In this document: piece after piece, positions 1 through 64,000 of the stretch
Position numbering within the stretch: the stretch's first letter is position 1
How the letters are laid out: each line of letters starts with the position of its first letter
Origin: Zanthoxylum bungeanum
Lineage: Eukaryota > Streptophyta > Magnoliopsida > Sapindales > Rutaceae
Length of the DNA: 64,000 nt
NCBI GenBank assembly: GCA_019454045.1
Contig: SKCR01034755.1
Location: forward strand, 1 to 64,000
Direction: 5' to 3'
The notes under the pieces: generated by a model
What the model saw: only the letters and a program-made list of their open reading frames with translations
What the model was told of the DNA's origin: nothing
Databases searched by the model: none
Translations under genes and position numbers: made by a program

Positions 1-86
1 TTGAAAGTACCATGACTTTATTTTGTATCTGCATGAAAAATTCATGCGGACATCCATATTATAGAAATTATATATATATAAAATTT

Positions 87-222
87 ATGTGTTTGGCAAC
101 AAGTTCGAATTTGAAAAACCCTAATTATTTTCCGGGTCAACAACTAATATCCTAACAAAAAAATGTCGCCATATCTTCTCTATTGCACGTTCAAATAATT
201 AAAGTCACAATTTTCAGCACAT
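87..222 (+). repeat. Left copy of a ~135 bp dispersed direct duplication
   Basis: This block, from GTGTTTGGCAACAAGTTCG to TTTTCAGCACA, reappears at about 1004-1133 in the same orientation with scattered substitutions and a few small indels. The last 60 bases (ATGTCGCCATATCTTCTCT onward) are nearly identical. I see no coding capacity. It may be part of an old repeat, but no terminal structure is visible. Confidence 0.7.
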
Positions 223-479
223 TATTATTATAGAGATGGAAGACTTTGGAACAAATCGACACATTGAAAGAATATCGATAATCTTCAGATTTCCCTTATA
301 TATATTTTGTTCGGAATAATATCCCAAAATAACATGGAACAAATGCATGAATAATCCACTTAGAATCTAACCAAACATGCATTACTAGTCTAAGATTTAT
401 TTACAAACACATTGCAATAAATTTAAATTTCACAACACAATTGCATACCTTATTATTTTTAGAGATTCCCTTAATTAAA

Positions 480-650
480 TTTAATTGATTACTCTTTTAA
501 ATGAGCAAATATATATATATGAGATGGAGTGGGTTACTATATCATCACATGCATAATTTCCTATTTAATCATATGCATTTGGAAGTATTGATTAATCATA
601 TGCATTTGAAATGATTACTATTTAATTACATGCATTTAGAAGCTTAATGA
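480..650. repeat. Degenerate short tandem repeat around ATGCATTT
   Basis: Three loose copies of a ~35 bp unit containing 'aatcatatgcattt' or 'aattacatgcattt', each followed by gaag or gaaatga, occur between about 540 and 640 in AT-rich DNA. No gene is visible here. Confidence 0.5.
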
Positions 651-688
651 TTTCTTCATACCCCTCCAAAAATATTGTCATTATGGGT

Positions 689-921
689 AGACCCAGCCAC
701 AGTTACAGTTCGAAACCGTAACAAACCGTAACCGAATCGGTTACCACGGTTCGGTTAAGGTTTACATAAACTCATAACCGAATCGGAACTGTAATCGATC
801 CTGATTTATATTATTTTTTTATTTTTAAAATAACAGATAACCGTAACCGAGCGGTTATGGTTCACCCTATTGTACAATTCGGTTACGATTTTTAACTGTA
901 ACCGAACCACGACCACCCTTA
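689..921. mobile_element. hAT-type MITE with CGGTTAC subterminal repeats
   Basis: A 233-bp segment is flanked by the direct repeat ATTATGGGT (680-688 and 922-930), the size expected for a hAT target duplication of 8 bp plus one chance base. Its interior is packed with alternating forward and inverted CGGTTAC/GTAACCG words, and the ends are imperfectly inverted (AGCCACAGTTACAGTTCG against CGAACCACGACCACCC). It has no ORF, so it would be non-autonomous. Assignment to hAT rests on duplication length and subterminal repeat style. Confidence 0.65.
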
Positions 922-1003
922 ATTATGGGTGTTCCATCAACATCCCAACTGATTTTCCAACATGTTGATTTATCATGTAAAAATTGATTTTCATATATAT
1001 ATG

Positions 1004-1133
1004 TGTGTGTTTTTGGCAGCATGTTCGAATTCGAGAACCCTACTTATTTTCTGGGTCAATTATGATAACAAAAATGTCGCCATATCTTCTCTAATGCACG
1101 TTCAAATAATTAAAGTCACAATTTTCAGCACAC
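1004..1133 (+). repeat. Right copy of the ~135 bp duplication
   Basis: Partner of the block at 87-222. The hAT-type MITE at 689-921 lies between the two copies. Substitutions and indels between the copies indicate an old duplication. Confidence 0.7.
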
Positions 1134-1138
1134 AATAC

Positions 1139-2224
1139 TCATTGAACTAAAATCGTATCATATCTTAAATTACGGAAATATTTATTAAATGAACTTTGCA
1201 TTATAAATTAAAGAAGTGGAATTTTCATAATTCTCCAACTAATTATTAACTTCACTGAAAAATAGTCATTTACCTATCGCCACTAAATCGTTTATTGATG
1301 TGGTACACTACACATAGGTGTTTATACTGGATTTCTGGGATAAGATCAATCGCAAAGCTGAATTATTGACACAATGATTATGATAGCCGATTTTATTGAA
1401 TTTTATTTTTGCATGAATTCAATAAATTATTTTACATGGCCCTTGACTAATTCAATGTGAAAATTATAATTGAATATTGTCAATTGTAGACACCCATGTA
1501 GGCTAATGAAACCAAGTTCAAAGACTGAATATATATATAATTATATGAGTACTTTATTCACTCACATTATTGTGAATAATCAAACTCAAAATATATTTTA
1601 TGGAAAATAAATATTTTGATTAAGTAAGTCTACACTTGCCGGATCATGATTATATCCTAGTCTCAGTTACTAAATACAAAAGGATGATTAGCTGTTAATA
1701 AAACTAATAACAAAGTCACCAAAATTTGTAAAGAATAATGCTTTATAGGGGCATTTCTACTATGCATTAGTGTTAAATATTTTGTTGCTAACTCATCTCC
1801 AAATTATCAATCTTATGTGTATATATATAAAATCACACATGTGGTACCTATCGACATTCTAGTTTGACTCATTAATAATAAATATTTAGACACCCACGTG
1901 TGATCTTATGGTCAATTTGGCAAGATGTTGTTCACAAACAAAATGATTCTTTATAATAATTTCGAGAAGAATGGTGTCCTTACTGCTTTGGTGATATATG
2001 AACGTCTCCTACATCTATGGGATTACTTGCGGTCATTCAAAGCCATATATTACTTAGTTAGGGAAATTATCTACCACATACAGAAGTTTAAGTAAAAGTA
2101 CCGATCTTATTATCAAAGTTTTTTAATAATCACGCAGCAACACATAAGTTTTCTATTTAATATCAACCAACCACAAATAACATTTTTATCAAATCGCCCG
2201 ATATAATGACTCTTTAATACAAAA
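1139..2224. other. AT-rich intergenic DNA, nothing recognised
   Basis: No conserved protein frame, tRNA or complete element is visible. The short phrase 'tagacaccca(t/c)gt' occurs twice, at about 1488 and 1887, and may mark eroded LTR sequence. Confidence 0.4.
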
Positions 2225-2244
2225 ATGATAAGTGTTTCATGCAT

Positions 2245-2640
2245 TATTAACTGTAAGAACCAGAAAAACCTGATTCAATCGTCCAAGTCGAGAAAAACTC
2301 TGTCCTTAAGAACTTATTGGCCCCGTCACAGGTGCTCTACGGACTCGAATTGCCAATGTTCTCCCAGGATAACTTGGATTCTACTTGTTCAAGGTGCACT
2401 CCTTCACAAGTGTTTGAACTAGGATAAAATGGTGGATATCTCTCAAAACAAAGAAAACAACAGTGCCTTTTTTTTCCTTATTCTCTGAAAATAATTGTAT
2501 ATTTTCTGTGTGTACATTTGGAATAAAAGCCTTCTTATATAAGGCATGGAGGGGTGCCAATAGGGCACCCCTTGGGGTGGGTTGCAACCCTCCAAGGATT
2601 GTAACCTCCCATACACCCCTTGGGAATTCCAAAGATATAC
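2245..2640 (-). mobile_element. LTR fragment of a Copia-type family, minus orientation
   Basis: Read on the minus strand, this segment has a promoter-like part (CATGCCTTATATAAGAAGG) followed by a leader: gtgcaccttgaacaag, tagaatccaagttatc, ggagaacattggc, gtccgtagagcacc, aataagttcttaaggac. The same order of phrases occurs on the plus strand at 53960-54120 and, beyond a nested insertion, 59755-60060. It is therefore a second copy of that LTR family. Terminal dinucleotides and target duplication cannot be fixed. Confidence 0.65.
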
Positions 2641-2779
2641 AAATACATATACATATCATATTTAATGAATTTGAGGAATTTACAACATTAACTTATTATT
2701 TTGTTAGGTTTCGTGTCATTTTACATGTTTTATAGTTTGTTTTTATGTTTTATTGATATGAAACATTAGAGCATGGATC

Positions 2780-3600
2780 TTGGGGCAAATAGACATGTTT
2801 TGGGAGTTTAAGGATGCAAAGAAAGCACGCAAAGAAGGAAAATACACAAGAATACTCATCATGGCAGAGGACCTTATGAGCACGTTTGTTACTAAAACTT
2901 CAAAGAGATTTGAGAAGAATGAGTTAAGACTGAACAATATTGAAACATACATGGGCAATGTGGGGGGCAATAATGAAGTCTTTAGAAGTGAAAATTGGAC
3001 AATTTGCTTCTTCCATGGTTAATCAACAGAAAATGGCATTTTTGAGTTATACCGAAGTCAATCATAAGGAACAATGCCAGACCATCACCCTCAGGAGTGG
3101 GAAATAGATTAGAGATACCCCGAAGGACCAAGGCAGTCAAGATAATGTGGCGGAATTTCAGGAGGAAACTATAACATAAGAAGAGAACAGTGCAACAAAT
3201 ATTCCGTATAAGCCACCCTCATCCCGAAGACACATTTTCCATATCCCCAGCGCTTTCAAAAAAAGAAGTTGGATGATCAGTTCACCAAGTTCCTAGATAT
3301 CTTTAAAAAGATCCATATCAACATCTCATTCATAGACGCGTTAGAACAAATGCCCAACTATGTGAAGTTTATGAAGGAGATAATATCCAAAAAAGATAAA
3401 GCTGGATGATTTTAAAACAATAGCATTCACTGGGGAGTGTAGTGCCATCATACACAGGAAGCTCCCTCCAAAGTTGAAGGATTTTGGTAGCTTTACCATA
3501 CCGTGCACTATTGGAAATCGAGACTTTGGTAAGTCGCTATGTGATTTGGGCGTGAGCATCAATCTCGCCCTAAGATGATCCATGGAAAGCTAAACAAGAG
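2780..3600 (+). pseudogene. Athila-like gag-protease remnant
   Basis: Translation gives a coiled, charged gag stretch (TSKRFEKNELRLNNIETYMG), then the linker QCQTITLRSGK at about 3075-3105, then protease-like sequence with KLPPKLKDFGSFTIPC and CDLGVSINL near 3450-3570. The aligned order matches the gag and protease of the other Athila-like elements in this window (57288-58007 and 24473-24889 on the minus strand). Multiple stops and frameshifts show it is dead. Confidence 0.7.
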
Positions 3601-3667
3601 GTCGAGCCAATTTTGCTGCATGTGCAGTCCAAAATTTCAAATTGACAAAAAAATTATAGATCTTGAA

Positions 3668-4301
3668 TAGGGGTGACAATTTGGGTCAGAATTCGTTTAT
3701 TCGTTCGATTCGATTCGCTTTAAAGCAAATATAGGTTTGGAAAAATGGATTCGTTTAATAAATGTGTCAATTCGATTCGATTCGTTTAATAAACGAATCG
3801 AATCCGAATTTGAGATTATCAATTCGTTTGTTTATTTAGAATTCGTTTATTAAAGTAATCAAATTTGAATCCAATTCGTTTAGTATCCGTTTAATTATAT
3901 TACAAATTTACCCTTAAAACTTTTGAACAAAAGTATTTAACATGAAGTTATTTTAGTAATTAACTACTTATACCATAAAAACTAATTAAACGAATAACGA
4001 ATCGAACATGAATATTTATTTATTAAACGAATACAAAATTTGATTTGTTTAATTTTGTGTAAACGAATCGAATGCGAATATTCATTTATAAAACGAATAC
4101 TAAATTGGATTCGATTCATTTAATTCTATATAAATGAATAAAAGAATCGAAGACGAATATTCATTTATAAAAGAATCGAATCTGAAGCCTAATATCAGGA
4201 TTCGTTTAATAAACGAATCAAATTCGAATTTAGTACATTATGATTCGATTCGTTTAGTATTCGACACGAATCCGATTCGTTGATTCGTTTTGCCACCCCT
4301 A
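3668..4301. mobile_element. hAT-type MITE with AAACGAAT/ATTCGTTT subterminal repeats
   Basis: The ends are inverted: TAGGGGTGACAA at the left and TTGCCACCCCTA at the right. The 8 bases outside are ATCTTGAA (3660-3667) and ATCCTGAC (4302-4309), 6 of 8 matching, as expected for an aged hAT duplication. The interior consists almost entirely of ATTCGTTT/AAACGAAT words in both orientations. It has no ORF and is inserted in the internal region of the Athila-like relic. Confidence 0.75.
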
Positions 4302-4309
4302 ATCCTGAC

Positions 4310-5710
4310 CTAAGGGTGAAGCTCATAACTAAACCATCAGTGGACCCTAGGGGACCATCCATGGATAAATTACCATAGCCTGCCAAGCAGTATTGTTCAT
4401 GTCATAACAACCAGTGGATAATAAATAAGAAAGCATATGAGACTACCCGGTCCACTACAATGAAGCCACCATGACCACTTGGTGGTTATGTATGGCTGAA
4501 GATGTTAAACTTAGCGCTAGCTGAGAGGCAACCAACACATTTTTATTTTTGTATTTTGTATTTTTTTCATTGTTATTTTCATTTATTGTGTGCTATTTAC
4601 TTGTTTATTTAGACAGATATCATCGATAGTAACATGACTCGCACAACCAAATTCTAACCAGCATGAGCCTGATCAATTCCATGTACTGTAGTGTTGTTCC
4701 ACTCTCTATTATTAATTATTTTTATTTTGTTACATTGGGGACAATACAACTGCTAAGTTTGGGGTGTGTGCATCTATACTGCTTGTGTTTATTTTTTGTG
4801 TGATTTTACTTATGAAATATTAAAAAATATTATCATATATAATAAAACATAAGTTTAATGATGAGTTTGTTTGCTTTAGGGTGAAATCTTAGAAACGATA
4901 AGTGTCCAATTGCTTTTTTATCCGATTCATTGAATATGTGATCTAGGTTAGACTCGTAAGCACTTAAAAATATGTTCTAGCAGTAAGAACCTAGGTGGCT
5001 GACAAAGTGACTAGTTGAAGAAATTATTTAAAGATGAATGATTGTTTGTTTAGATATCTGTCTCATTATGATGTATGATATGGTTAAAGAAAAAAGAGAG
5101 ATCTTTTGAAAAAAAAAATGAAAATAGTAGAAAAAATACTTTGAAAAAAATAGTTAAATCACCTATAACCGATGAGCGTGAAGTTACCCATTGGAGAGTG
5201 TTAGGAGCACCATGAGGAAAAATAATACCTTAATTGGTAGGTGAGTTAAAAGATTATGAAAAAAGAGAAGTCATATCATATCGAGCTTAATATGAAACTA
5301 CAGAGCACTTTTGAGATATCTAAGTTGGTTAGACCCATCAGATTCTAATTTTTGAGACGAAATCACTGAGTTGGCCTACTTATGAGTCGAATTGTGACCA
5401 AATCTTACACACGCACACACGGTAAGTCTTGCTTAGATGATTTATTCAAGAATTTGGATTTAAGTTGCATTGAGTACTTTGAAGGTTTTCTGATTTCATT
5501 AGTAGGCATTCTTTGAGGACAATATTATGAGACTATAATTTGTCCACTAGGGCCGCCCGAGGGTTTAAAGGCTTGCTGCATACGCTAAATGCAATCGTGA
5601 TCCCTACCAAAGTGGCCTAGTTAATTTAGTTACCTTCGTTTGTTTACTTTTATTTAGTTTTTATTTAGTATTTTGCTCGGGACTAGCAAAATCTTAAGTT
5701 TATGGGTGTT
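4310..5710 (+). other. Non-coding 3' internal region of the Athila-like relic, ending in a polypurine tract
   Basis: After the pol-end signature (AEDVKLSAS near 4490-4520) there is no ORF. Two blocks match the equivalent non-coding region of the Athila-like element at 54121-59749: about 5290-5510 (phrases such as 'cgaaatcactgagttggcc') and 5530-5622 (the PPT-proximal block ending 'gatccctaccaaagtggcc'). The region ends with AAGTTTATGGGTGTT, the polypurine tract preceding the LTR at 5711. Confidence 0.65.
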
Positions 5711-6430
5711 TGATAAATGTGATTTATACCAACTTATTCATACATTCTTATCTTATTATTTTATTATGTTTCATGTCATTTGACGTGTTTTGTAGTTTGT
5801 TTTATGTTTTATTGAGAGGAAGCATTAGAGCATGAATCTTGTGGCAAATGGACGTGTTTTGGGAGTTTAAGGGTGCAAAGGAAACACACAAGGAAGAAAA
5901 ATATGCAAGAATACTCATCGTGGCAGAGGAGTTGGCGTCGCGACGCCACCAGGCATGCAGAACACACATATTTGTCTAGAGAAGCTGGCATCACGACGCC
6001 TTGGATGAATTTCAGCATCATAAGGAATCGGTTTTCTATATGCATAATGACTTCAGGATTTCCCTATAAATATATAAATGCGTCCAAAACCCTAAATGGG
6101 AGAATAAGACACAACAAAAAGAGCTCAAAATACATAATTTAGAGAGATCCAATGAGGGAGAATGAAGAGCAATAAGAGGAGATGAAGATGGTGAAGTTCG
6201 AAGACGAAGGGATTCGATTCAGGTTTTATTTTGTTATTTAATGCTTCATTAATTTAATCCTTTTAAGGTATTGATCTGGTAGCATTTGTTGGTTCATGTT
6301 TGCAGATTCAAGAATTGCTTGTTCAGAATGTAGGATTGTTTCCAAACTGATCAAGTGTTAGTGATTGATGTGTTGATGGATTCCTGAACCTGTTGAATTT
6401 GTCTGCAATATTAGGAGATGTCATGTCAGT
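5711..6430 (+). repeat. 3' LTR of the Athila-like relic (right end approximate)
   Basis: It starts TGATAAATGTG directly after a polypurine tract, the same start as the LTRs of the element at 54121-59749. It contains a CpG-rich palindrome GGCGTCGCGACGCC at about 5933-5946 and the related GGCATCACGACGCC at about 5987-6000, and a TATA-like CTATAAATATATAAATGCG near 6064. The right border is not visible because the sequence runs into the CRR7 3' flank without a clear CA end or target duplication. Confidence 0.6.
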
Positions 6431-6500
6431 GATTTTGCTAAAGGTACTTTTGTAAATTGAGTTCAAAATTGTTCATCAATTTATGTTACAAATGCTTAAA

Positions 6501-7519
6501 TCACTCCAAGCGAACTTCATACCACTGGATTGAACCAACATCTCCTTGGAGTTGCAGTTCACAGACTGAACTTACTAGGAAAGAAACAGCTTCTTCAATG
6601 GTTGCAAATCTTGCAAGGTCAGGAGGCAGGGTCTTGCCTGGCCAATTTTCAAGCCAATATGTCAGCTTGGCTTTTAGCTCTTCTTCTGAAACAAATTTCT
6701 CCTCTTCTCCTGGTTCTAATAGCACATAAGTTTCTGACCGCGAATACGCCATTCTCCTCCTCCTTGTTGCAAAAATCTGAACAAGTTATGAAAATATTTA
6801 ATTTGATTCAAGTAATTTCTAATAAGATGTGTGTGTATGTCAAAATATTACAAACCTTTGCTGCATTTTTTTCCTGGCTTACAATTTTAGGCAATTGGGA
6901 ATTTAAAGAATAGGTGAAAATCTGAGTCACTCCTAAAGAACATGCTTGAACAAATGATGCTTCAGTATGTTGCCTTGATCTTGAAGCATTATTACCTGCA
7001 AATGAAGTGATGATACTATCAAAATCTTGACTTTGGCCTAATTATCTTTTATTTTTTTAAAATGGGATGCTTGGAGACATTGTATCCAGCGCTGGATTTA
7101 TATTTTAAAAAGATATCGACACTGTTTATATTCTTCAAGAAAAATAAGCTAATTATGTGCATTATGTCTAAATTTTCATAGTCCAAGATATCATACAACT
7201 ATATTTAATTCAGTAATAATATAGAATACATCTTAAGTGGCAAATGGGCACAAAACGCTTCATACCTCCATCAAAAAACCAATAATGATACAAAATCACA
7301 GCTCAATTCAAGAGTCACCCTAGTTTTATATGGGCTCTGAAATTTTCAAGAATTATGCAGCAAATATCTGAGTTAATATCATTTCATGCGGAACAAAATA
7401 GTTTAAAAGGATAAAGGGTATTATTAGAGCTTACAGTTAATAATCTGAACTCTATTGCTCATTAGCTGGTAGTTTAAAATTCCCTCCATTGAAGCAGTTT
7501 TGTCTGCAACTCTCAGCAT
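6501..7519 (-). CDS. CRR7: CRR7-like protein (CHLORORESPIRATORY REDUCTION 7), three exons
   Basis: In known plants CRR7 is a small chloroplast stromal protein needed for accumulation of the NDH complex (subcomplex A). Exon 3 (6776-6501) encodes IFATRRRR followed by the conserved domain, including [31 protein letters not shown] and [20 protein letters not shown] at the C-terminus. I infer two upstream exons from frame and splice consensus: exon 1 at 7519-7435 (28 codons plus one base, donor GTAAGC) and exon 2 at 6995-6856 (acceptor TTTGCAG, donor GTTTGT). The phases join cleanly to give 166 residues, close to the ~156 of the Arabidopsis protein. The N-terminal ~75 residues are Ser/Gln/Asn-rich with few acidic residues, fitting a transit peptide. 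An alternative start is the second ATG at 7489. It is head-to-head with the gene at 8238 and its stop lies ~70 bp from a retroelement LTR. Confidence 0.88.
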
Positions 7520-8237
7520 TTTCACTGTATTAGGTGACTACAACATATGGACCAACAGTGCCTTTAAAGATAACATGATAAACTTAGCCTCTGTTTCTTA
7601 TTTATCTCACCCTCAATTTCAACATATTCACATTAATACCCTCCTAATTTTGGGCCATTTGATATGAACAACTTATCTTTGCTAATATTGCCAATCTTGT
7701 TTAATCTATTGTGTAAAAAAAAAAAAAAGCTAAATTTGAATTTGAATTTATATAAAGCATTCATCAAGTCCAACTGTTTTTTTTTTTTTTAAGTGAAAGA
7801 ACTAACCCTGAACCAAAATATACTTGTGCAGTTAAATTTGGTTACCTGGAGTAACCTATTTTAGGACAGTAGCTATCTTATCACACAAAAACTAATCAAA
7901 CAAACTATTACAATTCCCCATTGCCGCGTTAGTTAGAAATGGCTCTAAGCCTCTTTAACACTGGAAGATTCTGTTAGTTTGTTACACAACATAAAAAATC
8001 CAAAATCCGTCTCTTGTCTCCCTTTGCAACACACCCCAAATTCCTCTCTTGTTATTACCCGCCCCGTCTTTTGCATCTTGCATGCCTCTATCATCTGAGT
8101 TTAGCTTCAGAATTTTCATTAGCTAGAGCTTCTTGGGTTGCCATATCGAATAGGGATTGATTTTGTTCGTGGCTTGATTTTAGTCGGTTACTTTCTTTGT
8201 ACCATTTTAGGAAACAATATACACCACATTTGAGGCT
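7520..8237. promoter_or_regulatory. Shared divergent 5' region between CRR7 and the 8238 gene
   Basis: This 718-bp stretch separates the start codons of two genes transcribed away from each other, so it must hold both promoters and both 5' leaders. It has poly(A) and poly(T) runs at about 7712 and 7780 and no competing ORF or element. The pyrimidine-rich stretch 7990-8100 next to the plus-strand gene looks like its leader. No TATA box can be assigned with confidence. Confidence 0.5.
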
Positions 8238-9146
8238 ATGGATTTGCAAATTGGGAATGGAAGTAGCAAGCATTTTGATATGACTGACTACGAAGTTGAA
8301 TCTAGTAATCAAGGAACTTGTTCAATAGAATGTTCGCAAGAACTAGATCAGGTTAAAGGCCGTGCTCCCAGATCATCAGTTACATATTCTTCTGATAGTC
8401 TTATGATGTCACAACTGAGAGGCTATGACCCTAATCGGATTCCACCATCAGTTTTTGGTACTAGGCCCTCAAATCCAGGGGAATGGAGTGTTGCTTCAAA
8501 TGAATCATTGTTTAGTATTCACATAGCAAATGGCAGCTTGTCAAGAGAGTATAAATCTGGAGAATTAGGCAGGCTCGATGACCCAATTAAACCTGTTAAG
8601 CCTGAGGATCAAGCTGAACTTCCCAAGACTGAAGCCCATGAGTCCAGTCATTTTCATCCAAGCTTGGCCCCTGTGACTGAAGCAGAGAACATGGACAAAA
8701 TGTCTGAAGATATGGTGACAGAGGCAAAAGCAGCTTCTGAAGATCATTGTCAGGAAAAAACACTTCCTGCTGAGAATCTCCGAACCCCTAGCCGTTCTGC
8801 CGAAAGCGTTAACAGCACCAAATCTTTTGCATTCCCAGTGTAAGTTTACGCAAATTCTGTATACATATGCATGAATGAATTGTACTAACACTTATGTAGG
8901 TCTCGTTTCAGTTTTGAATGCGATGAGGCTACAAACAAATCTATAAATATGAAAATAGCAAAGGCGGAATCAGAGAAGCAGCAGAAAGCTACAAGTGAGT
9001 ACCAGGAACAAAAGCCACAAGATAAAGAGCCTGTGAGTGAAATACAGCAGCAGCAGCAGCCAAAAACACCCAAAACAAGTCCAAAGGCTGGTAGCAGCAG
9101 CTGGTTTTCTTGTTTCCCATGTTTATCACTACGCTGTGGGAAATAA
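8238..9146 (+). CDS. Plant-specific protein of unknown function with Cys-rich tail, two exons
   Basis: Exon 1 (8238-8839) ends in phase 2 at a consensus donor GTAAGT. Exon 2 runs from 8900 (or 8912) to the stop at 9146, giving about 282 or 278 residues. The protein is hydrophilic, acidic and mostly disordered in appearance. It has a conserved-looking Trp/Ser motif GEWSVASNESLFSIHIANGS near residues 85-105, a SFAFPV motif at the exon junction, a Gln run (QQQQQ) and a tail SSWFSCFPCLSLRCGK. The Cys-rich, aromatic tail could be a lipid-modified membrane anchor (inference). It resembles a set of uncharacterised plant proteins, some of which have been labelled gar2-related in annotations. I am not certain of that and assign no function. 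No transmembrane segment or enzyme motif is seen. Confidence 0.72.
8840..8911 (+). other. Very short intron with tandem in-frame acceptors
   Basis: Donor GTAAGT is at 8840. Two acceptors, TATGTAG ending at 8899 and GTTTCAG ending at 8911, lie 12 bases apart, giving introns of 60 or 72 bases. Both preserve frame and differ by four residues (VSRF or similar). Reading through the intron meets TAA at once, so splicing is required to reach the Cys-rich tail. Confidence 0.6.
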
Positions 9147-9384
9147 TCAAGCTCAACAAATTACACCAGTACCTGTAACAATAATATTTCATTTTAGCAA
9201 CTTTTGTTTAAAAATGCTGCCAATCCTGACTTTATTCATAGTGCTGAAACATTAGCTACAAAAGTATCATAGGATATTGTTCCCATTTGATTAGTTTAGT
9301 TTTTTTTTTTGCTGTAAAATATTTTTCAGAGTGCAAGTTTCATAATATGATTTGTGATTAGACTGCACTGTCCGGCTATAATAG

Positions 9385-9613
9385 TCTTAGAAAATAAAAG
9401 AAAGTATTGAATTCACTATATGATAAATGTCTTTATATAGACTACATATTAAATTGAAATAAGAAAGACCTAATTATAATAAGGATATATAATAAAATCA
9501 CAAATCCTATGGATTCTAAAAATTATATCTTACATAATAAAGAGATAATATTTTCTTAATATTGGTTCCATAATAATATTTTCTTAATATTGTTTTCATA
9601 TTAATATTTAACA
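9385..9613 (-). repeat. Left (3') LTR of the TRIM-like element
   Basis: Matches 10586-10804 through shared phrases such as 'atataataaaatcacaaatcct' (broken by point differences), 'ttatatcttacataataaag' and 'agataatatttt(c)cttaatat'. The terminal TG/CA is degenerate at the 9385 end. Confidence 0.65.
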
Positions 9614-10585
9614 CCCCCTCAAACTCAAGCTGGTGACGAAAGAACAAGCTTTAGGTTGCATCTTGAAATTGAAGAGCGGAGTCCTAAAACTGGAAATCTT
9701 GAAACTTGGGGGCTGAAAACTGTGAGATAATTGAGGAACTTTAACCTACGAAGCCCGAAGGGGGAGCCGAAGCACAATAGGGAGCCAAAGCCCAATAGGA
9801 TGTCGAAGCGTGAGAGAGCCAATGCCTGAGAGAGCCGAAACCCGAGAGGAAGCCGAAGCCCGAGAGGGAAGAAAATCCCGACAGAGAGCCGAAGCCCAAG
9901 AGGGAGCAAAATCCTGACAGATTGCCGAAGCGAGAGAGAGATGAAACATGAGAGGGAGCGAAATCCCGAAAGAGAGTCGAAGCCGAGAGGGAGCGAAATC
10001 TCGATAGAGAGTCGAAGCCTGAGAGAGAGCGAAAGTCGGACTTAAAAACAGTAAAAGGAAAATACTCAAAACTAAGACATGATTTTTGAAAGAAAGATAA
10101 AAAATTATCAGCATAGAGTTGGAACTGAAAGACAAGCAGCACGCTGAATAGTAGTGACAACAAGAATAACATCAACAACTGTGGGTGATAATAAAACGAA
10201 CATCGATCGCAGCAAACAACAATCATAGTGTGGTCATTGGCCTTGTTGACTTTAGAAAGTCCATCACCATTTATCACTTGATCTACAAGTCAAGCGTGTG
10301 ATCAAGAGATTTGAAAAGGAAGCTGTTTGGTTGCTGGACAAACAAAAATCTGAGCAGTGCGTGGATCACAAAATCGGACAAGACGATGTCCTTTAAGTCA
10401 GATAAACTTAAGTGGTATTGTCAAATATCATCAAAGCGGTAGAGTGAAGGCGGCGATGTGGTGAGGTGGCGATAGGTAAGGGGGCGCGTGAGGGCCACAT
10501 AATTATGGTAATCGTGATCCCTCACGCGCCAAGGAGAATCAAAGAGATTGAAACTTGAAAAGTCAGAATCTGGTGTCTGACATCA

Positions 10586-10804
10586 TGTTAGATAATGAAA
10601 GAAAGTCTTGAATTTATTATATATTATATTTACAATGATAGATGCCTTTATATAGGCTACATATCAAACTGAAATATGAAAGAACTAACCTTAATAAGAA
10701 TATATAATAAAATCACAAATCCTAGAGATTTTAGAAATTATATCTTACATAATAAAGAGATAATATTTCCTTAATATCATTTTCATAATAATATTTTCTT
10801 AACA
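10586..10804 (-). repeat. Right (5') LTR of the TRIM-like element
   Basis: Starts TGTTAGATAATG and ends CTTAACA on the plus strand. It is the direct partner of 9385-9613. A weak primer-site-like stretch lies just inside (minus strand GATGTCAGACACC) but it is too degenerate to assign. Confidence 0.6.
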
Positions 10805-11717
10805 AATACATGTTAAATTGAAACTAGAAAGCCAACTAATTGTTTATGAAAATTCCTTTAGTATTTGCAACTTTTATTTCTTGCATATGATTAGTCGGAT
10901 AAATCAAACATTGAAAGTCTCATATTGATTTACTCTCTAAACATCAAATCTTCTTGTGGAAAAAATAATCTCTATAATTGTTGAAACTTTTGGAGTTTTA
11001 TAATCTCTATAATTCTTGAAACGAACACCACCAGTGAACTCCCCTCGACGAAATGAGCACGCGGATTTATAATTTGACCGTTGAAAAGGTAGGAGTTTTT
11101 GCGCGAATTCTTCACGGGAAAGCTCCTTGTGTAATGGAATTTGCATTTAGGTCCCGGGATCGAACTTGAAATTTTTGTCTTCCTCTTCTTTTTGCTTTGG
11201 TCGAACTGGACAGCTCCAAGTCAGCCCCTGAATTTACGGTAACAGCAAGTTCTGGACAGTCCCTATAGTTCAGCAATTCCAACACACTTCGGAAGGTTTC
11301 TATGCGTCGGAAATTGCTCCCGTTTGTCCCAAAACGTTCCTGATTAGGAATATTTTGGCACCGCTAGACAGTTTCCGCACCACCAAAATAGCCAAAAAAA
11401 AAAAAAAAAAAAATAGCCCCAAACAGTAGCTTCCTGCGTAAACTGTAGTGCATATTTTTTTTGCTGCAGTGTGCATGACTGATTTTGGGTAACAAAATCA
11501 GCTCTAATACAGTCTTAAACGAGTAATCTGTAATCTTAAATTTTTCCACCAAAAATCAGAACTACAACAATCCCGTTATTGCGCGTGTGTAGTGGGCTAA
11601 AATTTGCCTCTATCAAAATCTGGTGCTGCACTGCATTGCTGAAAATTTGATTATACACTGCATTTTTTAATCATAAGCCGTGAGCAATACATCACATTGC
11701 AAAATCAAAATAGTTCT
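10805..11717. other. Intergenic DNA, no gene recognised
   Basis: I see no conserved reading frame. It holds an oligo(A) run at about 11393-11413 and AT-rich DNA up to the target duplication of the hAT transposon. Confidence 0.4.
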
Positions 11718-12117
11718 CTATGAACCTAGGTTGCATGGAAACGGAAACGGGAAACGCGATACGACACGAAACGAAAATGGGAAACGTCTTTTTTAAAAAT
11801 ATTAGGACACGAAACGTTGGGGGAAACATTAAATAAAAAAAAAATGAATAATGTAGTAATTTAAAATTTAGAATAAAAATATGTATGTGAACATGAGAAC
11901 AACTGCAAAATTAATGAAACTGAAAGAAAAAATTAAGTTTGAATTTAAATAATGTAATTATTTAATATTTAATCCATAATGTAATAATATTGTATCTAAA
12001 TAAAAGTTCCATGCAGCTTCATCATAAATTTGAGAAAACAAATAATAGAATAATTTAAACTAAATATTAATCAACATATTATAATTAATTGGATCCAATT
12101 ACTTGCAACTCATCATC

Positions 12118-13871
12118 TTATTTTTTATCACCATCCACATCATTCAATATGAAATACATGGCCTCCATCTCAGGTTCATCAAGTGAAAGGTTGGCAATTT
12201 CAAGTATTCCAACATCTTCAAAAGAGCCAAATTCATCTCCACTTAAATCCCACATCTTAGTTTGTTCAACATAATATTGTGGGTTTCTTCGTAATAAAAG
12301 TCGAAGATTATTATGAACAAAAACCAAATCTTCTGCACGTTTTGGAGTTAATTTACTCATTCTCATCGAGTTGACAAATGAATATGTACTCCAATTTCTT
12401 TCATAACAATATGAAGAAGATGGTTGTCCAAGTAATTTGAAAGCGATTTTTTTGAAGCAAATGAGCACTTACACCATGAATAGCCCACCAACACTTAGCT
12501 TCCATATTATACCTATTTACACATATTTATATATATATAAATATGTTTATTAATTTCCAAACACAATTCAAATAATTGAAATTCTACCTATTATGAAGAG
12601 AATCCGAATCTGCAAAGTCTCCCATTTTAAGTGAGAAATTAGCAAATTCAGTATTGACTTTTGTGCGATCTTCTAAGTCTGGAAAAAATCTTTTGAAGCA
12701 TTTAGTTCTCTCTCTAGAGATCTCTGCATCTTTATGTGAAGGAACCCTAGATGAATCTTCACTCGACCATCTAACACTATAATACCTTCAATTTATAAAA
12801 ATATATTTATTATGTTAGATTTTTTCATTCGTAAAAAATAATTGAACGTAAATAATAGAAATAAATATTACCTTGGATTTAATGAATGAGTCAAACAATG
12901 AAGAGGTGTATTATTCTTTGTCCAACGATCAATTAAAATTATGTAAACCACGTCCCAAAAAGAAGATGACCCATTTAATCTTTTCCCTTCTTGCTTATAT
13001 ATAGCATTTTTCACCTTTTCAATCATAGAATCTCACATCTCATATACCAAATGGAGACATGGTTTATCTGTGTCATAAACTCTAATCATGTCATATATTG
13101 GTTCAGTAAAAGAGAGAATATAATCAATCTGACCCCACCAAAAATCATCAAGAATCTTATCTTTTACAAACTTAGCTTTGTTTAGATCATCCTCACGGTA
13201 AGAAGACCATGCTTCACTAATCACCATTGATTGGAGACCACGCTTAATATGCTTAAACCTCTTAAGCATCACAATCACCGATGCAAATATTGTTTCTGCA
13301 ACTGAAAGTAATTTCAAATGAACAAATCTATTGAAAATTGCCAATCTCATAGAATGGTTCATAATGAAATTCTTGATTTGCATGGCATCTCCATGAATAT
13401 CAGTGATCCAACTACATTCTTTATAGGTGTCCCAATTACTTTCGATATTTTTTGCTGCACAAATATTTTTCAATGCAAGATTGAGAGTATGAACAACACA
13501 TGGTGTCCAATATATGTGTGGAAACAACCCTTCAATAATTTCTCCCGCACCTTTACAATTTCTAGCATTATCAGCGATCACTTGGAGAATATTATCATGT
13601 ACAACTTCATTTATAACTTCTTTCATCAACTCAACAATGAAATACTTGTCCTTTACATTATTCGAGCAATCAACAGCCTTAAGAAACATTGGACCACTAT
13701 CACTAATAACAATAAAATTAATCAGTGGCCTCCTTTGTGAATCACTTCATCCATCACTTACGATGCTTACACCATTTTCCCTCCAACTGAATTTAATTGG
13801 TTCTAACAATCTTTCCATATTTGATTTCTCTTGTGTAAGTAAAGTACTTCTTAAAGCATTATAACTTGGAG
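12118..13871 (-). pseudogene. hAT transposase, catalytic and dimerisation parts, decayed
   Basis: This continues the frame from 28832. Visible blocks are PPSYNALRSTLL and VSIVSDG (a DUF659-type catalytic region), PMFLKAVDCS, a NARNCKGAGEIIEG segment, HIYWTPCVVHTLNLALKNIC, and further on ERNWSTYSFVNSMRMSKLTP with LVFVHNNLRLL, the hAT C-terminal dimerisation domain (12260-12430). Introns appear near 12800-12870 and 12480-12590. A TGA stands where the SDGW tryptophan is expected (13747-13749), and another TGA follows VYEM near 13030. It is non-functional. Confidence 0.85.
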
Positions 13872-13876
13872 GTACA

Positions 13877-15801
13877 TGACTGGTGCGTAATCACACGTGT
13901 ATAACGCAAGCGCACGTATCGTTCAAGTAGTATAAAAAGTATCGATCCCACGAAAACTTAATACCTAATCTATTAATTTTATGAGGTCAAATGATTACTA
14001 GTATCTAACAGGTTGATTGATTGATTTGAAATGATGTTGATTTTAAATTTAAAAACAAGTAAATAAAATTACACGAAAGTAGGTTTAAGAAAATTCAATA
14101 TTAGGAAACTATCTAGGGTTGTGAATCTTCCAATATCATTTTAAAGATGAAGTGGTTATTTCATTTTTGTGTAATATATCGGTTTACTAACCTAGAACAC
14201 TAAATTATGCGAAAGCCTTTGTCGATGGTCAGACACAAATACCCAGTATAACCCAATTGAACCATATGTCTATGTCAACCAAATTATCTGGATTCATTAA
14301 GTTTAAGTTCCAATTATGGCTACCCCCGCCCGACAGGTATATGTCTATCCTGTAAGGAAATCTATTAAAGGTTTATCTATCCTCAAGGAAGATCGTGGGC
14401 TATTAAGTTTAAGGCTGAAACCTAAAATTCATTTGTCAAGTTTATTTTAGATTTACCATATCAATCTTATTAATGGCCAATTAATAAGACGCATTAAGCT
14501 TAAGACTTAATAAGTAAACCTTTGAATTACCCAAACTATAAAATAACCCCTTATAAACCGGTGATATTAGAATTCATCACAATCCCAGATAACTAACTTA
14601 GTTACGACATATAACTAGGGCTAGTAAAAACTTAAATAAAATAAAAGACATAAAGTAAATGCTGAAAAGTAAATTGCTGAAAAGTAAATGACGGAAAGTA
14701 AATGCTGAAATTAAATACTGAAAATTAAATGCTGAAAAGTAAATGCTGAAAGTAAATTACTGAAAAATAAATGCTGAAAGTAAATTGCTAAAAAGTAAAT
14801 ACTGAAAGTAAATTGCTGAAAAGTAAATAAAGTAAAAGTACAATAAAAGAAAATATTGAGGTAAAAGGTTCCACTTTTATTACTTCTATTTTAGATATCT
14901 CCTTTAATATAATATATTAACTTTGCATGATAATTACCAACCAGCCATATAAGCGTTATCTAGATTAAGTGAAATTAATAATTAATTACCAACCGACCAA
15001 TCAGGTGGTATCCAGTTTAGTCAGGTTAAAACCAATTAAATAATTACCAACCGACCAATATGGCGGTATCCTCGTTAAGTCAGGTTTTAACTAGTTTATA
15101 TATTATAAACAAACAAGATATAATCTTCTTAGTATTCTTAAGGAATTCCTTAGAAGAAAGTATGGATTTACAAATGAAATGGCTTGGTATTTATAGGCAA
15201 AATTTTGCCTCCATCAAATCATCCACCAAATCCATTATTAATTGCTCCACTAATTGCTTCACCAAATCCATTATTAATTATTCCACTAATTTCTTATCAT
15301 GTTTGGTGGTGATTTGATAATTTTTATTATTTATTTATTAATTTATTTTTTGCTTTGAAAATGATTGATAATGACTTTAATAATTACACACAACACACTT
15401 CTGGATGGTTCATCAATTTCGGGCATGAAATATTCAGAATTATTTTGTCTTTCAAAGTTGTAGATCTTTGAGTCTTCTTTAATCTGGAACTTGAATCAGC
15501 TCAATCCGATATCGGAGTAAAAATTTATGCCCAAAATACAACAGATGCGCAAAACTGGAATTTCCAAAACTGCACTTCGTTAAAACGCCCTTTCAAGTTT
15601 CCAATCTCCAAAATTAATATGTCAAGTCCAATTTTTGCCCTTATTTGACCCACATTTCGTCCTAAATGATTTCATTGTGTCCCAATATTATTTTATCTGC
15701 AAAATAAACTAAAACACATCAAAACGTTAATCAAACCAGAGAAACTAAACAAAATATTAAGTAAAATGGGCGTTAAATATTGATATATTTTCCGCTCATC
15801 A
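13877..15801 (-). repeat. 3' LTR of the Athila-like LOG-carrying element
   Basis: On the minus strand it starts TGATGAGCGGAAAATATA after the polypurine tract and ends TTACGCACCAGTCA. It is 1,925 bp. It includes a minisatellite of ~14 bp (tgctgaaa(a)gtaaat) and three ~65 bp copies of a block with ATTACCAACC(A/G)(G/A)CC (14935-15080). Compared with the 5' LTR, a ~190 bp stretch is absent. Confidence 0.9.
14655..14850. repeat. Minisatellite in the LTR, unit ~14 bp
   Basis: At least ten degenerate copies of TGCTGAAAAGTAAAT in a row. The same array is in the other LTR at about 27485-27660, with slightly different copy order. Minor blocks recur at 28010-28110. Confidence 0.8.
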
Positions 15802-17134
15802 CACCCCCAAACCTAACATTTTGCTAGTACTCGAGCAAAAAAATAAAATAAAATACAAGAAACAATTAAAATTAAACTAAGCCACTTTCGTAGGGATCAC
15901 GGTTGCATTTAGCATATGCAACAAGCCTTTAAACCCCCAGGTGTCCCTAGTGGACGAGTTATAGTCTCGTGAGGGCTTATATCAACGATACCCACAAACG
16001 TTTTACAAAAGTAAAAAGATAATAAAACTAATGCACACAAAAGCAAAAAATTCAAGAGAAAATAGAATAAAGAAGTTAGTGACTAATCAGGTGAAACTTC
16101 TACTCCAAGTTACTAGTTGTTTTCTTTCTTTCTAAATTACTGAAAAAATAAATTCTCCGATTATATTTACCATTCTCCATATGCACAGCCGACAAAATAT
16201 TAATCAACTCATTTTTGCCCACAACAGTCACAAGTGCATTTGATAAGAGAGTAATATTTTTGTTCTAAAGTTTTATCAGAATTCACATCTTTTTGCAGCA
16301 ATGGAATAATTTTTCTGAATTTTCTGATTTTTTTCTTTGATTTTTGATTTTTTTTTATTTATATACAATATCTTCCATCTATGTAGCGAGTGTTGGGTCG
16401 GTGGCTCCCAAACCAGTCGGCTTTAGGGCACCAGGTGTTAAGACACCCCTACAGACTTAATAACTCAGACTTCAGATATATATATTTTTGCAACATCCTT
16501 GATCCATGTAGCGAGCTTTGGGCCAGTGACTCCCAAACTAGTTGGTTTTAGGGCACTAGGTGTTAAAACACCCTTACAGACTTAATAACTCGGACCTCAG
16601 ACTTTTTTTTTTACTCCATCGCTTTTTATAGATGCTTCCTCCAATTAAACTAGAGCACTGAATATTTCAAACTTTTCAATTACAACTCATGTTTGTATGT
16701 TACAATGTATGCTGATAATACCTGTCAACTGAGTATATGAAGATCCATTTTAATCAGTTTTATGGAGAATTTACAAATTAAATAATTCAAAAGGAAATAA
16801 ACAAAAATTAACTTGTTTCGGAAATAGGTTTGAAATACGTCTCAGGAGTGGAAACTCCTTACTCAGCTATCTCTTACCAATTTCACATTTTTTAGTCAAA
16901 ATAAAAACACAAAAGCGCAAAATATTTTTGTAATTTTTGAAAAAAATTCAATTTTTTTTTTGTATTTTTCGAAAACTTTTGGACTAAAAATAAAAAACAC
17001 ACATAACTAAAACAAGATACTGATAAACTAATTTCCTCCCCCAAACCTAAATGAGACATTGTCCCTAATGTCTTAAACTGTAGAAGAAGAGTTTAGAAGA
17101 TAATACCTGGTTAATTGAAATTCTACAAGAAAAG
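15802..17134 (-). other. Non-coding tail of the LOG-carrying element, with polypurine tract
   Basis: On the minus strand this lies between the LOG stop and the 3' LTR. It holds the polypurine tract (GGTTTGGGGGTG at 15802-15813), the PPT-proximal block shared with two other Athila-like elements (15881-15977), oligo(A/T) runs, and a ~100 bp direct repeat (16376-16480 and 16504-16603) built on 'gtagcgag', 'agggca(c)caggtgtta' and 'cagacttaataactc'. No ORF is seen. Confidence 0.6.
16376..16603. repeat. ~100 bp tandem duplication
   Basis: Two copies at 16376-16480 and 16504-16603, about 85 percent alike by eye, each from CCAT(C/G)TATGTAGCGAG-like sequence to CTTAATAACTC. Confidence 0.75.
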
Positions 17135-17512
17135 TTAAAGGTTAAGATCCAGATTAATCCGACGCCTCTTACCACGATCGTCCTCGGACCAATTTATCTT
17201 TGAAAGGTTAGGGTCAACTTGTGATTCATAGGCTAAGATTTGGTCAATAAGATCCGGAGCAGTTCTGGCAGTAAATATGAGTTCTTTCATAGGTTTTGAC
17301 ACGAACCCATTTCTCCGGACATCATCAAGAAACACACAAAGAAAATCATAAAATCCTTCAACGTTGTACAGTCCAAGCAGTTTCTGGTGTATGTTCAAGT
17401 TTGCCCAAGATAATACTGTAAAAATTTCCTCCAATGTACCCAAGCCACCTGGCAAAGCAATAAAAGCATCAGCACGGTTAATCATTTCTACCAGTCGTTC
17501 AGACATACCTGG
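17135..17512 (-). pseudogene. LOG-like cytokinin riboside 5'-monophosphate phosphoribohydrolase, C-terminal part
   Basis: LOG enzymes release active cytokinin bases from their riboside monophosphates in cytosol and nucleus. This part begins in PGMSERLVEMINRADAFIA and carries the family's PGGxGTxxE motif (LPGGLGTLEE). It is followed by a helix-rich tail ending DDRGKRRRINLDLNL. The Arg of the usual QRK pair is present (SERL), with Lys replaced. It is intronless and joins in frame to 22681-22961. With one copy of CCTGG the joined frame is 654 nt, 217 codons plus stop, the size of plant LOG proteins. The extra C-terminal basic cluster and LDLNL are unlike the LOG proteins I know. The gene is broken by the Tat-like element. 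Its location inside an LTR element argues for capture of a host mRNA. Confidence 0.9.
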
Positions 17513-18654
17513 TGTGGGACACAGAAACTGAGCGACGCCGTTCCTAGGCTCGCGGCCTAATTGGGAAGGATTACATAACATGGAGTCGCCACCCGGTGTG
17601 AACCGGGACAAAGATTTAAGGCCGCACTCACCCCTCGCAAGGGAAGACCTCAAACCGTTGGGTTCGGAATGGTCCCTTACTTATGTCACTTGTAATGAAA
17701 GGATTCATGTAATAATTTAACTAAGCTTAAGTAACACTTATTTCCAATAGTATCATGCTTCTAAATTCATATGCATACATCAACAAGTTCATCACAACAT
17801 GCAACATCACATGGCAATCTCATGAACATATTTCAATCCTATGATATGGAAACTAAGAACAACATAATCATGATTGAATACAATCCTGAGAACACATAGA
17901 ATGGATAAATGCAGGGATACAAATAATGTGGTTGGCTATATAACACAAGAAAGATCAACCAAGAGGCAATTATGCATGAATATGATAAGACAGACTCAGT
18001 TCAGTGTGTGCGCGTTCGTGTAGCGTTCGTAAACGCGTTCGAACGGTAAACAGAAGGTTCGCGTTCGTGTAGCGTTTGATAACGCGTTCGAACGGAAATG
18101 AGACAGAATGCGCGCGTTCGTGTAGCGTTTGATAACGCGTTCGAACGGAAATGAGACCTGATGCATGATAAGGCAAAATGTATGCGCGTTCGAGTTGCGT
18201 TTGTTAACGCGTTCGAACGGACACGGACCTGATGCATGATAAGGCAAAATGTATGCGCGTTCGAGTTGCGTTTATGAACGCGTTCGAACGGACACGGACC
18301 TGATGCATGATAAGGCAAAATGGAATGCAATACATAAACAGAAAATAAAGGGGCGCGGCGAAGTACTGCCGTAAAGGTGGCCTTTTGGGGCTAATTGGGC
18401 TGGATGTGAGGCTAGCAGCAAAACCAGAATTACCGACACCGTTCGAACGCTTACTCGAACGCGGCACGAACTCCCGCAATCCGTTTGACGTTCGAACGTA
18501 AACACGAACGTAGCACCAACGAAAACAGTGAACCTTGTTTATTCTGAATTTCCCCTTCCGATGTCCGTTTCCCGTGACCTCCGTGACTTAAAAGGTAGTG
18601 TCTCCAAAATGAGACTCATCATAGGGACTTATGTGTAAAAATGCAGTGCCTACA
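17513..18654 (-). repeat. 3' LTR of the Tat-like element
   Basis: On the minus strand it runs TGTAGGCACTGCATTTTTA to CTGTGTCCCACA. It contains five units of a ~58 bp CGTTCGAACG palindrome repeat (18003-18300) and a weaker pair near 18440-18520. The LTR ends directly at the LOG C-terminal half. Confidence 0.92.
18003..18300. repeat. CGTTCGAACG palindrome minisatellite, unit ~58 bp (left LTR)
   Basis: Each unit has GCGTTCG(T/A)G(T)(A/T)GCGTT, a short spacer, AACGCGTTCGAACGG, and a variable linker such as AAATGAGAC or ACACGGACCTGATGCATG. The core is palindromic, and the flanking GCGTT...AACGC arms can pair. Frames through it read as repeated (R)SNALSNATRTR and similar, which I take as repeat artefacts, not protein. 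Confidence 0.85.
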
Positions 18655-18879
18655 GTCGCCCCCACTTTGATGGGACTTGTGTAATGTGCAACAGTGACAA
18701 TCCTATCAAAGTTATGCAATGCATTTCTACTTACCTGGCTCGCCAGCTGCCACTTGACTTACCATGTGTCGAGTTGAGTTGATTTGGTGGTGAGATGCTG
18801 CGACCCCTGGTTCATTCCCGACCGTGCTCTATTTTTAGAGTGCCATTTTCGGCCTGTTCCTTCCTGAATTGTATTGAGA

Positions 18880-19530
18880 TGAGGCTTTATTCCTCCCGAG
18901 CTTTATTCTCGAACTGCTGACTGTGTAGAGATAGGGCTTTATTCCATGATTGTTTAGACTGTGGGCTTTATTCCCGAACTGAACTGGCATGAGGCTTTCT
19001 TCCCCTTGAGCTTTGTTCTCAAATTATACTGATATGAGGCTTTCTTCCCCTTGACCTTTGTTCTCAAACTATACTGATATGAGGCTTTCTTCCTCTTGAG
19101 CTTTTTTCCCGAACTGTGTTGATATGAGGCTTTATTCCTCGGGGCTTTATTCCCGAACTTATACTGATATGAGGCTTTCTTCCTCTTGAGCTTTGTTCTC
19201 AAATTATACTGATATGAGGCTTTCTTCCCCTTGACCTTTGTTCTCAAACTATACTGATATGAGGCTTTCTTCCTCTTGAGCTTTTTTCCCGAACTGTGTT
19301 GATATGAGGCTTTATTCCTCGGGGCTTTATTCCCGAACTTATACTGATATGAGGCTTTCTTCCCCTTGAGCTTTGTTCTCAAACTTATACTGATATGAGG
19401 CTTTCTTCCTCTGGGCTTTGTTCCCTGACTGTGTTAACTGTGGGCTTTGTCCCCGAACTGTACTGAATGTGGGCTTTATTCCCGTACTGAGCTGGATGCA
19501 GGCTTTCTTCCTGAACCGAACTAGATGCAG
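18880..19530. repeat. Tandem repeat field 1, unit ~60 bp
   Basis: Repeats of GATATGAGGCTTTCTTCC and TTGAGCTTTGTTCTCAAA, with a higher-order ~180 bp duplication (about 19005-19185 repeated at 19185-19365). Long open frames on the minus strand (KKASYQY repeats) simply follow from the repeat period being divisible by three. Confidence 0.85.
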
Positions 19531-19559
19531 GCTTTATTCCTGAACTGTTACTGTAAGGT

Positions 19560-20340
19560 GGTCCATTCCCGGACCGTTACTGTGAGGTGGTTCATTCCCG
19601 AACCGTGCTTCCATTCTTGGAGTGCCATTCCCGGCTTGTTCATTCTTGAACTGTCCATTCCCGGACCATATCTCTATTCTCGGAGTGTCATTTCCGACTT
19701 GTTCATTCTTGAACTCTGCTCCATTCTTGGATTGCCATTCTCGGCTTGTTCATTCTCGAGCTGTCCATTCCCGGACTATATCTCTATTCTCGGAGTGCCA
19801 TTCTCGGCAGAACTGATCTGATGTAATGTGGGCCTCGCCCCCAGAATGCCATACCCGGCAAGACTGATACTGATGTAATGTGGGCCTCGACCCTGGGACT
19901 CATTCCCCAAACTGATGTTGAAGTGGGCCTCGGCCCCAACTGCTACTGACATGGGCCTCGCCCCTAGATTGATGCTAATGTGGGCCTCGACCCTCGGATT
20001 CATTCCAAAATTCTGCTGATGCGGGCCTCGGCCCTGGGATTCATTCCCTGGATCCATTCCAAAATTCTGCTGATGCGGGCCTCGGCCCTGGGATTCATTC
20101 CCTGGATCCATTCCAAAATTCTGCTGATGTGGGCCTCGCCCCTGAACTGATATTGATATGGGCCTCGCCCCCAGACTGATATTGATATGGGCCTCGCCCC
20201 TAGACTGATACAGATACGGGCCTCGCCCCTGTGACTCATTTCTGAAATTGCTGACATGGGCCTCAACCCCGGGATTCATTCCAACACTCTGACGATGTGG
20301 GCCTCGACCCTGGGACTCATCCCCAAAACTACTACTCATA
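19560..20340. repeat. Tandem repeat field 2, CCATTCCCGG and GTGGGCCTCG(C/A)CCC units
   Basis: The first part (19560-19810) has repeated 'attc(c/t)cggac' and 'cttgttcattct' words. The second (19815-20330) has ~13 copies of TGGGCCTCGNCCC followed by ACTGATATTGATA or GATTCATTCC. It includes a direct ~66 bp duplication around 20020-20125. It is shared with no other part of the window. Confidence 0.85.
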
Positions 20341-21535
20341 TGTTACTGATTCTGGTTGTCTTATCTTTGCCGCTTTCTCTTTTTCTCTTCTGAAACCTGT
20401 TATTACAAAACAGAACAAACACAAAAGGGATGCAAAAATGTGTTACGTGTATGCATGCATGCATGATTGGGTTTCCTATCCCATTGAGCTAGGTCTTCTG
20501 CCAGTATTCTTGGTGGCTGCTTGGTCTTTTGACAAGTCTGTCATCTTCCCTAACCAACATGCATCTATGATGGCTTTTAAATCAAAAGGGAGTTAACATG
20601 GTGCATGTATGCATGAGGTGCATGTGATACATGTGATACAAGAAATATATCAACTCTTTAAAATTTGCACACAAATCGGCCCATCATCATTTTAGAAGTT
20701 TTTGGGCTAACTGCCATAGGAGTGGACTCGTCCCAGTTTAAATGGCCCAACGAGTTCACATCTCATGACAAGGAGTCCAACTAAATCCAAATGGTAATGT
20801 TCCGAACACAAGCACAAAGAAAGATAATGCAAACATACAACAATAATTTCTACAATGGCTCATCAACATTTCAGAAGCTTTTGGCCTAATGGTCATAAGG
20901 TACGAACTTGCCCCAGTTTAAATGGCCCAACAAGCCCGCATTTCTGACAATAGTCCAACTGCATCCAAATGAGGATGGTCCACAAGCACATATTCAAGGA
21001 AATAATTGTTACTTTAGCCAACCCGGTCTATAGGTGGGTTAGTAAGAGTATAGACAAAGGCTCTCACCGGCGAAGGATGGCCCACAACTAGGTCTCCCCA
21101 CTCAAGGGTTCGAGCAACCAAGTGAGCGCACCCTTTTTTATACACTAAGGTACGTACCAATGAGCTATGGTGTGTGACGGACTGTCAAATGGATTTCCCG
21201 TTGTAGATTCCCCAGAGGGAAGGTGGAGAGAGGCTCACTTAAATACCCAAGCCTCTTAGGCTCTTATCGCTTGGTGTCAGGAATAAACAACGAGTCCTCC
21301 AAATTAGTCCATCACAAAAGGCTACGAGTAGATGGCTATCTAGGTGCCTTCACAGCTTTTCCTTCTAGAAAGGTAGTGAATGAAGGAAGACACCAAACCA
21401 TTGCCTAGCCCAAAAATGCCTTTAATTAAACCCTTACTTTGTCCACTATAGACACGGTCAATTAAAACACAAATCCAAACATCACAAGTCAATATTTCGG
21501 GGCCAATTCTCTTATCCCCAGTGGAGTCGCCAGAC

Positions 21536-22680
21536 TGTGGGACACAGAAACTGAGCGACGCCGTTCCTAGGCTCGCGGCCTAATTGGGAAGGATTACATA
21601 ACATGGAGTCGCCACCCGGTGTGAACCGGGACAAAGATTTAAGGCCGCACTCACCCCTCGCAAGGGAATACCTCAAACCGTTGGGTTCAGAATGGTCCCT
21701 TACTTATGTCACTTGTAATGAAAGGATTCATGTAATAATTTCACTAAGCTTAAGTAACACTTATTTCCAATAGTATCATGCTTCTAAATTCATATGCATA
21801 CATCAACAAGTTCATCACAACATGCAACATCACATGGCAATCTCATGAACATATTTCAATCCTATGATATGGAAAACTAAGAACAATATAATCATGATTG
21901 AATACAATCCTGAGAACACATAGAATGGATAAATGCAGGGATACAAATAATGTGGTTGGCTATATAACACAAGAAAGATCAACCAAGAGGCAATTATGCA
22001 TGAATATGATAAGACAGACTCAGTTCAGTGTGTGTGCGCGTTCGGTAGCGTTCGTAAACGCGTTCGAACGGTAAACAGAAGGTTCGCGTTCGTGTAGCGT
22101 TTGATAACGCGTTCGAACGGAAATGAGACAGAATGCGCGCGTTCGTGTAGCGTTTGATAACGCGTTCGAACGGAAATGAGACCTGATGCATGATAAGGCA
22201 AAATGTATGCGCGTTCGAGTTGCGTTTGTTAACGCGTTCGAACGGACACGGACCTGATGCATGATAGGCAAAATGTATGCGCGTTCGAGTTGCGTTTATG
22301 AACGCGTTCGAACGGACACGGACCTGATGCATGATAAGGCAAAATGGAATGCAATACATAAACAGAAAATAAAGGGGCGCGGCGACTAGTACTGCCGTAA
22401 AGGTGGCCTTTTGGGGCTAATTGGGCTGGATGTGAGGCTAGCAGCAAAACCAGAATTACCGACACCGTTCGAACGCTTACTCGAACGCGGCACGAACGCC
22501 CGCAATCCGTTTGACGTTCGAACGTAAACACGAACGTAGCACCAACGAAAACAGTGAACCTTGTTTATTCTGAATTTCCCCTTCCGATGTCCGTTTCCCG
22601 TGACCTCCGTGACTTAAAAGGTAGTGTCTCCAAAATGAGACTCATCATAGGGACTTATGTGTAAAAATGCAGTGCCTACA
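21536..22680 (-). repeat. 5' LTR of the Tat-like element
   Basis: Direct partner of 17513-18654, with the same CGTTCGAACG array at about 22030-22330. Differences seen include GGGAATACC against GGGAAGACC, one missing GT in CGTTCGGTAGCG, and GCGACTAGTACTG against GCGAAGTACTG. Confidence 0.92.
22030..22330. repeat. CGTTCGAACG palindrome minisatellite (right LTR)
   Basis: Same five-unit array as 18003-18300, differing by small indels. The two arrays have kept the same unit order, consistent with recent insertion. Confidence 0.85.
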
Positions 22681-22961
22681 CCTGGCACAATTAGGTCTTC
22701 TCCGTTTGATGGTCCAATAAGATTTGCCTCTGCCAAGGGTTTTGGAATGATTCCCAAAACTTGACTGTCTCCCTCATGTACAGCTTTTGAAACAATCCTC
22801 ATAAGTCCAAGATTGCATCCGCCATATACTAAGTGCATATTCCTTGCAGCTAAGACTCGACCCAATTCATGTGCTGCCTCTACGTATTGTGGTTTAACTC
22901 CAATACTAGTACCGCAAAACACATCGATTTTTTCAACTCGTCTTCTTGAAATGGCTTCCAT
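22681..22961 (-). pseudogene. LOG-like cytokinin riboside 5'-monophosphate phosphoribohydrolase, N-terminal part
   Basis: It starts at ATG 22961 (MEAISRRRVEKIDVFCGTS). The Rossmann-like nucleotide-binding start VFCGTSIG and HLVYGGCNLGLMRIVSKAV correspond to the VFCGSSxG and GGGSxGLMG motifs of the family. Then come VLGIIPKPL and the break point at IVPG. It is intronless, whereas the plant LOG genes I know have several introns. It lies ~250 bp downstream of the unknown ORF at 23760-23212 in the same orientation. A splice-acceptor-like TATTTTTCAG ends at 23014, 52 bases before the ATG. Confidence 0.9.
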
Positions 22962-23211
22962 GTTTTACTCTGGATGTCTTCAAAAGTGTAATGATGAATT
23001 GAATTTATAAAACCTGAAAAATAGTGAGTAATAATAGCACAAGTATCTTCCAAATGATGATTAGTAGCAAAATATTAAAATAAACCGTGATAGTCAAAAA
23101 TGTCTGGATCATGTCGGAGAAAATAAAAGAAAATAACAAAATAAATTACAATTATTAGGAAAAGACACAGAGATATAATATGTACAAGAAATGTAGCGGC
23201 TTGAATGACGT

Positions 23212-23760
23212 CTATGCGTCAGGGACAAGCTTCCCATCCGATTTTCTTATAAATTGGCAAATAGGGTCTTTTTGAGTCAGATTCCCGAGACTTAACTGTT
23301 GTCTTTCTTTTTGGAATTGTGTATGTAATTTGTGAATGGCTATATGAACATATCCACTGGGATGTGTCTCAGGAGTCGAAGATATATCATCTAAAGACTC
23401 CTTACTCAAGCCATCCCTAATGAATTTAATTTTGTCTTCGCGATTATCAGACACAATTCCTAAAGAACGACAACGAGTATTGCAATTCCAGCGTGCACAT
23501 TTGTAACAAACACCCATTTGCTTAGCTCTACGTTTCTTTGCATAGGTGCTTCTTCTAAATCCAGACAAATAATAATTACAAGAATCAGAATACTCACCTG
23601 CTAATCGGACCCGTGCTTTGATTACCTAACGAATGTCATTAGGAATATCATGGATCATCAGTATTCTCATCCGTTCTAAGCGAGCTTTGTAGACTTTCAT
23701 CAGAGAGTTTTGAGGGAGAGAAGGAAATTGCTTGTGAAGATTTTCGAGAATTTCTTCCAT
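23212..23760 (-). pseudogene. Unknown basic ORF with CxxC...C...C motif, retroelement cargo
   Basis: The frame from ATG 23760 to the stop at 23212 spans 182 codons with a single in-frame TAG at 23628-23626 (codon 45). Protein similarity of composition continues on both sides, so I read the stop as a later mutation. The N-terminal 45 residues are helix-like (LHKQFPSLPQN, VYKARLERMR). The centre is very basic (STYAKKRRAKQMG), followed by CYKCARWNCNTRC, which could bind a metal. The tail has a KFIRDGLSKESLDD helix and a Gln/Lys-rich region. I do not recognise the family. It follows the integrase end directly and precedes LOG, where Athila elements have an env-like ORF. I see no transmembrane segment, so it is not an obvious env. 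TTTTTTCAG (ending 23777) and TTTCAG (ending 23762) lie just before the ATG. Confidence 0.6.
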
Positions 23761-23999
23761 CCTGAAATGTCTTAATCTGAAAAAACTAAACACACAAAAT
23801 TAAATCACACCAAATCATAATATATACACAAATTGCATGGGTTGCCTCTCCACTAGCGCTAAGTTTAAAGTCGTCAGCTAGACGTGACTTCTCGAACATT
23901 AGGCTGGATCTGAAAGTGTAACACATTTTTTTGTCGCTCAAATGATTCTCCCTAGTATTGTTTAACACGCTTGTTTTTAACCTTGAATGTTTTGTTGGA

Positions 24000-24445
24000 G
24001 TCGGGATCATATATCTCAACGGCTCTGTCTAGTAAAACCTTGGTATCACAAATGGACATAACCACCGTTATTTTGGCTTCCATGGGAAGAATTTCACCCT
24101 TGATTTGTTTAACAGTAACTTCTGCCCTTGTTCCAGTTGTATGAGCACTAACTTCTCATCATGTCTCTTCTTGGCCTTTTCTTTGTACAATTTGGCATCC
24201 TCAAAATATTGATTGTGAAATTCCTCCAATTCGTTGAGCTTGTGGAACTTTTTCTCTTATGTTGCTTGTAGTACAAGAATTGACTTTTTCAGTGTAAAAG
24301 ACGCTTTATCTTCAGGCTCCACAGGCAATTGACATGTTTTAAGTTTGTCAGTAGAATTTTGCATTGCATTAGAGGTCTGGATGACACTATTTATCATATC
24401 AAGTCTGAAACACTCCTCATTCTTTTCATCTTCTGGGAAATTCAT
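24000..24445 (-). pseudogene. Remnant of the integrase C-terminal region fused after protease
   Basis: The frame reads FKAMNFPEDEKNEECFRLD, then further on LNELEEFHNQYFEDAKLYKE, AKKRHDEKLVLIQLEQGQK, and, with frame breaks, IYDPDSNKTFKV near 24010. In Athila-type pol the ELEEFHNQ-like segment lies near the end of integrase. RT, RNase H and the integrase catalytic core are therefore missing between protease (24473) and this point. The pol end signature (KLSASGEATH) follows at about 23885-23840. Confidence 0.7.
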
Positions 24446-24472
24446 GGCCTTGAAAACATTGAATGTTACTTC

Positions 24473-24889
24473 TTAGTCATGTACCCTCATGGTTAATTCT
24501 CCTTTTTGTACATCAATAATGGTTCGACCTGTAGCCAAAAACGGTCTCCCAAGGATAATTGGCACGTCTGCGTCTTCCTCCATATCAAGGACAATAAAAT
24601 CTGCTGGGAAAATGAATTTGTCAACTTTGACCAGCACATCTTCAACTACGCCTCTTGGAAATACGAGTGTTCTATCAGTAAGTTGTAGAGAGACTGAAGT
24701 GGGCATTGTTTCTCCAATCTGCAGTTTCCTGAAAATAGAAAAAGGCATCAAGTTAACACTTGCACCTAAATCACATAAAGCCTTACCAAAGTTATGTTCT
24801 CCTATGATGCATGGAATGGTGAAACTGCCAGGATCTTTCAACTTCGGGGGAAGTTTCCTCTGAATGATGGCACTGCATTCTTCCGTCAA
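24473..24889 (-). pseudogene. Athila-like retropepsin (protease) domain
   Basis: The open frame has ECSAIIQRKLPPKLKDPGSF, the active-site-like CDLGASVNLMP and the flap/ILG region (DVPIILGRPFLATGRTIIDV). Athila-type proteases carry DLGA or DSGA in place of DTGA. The frame itself is intact over ~138 codons, but its polyprotein context is broken. Confidence 0.85.
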
Positions 24890-24949
24890 TGTTATTGTCT
24901 CGTAGTCTCCAATCTTCGTTTTCGTGAAAGAATGTCTTTCATGAATTTG

Positions 24950-26600
24950 ACATAGCTGGGCATTTGTTCCAAGGCTTCTGCAAATGGAATGTTGATGTGC
25001 AGCTTTTTGAACACCTCCAGGAAACGAGCAAACTACTTGTCCAGTTTGTTTTTCTGAAGATGCTGAGGAAAATGTGGAGGTTGAGTGATCTGTTCTTTTT
25101 CCTTTGCTTCTTTTTCCTCCATCTGTTGCTTTGTTTCTTTTGGAATATCTTCAATTGTTGCCTTGATTCCAACATCTTTGTTGATTTCAGTACCGTTTTT
25201 AACATGATGGCATGACATTGTTCATTTCCCATGTTCCTTGGATTTGGCTTTGTGTTGCTAGGAAGGGTACCTGGCGGTCTGTAACTCTGAGCATTGACCA
25301 ATTGTCCCATTTGATTTTCCAGTGCTTTAATAGAGGCTGAATGGATTTGATTCAATGCTACTTGATTTTGAACCATAGCTGCTAAAGCATCATATTTTGC
25401 TTCTTGCTTCTTCAACTGGGCTATCACTTCTATTATTCCTGGTTTTTTTTCATGCTTCTGGCATTTGTTCTGTTGCTAGAATCTATATGGTGGATAGTTC
25501 TGTTGTTGGAATCCCGATGGTGGATTGTTCTTTTGCCCTGAATTGTTGCTCCATGAAAAATTCAGATGATTCCTCCACCATGGGTTGTAGGTGTTGGAAT
25601 ATGGATTGTTCCTCTGTCTGTTGAAATTGTTGACATAATTCACCGTTTCTTCAAGTTGGTTTGGTTCTGGTGCTCCTCCATATGGTAAACTTGTGGATCC
25701 ACCATTAACTTTCATGTTAAGAGTTTCCAGATTTTTGCAAATCACATCCAGCTTGGAATTCAGTGTTGTGTTGGCTCAAACTTCATAAATTCCTGCAATT
25801 GTTTGGATCATGCTCATTTCTGTTGGCCATAAAGAATTGTTGTTGGCCATTTCTTCAATTAAGTCCCAGGCCTGATCTTCTCCTTTTGCCATCAAAGCTC
25901 CTCCAGCAGCAGCATCAATTGTGGTTCTCATTATTCCAGAAAGTCCATTGTAGAAGGTTTGGACTTGTAGCCACTTTGCGATCTCATGAAGAGGACATTT
26001 CCGGAGTAAATCTTTGAATCTTTCCCAAGCTTCGCAAAGGATTCTGAATCTTGTTGCACGGAGGATGTGATGTCATTCCTCAACTTTGCAGTTTTGGCTG
26101 GTGGAAAGTACTTTGCAAGGAATTTGGTGGCTAGAGTGTTCCAAGTTGTGATGGAACTTGCTGGTAACGAATGTAGCCAAGCTTTAGCTCTGTATTTCAG
26201 GGAATATGGAAAAACTCGTAGTCTCATAGCTTCTTCAGCTGCTCGGTTATAATTGAAAGTACCGCAAACTTCCAAGAAGTTGCTGATGTGGGCATTAGGA
26301 TCTTCAGTTGCATTTCCCCCAAACTGTACTGACTTCTGAATCATTAGGATCTTCAGTTGCATTTGCTGGTAAGGGAGGAAGTACAATACAGGAAATGAGT
26401 CCGTCAACCACCAGAATGGTTCTGTCTCGAATGGGAATCGGTGGTGCAACGTTCAAAGGTTCAGGTTCCATGCTAATGATTGCTTCTTGGCCTTCTCGTC
26501 TTTTCCTTCTCAACTGTCTGATGGTTCTTTCAATCTCTGGGTCAAGTGGTCGGAGTTCAAAGCTTCTGGTTCGTCTCATGTAGTGTCTGAGAACCTGAAA
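24950..26600 (-). pseudogene. Athila-like gag, frameshifted
   Basis: Retrotransposon gag motifs are clear: DPNAHISNFLEVCGTFNYN, MRLRVFPYSLKYRAKAWL, ITTWNTLATKFLAKYFPP and AKLRNDITSSVQQDSESFAK (26340-26040). Further down are Asn/Gln-rich and basic segments in shifting frames to about 24950. A local ~45 bp duplication (ATTAGGATCTTCAGTTGCAT at about 26296 and 26342) disrupts the N-terminal frame. The coding start lies near 26580 (MRRTRSFELRPLDPEIERT). Confidence 0.8.
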
Positions 26601-26686
26601 CAAAATAAAACAAAAACAATAAGAAAAAAGAAAATAGATACAAGTAACGTATCTAACCCCAAAACTAATAGTGAAAGATAAATAAG

Positions 26687-26704
26687 TCCCCGGCAACGGC
26701 GTCA
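26687..26704 (-). other. Primer binding site, tRNA-Asp type
   Basis: The minus strand reads TGACGCCGTTGCCGGGGA six bases inside the 5' LTR end. It differs by one base from the site at 58211-58194 (TGGCGCCGTTGCCGGGGA). Assignment to tRNA-Asp is from memory of Athila-type elements. Confidence 0.75.
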
Positions 26705-26710
26705 AAAACT

Positions 26711-28826
26711 TGACCGGTGCGTAATCACACGCGTATAACGCAAGCGCACGTATCGTTCAAGTAGTATAAAAAGTATCGATCAAACGATGACTTAATACCT
26801 AATCTATTAATTTTATGAGGTCAAATGATTACTAGTATCTAACAGGCTGATTGATTGATTTGAAATGGTGATGATTTTAAATTTAAAAACAAGTTAATAA
26901 AATTACACGAAAATAGGTTTAAGAAAATTCAATATTATGAAACTATCTAGGGTTGTGAATCTTCCAATATCATTTTAAAGATGAAGTGATTATTTCATTT
27001 TTGTGTAATATATCGGTTTACTAACCCGGAACACTAAATTATGCGAAAGCCTCTGTCGATGGTCAGACGCAAATACCCAGTATAACCCAATTGAACCATA
27101 TGTCTATGTCAACCAAATTATCTGGATTCATTAAGTTTAAGTTCCAATTATGGCTACCCCCGCCCGACAGGTATATGTCTATCCTGTAAGGAAATCTATT
27201 AAAGGGTTATCTATCCTCAAGGAAGATAGTGGGCTATTAAGTCTAAGGTTGAAACCTAAAATTTCTTTGTCAAGTTTATTTTAGATTTACCAGATCAATC
27301 TTATTAATGGCTAATTAACAAGACGCATTAAGCTTAAGACTTAATAAGTAAACCTTTAAATTACCCAAACTATAAAATAATCCCTTATAAACCGGTGATA
27401 TTAGAATTCATCACAACCCCAAATAACAAACTTAGTTACGACACATAACTAGGGCTAGTAAAAACTTAAATAAAATAAAAGACATAAAGTAAAATGTTGA
27501 AAAGTAAATTGCTGAAAAGTAAATGACGGAAAGTAAATGCTGAAATTAAATACTGAAAATTAAATGCTGAAAAGTAAATGCTGAAAAGTAATTATTGAAA
27601 AATAATTGCTGAAAAGTAAATGCTGAAAGTAAATTGCTGAAGAGTAAATAAAGTAAAAGTACAATAAAAGAAAATGCTGAGGTAAAAGGTTCCACTTTTA
27701 TTACTTCTATTTTAGATATCTCCCTTAATATAATATATTAACTTTGCATGATAATTACCAACCAGCCATATAAGCGGTATCCAGATTAAGTCAAATTAAT
27801 AATTAATTACCAACCGACCAATCAGACGGTATCCAGTTTAGTCAGGTTAAAACCAATTTAAATAATTACCAACCGACCAATATTGCGGTATCCTCGTTAA
27901 GTCAGGTTTTAACTAGTTTATATATTATAATTAAGGGAGATTAATCTAAATATTAGTAATAAAAGTTTTACCTTTTACCCCAGCAAAGGGGAGTTACCTC
28001 CTCATTACTGAAAAGTAAAAACTGAAAATTAAAGAAAGAAAAGTATTGTGCGTAAAAGTAAATTGCGGAAAGTAAAAACTGAAAAGTAAAGAAAAGAAAG
28101 TGCGAAAGCGGAAATTAATTACTGAAAGCTATAAATAAACAAACAAGATTCAATTTTCTTAGTATTCTTAAGGAATTCCTTAGAAGAAAGTATGAATTTA
28201 CAAATGAAATGACTTGGTATTTATAGGCAAAATTTTACCTCCATCAAATCATCCACCAAATCTATTGTTAATTGCTCCACTATTGCTCCACCAAATCCAT
28301 TATTAATTGCTCCAATAATTTCTTATCATGTTTGGTGGTGATTTGATAATTTTTATTATTTATTTAATAATTTATTTTTTGCTTTGAAAATGACTTTAAT
28401 AATTACACACAACACACTTCTGGATGGTTTATCAATTTCGGGCATGAAATATTCAGAATTATAAATTATGTTTCTTTAAAAGTTGTAGATCTTTGAGTCT
28501 TCTTTAATCTGGAACTTGAATCAGCTCAATCCAATATCAGAGTAAAAAGTTATGCCCATAATACGACAGATGCGCAAAATTGGAATTTCAAAAACTGCAC
28601 TTCATTAAAACGCTCTTTCAAGTTTCCAATCTCCAAAATTAATATGTCAAGTCTAATTTTTGCCCTTATTTGACCCACATTTCTTCCTAAATAATTTCAT
28701 TGTGTCCCAATATTATTTTATCTGCAAAATAAACTAAAACACATCAAAACGTTCATCAAACCCGAGAAACTAAACAAAATATTAAGTAAAAGGGGCGGTA
28801 AATATTGATATATTTTCCGCTCATCA
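26711..28826 (-). repeat. 5' LTR of the Athila-like LOG-carrying element
   Basis: 2,116 bp, direct partner of 13877-15801. It holds the same AGTAAAT minisatellite and ATTACCAACC blocks plus an extra ~190 bp at 27945-28140. It ends at TCATCA next to the duplication GTACA. Confidence 0.9.
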
Positions 28827-28831
28827 GTACA

Positions 28832-29391
28832 TAACCTAATAACATGTGGTTCGCTGTAAATTTGAATGAACTAACATAATAAGGGTTCCGAGCAATATTA
28901 AAAGGCATACATGTCGTATAGAACATTCTTGTTATCTTTGCATGTAGTTGATTACGATCTTCTATCTTAAAAGCCTTGTCGATGGTATATGATGAACTTT
29001 CAGCTCCATATGTCTTTCTTTTTTTAAAATCAAACTCAGTAGCACTAGTAGTATGAGGTAAAGATACTTTTCTTGGTGCCAAATTTTCTAATCTTTTTTT
29101 AGCTTTTTCCTCCAAACTTCTCATCTCTGCCACATCACTGGATTTTACCTTTTTACAAGATGCAATTCCTTTTTGAGGAATTTTCAACAAGTGAGCTCTT
29201 ACTCTTATGTAAGTACTTTGCTTATTTTCCTGACAAAACTTACATTCCCAACTTACATTTCCTCCACCATCACATTTTTTCTCTACTCGTTTGACATACC
29301 TCCAAAGAGGATTATTCCAATCATCATCATTTGACAAAGGTACGGTATCACTATCACTAACATTAGTAGCTGAAGAATTCATAGCCAACAA
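28832..29391 (-). pseudogene. hAT transposase, N-terminal part (BED finger)
   Basis: The frame starting at 29391 encodes a BED-type zinc finger region (WRYVKRVEKKCDGGG, then CKFCQENKQSTYIRVRAHLL and a later Cys; residues ~30-75), a basic linker, and the start of the catalytic region ending at FKFTANHMLLGYV. It is cut at the GTACA duplication of the LTR element. The next codons (PPSYNALRSTLL) are found on the far side at 13871. N-terminal BED fingers bind transposon ends. Confidence 0.85.
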
Positions 29392-30649
29392 TTATCCACC
29401 TGTTCAATTCACAAACAATAATATAAAATGATATTAAGTCGTAACTCATAAGTTTCAATGAAAAAATTATATATAAAATAATTATAAAAAATAGTAACAC
29501 AATATCAATTATATTCTTTATTATTACATTATTAAAACGTAGTAATGCAACAGTAAAAATAATATGTTGAAGTATGATCCTACTGTAAATAAATTGTGAA
29601 TAGAAATTTTGTATATTATAATAAACAACAATTTAAAATTGGAAAATAAACTCAATTAAAAAAAACACAATCAATTTAATCATTGGACAAAAATAGTAAG
29701 CTCAAATTGTATACTCCACGTGGTGCAAATTCAAAATTGCTGGAAAAAGAAAAAAAGCAATGGGTGAAAATGGTCAGCAAACCCCATTTGTTTATTCCCA
29801 ATGTAAATTGATGTGGCTGGAAAAGTTAAAAAAAAAAACAATGGGTGAAGAGCTGTTTTCACTTTTCAATTAAAATATAATACATTATTTTGTTTTTTTT
29901 CTTTTGCCTTCTTCTTTTACCGTTTACCAAAAAAAAAAACAAAACAATGGGTGAATACTGAATAGCTGTAAGCTGTTTTCAATTAAAATATATTACATTA
30001 TTTTGCTTTTTTCTTTTGCCTTCTTCCTTTGCAGTTTACACTTTACAGCAGAAGATTTATTATATGTTCAAACACACTTATTCCTTTACATGTTTTTTTT
30101 TCTTTTTTTCCTTTACAGCAGTTTACGAAACCGACCCATGCTCAAAACACACTTCTTTAGCAGAAGATTTTCCCAAGAAACAAACGGAAAATGATGGTAG
30201 TCTTGAGGAGACAATCATGGAAGCTGATAATGGAAGGGCAAGGGAAGGTAGTCTTGAGTATTTTTATTGAATCTTACCTGTAATTTTTGATAGCAGCTCA
30301 TATTTGTGTAGTATCGTAGATATTCTTTGTGGCCTGTGCTAATTGTGATTTCAGATTTGCCCTTGAATTTTTATTTTTTTTATTGTTAATGACGATTTTT
30401 CTCTATTTCAACTTATAATTTATACTAATCTGATTTGAAAACCCTAGATACCCAAAAGTGTAAAGTTATACGTTTCCAAAATTTTAAAAACGTTTCCAAA
30501 AAGTTTCCCTAAATTTTTGTTATTATTAATTATTTTTAATTATTCTGAAACGTTTCGGAAACGTTTCAGAACGTTTTAGAAAGGTTTCAGTATCCCCTTC
30601 GTTTCTGAAACTTGAAACGAAGGGGATAAAACGTTTCTGGGCTTCCTAG
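29392..30649. other. 5' non-coding end of the hAT transposon
   Basis: This lies upstream of the transposase start (minus strand). It is AT-rich, with two similar ~100 bp stretches around 29745-29850 and 29935-30015 ('aaaacaatgggtgaa', 'ttttcaattaaaatata'), and the CGTTTCC-rich subterminal region at 30470-30640. There is no gene. Confidence 0.6.
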
Positions 30650-30759
30650 CTATGAACACTAAAGTGTACATTTTATATATATAAAAAAAAATTATCAATT
30701 TTTATTTGTAAATTCATTAATCCCTTTAATTTAGCACTTTTTGTAAATAATAATTAGTT

Positions 30760-32070
30760 TTAGGATTTATCTATTTTTATTGTGATTTTATGTTTTATGT
30801 AGATGAAATAATACTTTAGATGCATAACTAGAAAAATAGACGTGAAATTTAGATTTTGGAAGTCGGAAACTTAAAATGACGTTCTAATAGTGTACAATTT
30901 CGAAAATTCCAACTTTGCACAATTTTCGTATTTTGGTCATAATATTTTACTCTGATATCGGATCGAGACAATTCTAGTTCCAAATGAAAGAAAACCTAAA
31001 TATCCATAACTTTACTATTTACAAGATTTTCTAGTTATGGGGGTTTTAAGGCTGAAATTGATGAAAAATCCAACGTGTGTTGCATGTAATTTTAATTATT
31101 AGAAATTAAAATTAATATATAAAAGTTGAAATGTTTTAGGTGGATTGTGACAAATGTTTGCAAAATAATCAACAAAAAATAAAAAATAAAAACTAAAAAA
31201 AAAATTAGTAAAAATTTATTATTTGCATTTAATTTGCAAAATAGTAAATTATAATTGAGGGTTGAGCACCTCTATTATAAATAGATGTGCTCACCTCTTA
31301 TTTTCTTCATGCTTCTTTCATTTTCTCTATTGAATAATTTGAAAGAAATGTCTTGTATGTTTTCTTTTTCTTGTAATCTTTTTTTCATTAATAAAATTAT
31401 GAGTGTTTTTTTTTAATTCAAATCATTAGTAGCTAATTTCATTTTGTTATGATAAATGGTGAAACTCTTAATATGAGAATATATATTTATTTTACTTATG
31501 TTATAAATATAAATTGCGTTCTTTTAATATTTGCATCTCTTTTATATTTGTTGGTGTCTTTATTTGATGTAGAGTTGTAGACAATCTCATTTGGATTTGC
31601 ATAATTAATATTTTACTCCATTTTATATGAGAGAATAATTTAAATATGGACTAATTATTGACAAACTTTGTTACTGTATTTATGAATGGTTTTATATATT
31701 TTGATATAGTTGAGTACCTATCTGGACTTATTATAAACAAATGTTGTCACCACCTATATGGTTGGTTTTATATATTTTGGTATAATTAATTCCTGAAGTA
31801 AATTAACTGGGTAATAATGATAATTTATATATTATAAAAAAAAAATAAGATTTCTCTATATTTGAAATATCAAGAGTTGATCTTTTAGTCCCAATATTTT
31901 ATTTTATTGTTGCAGTCTAATTTAAAATTGTTCATCACTTCAAAAAATTCATCATTTTTATTTTATTACTCGAATTGTTATTTTATTTTACTAAATTTAT
32001 TTCATGTGGATCGACCCCGGACTTATCGGGTTTTTTTTTTAATTATTTCGACACTCTTATACTTGTGAAT
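30760..32070 (+). repeat. Athila-like LTR, probably solo, plus orientation
   Basis: The order of motifs parallels the LTRs of the LOG-carrying element read on its coding strand: CTGATATCGGATCGAGA (30951), 'gaaattgatgaaaaatccaacgtgtgttgcatgtaattttaatta' in pieces (31057-31100), a TATTATAAATAGATGTGCTC promoter-like site (31274), and ATCGACCCCGGACTTATCGG (32010). Divergence is high and no gag follows, so it is a relic or solo LTR. Both ends are approximate. Confidence 0.55.
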
Positions 32071-32480
32071 AAAAAACCACTTTGTGAGTCTGTCATTCTC
32101 TGTTATGAATAACACAAGTGAATACAAAACCTAGCCTCCTTGTGTGTTTTCTTCTTCTGTACAGAAAAAGAAAACAAGTAAATATGTGATTTAAGTATCT
32201 AAAGAGTTTAGAGAAATTCTTTTGTGAGATTTAAGAGCCTACACTTAAGGTTCATTGGTGACGTGATATAATATGGAAGATTGAGTGAAAGACATGTCCC
32301 TGTACTTGATCTCACAACAACAAAACTCACAAAATAACTACTGATATTATGTTAATCGTACGCGAGATCAGTAGAATGCAAGACTTTAGAAGTCGATTAG
32401 TCACATGGATTAGGGTTGAGCTTGTTCAGTTGTAATAAAATTACACGAAATAATCCTTACCCTAATAAAAATCCCTTGGG
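32071..32480. other. Unassigned repeat-like DNA
   Basis: No coding frame is seen. It lies between the Athila-like LTR and the Copia 3' LTR and probably belongs to one of them. Confidence 0.35.
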
Positions 32481-33824
32481 CGTGAACCTCCTTAATTTTT
32501 TATTTTTTTCTTTAATTAATTAAATACCAATATCAAATAATAGGTATTTATTTTGGAATCAATTTCCAAAATTATTTCATCAATGATTAAATAAATAAAT
32601 AAAATTAATTTAAACTCTTTAAATTAAGTATTTGATTATCTCATAATCGAGTACATTAGAAACTTTATATTAAACTATTTAATATATAGTTTTCCGACTG
32701 TAAATTAAATCAATTATTAATCACATTAATAATTTTATCATAACTTATAGTTATATTTGTGAGAACATAATTAGACTCTCCAATTATTTCATGGCTCCCT
32801 ATATTGTATCAAGCTAAAATGTGGATCAAATGAATCTACAACTATGAGCTTCAATACTGTCGGGATATAGATTACAACTCGTTAATCAAATATCCTAAAT
32901 TATTAACTTCATGTTATTCTACTAAAAACTTGAAACTGAACTCTCATCACTACAGATATATTATACTGAGTCATGTCGGCGTCCACCGATATAATTACTA
33001 CATATAGATTGACCATCCACGAGTATCTCATAATTAGAGGCATGTCATAATGTCTGTTATACTCCTCTAATTATTTTTGTATCATGATTCTTTAATGAAT
33101 AATTTATTAACAACTTTTATGAATTTTATCTTTCTATTCGTAATAGAAAGACTCGAGCGCTCTAATTTTTCAATTACTGAATCAACCCGTAAGAAAAATA
33201 CTTCTCTACTTCTTGCGATAATGAGTGGATTTCATGTTTATGTAAAACGTCCACAGTTACACATTAAATCATATCCTCAAAGTACAAAGTTATTCATCGG
33301 GATCACTACACCGACCCCATCTTTGTAAATCAAAGGACATAGCCTATCATGTAGGAGTTCGTAGTACAATAAGGATTCAGATCAATCCATATATGATCAT
33401 CTATTAGACTGATATGAATTTTTTATTTAACGGGTATTAAAAAAATCATTTAGGTATTGGTATAGTCATATATGATCGCATCATATAAGTTGTCTTCATT
33501 CACATATCATTGCATGAACGATCCCAGATCAAGGTCTTCATATAAATATGGAATGAACCGCGGTTATAGATAAACCAAAAAAATGCCCGTCTTCGTTTGC
33601 TCTCTACAAACTATTTTGGATTACTAATTTCAGACTTAAATCCTCGTTTGTATGACACTCATACACTAGGTTTGAAAGTACATTAGCAACCAAGGGCATA
33701 CATGATAATTTATAATATGCGAATTTAAAACTAAACGATTTGATAAATGAAAATTACATTGTTCATTTATTAAAATAAAGTCTATTTACATATTACATGC
33801 CGCTCTAGGACATATATCCCAACA
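32481..33824 (-). repeat. 3' LTR of a decayed Copia element (left border uncertain)
   Basis: On the minus strand it starts TGTTGGGATATATGTCC right after the polypurine-type tract AGTGGGAGAT (33825-33840). Its sequence is closely related to 41200-42424 (shared phrases 'ctattcgtaatagaaagact', 'atagcctgccatgtaggagtt', 'acgatccc(a/g)gatcaaggtc'). Confidence 0.7.
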
Positions 33825-35760
33825 ATCTCCCACTTGTACTAGAGCAAATGAGATATGTCACATAATCTTAGACCCTTTAGGTGATCTTCAAATACTTTAA
33901 TTGTTAATGTCTTTGTGAACGGATCAGTCAAATTCTCTACAAAATCAATCTTTGTAACGATTATGTCTCACTTCTGCATCATCTCCTTGATGAGATGATA
34001 TTTTTTCTCTATATGCTTCCCTCACTTGTGGCTTCTTAGCACTTTGGAATTCGCCACTCCACCATTATTATTGCAATAAAGTATGAGTGGTTTATCCATA
34101 TCTGGAACAACTTCCAGATCTCTTAAAAAATTTCGAAGTCAGACTACTTCATTAGTTGTTTCACAAGCTTCTACATACTTAGCCTCCATGGTGGAGTCCA
34201 CAGTGCAAGATTGCTTTATACTTCTCCATATAATATCTCCACCACTTAGATTGAATACTAATTAGGATGTAAAATTCTTAGAATCTACGTCCGCCTGAAA
34301 ATCAGAATCGGTATATCATCTGAAGAATATATAAGTATATAGTTTATCGTTCTCTTAAGATACTTGCGAGTATGTTTAACAGTCACCCAATGATCTAATC
34401 CTAGGTTAGACTAAAATCTACTGACTACTTCCATTGCGTAGCAGATGTCGAGTCTCGTTCATAGCATGACATACATGAGACTATAAACTGCTGAGGCATA
34501 TAAGATATGTATTATCTCCTCAACTATTTGAGGTATTTTATGTGACTATTCATTCGACAAATGAATTCCATGTCAAAAAGACAAGTTGTCTTTCTTGGAA
34601 TTCTACATCCCGAATCGCACATGAATATTATTGATATAAGATGCTTGAGACATAGCTAACGATCGTCTCTTGCGATCCTGAATGATCTGGATCCCAAGTA
34701 CATAACTGGCCCCTCCTAAATCTTCATTTGGAATTAGTCAGCTAGCCAAGATTTTGCATCCGATAATACATTCACATCATTCATAAATAGTAAAATAATC
34801 GACGTGCAATACGAGAAAAACCACCTTATTGTCAAAGATGCGCTTGTATACATAAGGCTCATCGACGTTCTGCTTAAAATCATAAGACTTTATCATCGTA
34901 TCAAAACTTATGTTTCAATATCGAGATATTTTCTTCAGTCCATAAATGGACTTTTGCAGCTTGCAAACCTTTTGCTCTTGACTTTGTGTAATAAATTCCT
35001 CTGGTAGCACCATATAGGTGCTATCATAAAGAATACAATTCAAGAATATTATTTTGATATCCATTTATCATTTCTCATAGTTATAATATAAAAGAGTGCA
35101 AATAGACTTGAGCATGACTACTGGTAAGAAAGTCTCATTATAGTCGACTCTCTCTTTATGGGTATAACCCTTGACCACTTGTCTAACTTTGAAGGTCTAA
35201 ACCATCCCCTATATTCATATATTCCTCTTGTAGACCCACTTGCAACTTATAGGTTTTACCCCATCAAGTTGGTCTATAAATTCCCAAACTAAGTTGGAGT
35301 ACATTAACTTCTTCTTGAGATTCATAACTTTGAGCTATTCCTCTTTACCGGGATCATCAATTGCACTATGATAGCTCAATAAGTCATCTACACCATCACT
35401 GGAGGCGACAATTTATGCCTCCTAAATGCCTAGATAATGATTAGGTTATTGATCAACTCTCTCATTACGTCTAGGTGGTAGATCCTTCTGATATAATTGG
35501 ATCTGACACTCAGATGTCGAAGGCGCTACGTTATTGTCAGCAACTGTTGTTGATGGTGCACTAGTCGAACCATCAAGTAACTCCTCGAATACTGCTCTAC
35601 TGTGAGATTTGAATTCTCTCATATAGTCATCCTCAAGAAATATAATATTTGTCAATACAAATACTTTGTTATCTTTTGGACTATATAAGAATCGACTCAT
35701 GGTCTCCTTAGGATAGCCTATAAATAGACACACATGTAACTGCGGTTCCAACTTTATAGT
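33825..35760 (-). pseudogene. Copia RT-RNase H and integrase C-terminal remnants
   Basis: The minus strand encodes pieces of a Copia pol. The integrase/RT linker lies at 35751-35446 (VCLFIGYPKETMSRFLYSPKD, VFVLTNIIFLEDDYM). Broken RT sequence follows down to about 34300. The RNase H end at about 34210-33900 has YVEACETTNEVV and LILYCNNNGGVANSKV, then DPFTKTL near the polypurine tract. Stops and frameshifts are numerous. Confidence 0.8.
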
Positions 35761-36082
35761 CTTGTTCTTTATTACATGTGTTGGACACCCCTATATGTGA
35801 ATATATTGCAAACTAGTTTTGCAACCGCTCCACAACTCTAAAGGTGTCTTATGAACAGACTTAGATAGAACTACATTAATGATATACATTATTGTCTGTA
35901 ATGCATATCCCTAGAATGAGTTAGGTAATGAACTATAATTAAATATTAAAGTATGGTTCGATTTCTCCTTTCTACAACACCATTATGTTGTGGGGTTCAA
36001 AGTGATGTAAGCTGTGATGCTATCCCGTGCTCAACCAAGAAGTTCTTGAATTCATTATCAGGTATTCTCCTCCATGATCGGA

Positions 36083-36457
36083 TCATAGGGTTTTGATGAT
36101 CTTATTTAATCGGTTCTCAACCTCAGCACGATACTCTTTGAACTTTTCAAAGGTATTTGATTTGTGCTTCATTAGGTTAACATACCCATATCTGGAATAG
36201 CCGTCAATAAATATGATGAAATATTCATAACCACCTATTGCTTTTACATTCATTGGTCTACAGACGTCCGAATGTACAAGCTCAAGTGGTTGATTGGCTC
36301 TTAGCCATTTTTCAGTAAAAGGTCTCATGGTCATTTTGCCTTCTAGACATGACTCGTATACTGGTAAAGTGTCAACATTTAACCAGTTTAAATATACACT
36401 CTTTACTAATCTGTTTATTCTGTCAGAGTTAATATGGTCAAGTCTAAAGTGCCACAT
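36083..36457 (-). pseudogene. Copia GAG-pre-integrase and integrase N-terminal region
   Basis: MWHFRLDHINSDRINRLVKS is the pre-integrase motif. It is followed by CLEGKMTMRPFTEK and the catalytic start LELVHSDVCRPMNVKAIGGY, YFIIFIDGYSRYGYVNLMKHK. The D of HSDV and the D of FIDGYS correspond to integrase core acidic positions. Stops lie on both sides. Confidence 0.88.
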
Positions 36458-36973
36458 ATATGTATCATCATGAGAAATCTTTTACCGTTTAGTTTTGAGT
36501 TTTTCAACTTTAAATATTTTAGTGTTGAGTAGTGAGTTATATGTTAACGGTCTTAACACATATAATTTATTTTCCAAGTATCATGTGCATATTAGCAATC
36601 CATTTCTCGAAATAATAACTATATTATTATTAAAAGAAATTGAAAAATCATCATACAAAAGAAATCAAATTTCTGCTGGAAAACAGAATAAACAACATTT
36701 TATTCAAATTCAAATAACTATTATTTAAAAAAAATTAGAAACTCTCACTATTTTTACTAAAATGACATCTCTGGTCCTAACTCTTATGGTGAAGTTACCT
36801 TCAACAAGGTCCCTCTATGATTCAAGAAGTTGTGGCCTTAACATTCGTGTTCTTCATTTTCTATGCACATTTGGAAGACTCAGTAACCTTTTCCTCTCCA
36901 CTAGGTTCACGAGGGTATGTCAGTAGGGACTCGTAATGGGTGAACTCATTTAGCAATCGTGTAAGAGTGAAAG

Positions 36974-37185
36974 TCAAATTTTTATAAAATAATTGCTCTT
37001 AAATTGTAGGAAACTCTTCGGAAAAGTCTTTATGATCATGGTCACTTGGCTACGCTCGTCGATACGACCTATATGGGTTTCCATAGTGTTGAAGTGGGTC
37101 ATCAACGTCGAGAGTACCTTCGGAAGGCTGTCCATTCCTTCATCCTCAGGGTCATCACAAAGCACAAGGCCTCACGACGTTACTA
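36974..37185 (-). pseudogene. Copia gag fragment
   Basis: SLPKVLSTLMTHFNTMETHI and MIIKTFPKSFLQFKSNY match the gag region of Copia elements of this type. The fragment is cut at about 37186 by LTR-like sequence (TATTGGGGCGGATGTGGGAC). Confidence 0.75.
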
Positions 37186-38448
37186 TTGGGGCGGATGTGG
37201 GACCCCTAGGGTCGGATCAGTGTCCCGAGCAGTGGAAGTGGGTCTAACCTATGGATATTAAGTATGAGTGTATTTTAAAATTATTTTAATGAAAACGATA
37301 TTCTGTTATGAGTCCGTAGTAAAAAACAGAGACCAAATCGGAGTCCAAAAACTACGGAACGGAGAAAATGAAATTTCAGTATTCATCAGCTCTCGGCGCG
37401 TCGCGACGCGTAAGGGTGAGTGCCGCGACGCCATTAGGTCTGAAATCTTAGTGTCGTGGCGCTACCCTGTGTAAAATATTGGCAGAGAGCATTTTAACCT
37501 TTAAATCAATTCTAAACACTTCCAATTTCCTCCAAACACTTCTATACACCTAAAATCCCATTTAACATCAAAACCAACATCATCACATGTTATACAACAA
37601 ACATACATGTATTATAAATACATATATGCATTTTTTTGAATCAAAACACAAACCAAAATAGAATCTCAAAATGAAATGACTCATGAATAATTCTAGGTCA
37701 CTCAAAGGTGGTCAATTGGTTTTCAAAAGGTAGCCATAGCTCCAAGTTATCTTATCTAGAGTTCCAAACTCTAATTTAATGTTCCATGTCCAACATGAAC
37801 ATATATGACTGAATTATAAGCATATTGTGTTTATGCTTCCAAAGCATCCATACACAATTTATTATCCTAATTTCAACTTCAAGCCATGTTATTATGTATC
37901 CAATATATAATACATCCATATATGCTTCATTAATGAAAAAACTAACTAATGGAAATATAACTTTAGAGGAGATCAAACTCACATAGTAAGCTTGATTCCA
38001 AGATCCAATCTTCTTCTCCTTGTTGACATGGTTGGAGAACTTCCAAAGTTAGCAAGCTTGAATCCAAGATCCGATCTTGACTCCAATGCTAGCAAGTTTC
38101 ATTCCAAGATCTAATCTTGATTTCTCCTTGTTGAAATATTATAGAGAACTTCTAAAGTTTCTCGAAACACTTTTTTACTTCGGCTAATATTTCTAATTCT
38201 TGTTTATTTTAGCTTTCACAAGCTTAACTTTCATAATCTCAAGCTTATTTAAAACATTGCTCAAGCTTGTCTTTTATAGCAAAACTTATGAAATTTTTAA
38301 TTAATAAAAGTTATAATCAACTTTTAGGTGGGATTAATCCAATTTATCTAAGTATGTATAATTAGGTGTGACCAATCCTCTTTATTTACCACTTTGATTT
38401 AATTCAATTAAATCAATACAAAGATTAGCAAATAGATTAATTTATTAT
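37186..38448 (-). repeat. Copia-like LTR sequence, first copy
   Basis: It starts (T)ATTGGGGCGGATGTGGGACC, with CCCCTAGGGTCGGATC, like the border at 38449. A CpG palindrome GCGTCGCGACGC is at about 37399-37410, with 'gtgccgcgacgccattagg' following. It has no ORF. The last ~340 bp (38110-38448) are repeated at about 38505-38860. Confidence 0.5.
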
Positions 38449-39830
38449 TGTTGGGGCCGTAGTGAAACCCCTAGGGTCGGATCGGTGACCCGCACAACAG
38501 AAGTGTTGTAGAGAACTTCCAAAGCTTCTCAAAACACTTTTCTAACTTAGGCTAATTTCTTCAAGAATTACTTGTATTTAGTTTTCACAAGCTTAATTAA
38601 AACCTTCCTCAAGCTTGCTATTTATAGTAAAACTTAGGCAATTTTTAATTAATAAAAGTTCTAATCAACTTTTATATGGGCTTAATCTAATTTGTCCAAA
38701 TATATATAATGTGTAATTAGGTGTGACTAATCACATTTGTCTACCACTTTGATTTAATTCAATTAAATCAAGACAAAGATTAGGAAATGGATTAGTTCAA
38801 TGTTTGCCACTTTGATTTAATCCAATTAAATCAAGCCAAAAACACCTATAATTACATATTTATAATTACCAAATTATCCTCAAATGGTAGAGATATTTAT
38901 GAAATTATGACAAAACCCTTGTATAAATTTTGAATTAATCCAATTAAGTCAAAGTAAATTATTAATGTTGTCCAATAACACTTAATTATTTTAGTTGATA
39001 ATTATAATATCAAATATTATTTATTATTAAAAATTATCGGCTACCCAAGTGCTCAACGAGTACACTACATATTGTGGGACTCTCTAAGTCCAGACAAGTT
39101 CGTCATATAAGCATAGCTTATATGTAAGTAGTTCGGCCACCTTCGAATTTGCGAAGATACGAACGACCTTTCTGAACTATACAAGTCAAGGTCATCACAT
39201 ATGTTTAACAATCCCTTCGTTGTAGGCTATTCGAGTTGTGCTTAGGAAACATAGATTACACCGTCAAGTTTCTGAGGCACGCATCTCATGTTGACATATC
39301 AATGATTCTTTACAACTAATAAGAAACCATTTGTGATATATGCGATCCACCCTAGGTGATCGACTTTGGCGCCAAAGTCTTAAGAATCGTGACTTCACTC
39401 ACACGGATACCTAAACCCCTTATGGTACACATACAGACCATTAGATTTTATCTTACTTCGCACTTGATTACTGAGTATATCGGTCCACACCCAAAGAACA
39501 TCTAGAGGTCGGACCATGAAAGGTTTCTGACATACATGGCATCAAAGTGTGGAGGATCTGACATAAAATCAATGCTATCATATAGTCAAATGATTACATA
39601 TGCTACTCGACTCGAGGAGATTCCTATTGACAGTGGTGTGTACTTCCAATTATTAGGAATCACTTGTGAGTCATTCAGTATTTGGTCCAACCAATACCCA
39701 CACGTCTATATAAGTTTCCAAAACTCATGGTACATCGGGTTAAACCATTGGAACTCCAATTCCAATATACGACATGTGCTAGTCTTCTAGGTCATAGGAA
39801 TTCGACTGTATTCCAAAACTAACGACTAAG
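38449..39830 (-). repeat. Copia-like LTR sequence, second copy
   Basis: It starts TGTTGGGGCCGTAGTG with the shared CCCCTAGGGTCGGATCGGTG. The following ~350 bp repeat 38110-38448 ('gagaacttc(c/t)aaag', 'ctttcacaagctta', 'aatttttaattaataaaagtt'). The right border is approximate. The pair may be a recombinant between two LTRs of one family. Confidence 0.5.
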
Positions 39831-40473
39831 AATATTTAATTTAATAATAGTTTAGAATATGTGTTGTAGATCTTTCACCTAGTTGGATCATTCACATTGA
39901 GAAAATTAGGAAAAATTTCGACAAACATTGGATTGAGCGTAACATACCTCAATCATTATGACTCCAAGACAAGACATATGTTCATTTCCCATTCAAAATA
40001 ATTCTCGGCTCTTTTTGATTTATTAGAATCCAAAAGTTGCGCTAATGGATTTGCGGCAGCCATTTACAAGACATATAATTAAACACTAGCGGAATATTTT
40101 TCATTTCATATAAAAACACTAAAAGGATTATGGATTTTAAATCTATTAGTTTTATCCCACAACTTTATATAATTTCGTAATCTCCTTTAATGAAAAAATA
40201 GAAATTTGACAATCAAAATTTCATAGCTGGAAGTGGATCTCATGATATTTACTCCAGCCTCACACTAATGACGGTCTTGGCATTCATAAACTCATTAAGT
40301 AGACCTTAGAAGTTAATCACATCCACATGACTCCTTATTTTGTCTTGAATCATTTCTTATTCTCACACTAATGACGTTCTTGGATTAAGACGTGTTCCAG
40401 GTGTATACTTGTCAATGTGCACTAATGAGCTTCGTAAGTACACCCTCATAATAATGATGGCATTATAGGAAAT
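39831..40473. other. Non-coding Copia-like internal DNA
   Basis: No protein motif is visible. It contains 'cacactaatgacggtcttgg' (40264) and a near copy at 40373, and the same phrase recurs at 42504, beyond the solo LTR. The two sides therefore belong to one interrupted element. Confidence 0.45.
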
Positions 40474-40478
40474 GTATT

Positions 40479-42424
40479 TCCTGATACGCAGCAGAATTGC
40501 TATTGGCTCTGGGACCGACCTTGAAAATTTTCTTACATTCTCTTTTGTTGAATCCTCCAACTATTGGTGACCGGATTTCTCATTGTTGTGAAGATGAATT
40601 GAAACTGAAAAATTACCAACATTTGGTAAATGTTTCCTTTGAGATCCGATACTTGGATCGACCACCCGATCTTCTGAATTTATGACTCGAAACTAACAAA
40701 CCGAAGAGTGGACTTCACTTACAAAGATTAATCTCTAAACTTTTTAGAGAATTAAGTTGTCACAAATTATTTTGGCTTTTAGAAATATTGAATGAAGAAG
40801 ATGTAGATCTAAGTATCTAACTCACTCTTATTTTCTTTCTATTCTCAACACTTGAGAATAATTCATTTTCTTTTAACACTTAAGAAAAATTCTGGGTTTT
40901 CTTTTCTCACTATCTATCTCACAAACATGTGTGAATGGTGTGTGATTTCTTACACTTTCTTACTAAACAATTGAGTGGAAATGGTAGAGATAATATTCTT
41001 TCCAAAACTTGTCATTAAGTCACTAATGCTTTCTTGCAATGGCAAACACATTTAAGTGGAGGTCATACCAAAGCATAAGAAGTGAACCACTAATGACAAA
41101 GTAATTAGGTATTTAGGTCATACCTAATATACATAAATTGTTGGAGAGTATGACAAGGCATATGGTTTTGTCTCCAATCAATTTAAAATTCATTATCATA
41201 ATAATGATGGCATTACCTTAATTAAGCTAGTAATAATTATCTCATAATTATTACTAACTTAATTATCTCATAATCATAATTTGATTATCTAATAATCAAA
41301 TAATTCTAGAAAATATTATATCAAACAGATTTAATATAGTTTTTTTTTTGAAAAATTATATTATTAATCACATTAATAATTAAATATAAATGTGAGTATA
41401 TAATTAGACAATCCAATATATTAGGTTTCCTACAGTTAATCGAGCTAGCACATGGACCAAATAGACCAACAGATTTGAGCTCCAATAATCTCGAAAAATT
41501 AATTTTACTCTTTAATTAAATATTTTGAATTATTAATTTCACGTTATTCCACTAAAAACTCGAAATTGAACTCTAGTCCATCGATATAGTCATTACATAC
41601 AGATTGACACTTCACGAATATCTCATAATTAGAGTCGGGTCATAAGTCCATTATACCCTTCTAATTATTTTATCTCTTAAGTATCATTGATTCTCTAATG
41701 AACAATTAATTCATAACTATTATGAATATTAATCTTTCTATTCGTAATAGAAAGACTTGAGCGCTTTAATTGTTCAAGTACCAAATCAACTCTTAAGAAA
41801 GATACTCTTCTACTTCTCATAAGAATGAGTGAACTGCATGTCTATGTAAAATGTTCCTAGCTACATACCAAAATATATCCCCAAAATACGTAGTTATTGG
41901 TCGGAAATGCTACATCAACCTCACCTTAGTAAATCAAAAGATATAGCCTGCCATGTAGGAGTTTGTAGTACACTCAGGATTAAGATCAATCCATATATGA
42001 CCATCTAGTAGATAAATGAATTTCTTCAATTAACGGATATTATAATATATTCATTTTTATCTGGGTCCAGTCCTATATGATCACATCATACAAGGTGTCT
42101 CCAATCTCATGTCACCACATGAACGATCCCGGATCAAGGTCATCATACAAGTATAGAATGAACCGCATCTATAGATAAACCACGAAAAAAGTACCAAATT
42201 TGCTTGCTCTCTATGGATGTTTTAGATTACTAACTTCAGACTTAAATCCTCTTATGTATCACACATACACTAAGTCTGAAAGCATATGAGTAATCAAGGA
42301 TGAACAAGACAAATTATAATATGCGATTTAAATTAAATAACTTTGATAAATGAATAATGCATCTATTATTTCAATAAAAAATTTCGTTTACAATACATGA
42401 AGCTCTAGGACATATATCCCAACA
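40479..42424 (-). repeat. Probable solo LTR of the Copia family at 32481-33824
   Basis: On the minus strand it starts TGTTGGGATATATGTCC. It is flanked by GTATT on both sides (40474-40478 and 42425-42429), and removing it joins AGGAAATGTATT to GGGTGACTACG. No primer site or polypurine tract flanks it, hence solo. The exact left edge depends on the 5-bp match. Confidence 0.6.
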
Positions 42425-42814
42425 GTATTGGGTGACTACGTTAACTTATCATGCTACATCTATTGTTTTACTAGAGCGACCTAAGATCCGAGCACTTATA
42501 CCCTCACACTAATAACGGTCTTGGACATAAGTAGTAAGAACTCATTCATCTCCGTATTGATAAGACAAGCCATCTAATAATATTCCAACATTATTAAAAC
42601 TATTACTTAAATAAAGAGTCACCTAATCACGAGAGATTTATGACAATCAAATCATTAACATTCTTGGGTCAAAATAAAATTTTAGTTTAAAATATACAAT
42701 GCATATCTAATATGACTTATGCATAATTAAATTAAAATTATAGAGGCGTAGATTCAAAAACATGTCAAACATGCAACAAGTGTTGTGTGGTTAAGACCTA
42801 CTCTGATACCGTTC
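42425..42814 (-). other. Leader of a Copia-like element, with primer site
   Basis: Non-coding. Minus-strand GGTATCAGAG (42810-42801) lies four bases inside the LTR border at 42815, matching the common Copia primer site complementary to initiator tRNA-Met. Confidence 0.6.
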
Positions 42815-45341
42815 TGTTGGGGTGGATGTGGGACTCTACACACCAACTTGGCCCAACCAAGCATATTAAGCCCAAATACAATAATATTAGCCCAATTCCA
42901 AATTGAAGACTAATTTATTATATTACAATATTCCAAATATCACATTTTTTAATTAAAGTGTATTAGCCACAATTAATTAGTTAAATTAATATTTCCAAAA
43001 CACCAATTACACTAATTAATCATGCTTTAACATATTTAATTCATGTTCAACACAATTGAAGCAAAATCAATCTCATACATGCTTCCACAAGTCACGGAAA
43101 TCATGCATTTTTTATATCCAATTTTGATTTCAATCCAATTAAATCACAAATCAATATACTCATGCATTTAAACACATCCAATGGTCTAAAAATAAAAAAT
43201 CACCATGAGATCCTAAGGTCCATACATTCGGCCATGACTAACAAATTGAGGGAAATTAATCTAATCAAATTTTCTCAAAATTAATCATGCATAACTCTAA
43301 GTTATCATAATCTAAGCATAACCAAACAATCAATTTGGACAAAACAAGCTCCAAGCAAAATACCCAAATTAAAGTATATGAACCCTAATATATTTCATGC
43401 TTAAAATTGGCTCTAATACCATTCTTGGGTTCCTAGAACATGCCAATGATCTAATAAGACATGAAATTGTGTGAATAATCAAGGTAAGTTTGCGGAAAAA
43501 TACTTACAATGATCGGCAAGTAGGATGTATGGATTTCAAAAATTTTACCTTTAAGAAGTGCTCCAAGCCTTCATTTGAATTCCAAACTCTAGGGTAAGTG
43601 TCCCTATCACCTTTGTAGACTTCTTTGTTGTGCTAGCAATCAAGATTTTTGAAGAAAACATCATTAACCATGAACCCTAGGTTCACGGCAATATAGAGCA
43701 AGAGATGGGGAGAGGATTCGACAATCACAAAGAGAGGGAGAGAATGTTACTTGTTTTTTTAATTTTCCAAAAATCAATTTACCATATACCAAATATCCAA
43801 AGTTGGTAAAAGTCTTTCACACATCAATTAAAATAAAGCTTGTGTGATTTACAAGCTAACAACAACTACCAACTTCTATCAACCAAAAGCTAAATAAAGT
43901 TGACTAGTGATGTGACTAGGTGAGCTCCACTTTAAATTCAAAATTCGAGTGGGCTTGCTAAACACATTTCGGGCTCAGGTTCGTTAATTCCGAATTAACG
44001 AATTCTCCGTTGCGACTTAATTAAATCTAATTTAATTAAATAATTATGCCTAGCAAAATTATTATTAAAGTCGCTTACAATTAATTCTAAATTAATTCGT
44101 TCGCCCGAATTAAAATCTAAGTTTAATTCCACTTTGAAATCTAATTTCAATTAATATATCGAATATATTATTTAATCGATTAATTCCAAATTAACCGTTT
44201 CTCTATTCTATTCGAATTTTGTCCCAGATAAATTCTTGTCGTAATTAATCCCAGATTAATTTTCTCTCTCTTATAATTAATCTCAGATTAAATTTGTTCG
44301 AGTCAAACGTCATCAGTGAATCTTCGGGAAGCGACCTATGAGATCCCTGATTATGTTGGCAGTAAATCCGGTCATCGGACTATCCAAATTCGTGCGTACC
44401 CGGTACCACGTTCTTACCGATTTACAAGACTTGTTTGGCTTCTAGCAAAGCAATCGTGCCTACCCAATTCTCCAGAAATATTTCTTTAGGAATACATAAT
44501 CTATATCAAGCATAGTATACCAAATATTGCGTATTGCGATCCAGTATCGGATGTCACATGCTAGGCCTGAGGCTGGAATTGTGTCTGTCCCGTACGAAAC
44601 ATGTATCGGATCACTAGCAACTAGTCTCTTTAATCAGATAATCATGACCTTGTCATATTATCCCGATAGTTGTAACATATTAGAGTACTGGTTCCGTATC
44701 CCAGCGTGATCATCATCTCCATATGACTAAAGTGACACTTCCATCTTGACATCACACCCAATACACTACGATTCTCAATAAACCCAGAAGAGGCGTACAC
44801 AGAACCTGTTAAAGCCCCGAATGACCAAAACCAAAGTGTATTGATTGTCGCAAGTATTAGTGATGCAAGTCTCATGGTTAAGATTAAACACACCTACCCT
44901 GATTCGGATTCCCATAGACACATAGTCATACTACCAATGAGATTCCGATGAGTCTATCCAGAGCGAAGTTATTTCCGTATCATCGGTAAACATAACCTCA
45001 TATTACACTTGCATGAGTATCCAATACCCAAATATATGAGAACTATGCAGTTACGCTTCCATAACACGCACAAGTGTAATACTAGTCTATTCCGCATTAT
45101 CGATGTCCAGTCTCGATAATACTACGACTAGAGATATTTAATGATTAAACCTTTAGTGGATTGATACTGTCTCATATCTTATTAATCTGGAACTAATCAT
45201 AATGACTTTTATCATTTATATATTTAAGTAATCTAATTACAAAATGATAAAATAGCAATTTCCTTTGTCACATAGTTAATTTGTACAAAAACCACAATGT
45301 CTTTTACAAATAGTGATGTTATGGGTCATAATTGTCCAACA
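42815..45341 (-). repeat. 5' LTR of a Copia-like element
   Basis: On the plus strand it reads TGTTGGGGTGGATGTGGGAC to ATAATTGTCCAACA, 2.5 kb, with terminal TGTTGG/CCAACA inverted repeats. The adjacent primer site supports orientation. The LTR is non-coding. A partner LTR of the same kind begins at 38449 or 37186. Confidence 0.65.
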
Positions 45342-45775
45342 ATCTAAACTCAATTTACTCTAATATACGTAAATCCTTCATATTTTCAGAAATAGTAATA
45401 CTTATTTCTTTTTGGATTTAAAACTCCAATATTTGTCGGGAAAAAAAATGAAGATATGGGAGTTCCAAAAAAATTTCTCTGACATTAATATCGGTAATAT
45501 AATGATAGAAAAAATGATATCATTAAATTGATGGTATATGGTTCATGAGGTTCTGAGTTCGAATCCAGATAGTGTATTTCTTATAAAAGTATATGACAAT
45601 CAATGGTCTTATTTGTTACTTTTAAGCCTGAAAGAACTGATTTAACGGTGAGATTTTCAATGATTCAAAAAAAAAGTAGTGGTATCCTATTTTGTATTTG
45701 TAAGATCTTTAAACTTGATTATTAATGAAAATGGAAGTATTTATCCTCTCTCTAATCTCAATTATTATTATTATT
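45342..45775. other. AT-rich DNA, nothing recognised
   Basis: No gene is seen. A GTTCGAATC B-box-like sequence at 45560 has no partner A box. Confidence 0.4.
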
Positions 45776-46397
45776 AAATTTTTTTTTGAAAAAGAAATAT
45801 CATTCCAATAAAGAAAAAAGAGCTACACGGTAAACAGGGGAGGGAAGTTTTCCTTCCACAAGCCTACACCATAGTTCTTACAAGCTAACTTAGCTAAATT
45901 ATGGGCTGCACCATTACAAGCTTGGTGCCTAAATTGAACTCTAAAGGAATTTGATTTCCTGATTTCATTCTGAATGTCGGTGATGATCTATTGAATTTCC
46001 TTAAAACTGCTGGTCTTGCCTTGAACCAGATTGATCACATTCTTTGAATCTGATTCAAAAGTGATGACCTCTGATCTTAGGTTTAGCTGACAAACTGCTC
46101 TTATCCCCATAAGTAATGCATCTGCCTCTGCTTGTTCAGGATCCCCTCCGTAGTATTTTCTGCGCAAGAACACACGCCAAAACGGTTCCAGAGCTATCCC
46201 TCACAAATGTCCCCAACCCTGCCACTGCTTGTTCTATATTGGTGGCAGCATCAATATTAATCTTGATTTCGTTTTCTGCCGATGGTACCCAAGATGCATT
46301 GCCAAAAACCTCAATTTTATCGAGATGTGCTATACTATGTAAATTCAAAACTTGGACTCTAAAACTGCTTCCACTCTAGCCTTTATGATTATTATTA
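45776..46397 (-). mobile_element. 5'-truncated LINE with RNase H domain
   Basis: The minus strand encodes an RNase H-like domain typical of plant LINE ORF2 C-termini: NEIKINIDAATNIEQAVAGLG, DPEQAEADALLMGIRAVCQL, FESDSKNVINLVQGK, and beyond a stop, QFRHQACNGAAHNLAK. The D-E-D positions (NIDAA, AEADAL, ESDSK) are present. A frameshift near 46150 and a TAG at about 45988 break it. The 3' end has an A-rich tail with (TAA)n at 45760-45790. ATTATTATTATT at both ends may be the target duplication. Confidence 0.8.
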
Positions 46398-46938
46398 TTG
46401 ATTGAAAAGACAGGCAAAGGGTAGCCCACAAGTGGAGACCTTTATCCACATCCACGTGTTTAAGGCTTTGAGGAATCTTATAATTTTCTTTAACCCCGTC
46501 TTAAAGGCTAACTACTATCAACTCTTTGGTGTATTTATTGACCGGCCATGGACCCCACTCTCTCTACTACAGAGTAATGTATTCCCCACTGTCGTCTCAA
46601 AACGACGACACTCGCAATAATTTCTGTTTTATAAATTATAATTCCCCCAAAAATGGGGTTATTTATTAATTTAGTAATTAATTTAAAATTTAAGACAAGA
46701 AGAAGATCGAGAAGAAAGAGAAGAGAAAAAAGGAAAACGCGTTTTCTCAATAAGACACTGTTGAACTTTGAAGAAAATAAATCCTCTGTCTTCTCAATTT
46801 TCTTGTTCTCTTTCTCTTACAAGAACCCAAAATTAGGGTTAGGGCTCCCTAAAGAAATAAAAACTTCTCCCCTTTATCTTTAGCCTCAAAGAGAAGGGTT
46901 TAGGGTGTTTAAAGAACCCTCAAAAAGGGTACTCAAAG
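46398..46938 (+). promoter_or_regulatory. Upstream region and leader of the RPK2-like gene
   Basis: This is the 541 bp between the LINE and the RPK2-like start codon. It has no separate gene. A 76-codon open frame (46653-46883) lies in what is probably the 5' leader or promoter. The region from 46680 is purine-rich (gaagaaagagaagagaaaaaagg), then TC-rich, typical of plant leaders. The transcription start cannot be placed. Confidence 0.45.
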
Positions 46939-49900
46939 ATGGTTGCTTTTCACTGCTCCGTGATCAAACGGTACTTTTTGCACAAACCCATCTCCTCATT
47001 TTCACTGTTATTGCTTTTAGTGGTCTTCTTCAGTGTAAACGGTTTCGTTATGGCCGGCACGGATGATAAATCGGTGCTGATTCAGTTCAAAAACTTGGTT
47101 TCAGACCCGTCTGGCCTGCTTTCGAGCTGGAATCCGAAAAATATCTCCGATCACTGCACTTGGTCTGGCGTGTTTTGTGACTCGAATTCGCGTGTGGTTT
47201 CACTTAACATTTCTGGGAGTGGCAAAGAAGGTAAATTTAGTGAAACTGCAAATGGGTTTCAATTTTCTTGTTCAGATTTAGATCAGCTTCCGATCTATGG
47301 TTTTGGTAGTAGAAGGAATTGTAAGGGTGTTAATGGAAAGCTGAGTGGGAAATTGTTGCCTGTGATTGCTAACCTTACTGAGCTTAAAATTTTATCTTTT
47401 CCTTTTAATGGGTTTGATGGTGAAATTCCTAATGAAATCTGGAGCATGGGAAACTTGGAAGTTCTTGATTTAGAAGGAAATTTGTTGAATGGATCCTTGC
47501 CTGATTCGGGTTTCCAGTTAAAAAATCTTCGTGTTCTCAATTTAGGGTTTAATAGGATTACTGGTGAGATACCAGCCATGTTCTCGGATTTTGTGAATTT
47601 GGAAGAGTTAAATTTGGCTGGTAATCTGTTGAATGGAATAGTGCCCACGTTTATTGGGAGGTTAAAAAGGGTATATTTGTCGTTCAATAAGTTTGTTGGG
47701 TCTGTGCCGAGTAAGATTGGAGAGAAATGTGAGAATCTTGAGCATTTAGATTTGTCAGGGAATCACTTGGTTGGTGGGATTCCACAGAGTATGGGTAATT
47801 GTTTTCAATTGCGATCATTGTTGTTGTTTTCGAATATGTTGGAGGAGATTATTCCAGCGGAATTGGGTATGCTTCAGAATCTTGAAGTATTTGATGTGTC
47901 AAGGAACAGTCTTAGTGGTTCAATACCTATTGAGCTCGGGAATTGTTCCAAATTGGCTATTCTTGTGCTCTCGAATCTGTTTGATGCATATGAACACGTT
48001 CGACATTCAAGGGAGGAATCTTCAGTGGAACAACTGAGTTTTATGAATGATGATTTTAACTTTTTTGAAGGTGGAATTCCTGAGACAGTTTCATCCCTTC
48101 CAAACTTGAGGATATTGTGGGCACCAAGGGCAACGCTAGAAGGAAACTTCCCTAGCAACTGGGGTGCCTGTGACAAACTGGAAATGCTCAATTTGGGTCA
48201 CAATTTTTTCTCGGGAGAGAATCTTGGTGCGCTTGGTCGCTGCAAGAACCTGCTGTTTCTGGACTTGAGCTCAAATCAGCTTACTGGAGAGCTTGCTCAT
48301 CTGTCAGTCCCTTGTATGACTGTGTTTGATGTCAGTGGAAACACCTTGTCTGGTTCAATCCCTGCATTCAGTAACATTGTATGCCCTCCCATGCCTTTGT
48401 TGAGGGGGAATCTCTTAGAGAGTTACAACCCATCTACAGCTTATTCATCATTTTTTGCAAAGAAAGCTCAGGTTGGGACACCCTTGCCATTTCTTGGAGG
48501 AGATGGTTATCTTGCAATTTTCCACAATTTTGGAGGCAATAACTTCACTGGCAGTCTCCCTTCCATGCCAATTGCTCCTGAAAGATTAGGGAAACAAACT
48601 GTATATGCATTTTTTGCTGGAGATAACAAGCTCAGTGGGCCTTTTCCAGGGAACATGTTTGAGGTATGTAATAGATTGGCGTCATTAATGGTTAATATTA
48701 GCAACAACAGACTGACTGGTCAGATTCCAGCTGAAATTGGTAGAATGTGCAATTCTCTTAAATTTATGGATGCATCTGGGAATCAGATTGTTGGGTCCAT
48801 TCCTCGTGGTATTGGGGAATTAGTGTCTCTTGTTGCTCTTAATTTAAGTTGGAACCTTATGCTTGATCAGATTCCGACCACTCTTGGGCAGATAAAGGGC
48901 CTAAAGTATCTTTCTTTGGCTGGTAATAACCTCACTGGCTCTATTCCTTCCAGTCTGGGTCAGCTTCAGGTATTGGAAGTATTGGATCTTTCTTCAAATT
49001 CTTTATCTGGTGAGATTCCAGGCGATCTTGATAACTTGAGAGATCTGACTGTTCTTCTTCTCAACAACAACAATCTCTCTGGGAAAATTCCCTCTGGTTT
49101 GGCAAATGTTTCTACGCTCTCAGCATTTAATGTGTCGTTCAATAACTTATCTGGACCATTGCCCTCAAGTAAAAATTTGATGAAATGCAGTAGTGTTCTT
49201 GGAAACCCTTCCCTACGTCCTTGCCAGGAATTTACTCTAACAGAACAATCTCAAGCGGTTGGGGCTGGAGATCCGAACAACTATGCTTCGGCACCATCAG
49301 AAAGTCCTCCAAGTAGTGGGAACCGTGGTTTCAATTCGATTGAGATAGCATCAATAGCATCTGCATCAGCCATTGTTTCAGTTCTTTTGGCTCTCATTGT
49401 CTTGTTCGTGTACACGAGAAAATGGAATCCACAGTCCAAAGTAATGGGTACTACTAGAAAGGAGGTAACAATTTTCACAGAGATTGGAGTCCCTTTGACA
49501 TTTGAGAGTGTTGTTCAGGCCACAGGTAATTTCAATGCGAGCAACTGCATTGGAAATGGAGGTTTTGGGGCAACTTACAAGGCAGAGATATCGCCTGGAG
49601 TCTTGGTGGCAATAAAACGGCTTGCTGTCGGTCGGTTTCAAGGGGTTCAACAATTTCATGCTGAGATCAAAACTCTTGGAAGGCTCCGCCATCCAAATCT
49701 AGTCACTCTAATTGGTTATCATGCCAGTGAAACAGAGATGTTCCTTATATACAATTATTTGCCAGGGGGTAACTTGGAGAACTTCATCCAGCAAAGATCT
49801 ACAAGGGCTGTGGATTGGAGGGTCCTTCACAAGATTGCTCTGGATATTGCTCGTGCTCTTGCCTATCTCCATGATCAGTGTGTACCACGTGTTCTCCATC

Positions 49901-50373
49901 GTGATGTCAAGCCCAGTAATATTTTGTTGGATGATGATTTCAATGCATATTTATCTGACTTTGGCTTGGCTCGGCTTCTGGGTCCTTCAGAAACCCATGC
50001 AACTACCGGAGTAGCTGGGACATTTGGTTATGTTGCCCCAGAATATGCAATGACTTGTCGTGTTTCTGACAAAGCAGATGTTTACAGTTATGGGGTTGTC
50101 CTACTTGAGCTACTTTCGGACAAGAAGGCTCTGGATCCCTCATTTTCTTCATATGGGAATGGATTCAACATTGTTGCATGGGGATGTATGCTCCTTCGGC
50201 AGGGTCGGGCCAAGGAATTCTTCACAGCAGGGCTGTGGGATGCAGGCCCTCATGATGATTTAGTAGAGGTTTTACATTTGGCAGTTGTGTGTACTGTCGA
50301 TTCTCTGTCTACCAGGCCGACTATGAAGCAAGTTGTACGGCGGCTTAAGCAACTGCAACCCCCTTCCTGCTAG
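46939..50373 (+). CDS. RPK2: RPK2/TOADSTOOL2-type LRR receptor-like kinase
   Basis: A single uninterrupted 1,144-residue frame, close to the 1,151 of Arabidopsis RPK2. In Arabidopsis RPK2 is a plasma-membrane receptor kinase acting in CLAVATA-type meristem signalling, anther and embryo patterning. Seen here: a hydrophobic signal peptide (residues ~18-38), an LRR N-cap with [17 protein letters not shown], about twenty LRRs interrupted by non-LRR stretches, a transmembrane segment near residues 803-825 ([20 protein letters not shown]) followed by TRKW, and a kinase domain from about 855. Kinase landmarks are the GNGGFG loop (~871), VAIKR Lys (~893), HRDVKPSN (H~987), DFG (D~1007) and the end [10 protein letters not shown], which matches the family. 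All catalytic residues are present, so it should be an active RD kinase. No introns are needed. It is convergent with the AFP-like gene, 430 bp away. Confidence 0.97.
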
Positions 50374-50803
50374 CACCCACCGTGATTGGACAAAATACAT
50401 AGATAATTTGAGGGGAGAGCCCTGTTGTTATGTAATTGGCAGAAGTGTAGTTGTAGTTGATCCAGCGTGTAAATTGTAATATAGTCTAGCATCCCTTTGT
50501 CAATGTCATTTTTCTGATTAAAAGGGGCCTACTGATGAATCTGCAGAAGAATGCAGATATTTGTTGTCAACATACTTGTATTGTGTTGGGTAGTTTCAAT
50601 AAAAAAAGGATTGAGAGTAGAGATATTATCTGCAGAATCATGATTTTTAGCCATTGTGTATGTAATGATTGATATGACAAGTGACTTGATCAATCCAAAG
50701 AAATGCAAGCATAGATGAGATGCTGAAGGATTTTGTAGAATGCCATATGTAACAATTGTTTTCTTCCCAATACAAGTGCCTAGAAATAAGAGATTTTTAA
50801 GTT
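50374..50803. other. Convergent 3' flanks of RPK2-like and AFP-like genes
   Basis: The 430 bp between two stop codons on opposite strands must hold both 3' UTRs. CAATAAAAAAAGG at 50599 could serve the plus-strand gene. There is no other gene. Confidence 0.5.
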
Positions 50804-52710
50804 TCATAAACCCCTGTTAAATTCTACAACGATGTGCTTCAGCGGATGTGTCACATCGCTTCCACCAGCATGGTTGACAAACTCGGCTGGAGAGAGAGAG
50901 CTCCCATGGCACACACATACTATCCTCACTTCCTCACCCTTCCTATATCTGTAAAGAAATCCTTCAATTCTTTTTCCATCGGGGCCATCTCCTGTTGTAG
51001 ACACACTAGGCATATCTTCCAGCACAACTCTTGTTTCATCCACTGTTGAGTGATTCTCCATAGCCATCCACTTGCCTGATTTTTCATCCTCAGGATTTCT
51101 TGGAGGTCTCTGTTCATTCTTTGGCCTTGACTGGACACTGGAAGGGCTAGCTGCTTCGGTGCATTTCTTTGATCCTGAAATGGGAAGCAAAATACCTGGG
51201 GGATTCAGATTGCCAATTATGTCAAGAAGCTTGTCCATGTACCAAATGTTGAGTTCACATTTTTTCTCCTCCCATCCATTAAACCATCACATCTAATCTT
51301 TTCTTTGCAATCAATCAAGCAAAACATATGAATCCCACAGATGCACAGTTTTGCTAACATGGAAGGTAATATGGCTGAGCAAATACTCCCTTTACAGTGG
51401 CATCAATGGTCAGACAGACAGACAATCAGAAGGGCATCAAAACTTATCGGTAAAACGGACAGGAATTTTCCAAAAGCATTACAATTAGCTATTAGAGGAA
51501 ATGTGACTACTAACAGAAACTAAATCTACAAAACTCAAAACTGAAATAAAGAAAAACTATAAGAAACCAAATAACTAAGATATTAGTTGACACAAAACAT
51601 GAATACAAAGAATTCACAATTATTTTTAATTCAATGCCTACTGTATCTCAGGCAATAATACTAGACTTCTGACAGGAAGTGACATACAGATTCAATCAGA
51701 CCCATTGGTTGAGCAAAATTACAGGACTCTCTTAATTAAACAAATAACGAACAAGAAAGATGCCAACAAGTTTTTATTATTCTAATATCCAAGACATTAT
51801 TTGGTGAAATTACATGAAAAGAATAAAAGCCAACTTTAAACCAAACAATGTCAAGGTCCAACAACTACAGTAATAACAACATTACACCAGTGAAACAACT
51901 GCAATCAATATGATCTTAAGAAAAAATTAATCTGTACTCCGTTAATTTAACAAGGAAAAAAAAAAGCAACAATCACAGATTCTAACTAAGCTTCAAGAAA
52001 ATAAATAAACAAAGAAAAGAGGTAATACCTTGATGTGGTTGACACTCAAGTCCAGAAATTCCTGAGGAAGAACTTCCTAGTGATGATCCATTTGAGCCTT
52101 GTGATGCAGGTGTTAATAAGCCTCCTTCAACAGCACTGCCGCCTTTCAGTACAATGCTACAAGCTCCTTTAACCCAACTTTGCATACCAAAAGCCTCACA
52201 ATTTTCCATCTGCTGAATCCCATTACCACCCTCTTCTCCTCCATTAATTACTTCCCCAGAAACCCTACTCCTGTCCCCTGAAATCTTCAAATTCCTCTGC
52301 TTCTCTGATCTCTTCCTCTTTGCTTCCATTCTCCTCAGTGTCTGCAACTCCTTCCTCTTCCTCCATTCCTCTTCAGTTTCCGTAGGTAAAGAACGTGTCC
52401 TTATAAGATTAGCACAAGCCATTGGCACCACAAAAGATTTGTCATTTTGGTCTCTAACAAATGGGTCGATAAAATCTGGAATTGAAGATGATCTTGTAAG
52501 TTTATTATTAGCTTTTGTGTGGTCCACTCCAAAACGACCATTTAGAGACAGCCCCAAGCTCAGCTCGATCTCTTCTGTTTCTTCAGTTTGCGCTTGAGCA
52601 AAATGATTCCCATTCTTGAATCTTTGTAAGAGATCTTTTGGAAAATTATTCACTTGCATGGAAACATGCTTTTGAGTTTGTATGCTTCCAATTTCATCAG
52701 CTTTTTCCAT
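50804..52710 (-). CDS. Ninja-family AFP (ABI five binding protein)-like repressor, two exons
   Basis: AFP proteins are nuclear co-repressor adaptors that dampen ABA signalling by binding ABI5-type bZIPs and recruiting TOPLESS. Exon 1 (52710-52029) ends in phase 1 at donor GTATTA. Exon 2 (51174-50804) starts after TTTCAG, with an 854-bp intron. The product is 350 residues, the usual AFP size. Domains are an EAR motif IELSLGLSL (residues ~48-56), the NINJA B region with RTRSLPTETEEEWRKRKELQ and a KRKR nuclear signal (~105-140), a Ser-rich linker, and the C-terminal Jas/TIFY-binding-like domain MPSVSTTGDGPDGKRIEGF to CVCHGSSLSPAEFVNHAGG (~282-332). A TOPLESS-binding role follows from the EAR motif. 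I prefer AFP over NINJA itself because of its length and short acidic linker. Three G-box/ABRE motifs lie upstream. Confidence 0.92.
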
Positions 52711-53300
52711 TGATTAATGAATCAACATTGACCAAATTTAAAGATACCCAGATGAACAAAATTGATTACATAGTAGAATTATCGAAAGAAAAAATCATTC
52801 AAATGAATATAATCCCACACGAGATAAAAAAAAAAAAAAAAAAAGCTTAAAAGTTCCATTTTCCTACTTTATATTCAAATCACTACTGTACATACATTCA
52901 CAAAAATTTCCCACAACTTTCTTAAAAACAAACACGAACCAAAGAGAGAGAATTGGTAAACTTTCTTGGAAAAAGGAAAAATTGAAATACCGTAAAAGAC
53001 CCTCAGAGTACCGAGTCAATAGACAATGCATGCAAAAAGTGACACGTGGAGGACATGAAGAGCTCCGGTAAGCCAAAGAACGAGAACACGTGTTGTCAAA
53101 AACCAGATTCCCAGGGGACGCCAATCGAAACGAGCGCATTCATCTCTGTTTCTTTGTGGATTCAGCTTAGATAACAGACGTGTGGTACGTTGACATGTGG
53201 AGGCTTAAGAATCTGCCACTTGTTGTCAGGATATCTAAAGCTTTGACACGTGGAGATTGATGGTTAAGTGTCGTGTTAGAAGGGAGTTTGTCCTCTGGCT
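52711..53300 (-). promoter_or_regulatory. AFP-like gene upstream region with ABRE/G-box cluster
   Basis: Three ACGTG-core elements lie 330-550 bp before the start codon: GACACGTGGA (53041-53050), AACACGTGTT (53085-53094) and GACACGTGGA (53245-53254), plus the weaker GACATGTGG near 53192. Such G-box ABREs bind ABF/ABI5 bZIPs. In an AFP gene this fits ABA-induced negative feedback (inference). An A-rich run at 52828-52843 and a TC-rich leader precede the ATG. Confidence 0.65.
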
Positions 53301-53326
53301 GGACGTCTGCGGCCGGAAAAATTATA

Positions 53327-53432
53327 TTATGTTTCGGATGTATATGTCATCTCTCTCACAATAGTTGGATTTCACAACTGTATGGAATCCAGCTGTTGTG
53401 AGAGAGATGTCATATACATCCAAAATATGATA
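53327..53432. repeat. Near-perfect hairpin, MITE-like inverted repeat
   Basis: Two ~45 bp arms (53329-53373 and 53384-53432) built on GGATGTATATGTCATCTCTC and its complement, with a ~10 base loop (TTCACAACTG). About 90 percent of the arm positions pair. It is short, AT-flanked and non-coding. It could be a small foldback MITE and could fold as a miRNA-like precursor if transcribed. Confidence 0.75.
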
Positions 53433-53955
53433 TACTATCTCCTGCGGCCACGGCATGTGAAAGGTTTTGTGAAACTAGAGGCGTCCACATGGTGTTCCCG
53501 AGGTGTTTTATATTGGAAAATTATATGAGATTAAAATAGTAAAAATAGTTTTTGTTGATAAATAACAATAAAATAAAAAAAAAAAAAATCAGAATGATTA
53601 TTTTATCTATATATCAATAGTATAGGGTCCGTATTTTGTACGTATTGATACATTTTTTACTATAATTTTATATTATAATAAAAATATTAATAATATTTTA
53701 GTTATTGAACATATAAATGATATAGATCTAGTTGATTTTATAATTTAAATGAAACAATTGATTCACTTACACTTAATATTTATGTAATATTTGTTTGTCT
53801 ATCAATTCTCAAATAATATTTCTAATCCATATTAGAGTTTCTCTCTCGTCTTACTCTTTCATTTGAAAACATATTCATATTTATTAATAACTTTAAAATA
53901 TTTAATTTTATTTCAGATGAATTCTAATAAAATTTAATGTAATTTATGTTAAAAA
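53433..53955. other. AT-rich intergenic DNA, nothing recognised
   Basis: No coding frame or repeat boundary is visible between the hairpin and the Copia-type LTR. Confidence 0.4.
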
Positions 53956-54120
53956 TTCTATGGATGGAGGTGTGACATGTCCCTTGGATGGTACCCCATA
54001 GGGACATGTCCTCCTTTTGGAAATAACATGCATGGGAGGGGCATAACCCTTTGGAGGGTTACACCTCAACCCAAAAGATGCCCATATAGCACCCTTCCAT
54101 GCCTATATAAAGTGGGCTGC

Positions 54121-55645
54121 TGTTGTGATATTTTTATATCGTACCGTAAGTGTACGGTATCAAGTTTTAGTATAAATGAGTTTAGAGTGTCGAACCCACA
54201 GGGATTGCGTTAACTCGCACTAAGTACTACAATTGATAATCCCAACTTTATTTAGACAACACATAATAAAGATTTTTAATAAATAAATAAAATATAAAAA
54301 ATATTTAGATATAAGGAACTAATACGATAGAGATTCTGGATCCTGATTTCACCTAGCTGTCGCCTATGTATTTGTTATGTCAATTAATCTTTGTTCAGTT
54401 ATATTGTTTATAAGTCAAGACTCATAAAATATCCACTCCCTCTCTCGAGTGCCGAGTGAAAATATCTTCAACTATAGACTTTGATATCTCTATAAAAATC
54501 CAATAGTTAACAACTCATTACGTTTTGTGATTCTATATTAACGACTTCAAAAGACTGCAGATTCTCTCGAACTCTATAAAATCCTAGGTTATATTCTCTA
54601 GATCTATTCAAAATCCTCTCTCTCGAGTGATAGATTCTAAATATTCATCATCTTCAATTGTGGCCAACAATCAAGAAGCATTAAACTCAAAAGAATATAA
54701 ATAAATTAATAAAACTTCATAACAATATTGATAAACACAATACAAGGTTGAAGCATAGATTACATCATTCTCCAAAATTAAGGAGTTAATTCATGATAAA
54801 AGATAAAGACAATGATAAACATGCCATGAATCTAATGGAAATCATTAGAGTTCTATGAAAGAAATAAGAAGATAAAACCTGAATTGAATCCATTCCTCCT
54901 CGGATGTTACCGCCTATGTCTCCTCTTGTCGCTCTTCAATCCTCTCATTGGATCTCTAAAAATATTTGTTTCTGTGTTTTGTGCAGTGTATTAGCCTCCC
55001 CCCAGAGTATTGGACGAACTGTTATATTTATAGTGGAGACTGGGAGTCATTGGGTATCATTATGGATCTTAAAAACCCTAAAAATTAAATCCTGGAGCGC
55101 ACCTGATTTCCTTACGCAGTGTCGTGACTCTTTAAGTGGGCGCCAAATTCTCAGCATTTTGTATGGCAAATTTGGGCTTGAGGGCGCCATGGCGCCTTCC
55201 TGATTTCTTCAAACAGGCGCCATGGCGCCATTATTTCTTTTGTATGTGGCGCCAAGGCGCATGTTGTCTTCTTTTGTTTTGTGGCGCCTTGGCGCCATTA
55301 ATAGTTGATATTGATGGTGCATTGGCGCCATTGCTTTTGGCAATAATGGGCGCCTTAGCGCCATAATTAATGAACAATTGTGGCGCCACAACGCCTTTCT
55401 CTCAGGAACTTGGCTGGGTGGTACGGCGTTGTGGCACCTTATGAAATTTCTCCCTTGCTGCTCCGTCTTGTGTCCTATGCTCCCATATGGTCCCTAAAAC
55501 ACGTGTAAATATCTCAGGATCCATGTATTAATGTTCATACAAATAAAAACAGAAAATAAACTATAAATGACATTAAATATCTCGAAATATAATAAAACAA
55601 TAGGCTAAGAATGCCATAATAAGTGGGTATAAACCACATTTATCA
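54121..55645 (-). repeat. 3' LTR of the Athila-like element, with GGCGCC palindromes
   Basis: On the minus strand it starts TGATAAATGTGG. It contains about eight GGCGCC or GCGCC-type palindromes at 55139-55390, several paired as GGCGCC(AT/TT)GGCGCC. Confidence 0.9.
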
Positions 55646-56820
55646 AACACCCCCAAACTTAAGGTTTTGCTAGTCCCAAGCAAAAGATAGAAATAAAAAC
55701 TAATTTCAAATAAATAAATATAAATTACTAAATTAACTAAGCCACTTTCGTAGGGATCACGATTGCATTTAGCATATGCAACAAGTCTTTAAACCCCTAG
55801 GTGGCCCTAGTGAACGAGTTATAGTCTCGTGAGGGCTTACAGCGACGACACCCACAAACGTCATTCACACACAATCATGCAAAAATATAAAAATTAACAA
55901 AACATAATCCCGATAATTGCACATAAAATTTTCCTCAAAGAAAGCTCATAAATGAAATTAGAGAACCTTCAAAGTACGCAATGCGACTTAGATCCAAATT
56001 CTTGAGTAAATCATCTAAGCTAGACTTACAGTGTGTGTGTGTGTTTAAAGGTTCATTCACAGCTCGACTCATAAGTAAGCCAACTTAATGATTTCGTTTA
56101 GAAATTAGAATCGATGGGTCAAACCAACCTAGATATCTCAATTATGCTATGTAATTGATTTATTTCGTGCACAGTATGATATGATTTTTCTTTTCTTTTC
56201 TTTTCTTGTCTCCTTTTGCTTTTCTCATTTTGCAATTTTTTTTTCAACTCACCTACCCTTTAAGGTAGCATTTCTCCTCATGGTGGTCCTAATACTCGCC
56301 CATGGGTAGCTTCACGCTTATCGGTTATAGGTGGTTTATTTTCTTTCTTTAGAGACATTTTTCTTTTTAGCTATACCATACTTCATAACACTAGCAAATC
56401 AAGATAGATATCTAAGCAAACGGTCATTCATCGACATGCAATTTCTTCAACTAGTCACTTTATCAACTACTTAAGTTTTCACTGCTAAAAACTTGCTTTT
56501 AAGTGCTTACGAGTCTAACATAAATCAACTATTCAAGGCATCAGATAAAAGTAAATTGGGCACTTATCGTTTCTAAAATTTCACCCATAAACAAACAAAA
56601 TTAATCATAGGATTTATGTTTTACTATCAAAGACTAAAACAATTTTTTTTCATTAAATTTAAACAACTAAATAGCAAGTAAACAGCATGCACACACCCCC
56701 AAACTTAAAACTTGCATTGTCCTCAATGTAAGATAAATATAAAGAACAAGAGCGAGGAACACCACTTCCATGCATGGAGTTGATCAGACTCTTGCTGGTT
56801 AGAATTTGAATGCGCGGGCT
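55646..56820 (-). other. Non-coding 3' internal region with polypurine tract
   Basis: Contains the PPT, the PPT-proximal block shared with two other Athila-like elements (55739-55838), a second block (55950-56150) shared with 5290-5510, and a TTTTC microsatellite at 56185. No ORF. Confidence 0.65.
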
Positions 56821-57291
56821 TTATGTGTCTCGTGCTACCTGCATAATTAACATGCAACTTAATAAACAAATAGCACACAATAAACTAAAAATTAAAAATA
56901 AATAAAATAATAATAAAACAAATGCAAGGGTTGCCTCCCCGCTAGCGCTAAGTTTAACGTCTTCAGCCAGACGCAGCCACCCAAAATGGTTATGGTGGCT
57001 TAAATGTAGTGAACCAGGTAATCTCATCTGCTTTCTTCTTTGGTATCCACCGGTTCTTATGACGTAAAAAAGACAGCTTGGCAGGCTGTGGCAGTTTATC
57101 GATAGATGGTCCCCAGTTGGAAATTTTGGACTGCACATTCGGTAAAATTGGCCCGGCCTCCTTTTTAACCTTCCATGGGTCATCTCCAAGTGAGCACTGA
57201 CTTTTCTTTTCCTCTTTTTACGGCCCTTTGGGAGTGATTTTGAGTTTAACTGCAGAGCATATTCCCTTATGCATGGCTGCATTATGCTCAT
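56821..57291 (-). pseudogene. Pol-tail remnant of the Athila-like element
   Basis: An open frame of 156 codons. Its end WLRLAEDVKLSASGEAT matches the sequence closing pol in the other two Athila-like elements (about 4487 plus, 23885 minus), followed by a hydrophobic run LAFVLLLFYLFLIFSLLCAI. The first part is basic and compositionally odd and probably out of frame with its ancestor. Confidence 0.5.
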
Positions 57292-58007
57292 ATGTTGCTG
57301 AAATACTGATTCATCCTGTCTGATTTCAACTCCTTTTCTACCGTATCTATCCTGTGACAGTCTGCATCACCTTGAGAACTCGGCATGGCTCTGAAAACAC
57401 TGAAGGTGATTTCTTCATATTGGCCTCTCATTATCAATTCACATTTGTTCTCTTCTTCTATTACTGTTTCCTCCTGAAATACCATTTCATTTTCTTTATT
57501 GCCTAAGTCCTGAGAGGCGTCTTTAAACTTTTTTTCTCTCCTACAGGTTATAATTTGACATTGCTCATTGGGGTTGACTTCAATATCACTCGGAAACACT
57601 CATGTCTGTTGATTGGCCATGGAAGAAACAACCAACCCAATTTGCACTTCTAAAGATTTCATATTTGCCTCTATATTGCCCATTCGTGTTTCGATGTTAT
57701 CCAGCCTTGACTCATTCTTCTTAAACCTCTTTGAAGTTGTAGCTACAAACATGCTGATGAGGTCTTCTAAGGAAGGTTTCTGCTCAGCTCTTGGATAATT
57801 GAAGCCATGAGGAGGTTGCAAAATGTTTTCCATATCAACATATGAAAAATTCGGATGATAATAAATAGACATATGACTGCCTCTATAGTTGTTGAAGTTC
57901 CGATTGTTCACATACTGTACTTGTTCAAATCCTGCTCCTCTGTTGGGTAAAAGCGTTCCATTAGCAGAAGCAGCTTCAATAGACGGTTGGCCTATTTGAT
58001 AGCTCAA
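57288..58007 (-). pseudogene. Athila-like gag C-terminal remnant
   Basis: The frame has Asn/Tyr-rich sequence (VQYVNNRNFNNYRG), then LEDLISMFVATTSKRFKKNE and SRLDNIETRMGNIEANMKSL, a coiled segment, and after an in-frame TGA at 57602-57600 the linker NPNEQCQIIT. This matches the region between gag nucleocapsid and protease. Neither the capsid domain nor the protease core is present. Confidence 0.75.
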
Positions 58008-58193
58008 TAGGATCTGCCATTGCTTCTTTTTAAATTCACCTCGTACGAAAAAAAATATAAAATAAAATAAAATAAAATAAAAATAAAACTTAAGACAAAA
58101 ATAAAGGAAATAAAATAAAATAAAATAAAAATAAAATTCTAAATTAAAGCTAAGATTACTTGGTAGTAGTATTAATGTGAATTAAACAAACAG

Positions 58194-58211
58194 TCCCCGG
58201 CAACGGCGCCA
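58194..58211 (-). other. Primer binding site, tRNA-Asp type
   Basis: The minus strand reads TGGCGCCGTTGCCGGGGA six bases after the LTR end. It is the expected start point for minus-strand DNA synthesis. Confidence 0.85.
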
Positions 58212-58217
58212 AAAACT

Positions 58218-59749
58218 TATTGTGATATTTTTATATCGTACCGCAAGTGTACGGTGTCAAGTTTTAGTATAAATGAGTTTAGAGTGTCGAACACACAGAG
58301 ATTGCGTTAACTCGCACTAAGTACTACAATTGATAATCCCAACTTTATTTAGACAACACATAATAAAGATTTTTAAAAAATAAATAAAATATAAAAATTA
58401 TTTAGATAAGAGGAACTAATACGATAGAGATTCTGGATCCTGATTTCACCTAGTTGTCGCCTATGTATTTGTTATGCCGATTAATCTTTGTTCAGTTATA
58501 TTATTTATAAGTCAAGACTCCTAAAATATCCACTCCCTCTCTCGAGTGCCGAGTGAAAATATCATCAACTATAGACTTTGATATCTCTATAAAAATCCAA
58601 TAGTTAACAACTCATTACGTTTTGTGATTCTATATTAACGACTTCAAAGGACTACAGATTCTCTCGAACTCTATAAAATCCTAGGTTATATTCTCTAGAT
58701 CTATTCAAAATCCCCTCTCCGAATGATAGATTCTAAACATTCATCATCTTCAATTGTGGCCAACAATCAAGAAGCATTAAACTCAAAAGAGATAAATAAA
58801 TTAATAAAATTTCATAACAATATTGATAAAACAATACAAGGTTCAAGCATAGATTACATCATTCTCCAAATTAGGAGTTAATTCATGATAAAAGATAAAG
58901 ACAATAATAAACAGGTCATGAATCTAATGGAAATCATTAGAGTTCTATGAAAGAAATAAGAAGATAAAACCCGAATTGAATCTCTTCCTCCTCGGATGTT
59001 ACCGCATTTGTCTCCTCTTATCGCTCTTCAATCCTCTCATTGGATCTCTAAAAATATTTGTTTATGTGTTTTGTGCAGTGTATTAGCCTCCCCCATGAGT
59101 ATTGGACGAACTATTATATTTATAGTGGAGGCTGAGAGTCATTGGGTATCATTAGGGATCTTATAAAAATCCTAAAAATTAAATCCTGGAGCGCGCCTGA
59201 TTTCCTTACGCAGTGTCGTGACTCTTTAAGTGGGCGCCTGGGCGCCAAATTCTCGGCATTTTGTATAGCAAATTTGGGCTTGAGGGCGCCATGGCGCCTT
59301 CCTAATTTCTTTAAACATGCGCCATGGCTCCATTATTTCTTTTGTATGTGGCGCCAAGGCGCATGTTGTCTTCCTTTGTTTTGTGGCGCCTTGGCGCCAT
59401 TAATAGTTGATATTGATGGCGCCTTGGCGCCATTGCTTTTGGCAATAATGGGCGCCTTAGCGCCATAATTAATGAAAAATTGTGGCGCCACAACGCCTTT
59501 CTCTCGGGAACTTGGCTGGGTGGTACGACGTTGTGGCACCTTATGAATTTTCTCTCTTGCTGCTCCCGTCTTGTGTCCTTGATCCATGTATGGTCCCCAA
59601 AACACGTGTAAATATCTCAGGATTTGTGTTATTAATGTTCCTACAAATAAAAATAGAAAATAAACTATAAATGACATTAAATATCCCGAAATATAACAAA
59701 ACAATAGGCTAATAATGCCATAATAAGTGGGTATAAACCACACTTATCA
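58218..59749 (-). repeat. 5' LTR of the Athila-like element, with GGCGCC palindromes
   Basis: Direct partner of 54121-55645. It has the same GGCGCC palindrome cluster at 59233-59490. Visible differences include TAGTTGTCGCC against TAGCTGTCGCC, and a GGGCGCC unit (59233) that the other LTR has partly lost. Confidence 0.92.
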
Positions 59750-60060
59750 GCTGCATGTTCATTCTAAGAACAAGAAAATAAGTCCGAACTGCATTCATAA
59801 AATTTGAGTCTCATATTGGTTTTGAGTCAGAGAGAGAATTTTACCATTACCAAGTTCAAGATCTTATTAAGGTGTGCCCTTTGAACAAGATGAATCCAGG
59901 TTATCTTGTGAGAACATTAGCCACAAATCCGTAGAGCACCGAGACAGTGCTGATAAGTTCTTAAGGACATAGAATCTTCTCGATCCGGACCACTGCATTC
60001 ATCATTATTATAAGGTTTTTCTTGTTTTTCAAGTTTTAGGGTTTTCTAGGGTTTTGCATT

Positions 60061-61191
60061 TGATTTGCTGGATTTGAATTGTTTAAAGCATGCTTGATTT
60101 CAGTTTAATGACATTAAACCACCAACAATCTTAATAACTTAACAACTAGTGTTGTTAGATAGTAATTCGCATGCTAAGATTAGAAAATTTTCTGGAAAAT
60201 AAAGTCTATACATGAAAACACGTAGGGCGTTCGAACACCCGACGAAACGCGAAGGCAAAAGTCTAAAAATTCGTAAGAACATTCGAATACGTCTTCAAAC
60301 ATAACTCTCGAACGCAAGCCTTCTGGTCAAGAACGTTCGAACGCGTATTTAAACGCAAATCGAACGCAAACCCACTGACTTACTTCGTTCGAACGTGTTT
60401 CTGGATGCCAAACGAATGTAAAATTTCTGGAATACTTCGTTCGAACGCGTTCTCAAACGCTCCATGAACGTGAACTCTCTAGAACACTTCGTTCGAACGC
60501 GTTGTAGAACGCAACACGAACGTGCACACACTGGACAGTCTCGTTCGAACGTAGATACGAACTCGACACTAACGAATTAGTCTTGGAATAATTTATAAAT
60601 TGAAGAGACTTAGTTTAATTTAAGTATTCATAATATTAACTTAGTAAATCATATACTGAATCACAATAATCTTGATAGTATAGATTTAAGTTATTATTAG
60701 GGTGTTCAATTATCACAAACATACACATAATGATAAAGTTGAAAATTGATTGTGTGTTGCATACTTGGGTGAGAATTTAAAGTGCAATCATACACAAGTA
60801 ATTCCATCCAATCTTGTTTGACACTTACACATATATCTACACATATCAAATATTGTATTGTGAAATTGAAAGTGAAATACTTAAGTTTGAAATCTAAGAG
60901 ATTCTGTTGAGGAAGTGTTTAAGGATATTCTGTCAAAAATGCGATAAGAGCCTAAGTGGTCAGGGACTTAAGTGGTTACTCCGGACCCACTCGTCTTCTG
61001 GGAATATTCCTTATCTACTTTTCGTAAGAAACCTAAGTCGGAATTCAAGGACTTGTGTTTATTGGTACTTCTATCCAATAGAACAACAAGTGTAAACTTT
61101 GTATATCATTTGAACAAGATCATTTGTTGATCATTGTGCAATTTGTCTTTTGTAGACTAATTGACATCTGTTAGTTTTTCCAGTTACATAT
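60061..61191 (+). other. Retroelement leader-like DNA before Copia gag
   Basis: Non-coding, AT-rich apart from the CGTTCGAACG field at 60225-60580. No primer site could be found, so its link to the LTR at 59750-60060 is a guess. Confidence 0.4.
60225..60580. repeat. CGTTCGAACG palindrome minisatellite, third locus
   Basis: Five to six diverged units of about 58-60 bp, for example CTTCGTTCGAACGCGTT with arms AACGC and CACGAACGTG. The unit GAACGCAACACGAACGTGCA (60508) closely resembles the reverse complement of units in the Tat-like LTRs (18003-18300), which read AACGCTACACGAACGCGCAC. Confidence 0.8.
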
Positions 61192-61996
61192 GGCTAGCGG
61201 AAACATCACAGTACCGGTCTCTCATGGAGAAAAATCGGAAAAATTTGGTGGGTAAATTTTAAACAGTGGCAGAGAAAAATGATGTTCTAACTTCCTTAAA
61301 GATCCTCCTGATTCTGTGGAGGGTGAATTGGAAATAGCCAAGGAACTGCGAGAACAGACGTGGTTGTCTGGAGACTTCATGTACAAAAACTACATTTTGG
61401 GTGGACTTGATAATACCATGTACAATGTGTACCAAGGCATATCTTCTGCGAAGATTCTCTGGGAATCTCTAGAGAAAAAATACAAAACAGAGGATGCCGG
61501 TCAAAAGAAATTTATCGTGGGTAGGTTCATGGACTACAAAATGGTAAATTCAAGATCGATGATGTCTCAGTTGGGCGAACTGCATTTGATCATTTATGAA
61601 ATACTGGATGAAGGTATGAAACTCTGTGAGACATTTCAGGTTTCCACTATAATTGAAAAGTTACATCCATCATGGAAGGACTTCAGGAGCTATCTGAAAC
61701 ACAAGAAGATACAAATGAGCCTTGAAGACCTTGGAGTTCGATTGAGAATCGAGGAGGACAACATGATGTCCGAGAAGGCCAACTACAAGACTATGGAGTC
61801 TAAGGCCAACATCATTGATGGTGTAAAGGGTAGCAAGAAGAGAAAGAACAGTGAAGCTTATTCTTCCGAAGCAAACAAAAAGTTCAAGGGGAAGTGCTAC
61901 AACTGTGGAAAGAGCAGTCATATGGCAGAGGACTGCAGAAACAAGAAGTCTCAGGACAATGGCAAGAAAAAGAAAAATGAGGCCCATGTCAAATGA
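61192..61996 (+). pseudogene. Copia-type gag with CCHC zinc knuckle
   Basis: It starts MASGNITVPVSHGEK at 61192, then meets a stop after ~19 codons (FGG stop). A second frame from about 61300 runs to the stop at 61994-61996. The UBN2-type gag core is clear (ILGGLDNTMYNVYQG, ILWESLEKKYKTEDAGQKKF, YLKHKKIQMSLEDL). A nucleocapsid CYNCGKSSHMAEDC knuckle follows at about 61897-61940. It is inactive because of the early stop and frame change. Confidence 0.88.
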
Positions 61997-62485
61997 GCAG
62001 TTGACTGATGAGATCTCAGAGATGAACCTATCAACAGTGGTAACTGAAGCCAATTTGGTTGGGAATCCGAGAGAATGGTGGGTAGACACTGTGGCTACTC
62101 GTCATATCTGTGCGGATAGCAAGATATTTTCCGTGTATCAGAAGGTCGATGGCAGTGATCATCTGACGATGGGAAACTCGTCCACCTCTAGAGTGGTTGG
62201 ACAAGGCATAGTGGTTCTGAAGATGACATGCGAAAAGGAGCTTACATTGAAGAATGTATTGCATGTTTCAGATATTCGGAAGAACTTGGTCTCCGGCTCT
62301 CTCATTAGCAAGGATGGTTTTAAGCTTGTATTTGTTTCTGATAAATTTATATTGACCAAGAATGATGTGTATGTAGGAGGAGAATACCTCACTGAGGGCC
62401 TTTTCAAATTCAATGTAATGACTGTCAATCGACACAATACTGTTAATAAAGCTTCAACTTCTGCTTATATTATTGATGTATGGGT
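61980..62485 (+). pseudogene. Copia-type protease remnant
   Basis: It overlaps the gag end in another frame, as usual for decayed Copia. It shows WWVDTVATRHIC, where DTGATxH is expected (the active-site Gly is Val), then LTMGNSSTSRVVGQGIVVL, LKNVLHVSDIRKNLVSGSLI and a tail with VYVGGEYLTEGLFKFNV. It stops at about 62486 where unrelated sequence begins (GGGGCAGAATCCGGTAACGC). Confidence 0.85.
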
Positions 62486-64000
62486 TTTAGGGGCAGAATC
62501 CGGTAACGCAGCGGAAGCGGTGGAAAATCGTATTTTACGATTTCAAAACTTTTTCTCGGATTAATTAAATAAACATATTTATTTAACATTCCAATAATCA
62601 AATTATGAAATAAAATTCAAATGAATCATATTCAAGTGAATTTACCGAAATGCCCTTACATTGATATTTTGTCCATTTTAGTCCAAAAATTGATCTAATC
62701 AATTTAGAATGATTCTAAATCATTTCTAAGATGAACTTAGCATGTTAAAAACATCAAAACACCAAAAGCACCAAAATCCCCAAAGTTTGACTCTTTGGCC
62801 GAATGCCCTTCCAATGTGCACATTTGTGCATTTTGTCATTTCATGCATCAAAACACATCAAGATGTAATCCAATGAACATGAAAATTTATATGCATCATA
62901 TACACACACAAATACACAACATATATGAAAAGCCCCAAATTTGGAATTGGTCATGAACCCTAATTTTTCAATTTCTTCAAATTGGACAAATTAGACCAAA
63001 TTGGTTAAATCAATTACTTTAATCATCTTTCTTCCATCCAATCAAAGTCTCAACACAATGAAACAACTCAAGATCAAATCTAGGTCATCTAAGAGTGGGT
63101 CAACAACTCTAGATTAGCAACATGGTTTCCAAAACCTTAAAAGAAAGCTTATAACTACAATAGTCACAACCTTCCTTCATCATACATGCTCAACACTTCC
63201 ATCCAAACTTCCATAAAAAAAAAACACAAGGAATAAAGAAAGAAATAACCTAAGAACATCATATGTTAAAGCCTAGATCCTAAGGAACATTTTCCTTTCT
63301 AATAGCAAGTTGGAAAAACTTACTAAAAACCAAGCTTTCTTTGATTTCTTCTTTCTTTCTCACAAGCTTCCTTTGCTTCCATTAATGGAGTTTTTCTTTA
63401 AAGTGTATTAGGTTAAGAAGAATGAAATGAAAAAACAATATATACTTGTATCAAAATGGTCTTGGCCGAAATTCACTTAAGGAAATACAAGTTTTGTAAT
63501 TTCAATTTCATTTCACTTTACATTTGGTCAACTTGCATAAATATCCAAATAACACTTTATTAGATATTTAATTAAGTCAACAAATGCAACTAAGAAAAAT
63601 ATAACTCTTATATTTAAGTGTTATGGCCGAATTTAATGAAAAATAAAGGAAAAAAATATTTTCATTTTCAAACAATTTTGAACAAATATCTTAAGAAGTC
63701 AAAATCAATTTGACAACCTTTTCCTTTAATGTATAAGTCAACAATTGCAACTTATAATCATTTCCTAACTTTATCATTTGGTGATATATTTATATTTTAA
63801 TTATATTAATCATTTAACAATTAAATAATTAAATAATTAATTAAATATAAATATATCAAATATATGTATTATATTTACCTTAAATATCTCAAATACATAT
63901 ATTAATGATATATGTCAAATACCTTTATTTGACTATTTATTAATGTGTATTTAATAATATCATATATTAAATACAAATACACATTAATTTAGGAAATGAC
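62486..64000. other. Unassigned repeat-like DNA to the window edge
   Basis: It interrupts the Copia protease and is probably the edge of another LTR element. The word GGCCGAA(T/A) recurs (62798, 63464, 63628), as do AT-rich tracts from 63780. There is no coding frame. The far border lies outside the window. Confidence 0.45.

Follow-up and report, generated by a model that had tools for sequence, protein, structure and literature searches.

The window analysed here, a 64,000-nucleotide stretch of Zanthoxylum bungeanum DNA (contig SKCR01034755.1), contains a degraded LTR retrotransposon carrying a LONELY GUY (LOG)-type gene. This gene is a widespread extra gene of the element's family, not a one-off capture. 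Taken together, the results make it probable that the window holds a decayed copy of a family carrying a LOG of old mRNA origin that has been kept by selection, has an altered pocket and is likely active on a changed substrate.

The outer element occupies positions 13877-28826 on the minus strand and, as originally predicted, is bordered by an exact GTACA target-site duplication (13872-13876 and 28827-28831). Two LTRs (3' LTR, 13877-15801; 5' LTR, 26711-28826; K2P 0.045 over 1,900 aligned columns), the 5-bp duplication and traces of gag and pol identify it as an LTR retrotransposon. A primer-binding-site-like sequence, presumably of the tRNA-Asp type, adjoins the 5' LTR (26680-26710). It is followed, all on the minus strand, by a gag remnant (25931-26449; Retrotrans_gag, 4.3e-11), an aspartic protease remnant (24473-24889) whose RVP_2 match (E 0.0041, 17.4 bits) falls under the Pfam cut-off of 20.3, an integrase C-terminal remnant (23928-24340; 37-41% identity to the integrase ORF of a distant relative, L001), a second extra ORF, a spacer, the LOG frame and a 3' non-coding region (15802-17134). 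The latter contains, at about 17036-17066, a GGACAATG...TTTGGGGG motif also found in L001, which has no LOG, and its stretch 15802-17000 gave 40/40 scored genome matches. The protease and the integrase C-terminus are what is left of pol; no reverse transcriptase (RT), RNase H or integrase core was found in the window element. The Athila ORF-1 domain PF03078, which occurs in 16% of Athila elements (PMC6317226), was absent from the six internal ORFs searched. Membership of the Athila clade is not proven, because the window yielded no RT. The insertion site is probably a transposase gene, which we take to be of the hAT type, since the ORF in the left flank (13033-13689) matches DUF659 (8.5e-24). 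With the element excised in silico, the right-flank ORF (28756-29391) can be read on in frame through 40 further codons (188 before, 40 after), a sign that is weak alone.

The LOG frame consists of an N-terminal part (22961-22681; ATG, 93 codons) and a C-terminal part (17512-17135; 125 codons and a stop), and has no internal stop. Its mapped coordinates bear out the original prediction of an intronless LOG frame that runs with the element and lies past the pol remnant, ahead of the polypurine tract. The frame is real and intronless, but this copy of it is broken by a younger LTR element nested at 17513-22680, with LTRs of 1,142 nt (17513-18654) and 1,145 nt (21536-22680; K2P 0.009) and a CCTGG target duplication (left copy 17508-17512, also LOG codons; right copy 22681-22685). 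The nested element contains tandem repeats, and the single 187-aa ORF tested in it had no Pfam match. With CCTGG counted once, LOG measures 654 nt, or 217 codons and a stop, the same length as in intact relatives; at the base composition of the window, the chance of a random open frame that long is 2.7e-7. The C half matches Lysine_decarbox (3.5e-25), the N half LDcluster4 (3.1e-11), and both halves match Arabidopsis At2g37210 (chain 2a33; 2.3e-24 and 2.9e-20). The N-terminal part carries C13D and G49C at sites invariant across 18 relatives, and G55R at a site that is G in 16 of the 18. The window copy is dead, given the nested insertion, the failure to find an RT or integrase core, the stop in its second gene and the damaged glycine motif.

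Whether other elements of the genome carry LOG was a check attached to the original prediction. All 79 other copies read in the 3.96 Gb genome, every one picked from best-scoring matches by queries containing part of LOG, do so as a single stretch of about 654 nt. With the LOG C half plus 3' flank as query, 39/39 copies also hold the N half, in one stretch of 647-686 nt. With the second gene plus LOG N half, 29/29 (28 distinct, row L071 being removed as the same place as L041) contained the C half together with a match to integrase, the integrase lying upstream of LOG in every one of these 29 copies tested. Full LOG was likewise found at the 12 loci picked by protein (12/12). The best 150 matches to the 2a33 protein query were all continuous, from residues 2-5 to 195-196, and 145 lacked internal stops. 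The first-look candidate numbers (7,835; 12,859; 57,815; 10,909; 15,155) are a hint of abundance, not copy counts. One could imagine a recent, private event in which a single element picked up a host LOG mRNA, and whose product still makes cytokinin. The intronless frame, its orientation and its location in the usual place for extra ORFs would fit such an event, but we regard it as very improbable because LOG is present in 79/79 other copies read, identity to 2a33 is 42% for the window C half and 45% for the nearest full-length relative, and the LOG relatives form a deep clade that includes proteins from other sources; the alteration of the cytokinin pocket also argues against it.

Copies of the family lacking LOG may exist and may even be common, because in the search with the 3' flank and LOG C half the alignment ended before LOG at 21 of 39 other places; at seven it ended inside LOG. 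Two of these 39 places were read, one of the seven and one aligned to 1660, and both hold the full LOG C half. The distant relative L001 has integrase and second gene but no LOG, and no visible scars. LOG-less copies with insertion scars around LOG, which would have told against the original prediction, were not seen in this limited search.

The 3' flank adjoining LOG is the same one in 67/67 aligned copies, and the same spacer and second gene adjoin it in most. A block shared with L001 begins about 15 nt past the LOG stop (alignment 79 versus shuffle 62). On the other side, towards the second gene, the spacer gave no alignment with L001 above shuffles (45 versus a shuffle maximum of 61), so that the 3' side alone locates the LOG insertion point in a LOG-less relative. 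No poly(A) was found after the LOG stop. The clade sits beyond plant LOG in trees and, because introns are absent, we infer that LOG derives from a plant LOG mRNA captured long ago. The idea of host mRNA capture was a fair guess as regards the intronless frame, but such a capture would be old, and neither poly(A) nor a long host 3'UTR is left. That LOG would instead be a processed retrogene, foreign to the element and put into one copy by LINE machinery, agrees with the intronless frame but hardly deserves credence in view of the common junctions and neighbours, the missing poly(A) and the element sequence resuming within about 15 nt.

In 78 copies, shared LOG variants have an N/S of 0.40 of neutral and private variants 1.17 (Fisher p = 1.6e-6); wrong-frame controls gave 1.02 and 1.88, and a first-pass test on 38 copies gave 0.54 and 1.21. 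For the second gene, N/S is 0.49 for shared variants and 1.82, above neutral, for private ones. One 686-nt LOG and one 525-nt second gene were left out of these tests. Amino-acid changes are thus scarce among shared variants but not among private ones, which shows statistically that LOG was retained by selection during replication. A different view makes LOG a useless passenger, captured a single time and carried along by elements that other copies mobilise. The scarcity of intact frames (13/39 and 5/28 by set, most being broken), the places that may be LOG-less and the apparent neutrality of private variants are what such a view predicts. We nevertheless consider it improbable, as it accounts neither for the constraint on shared variants of both genes, which the wrong LOG frames do not show, nor for the persistence of motifs in 18 clade members whose pairwise identity goes down to 54%.

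In the encoded enzyme the PGGxGTxxE motif is kept, as PGGLGTLEE in the window and with each of six counted positions in 111-116 of 116 relatives. In a study of C. glutamicum CgLOG (PMC4979012), R99 and E122 are catalytic and M96, H97, K100, E125 and W129 form a proposed prenyl pocket, the prenyl-site roles resting there on structural inference. The R99 and E122 equivalents are kept in the window and in all 26 intact genome copies (217-codon frames), and are present in 105 and 113 of the 116 aligned relatives, respectively. Some relatives may be inactive, since the catalytic Arg is replaced in 11/116 (Q in 10, L in one). The predicted structure of the relative P0013 (pLDDT 83.5; top match 2a33_B, TM 0.95 by target) indicates that the element LOG should have a Rossmann-type LOG fold. 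The His97, Lys100 and Glu125 equivalents are replaced in 26/26 intact copies and are S, L and T in the window; the Trp129 equivalent is kept in 26/26 and Met96 in 25, both being kept in the window. Other changes among the 26 are T119I and E121K, in two copies each, and M96I in one.

With three of the five proposed prenyl-binding residues replaced, the earlier claim that this LOG makes active cytokinin is doubtful, and cytokinin activation by the element LOG is unproven. It could still be argued that the enzyme truly activates cytokinin, that the pocket changes are tolerated and that raised cytokinin drives division where the element replicates. The constant catalytic pair and Trp129 equivalent, the near-constant Met96 and the inferential nature of the prenyl-site roles speak for this proposal. 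So do the basal relatives, which retain the full canonical pocket and are nearest to the LOG pieces of the Acer gene model P0216, in which the pocket stretch is absent. The three replacements are however universal among intact copies, and the altered-pocket LOG constitutes one clade (45/53 tree rows, 98/93 support), so that we find the proposal rather unlikely. Proteins annotated as poplar 'LOGL10' and models from Xanthoceras and Reevesia group with the element LOG relatives; it should be noted that these annotations may therefore denote element genes.

The second extra ORF (23212-23760), encoding a zinc-finger protein, has one in-frame stop in the window, and its product is 182 aa long in relatives. 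It was seen in 38/39 copies of the set picked with the LOG C half and 3' flank and in 4/12 of the protein-picked set. The window fragment passes the Carla_C4 cut-off (22.6 versus 20.9) and fails that of Viral_NABP (20.4 versus 23), which the relatives P0121 (28.5) and P0148 (35.8) exceed; at an E threshold of 1e-3, these two Pfam viral families match 10 and 8 of 11 members. Structure prediction for the protein was weak (pLDDT 67.4, pTM 0.30), too poor for fold comparison. Outside this genome, P0216, which fuses second-gene and LOG pieces, is the one gene model that shows the pair; viral contigs yielded no relatives having both. The P0255 contig, with LOG, and the P0148 contig, with the second gene, are JGI sequences that share a length of 4,511 nt, where 0.06 such coincidences are expected among the four JGI contigs longer than 1,450 nt; as a sign of linkage this is suggestive only and was not counted. 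In the spacer (22962-23211), the acceptor-like TTTTCAGG is matched across 66 copies with per-base values of 0.91-1.00, the whole stretch averaging 0.89. Spliced expression from such sites was rejected, as they are conserved, yet no more than their surroundings. A tentative extension is that the lineage built a virus-like host-manipulation cassette, made of an NABP-type, possibly silencing-suppressing protein and a neofunctionalised LOG with a new nucleotide substrate, spread to perhaps thousands of loci and far outnumbering host LOG genes.

For the favoured reading, that of a selection-kept, pocket-altered LOG, the following scheme can be proposed. The window would hold a decayed copy of a many-copy, Athila-like Ty3/gypsy family. 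It would belong to a large lineage with the order integrase, zinc-finger nucleic-acid-binding-type gene, LOG-type phosphoribohydrolase and 3' LTR. A plant LOG mRNA would have been captured long ago, been maintained under selection as the family multiplied, and have diverged, retaining the fold, PGGxGTxEE and the catalytic Arg/Glu pair and losing the prenyl pocket. The product is most likely a nucleoside 5'-monophosphate phosphoribohydrolase made from the element transcript, predicted to be active, whose substrates most likely now exclude isoprenoid cytokinin nucleotides or extend beyond them. It may aid the element by shifting the nucleotide or cytokinin balance of the replicating cell. The nested LTR element would later have broken the window copy.

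What makes plant LTR retrotransposons hold on to extra genes is a long-standing question, and most such ORFs have no known domain. Sense extra ORFs (aORF/eORF) between pol and the 3' LTR are found in many copies of plant elements and are common in the OTA superclade (PMC7264820, PMC6317226); both extra genes here share this position and orientation. Only 21.4% of eORF proteins have a known domain in a survey that took ORFs of at least 250 codons, longer than either of these genes (PMC6317226). The element LOG is a member of an enzyme family that has been studied in depth and whose catalytic and pocket residues are known; it bears marks of selection and exists in many copies, so that a simple assay could test whether it benefits the element. 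A YgdH domain, linked to LONELY GUY, is already known in Ty3/gypsy consensus sequences of Citrus sinensis, C. clementina and Populus trichocarpa (PMC9289625, after Steinbauerova et al. 2011), LTR elements resembling the window family in this respect. In the available part of that source, two sentences mention it; gene order, a second gene, tests of selection and the make-up of the pocket do not come up there. According to the same paper, orchid Ty3/gypsy elements acquired an ALKBH5-like RNA demethylase and kept it over replication, with conserved cofactor-binding residues and in vitro activity (PMC9289625). There too a host-type enzyme gene was acquired and kept by a gypsy family; the enzyme differs, and its activity was shown in vitro, whereas the element LOG is known from sequence and has a changed pocket. 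The second gene matches carlavirus and allied NABPs (Carla_C4, Viral_NABP) above Pfam cut-offs in the zinc-finger core and the next stretch, but it encodes a 182-aa plant retroelement protein, the likeness seen being that of the matched stretch. As for type I LOG (At2g37210, C. glutamicum 5its), the element LOG has in common with it the fold, PGGxGTxEE and the catalytic Arg/Glu, and differs from it by the replaced prenyl-pocket His, Lys and Glu, by a basic tail ending in LDLNL (RRRINLDLNL in the window) and by its many mobile copies.

The LONELY GUY (LOG)-type frame resides in a 14.95-kb minus-strand LTR element (13877-28826; LTR K2P 0.045, duplication GTACA), in which minus-strand remnants of gag and protease (Pfam profile matches) and of the integrase C-terminus (aligned to a relative contig, L001) are followed by a zinc-finger ORF and then by LOG. 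Neither RT nor an integrase core was found within 13877-28826. The zinc-finger ORF (23760-23212, minus strand), hereafter the second gene, resembles viral nucleic-acid-binding proteins (NABP; Pfam Carla_C4, Viral_NABP), is 182 aa long in relatives and carries one in-frame stop in the window copy. LOG itself is split into an N half (22961-22681) and a C half (17512-17135) by a younger nested LTR element of 5.2 kb (17513-22680; LTR K2P 0.009, duplication CCTGG); once the CCTGG duplication is counted a single time, the frame comprises 217 codons and a stop. The nested interior (18938-19477 and 19776-20339) contains tandem repeats of a 45-nt unit together with a further repetitive ORF. At 7e-9 substitutions per site per year, the main element would have inserted about 3 million years ago and the nested one about 0.6 million years ago; woody plants can have rates several-fold lower. 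A DUF659 match in the left-flank ORF (13033-13689) and, more weakly, a right-flank ORF (28756-29391; no accepted Pfam match) whose frame stays open for 40 codons beyond the empty site with the element removed suggest that the main element probably interrupts a hAT-type transposase gene. Elsewhere in the window are an unbroken leucine-rich-repeat receptor kinase frame of 1,144 codons (46939-50373), a minus-strand NINJA/AFP-type protein with EAR and NLS domains (51982-52710), a second LTR element (54123-59749; LTRs 54123-55645 and 58220-59749, K2P 0.050) with an interior of just 2.6 kb, and Copia-type gag and pol pieces (61316-62564).

The original prediction of a LOG frame inside an LTR element holds, and 79 further LOG-bearing copies (one duplicate removed) were read in the same genome. 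The suggested search of other family elements found LOG in all 79 copies read, every query having included part of LOG. With the C half and 3' flank as query, 39 other places (set 1) all hold LOG as a single stretch of 647-686 nt, with the second gene upstream in 38. With the second gene and N half, 29 places (set 2, of 39 listed besides the window) all have the C half and an integrase match, the integrase core being reached in 7 of them within a flank of at most 1.5 kb. The Arabidopsis LOG chain 2a33 (At2g37210) gave at least 150 matches as a protein query; the 150 scored all lack introns over query residues 2-5 to 195-196, and 145 have no internal stop. Twelve of these loci were read (set 3): all 12 have full-length LOG (86-88% to P0001, a related protein), and 4 showed the second gene. 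The frame is intact in 13/39, 5/28 and 9/12 copies of sets 1, 2 and 3, the last fraction being biased by selection on protein score, and 26 of the 27 intact frames have exactly 217 codons. In a separate search with 3' flank plus C half, alignments at the 39 other places listed passed position 1500 into LOG at 11 (one via a second segment), ended within LOG, at 1463-1476, in 7 and ended before LOG in 21. Two of these places were read (one of the 7, and one aligned to 1660), and both hold the whole C half. In view of those 21 places, LOG-less copies may be common.

Variation among copies points to selection on LOG, and shared variants are constrained in the second gene too. In 78 LOG copies, single-step variants shared by at least 4 copies (65 silent, 69 amino-acid changing) give 0.40 of the neutral ratio, versus 1.17 for private ones (63 and 197); wrong-frame controls for shared variants gave 1.02 and 1.88. 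For the second gene (37 copies), the values are 0.49 and 1.82, the private ratio lying above neutral. The shared-private differences have p = 1.6e-6 for LOG and p = 7.9e-6 for the second gene, values to be taken as guides only because shared descent makes variants non-independent. In a first pass that counted variants as shared from 3 copies upward, LOG (38 copies) had ratios of 0.54 shared and 1.21 private, and the second gene (37 copies) 0.66 and 2.08; dN/dS (ratio of means) was 0.41 and 0.57, respectively.

Each window half matches LOG separately. Against 5.8 billion proteins, the best 120 of 886 C-half matches are headed by 34 clusters at 58-88% identity, followed mostly by poplar-type LOGs at about 50%; an alignment search added members including Xanthoceras and Reevesia genes (best 120 of 7,999 matches). 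Trees with bacterial LOG as outside place these relatives together in a single group lying beyond Arabidopsis LOG, with the window LOG next to P0001 and own-genome copies; canonical plant LOG is represented there by two PDB chains only, and one of the three trees is a quick build with 9 of 25 intact genome copies. In 105/116 relatives the protein closes with a basic tail whose last residues follow an LxLxL-like pattern; the matched parts of the two Arabidopsis chains lack this tail. The pattern resembles the EAR motif, and the tail is putatively EAR-like. Canonical prenyl pockets are absent from 7/7 poplar-group rows, which include proteins annotated 'LOGL10', and Xanthoceras gene models show two LOG pieces in tandem; these proteins (P0056, P0249, P0252, P0226, P0229, P0230) are perhaps element genes or gene-model artefacts.

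For C. glutamicum LOG, PMC4979012 proposes that Arg99 and Glu122 are catalytic and that Met96, His97, Lys100, Glu125 and Trp129 make up a prenyl site, which AtLOG3, OsLOG and CpLOG share unchanged. In an alignment of 116 relatives (195-260 aa), the catalytic Arg and Glu are kept in 105 and 113, and His97, Lys100 and Glu125 in 16, 5 and 5. Likewise, all 26 intact 217-codon genome copies keep the Arg99 and Glu122 equivalents and replace those of His97, Lys100 and Glu125; other changes are T119I (2 copies), E121K (2) and M96I (1). The catalytic Arg is Gln in 10/116 relatives (P0227, P0231, P0233, P0239 and others), several of them in one subclade; these LOGs are perhaps inactive or re-purposed. 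Altered-pocket rows, 45 of a 53-row tree, form one clade (support 98/93), and basal rows retain the canonical pocket. An Acer gene model, P0216, fuses LOG pieces to second-gene sequence; these pieces are closest to basal canonical-pocket rows (P0242: 77% and 95%), the pocket part itself being missing. The pocket may thus have changed after LOG entered elements, as this one gene model suggests.

L001, a 3.3-kb contig in a Candidatus Nomurabacteria MAG (DAIEQH010000041.1), is probably plant contamination. Its order is integrase, second gene, then a GGACAATG...TTGGGGGG block resembling that of the window, and no LOG match was found in its 3.3 kb. A second-gene fragment, P0192 (293-nt contig), is similarly filed under a bacterial name, Clostridioides difficile. 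As L001 has the second gene without LOG and a part aligning with it lies about 15 nt past the window's LOG stop, it seems that LOG was gained by, or lost from, a family already carrying the second gene. After its stop, the window LOG retains neither a poly(A) tract nor a long host 3'UTR.

The element-borne LOG is real, many-copy and marked by selection. Cytokinin activation by it is unproven and, judged from the altered prenyl pocket, less likely. No title in the literature searched links viral NABP families with plant retroelements. A LOG domain in LTR elements is already published: LOG/YgdH is joined with LTR elements in PMC9289625, the sole such paper seen in the literature searched. Judged against that literature, the gene pair, the selection on LOG and the pocket change look new.
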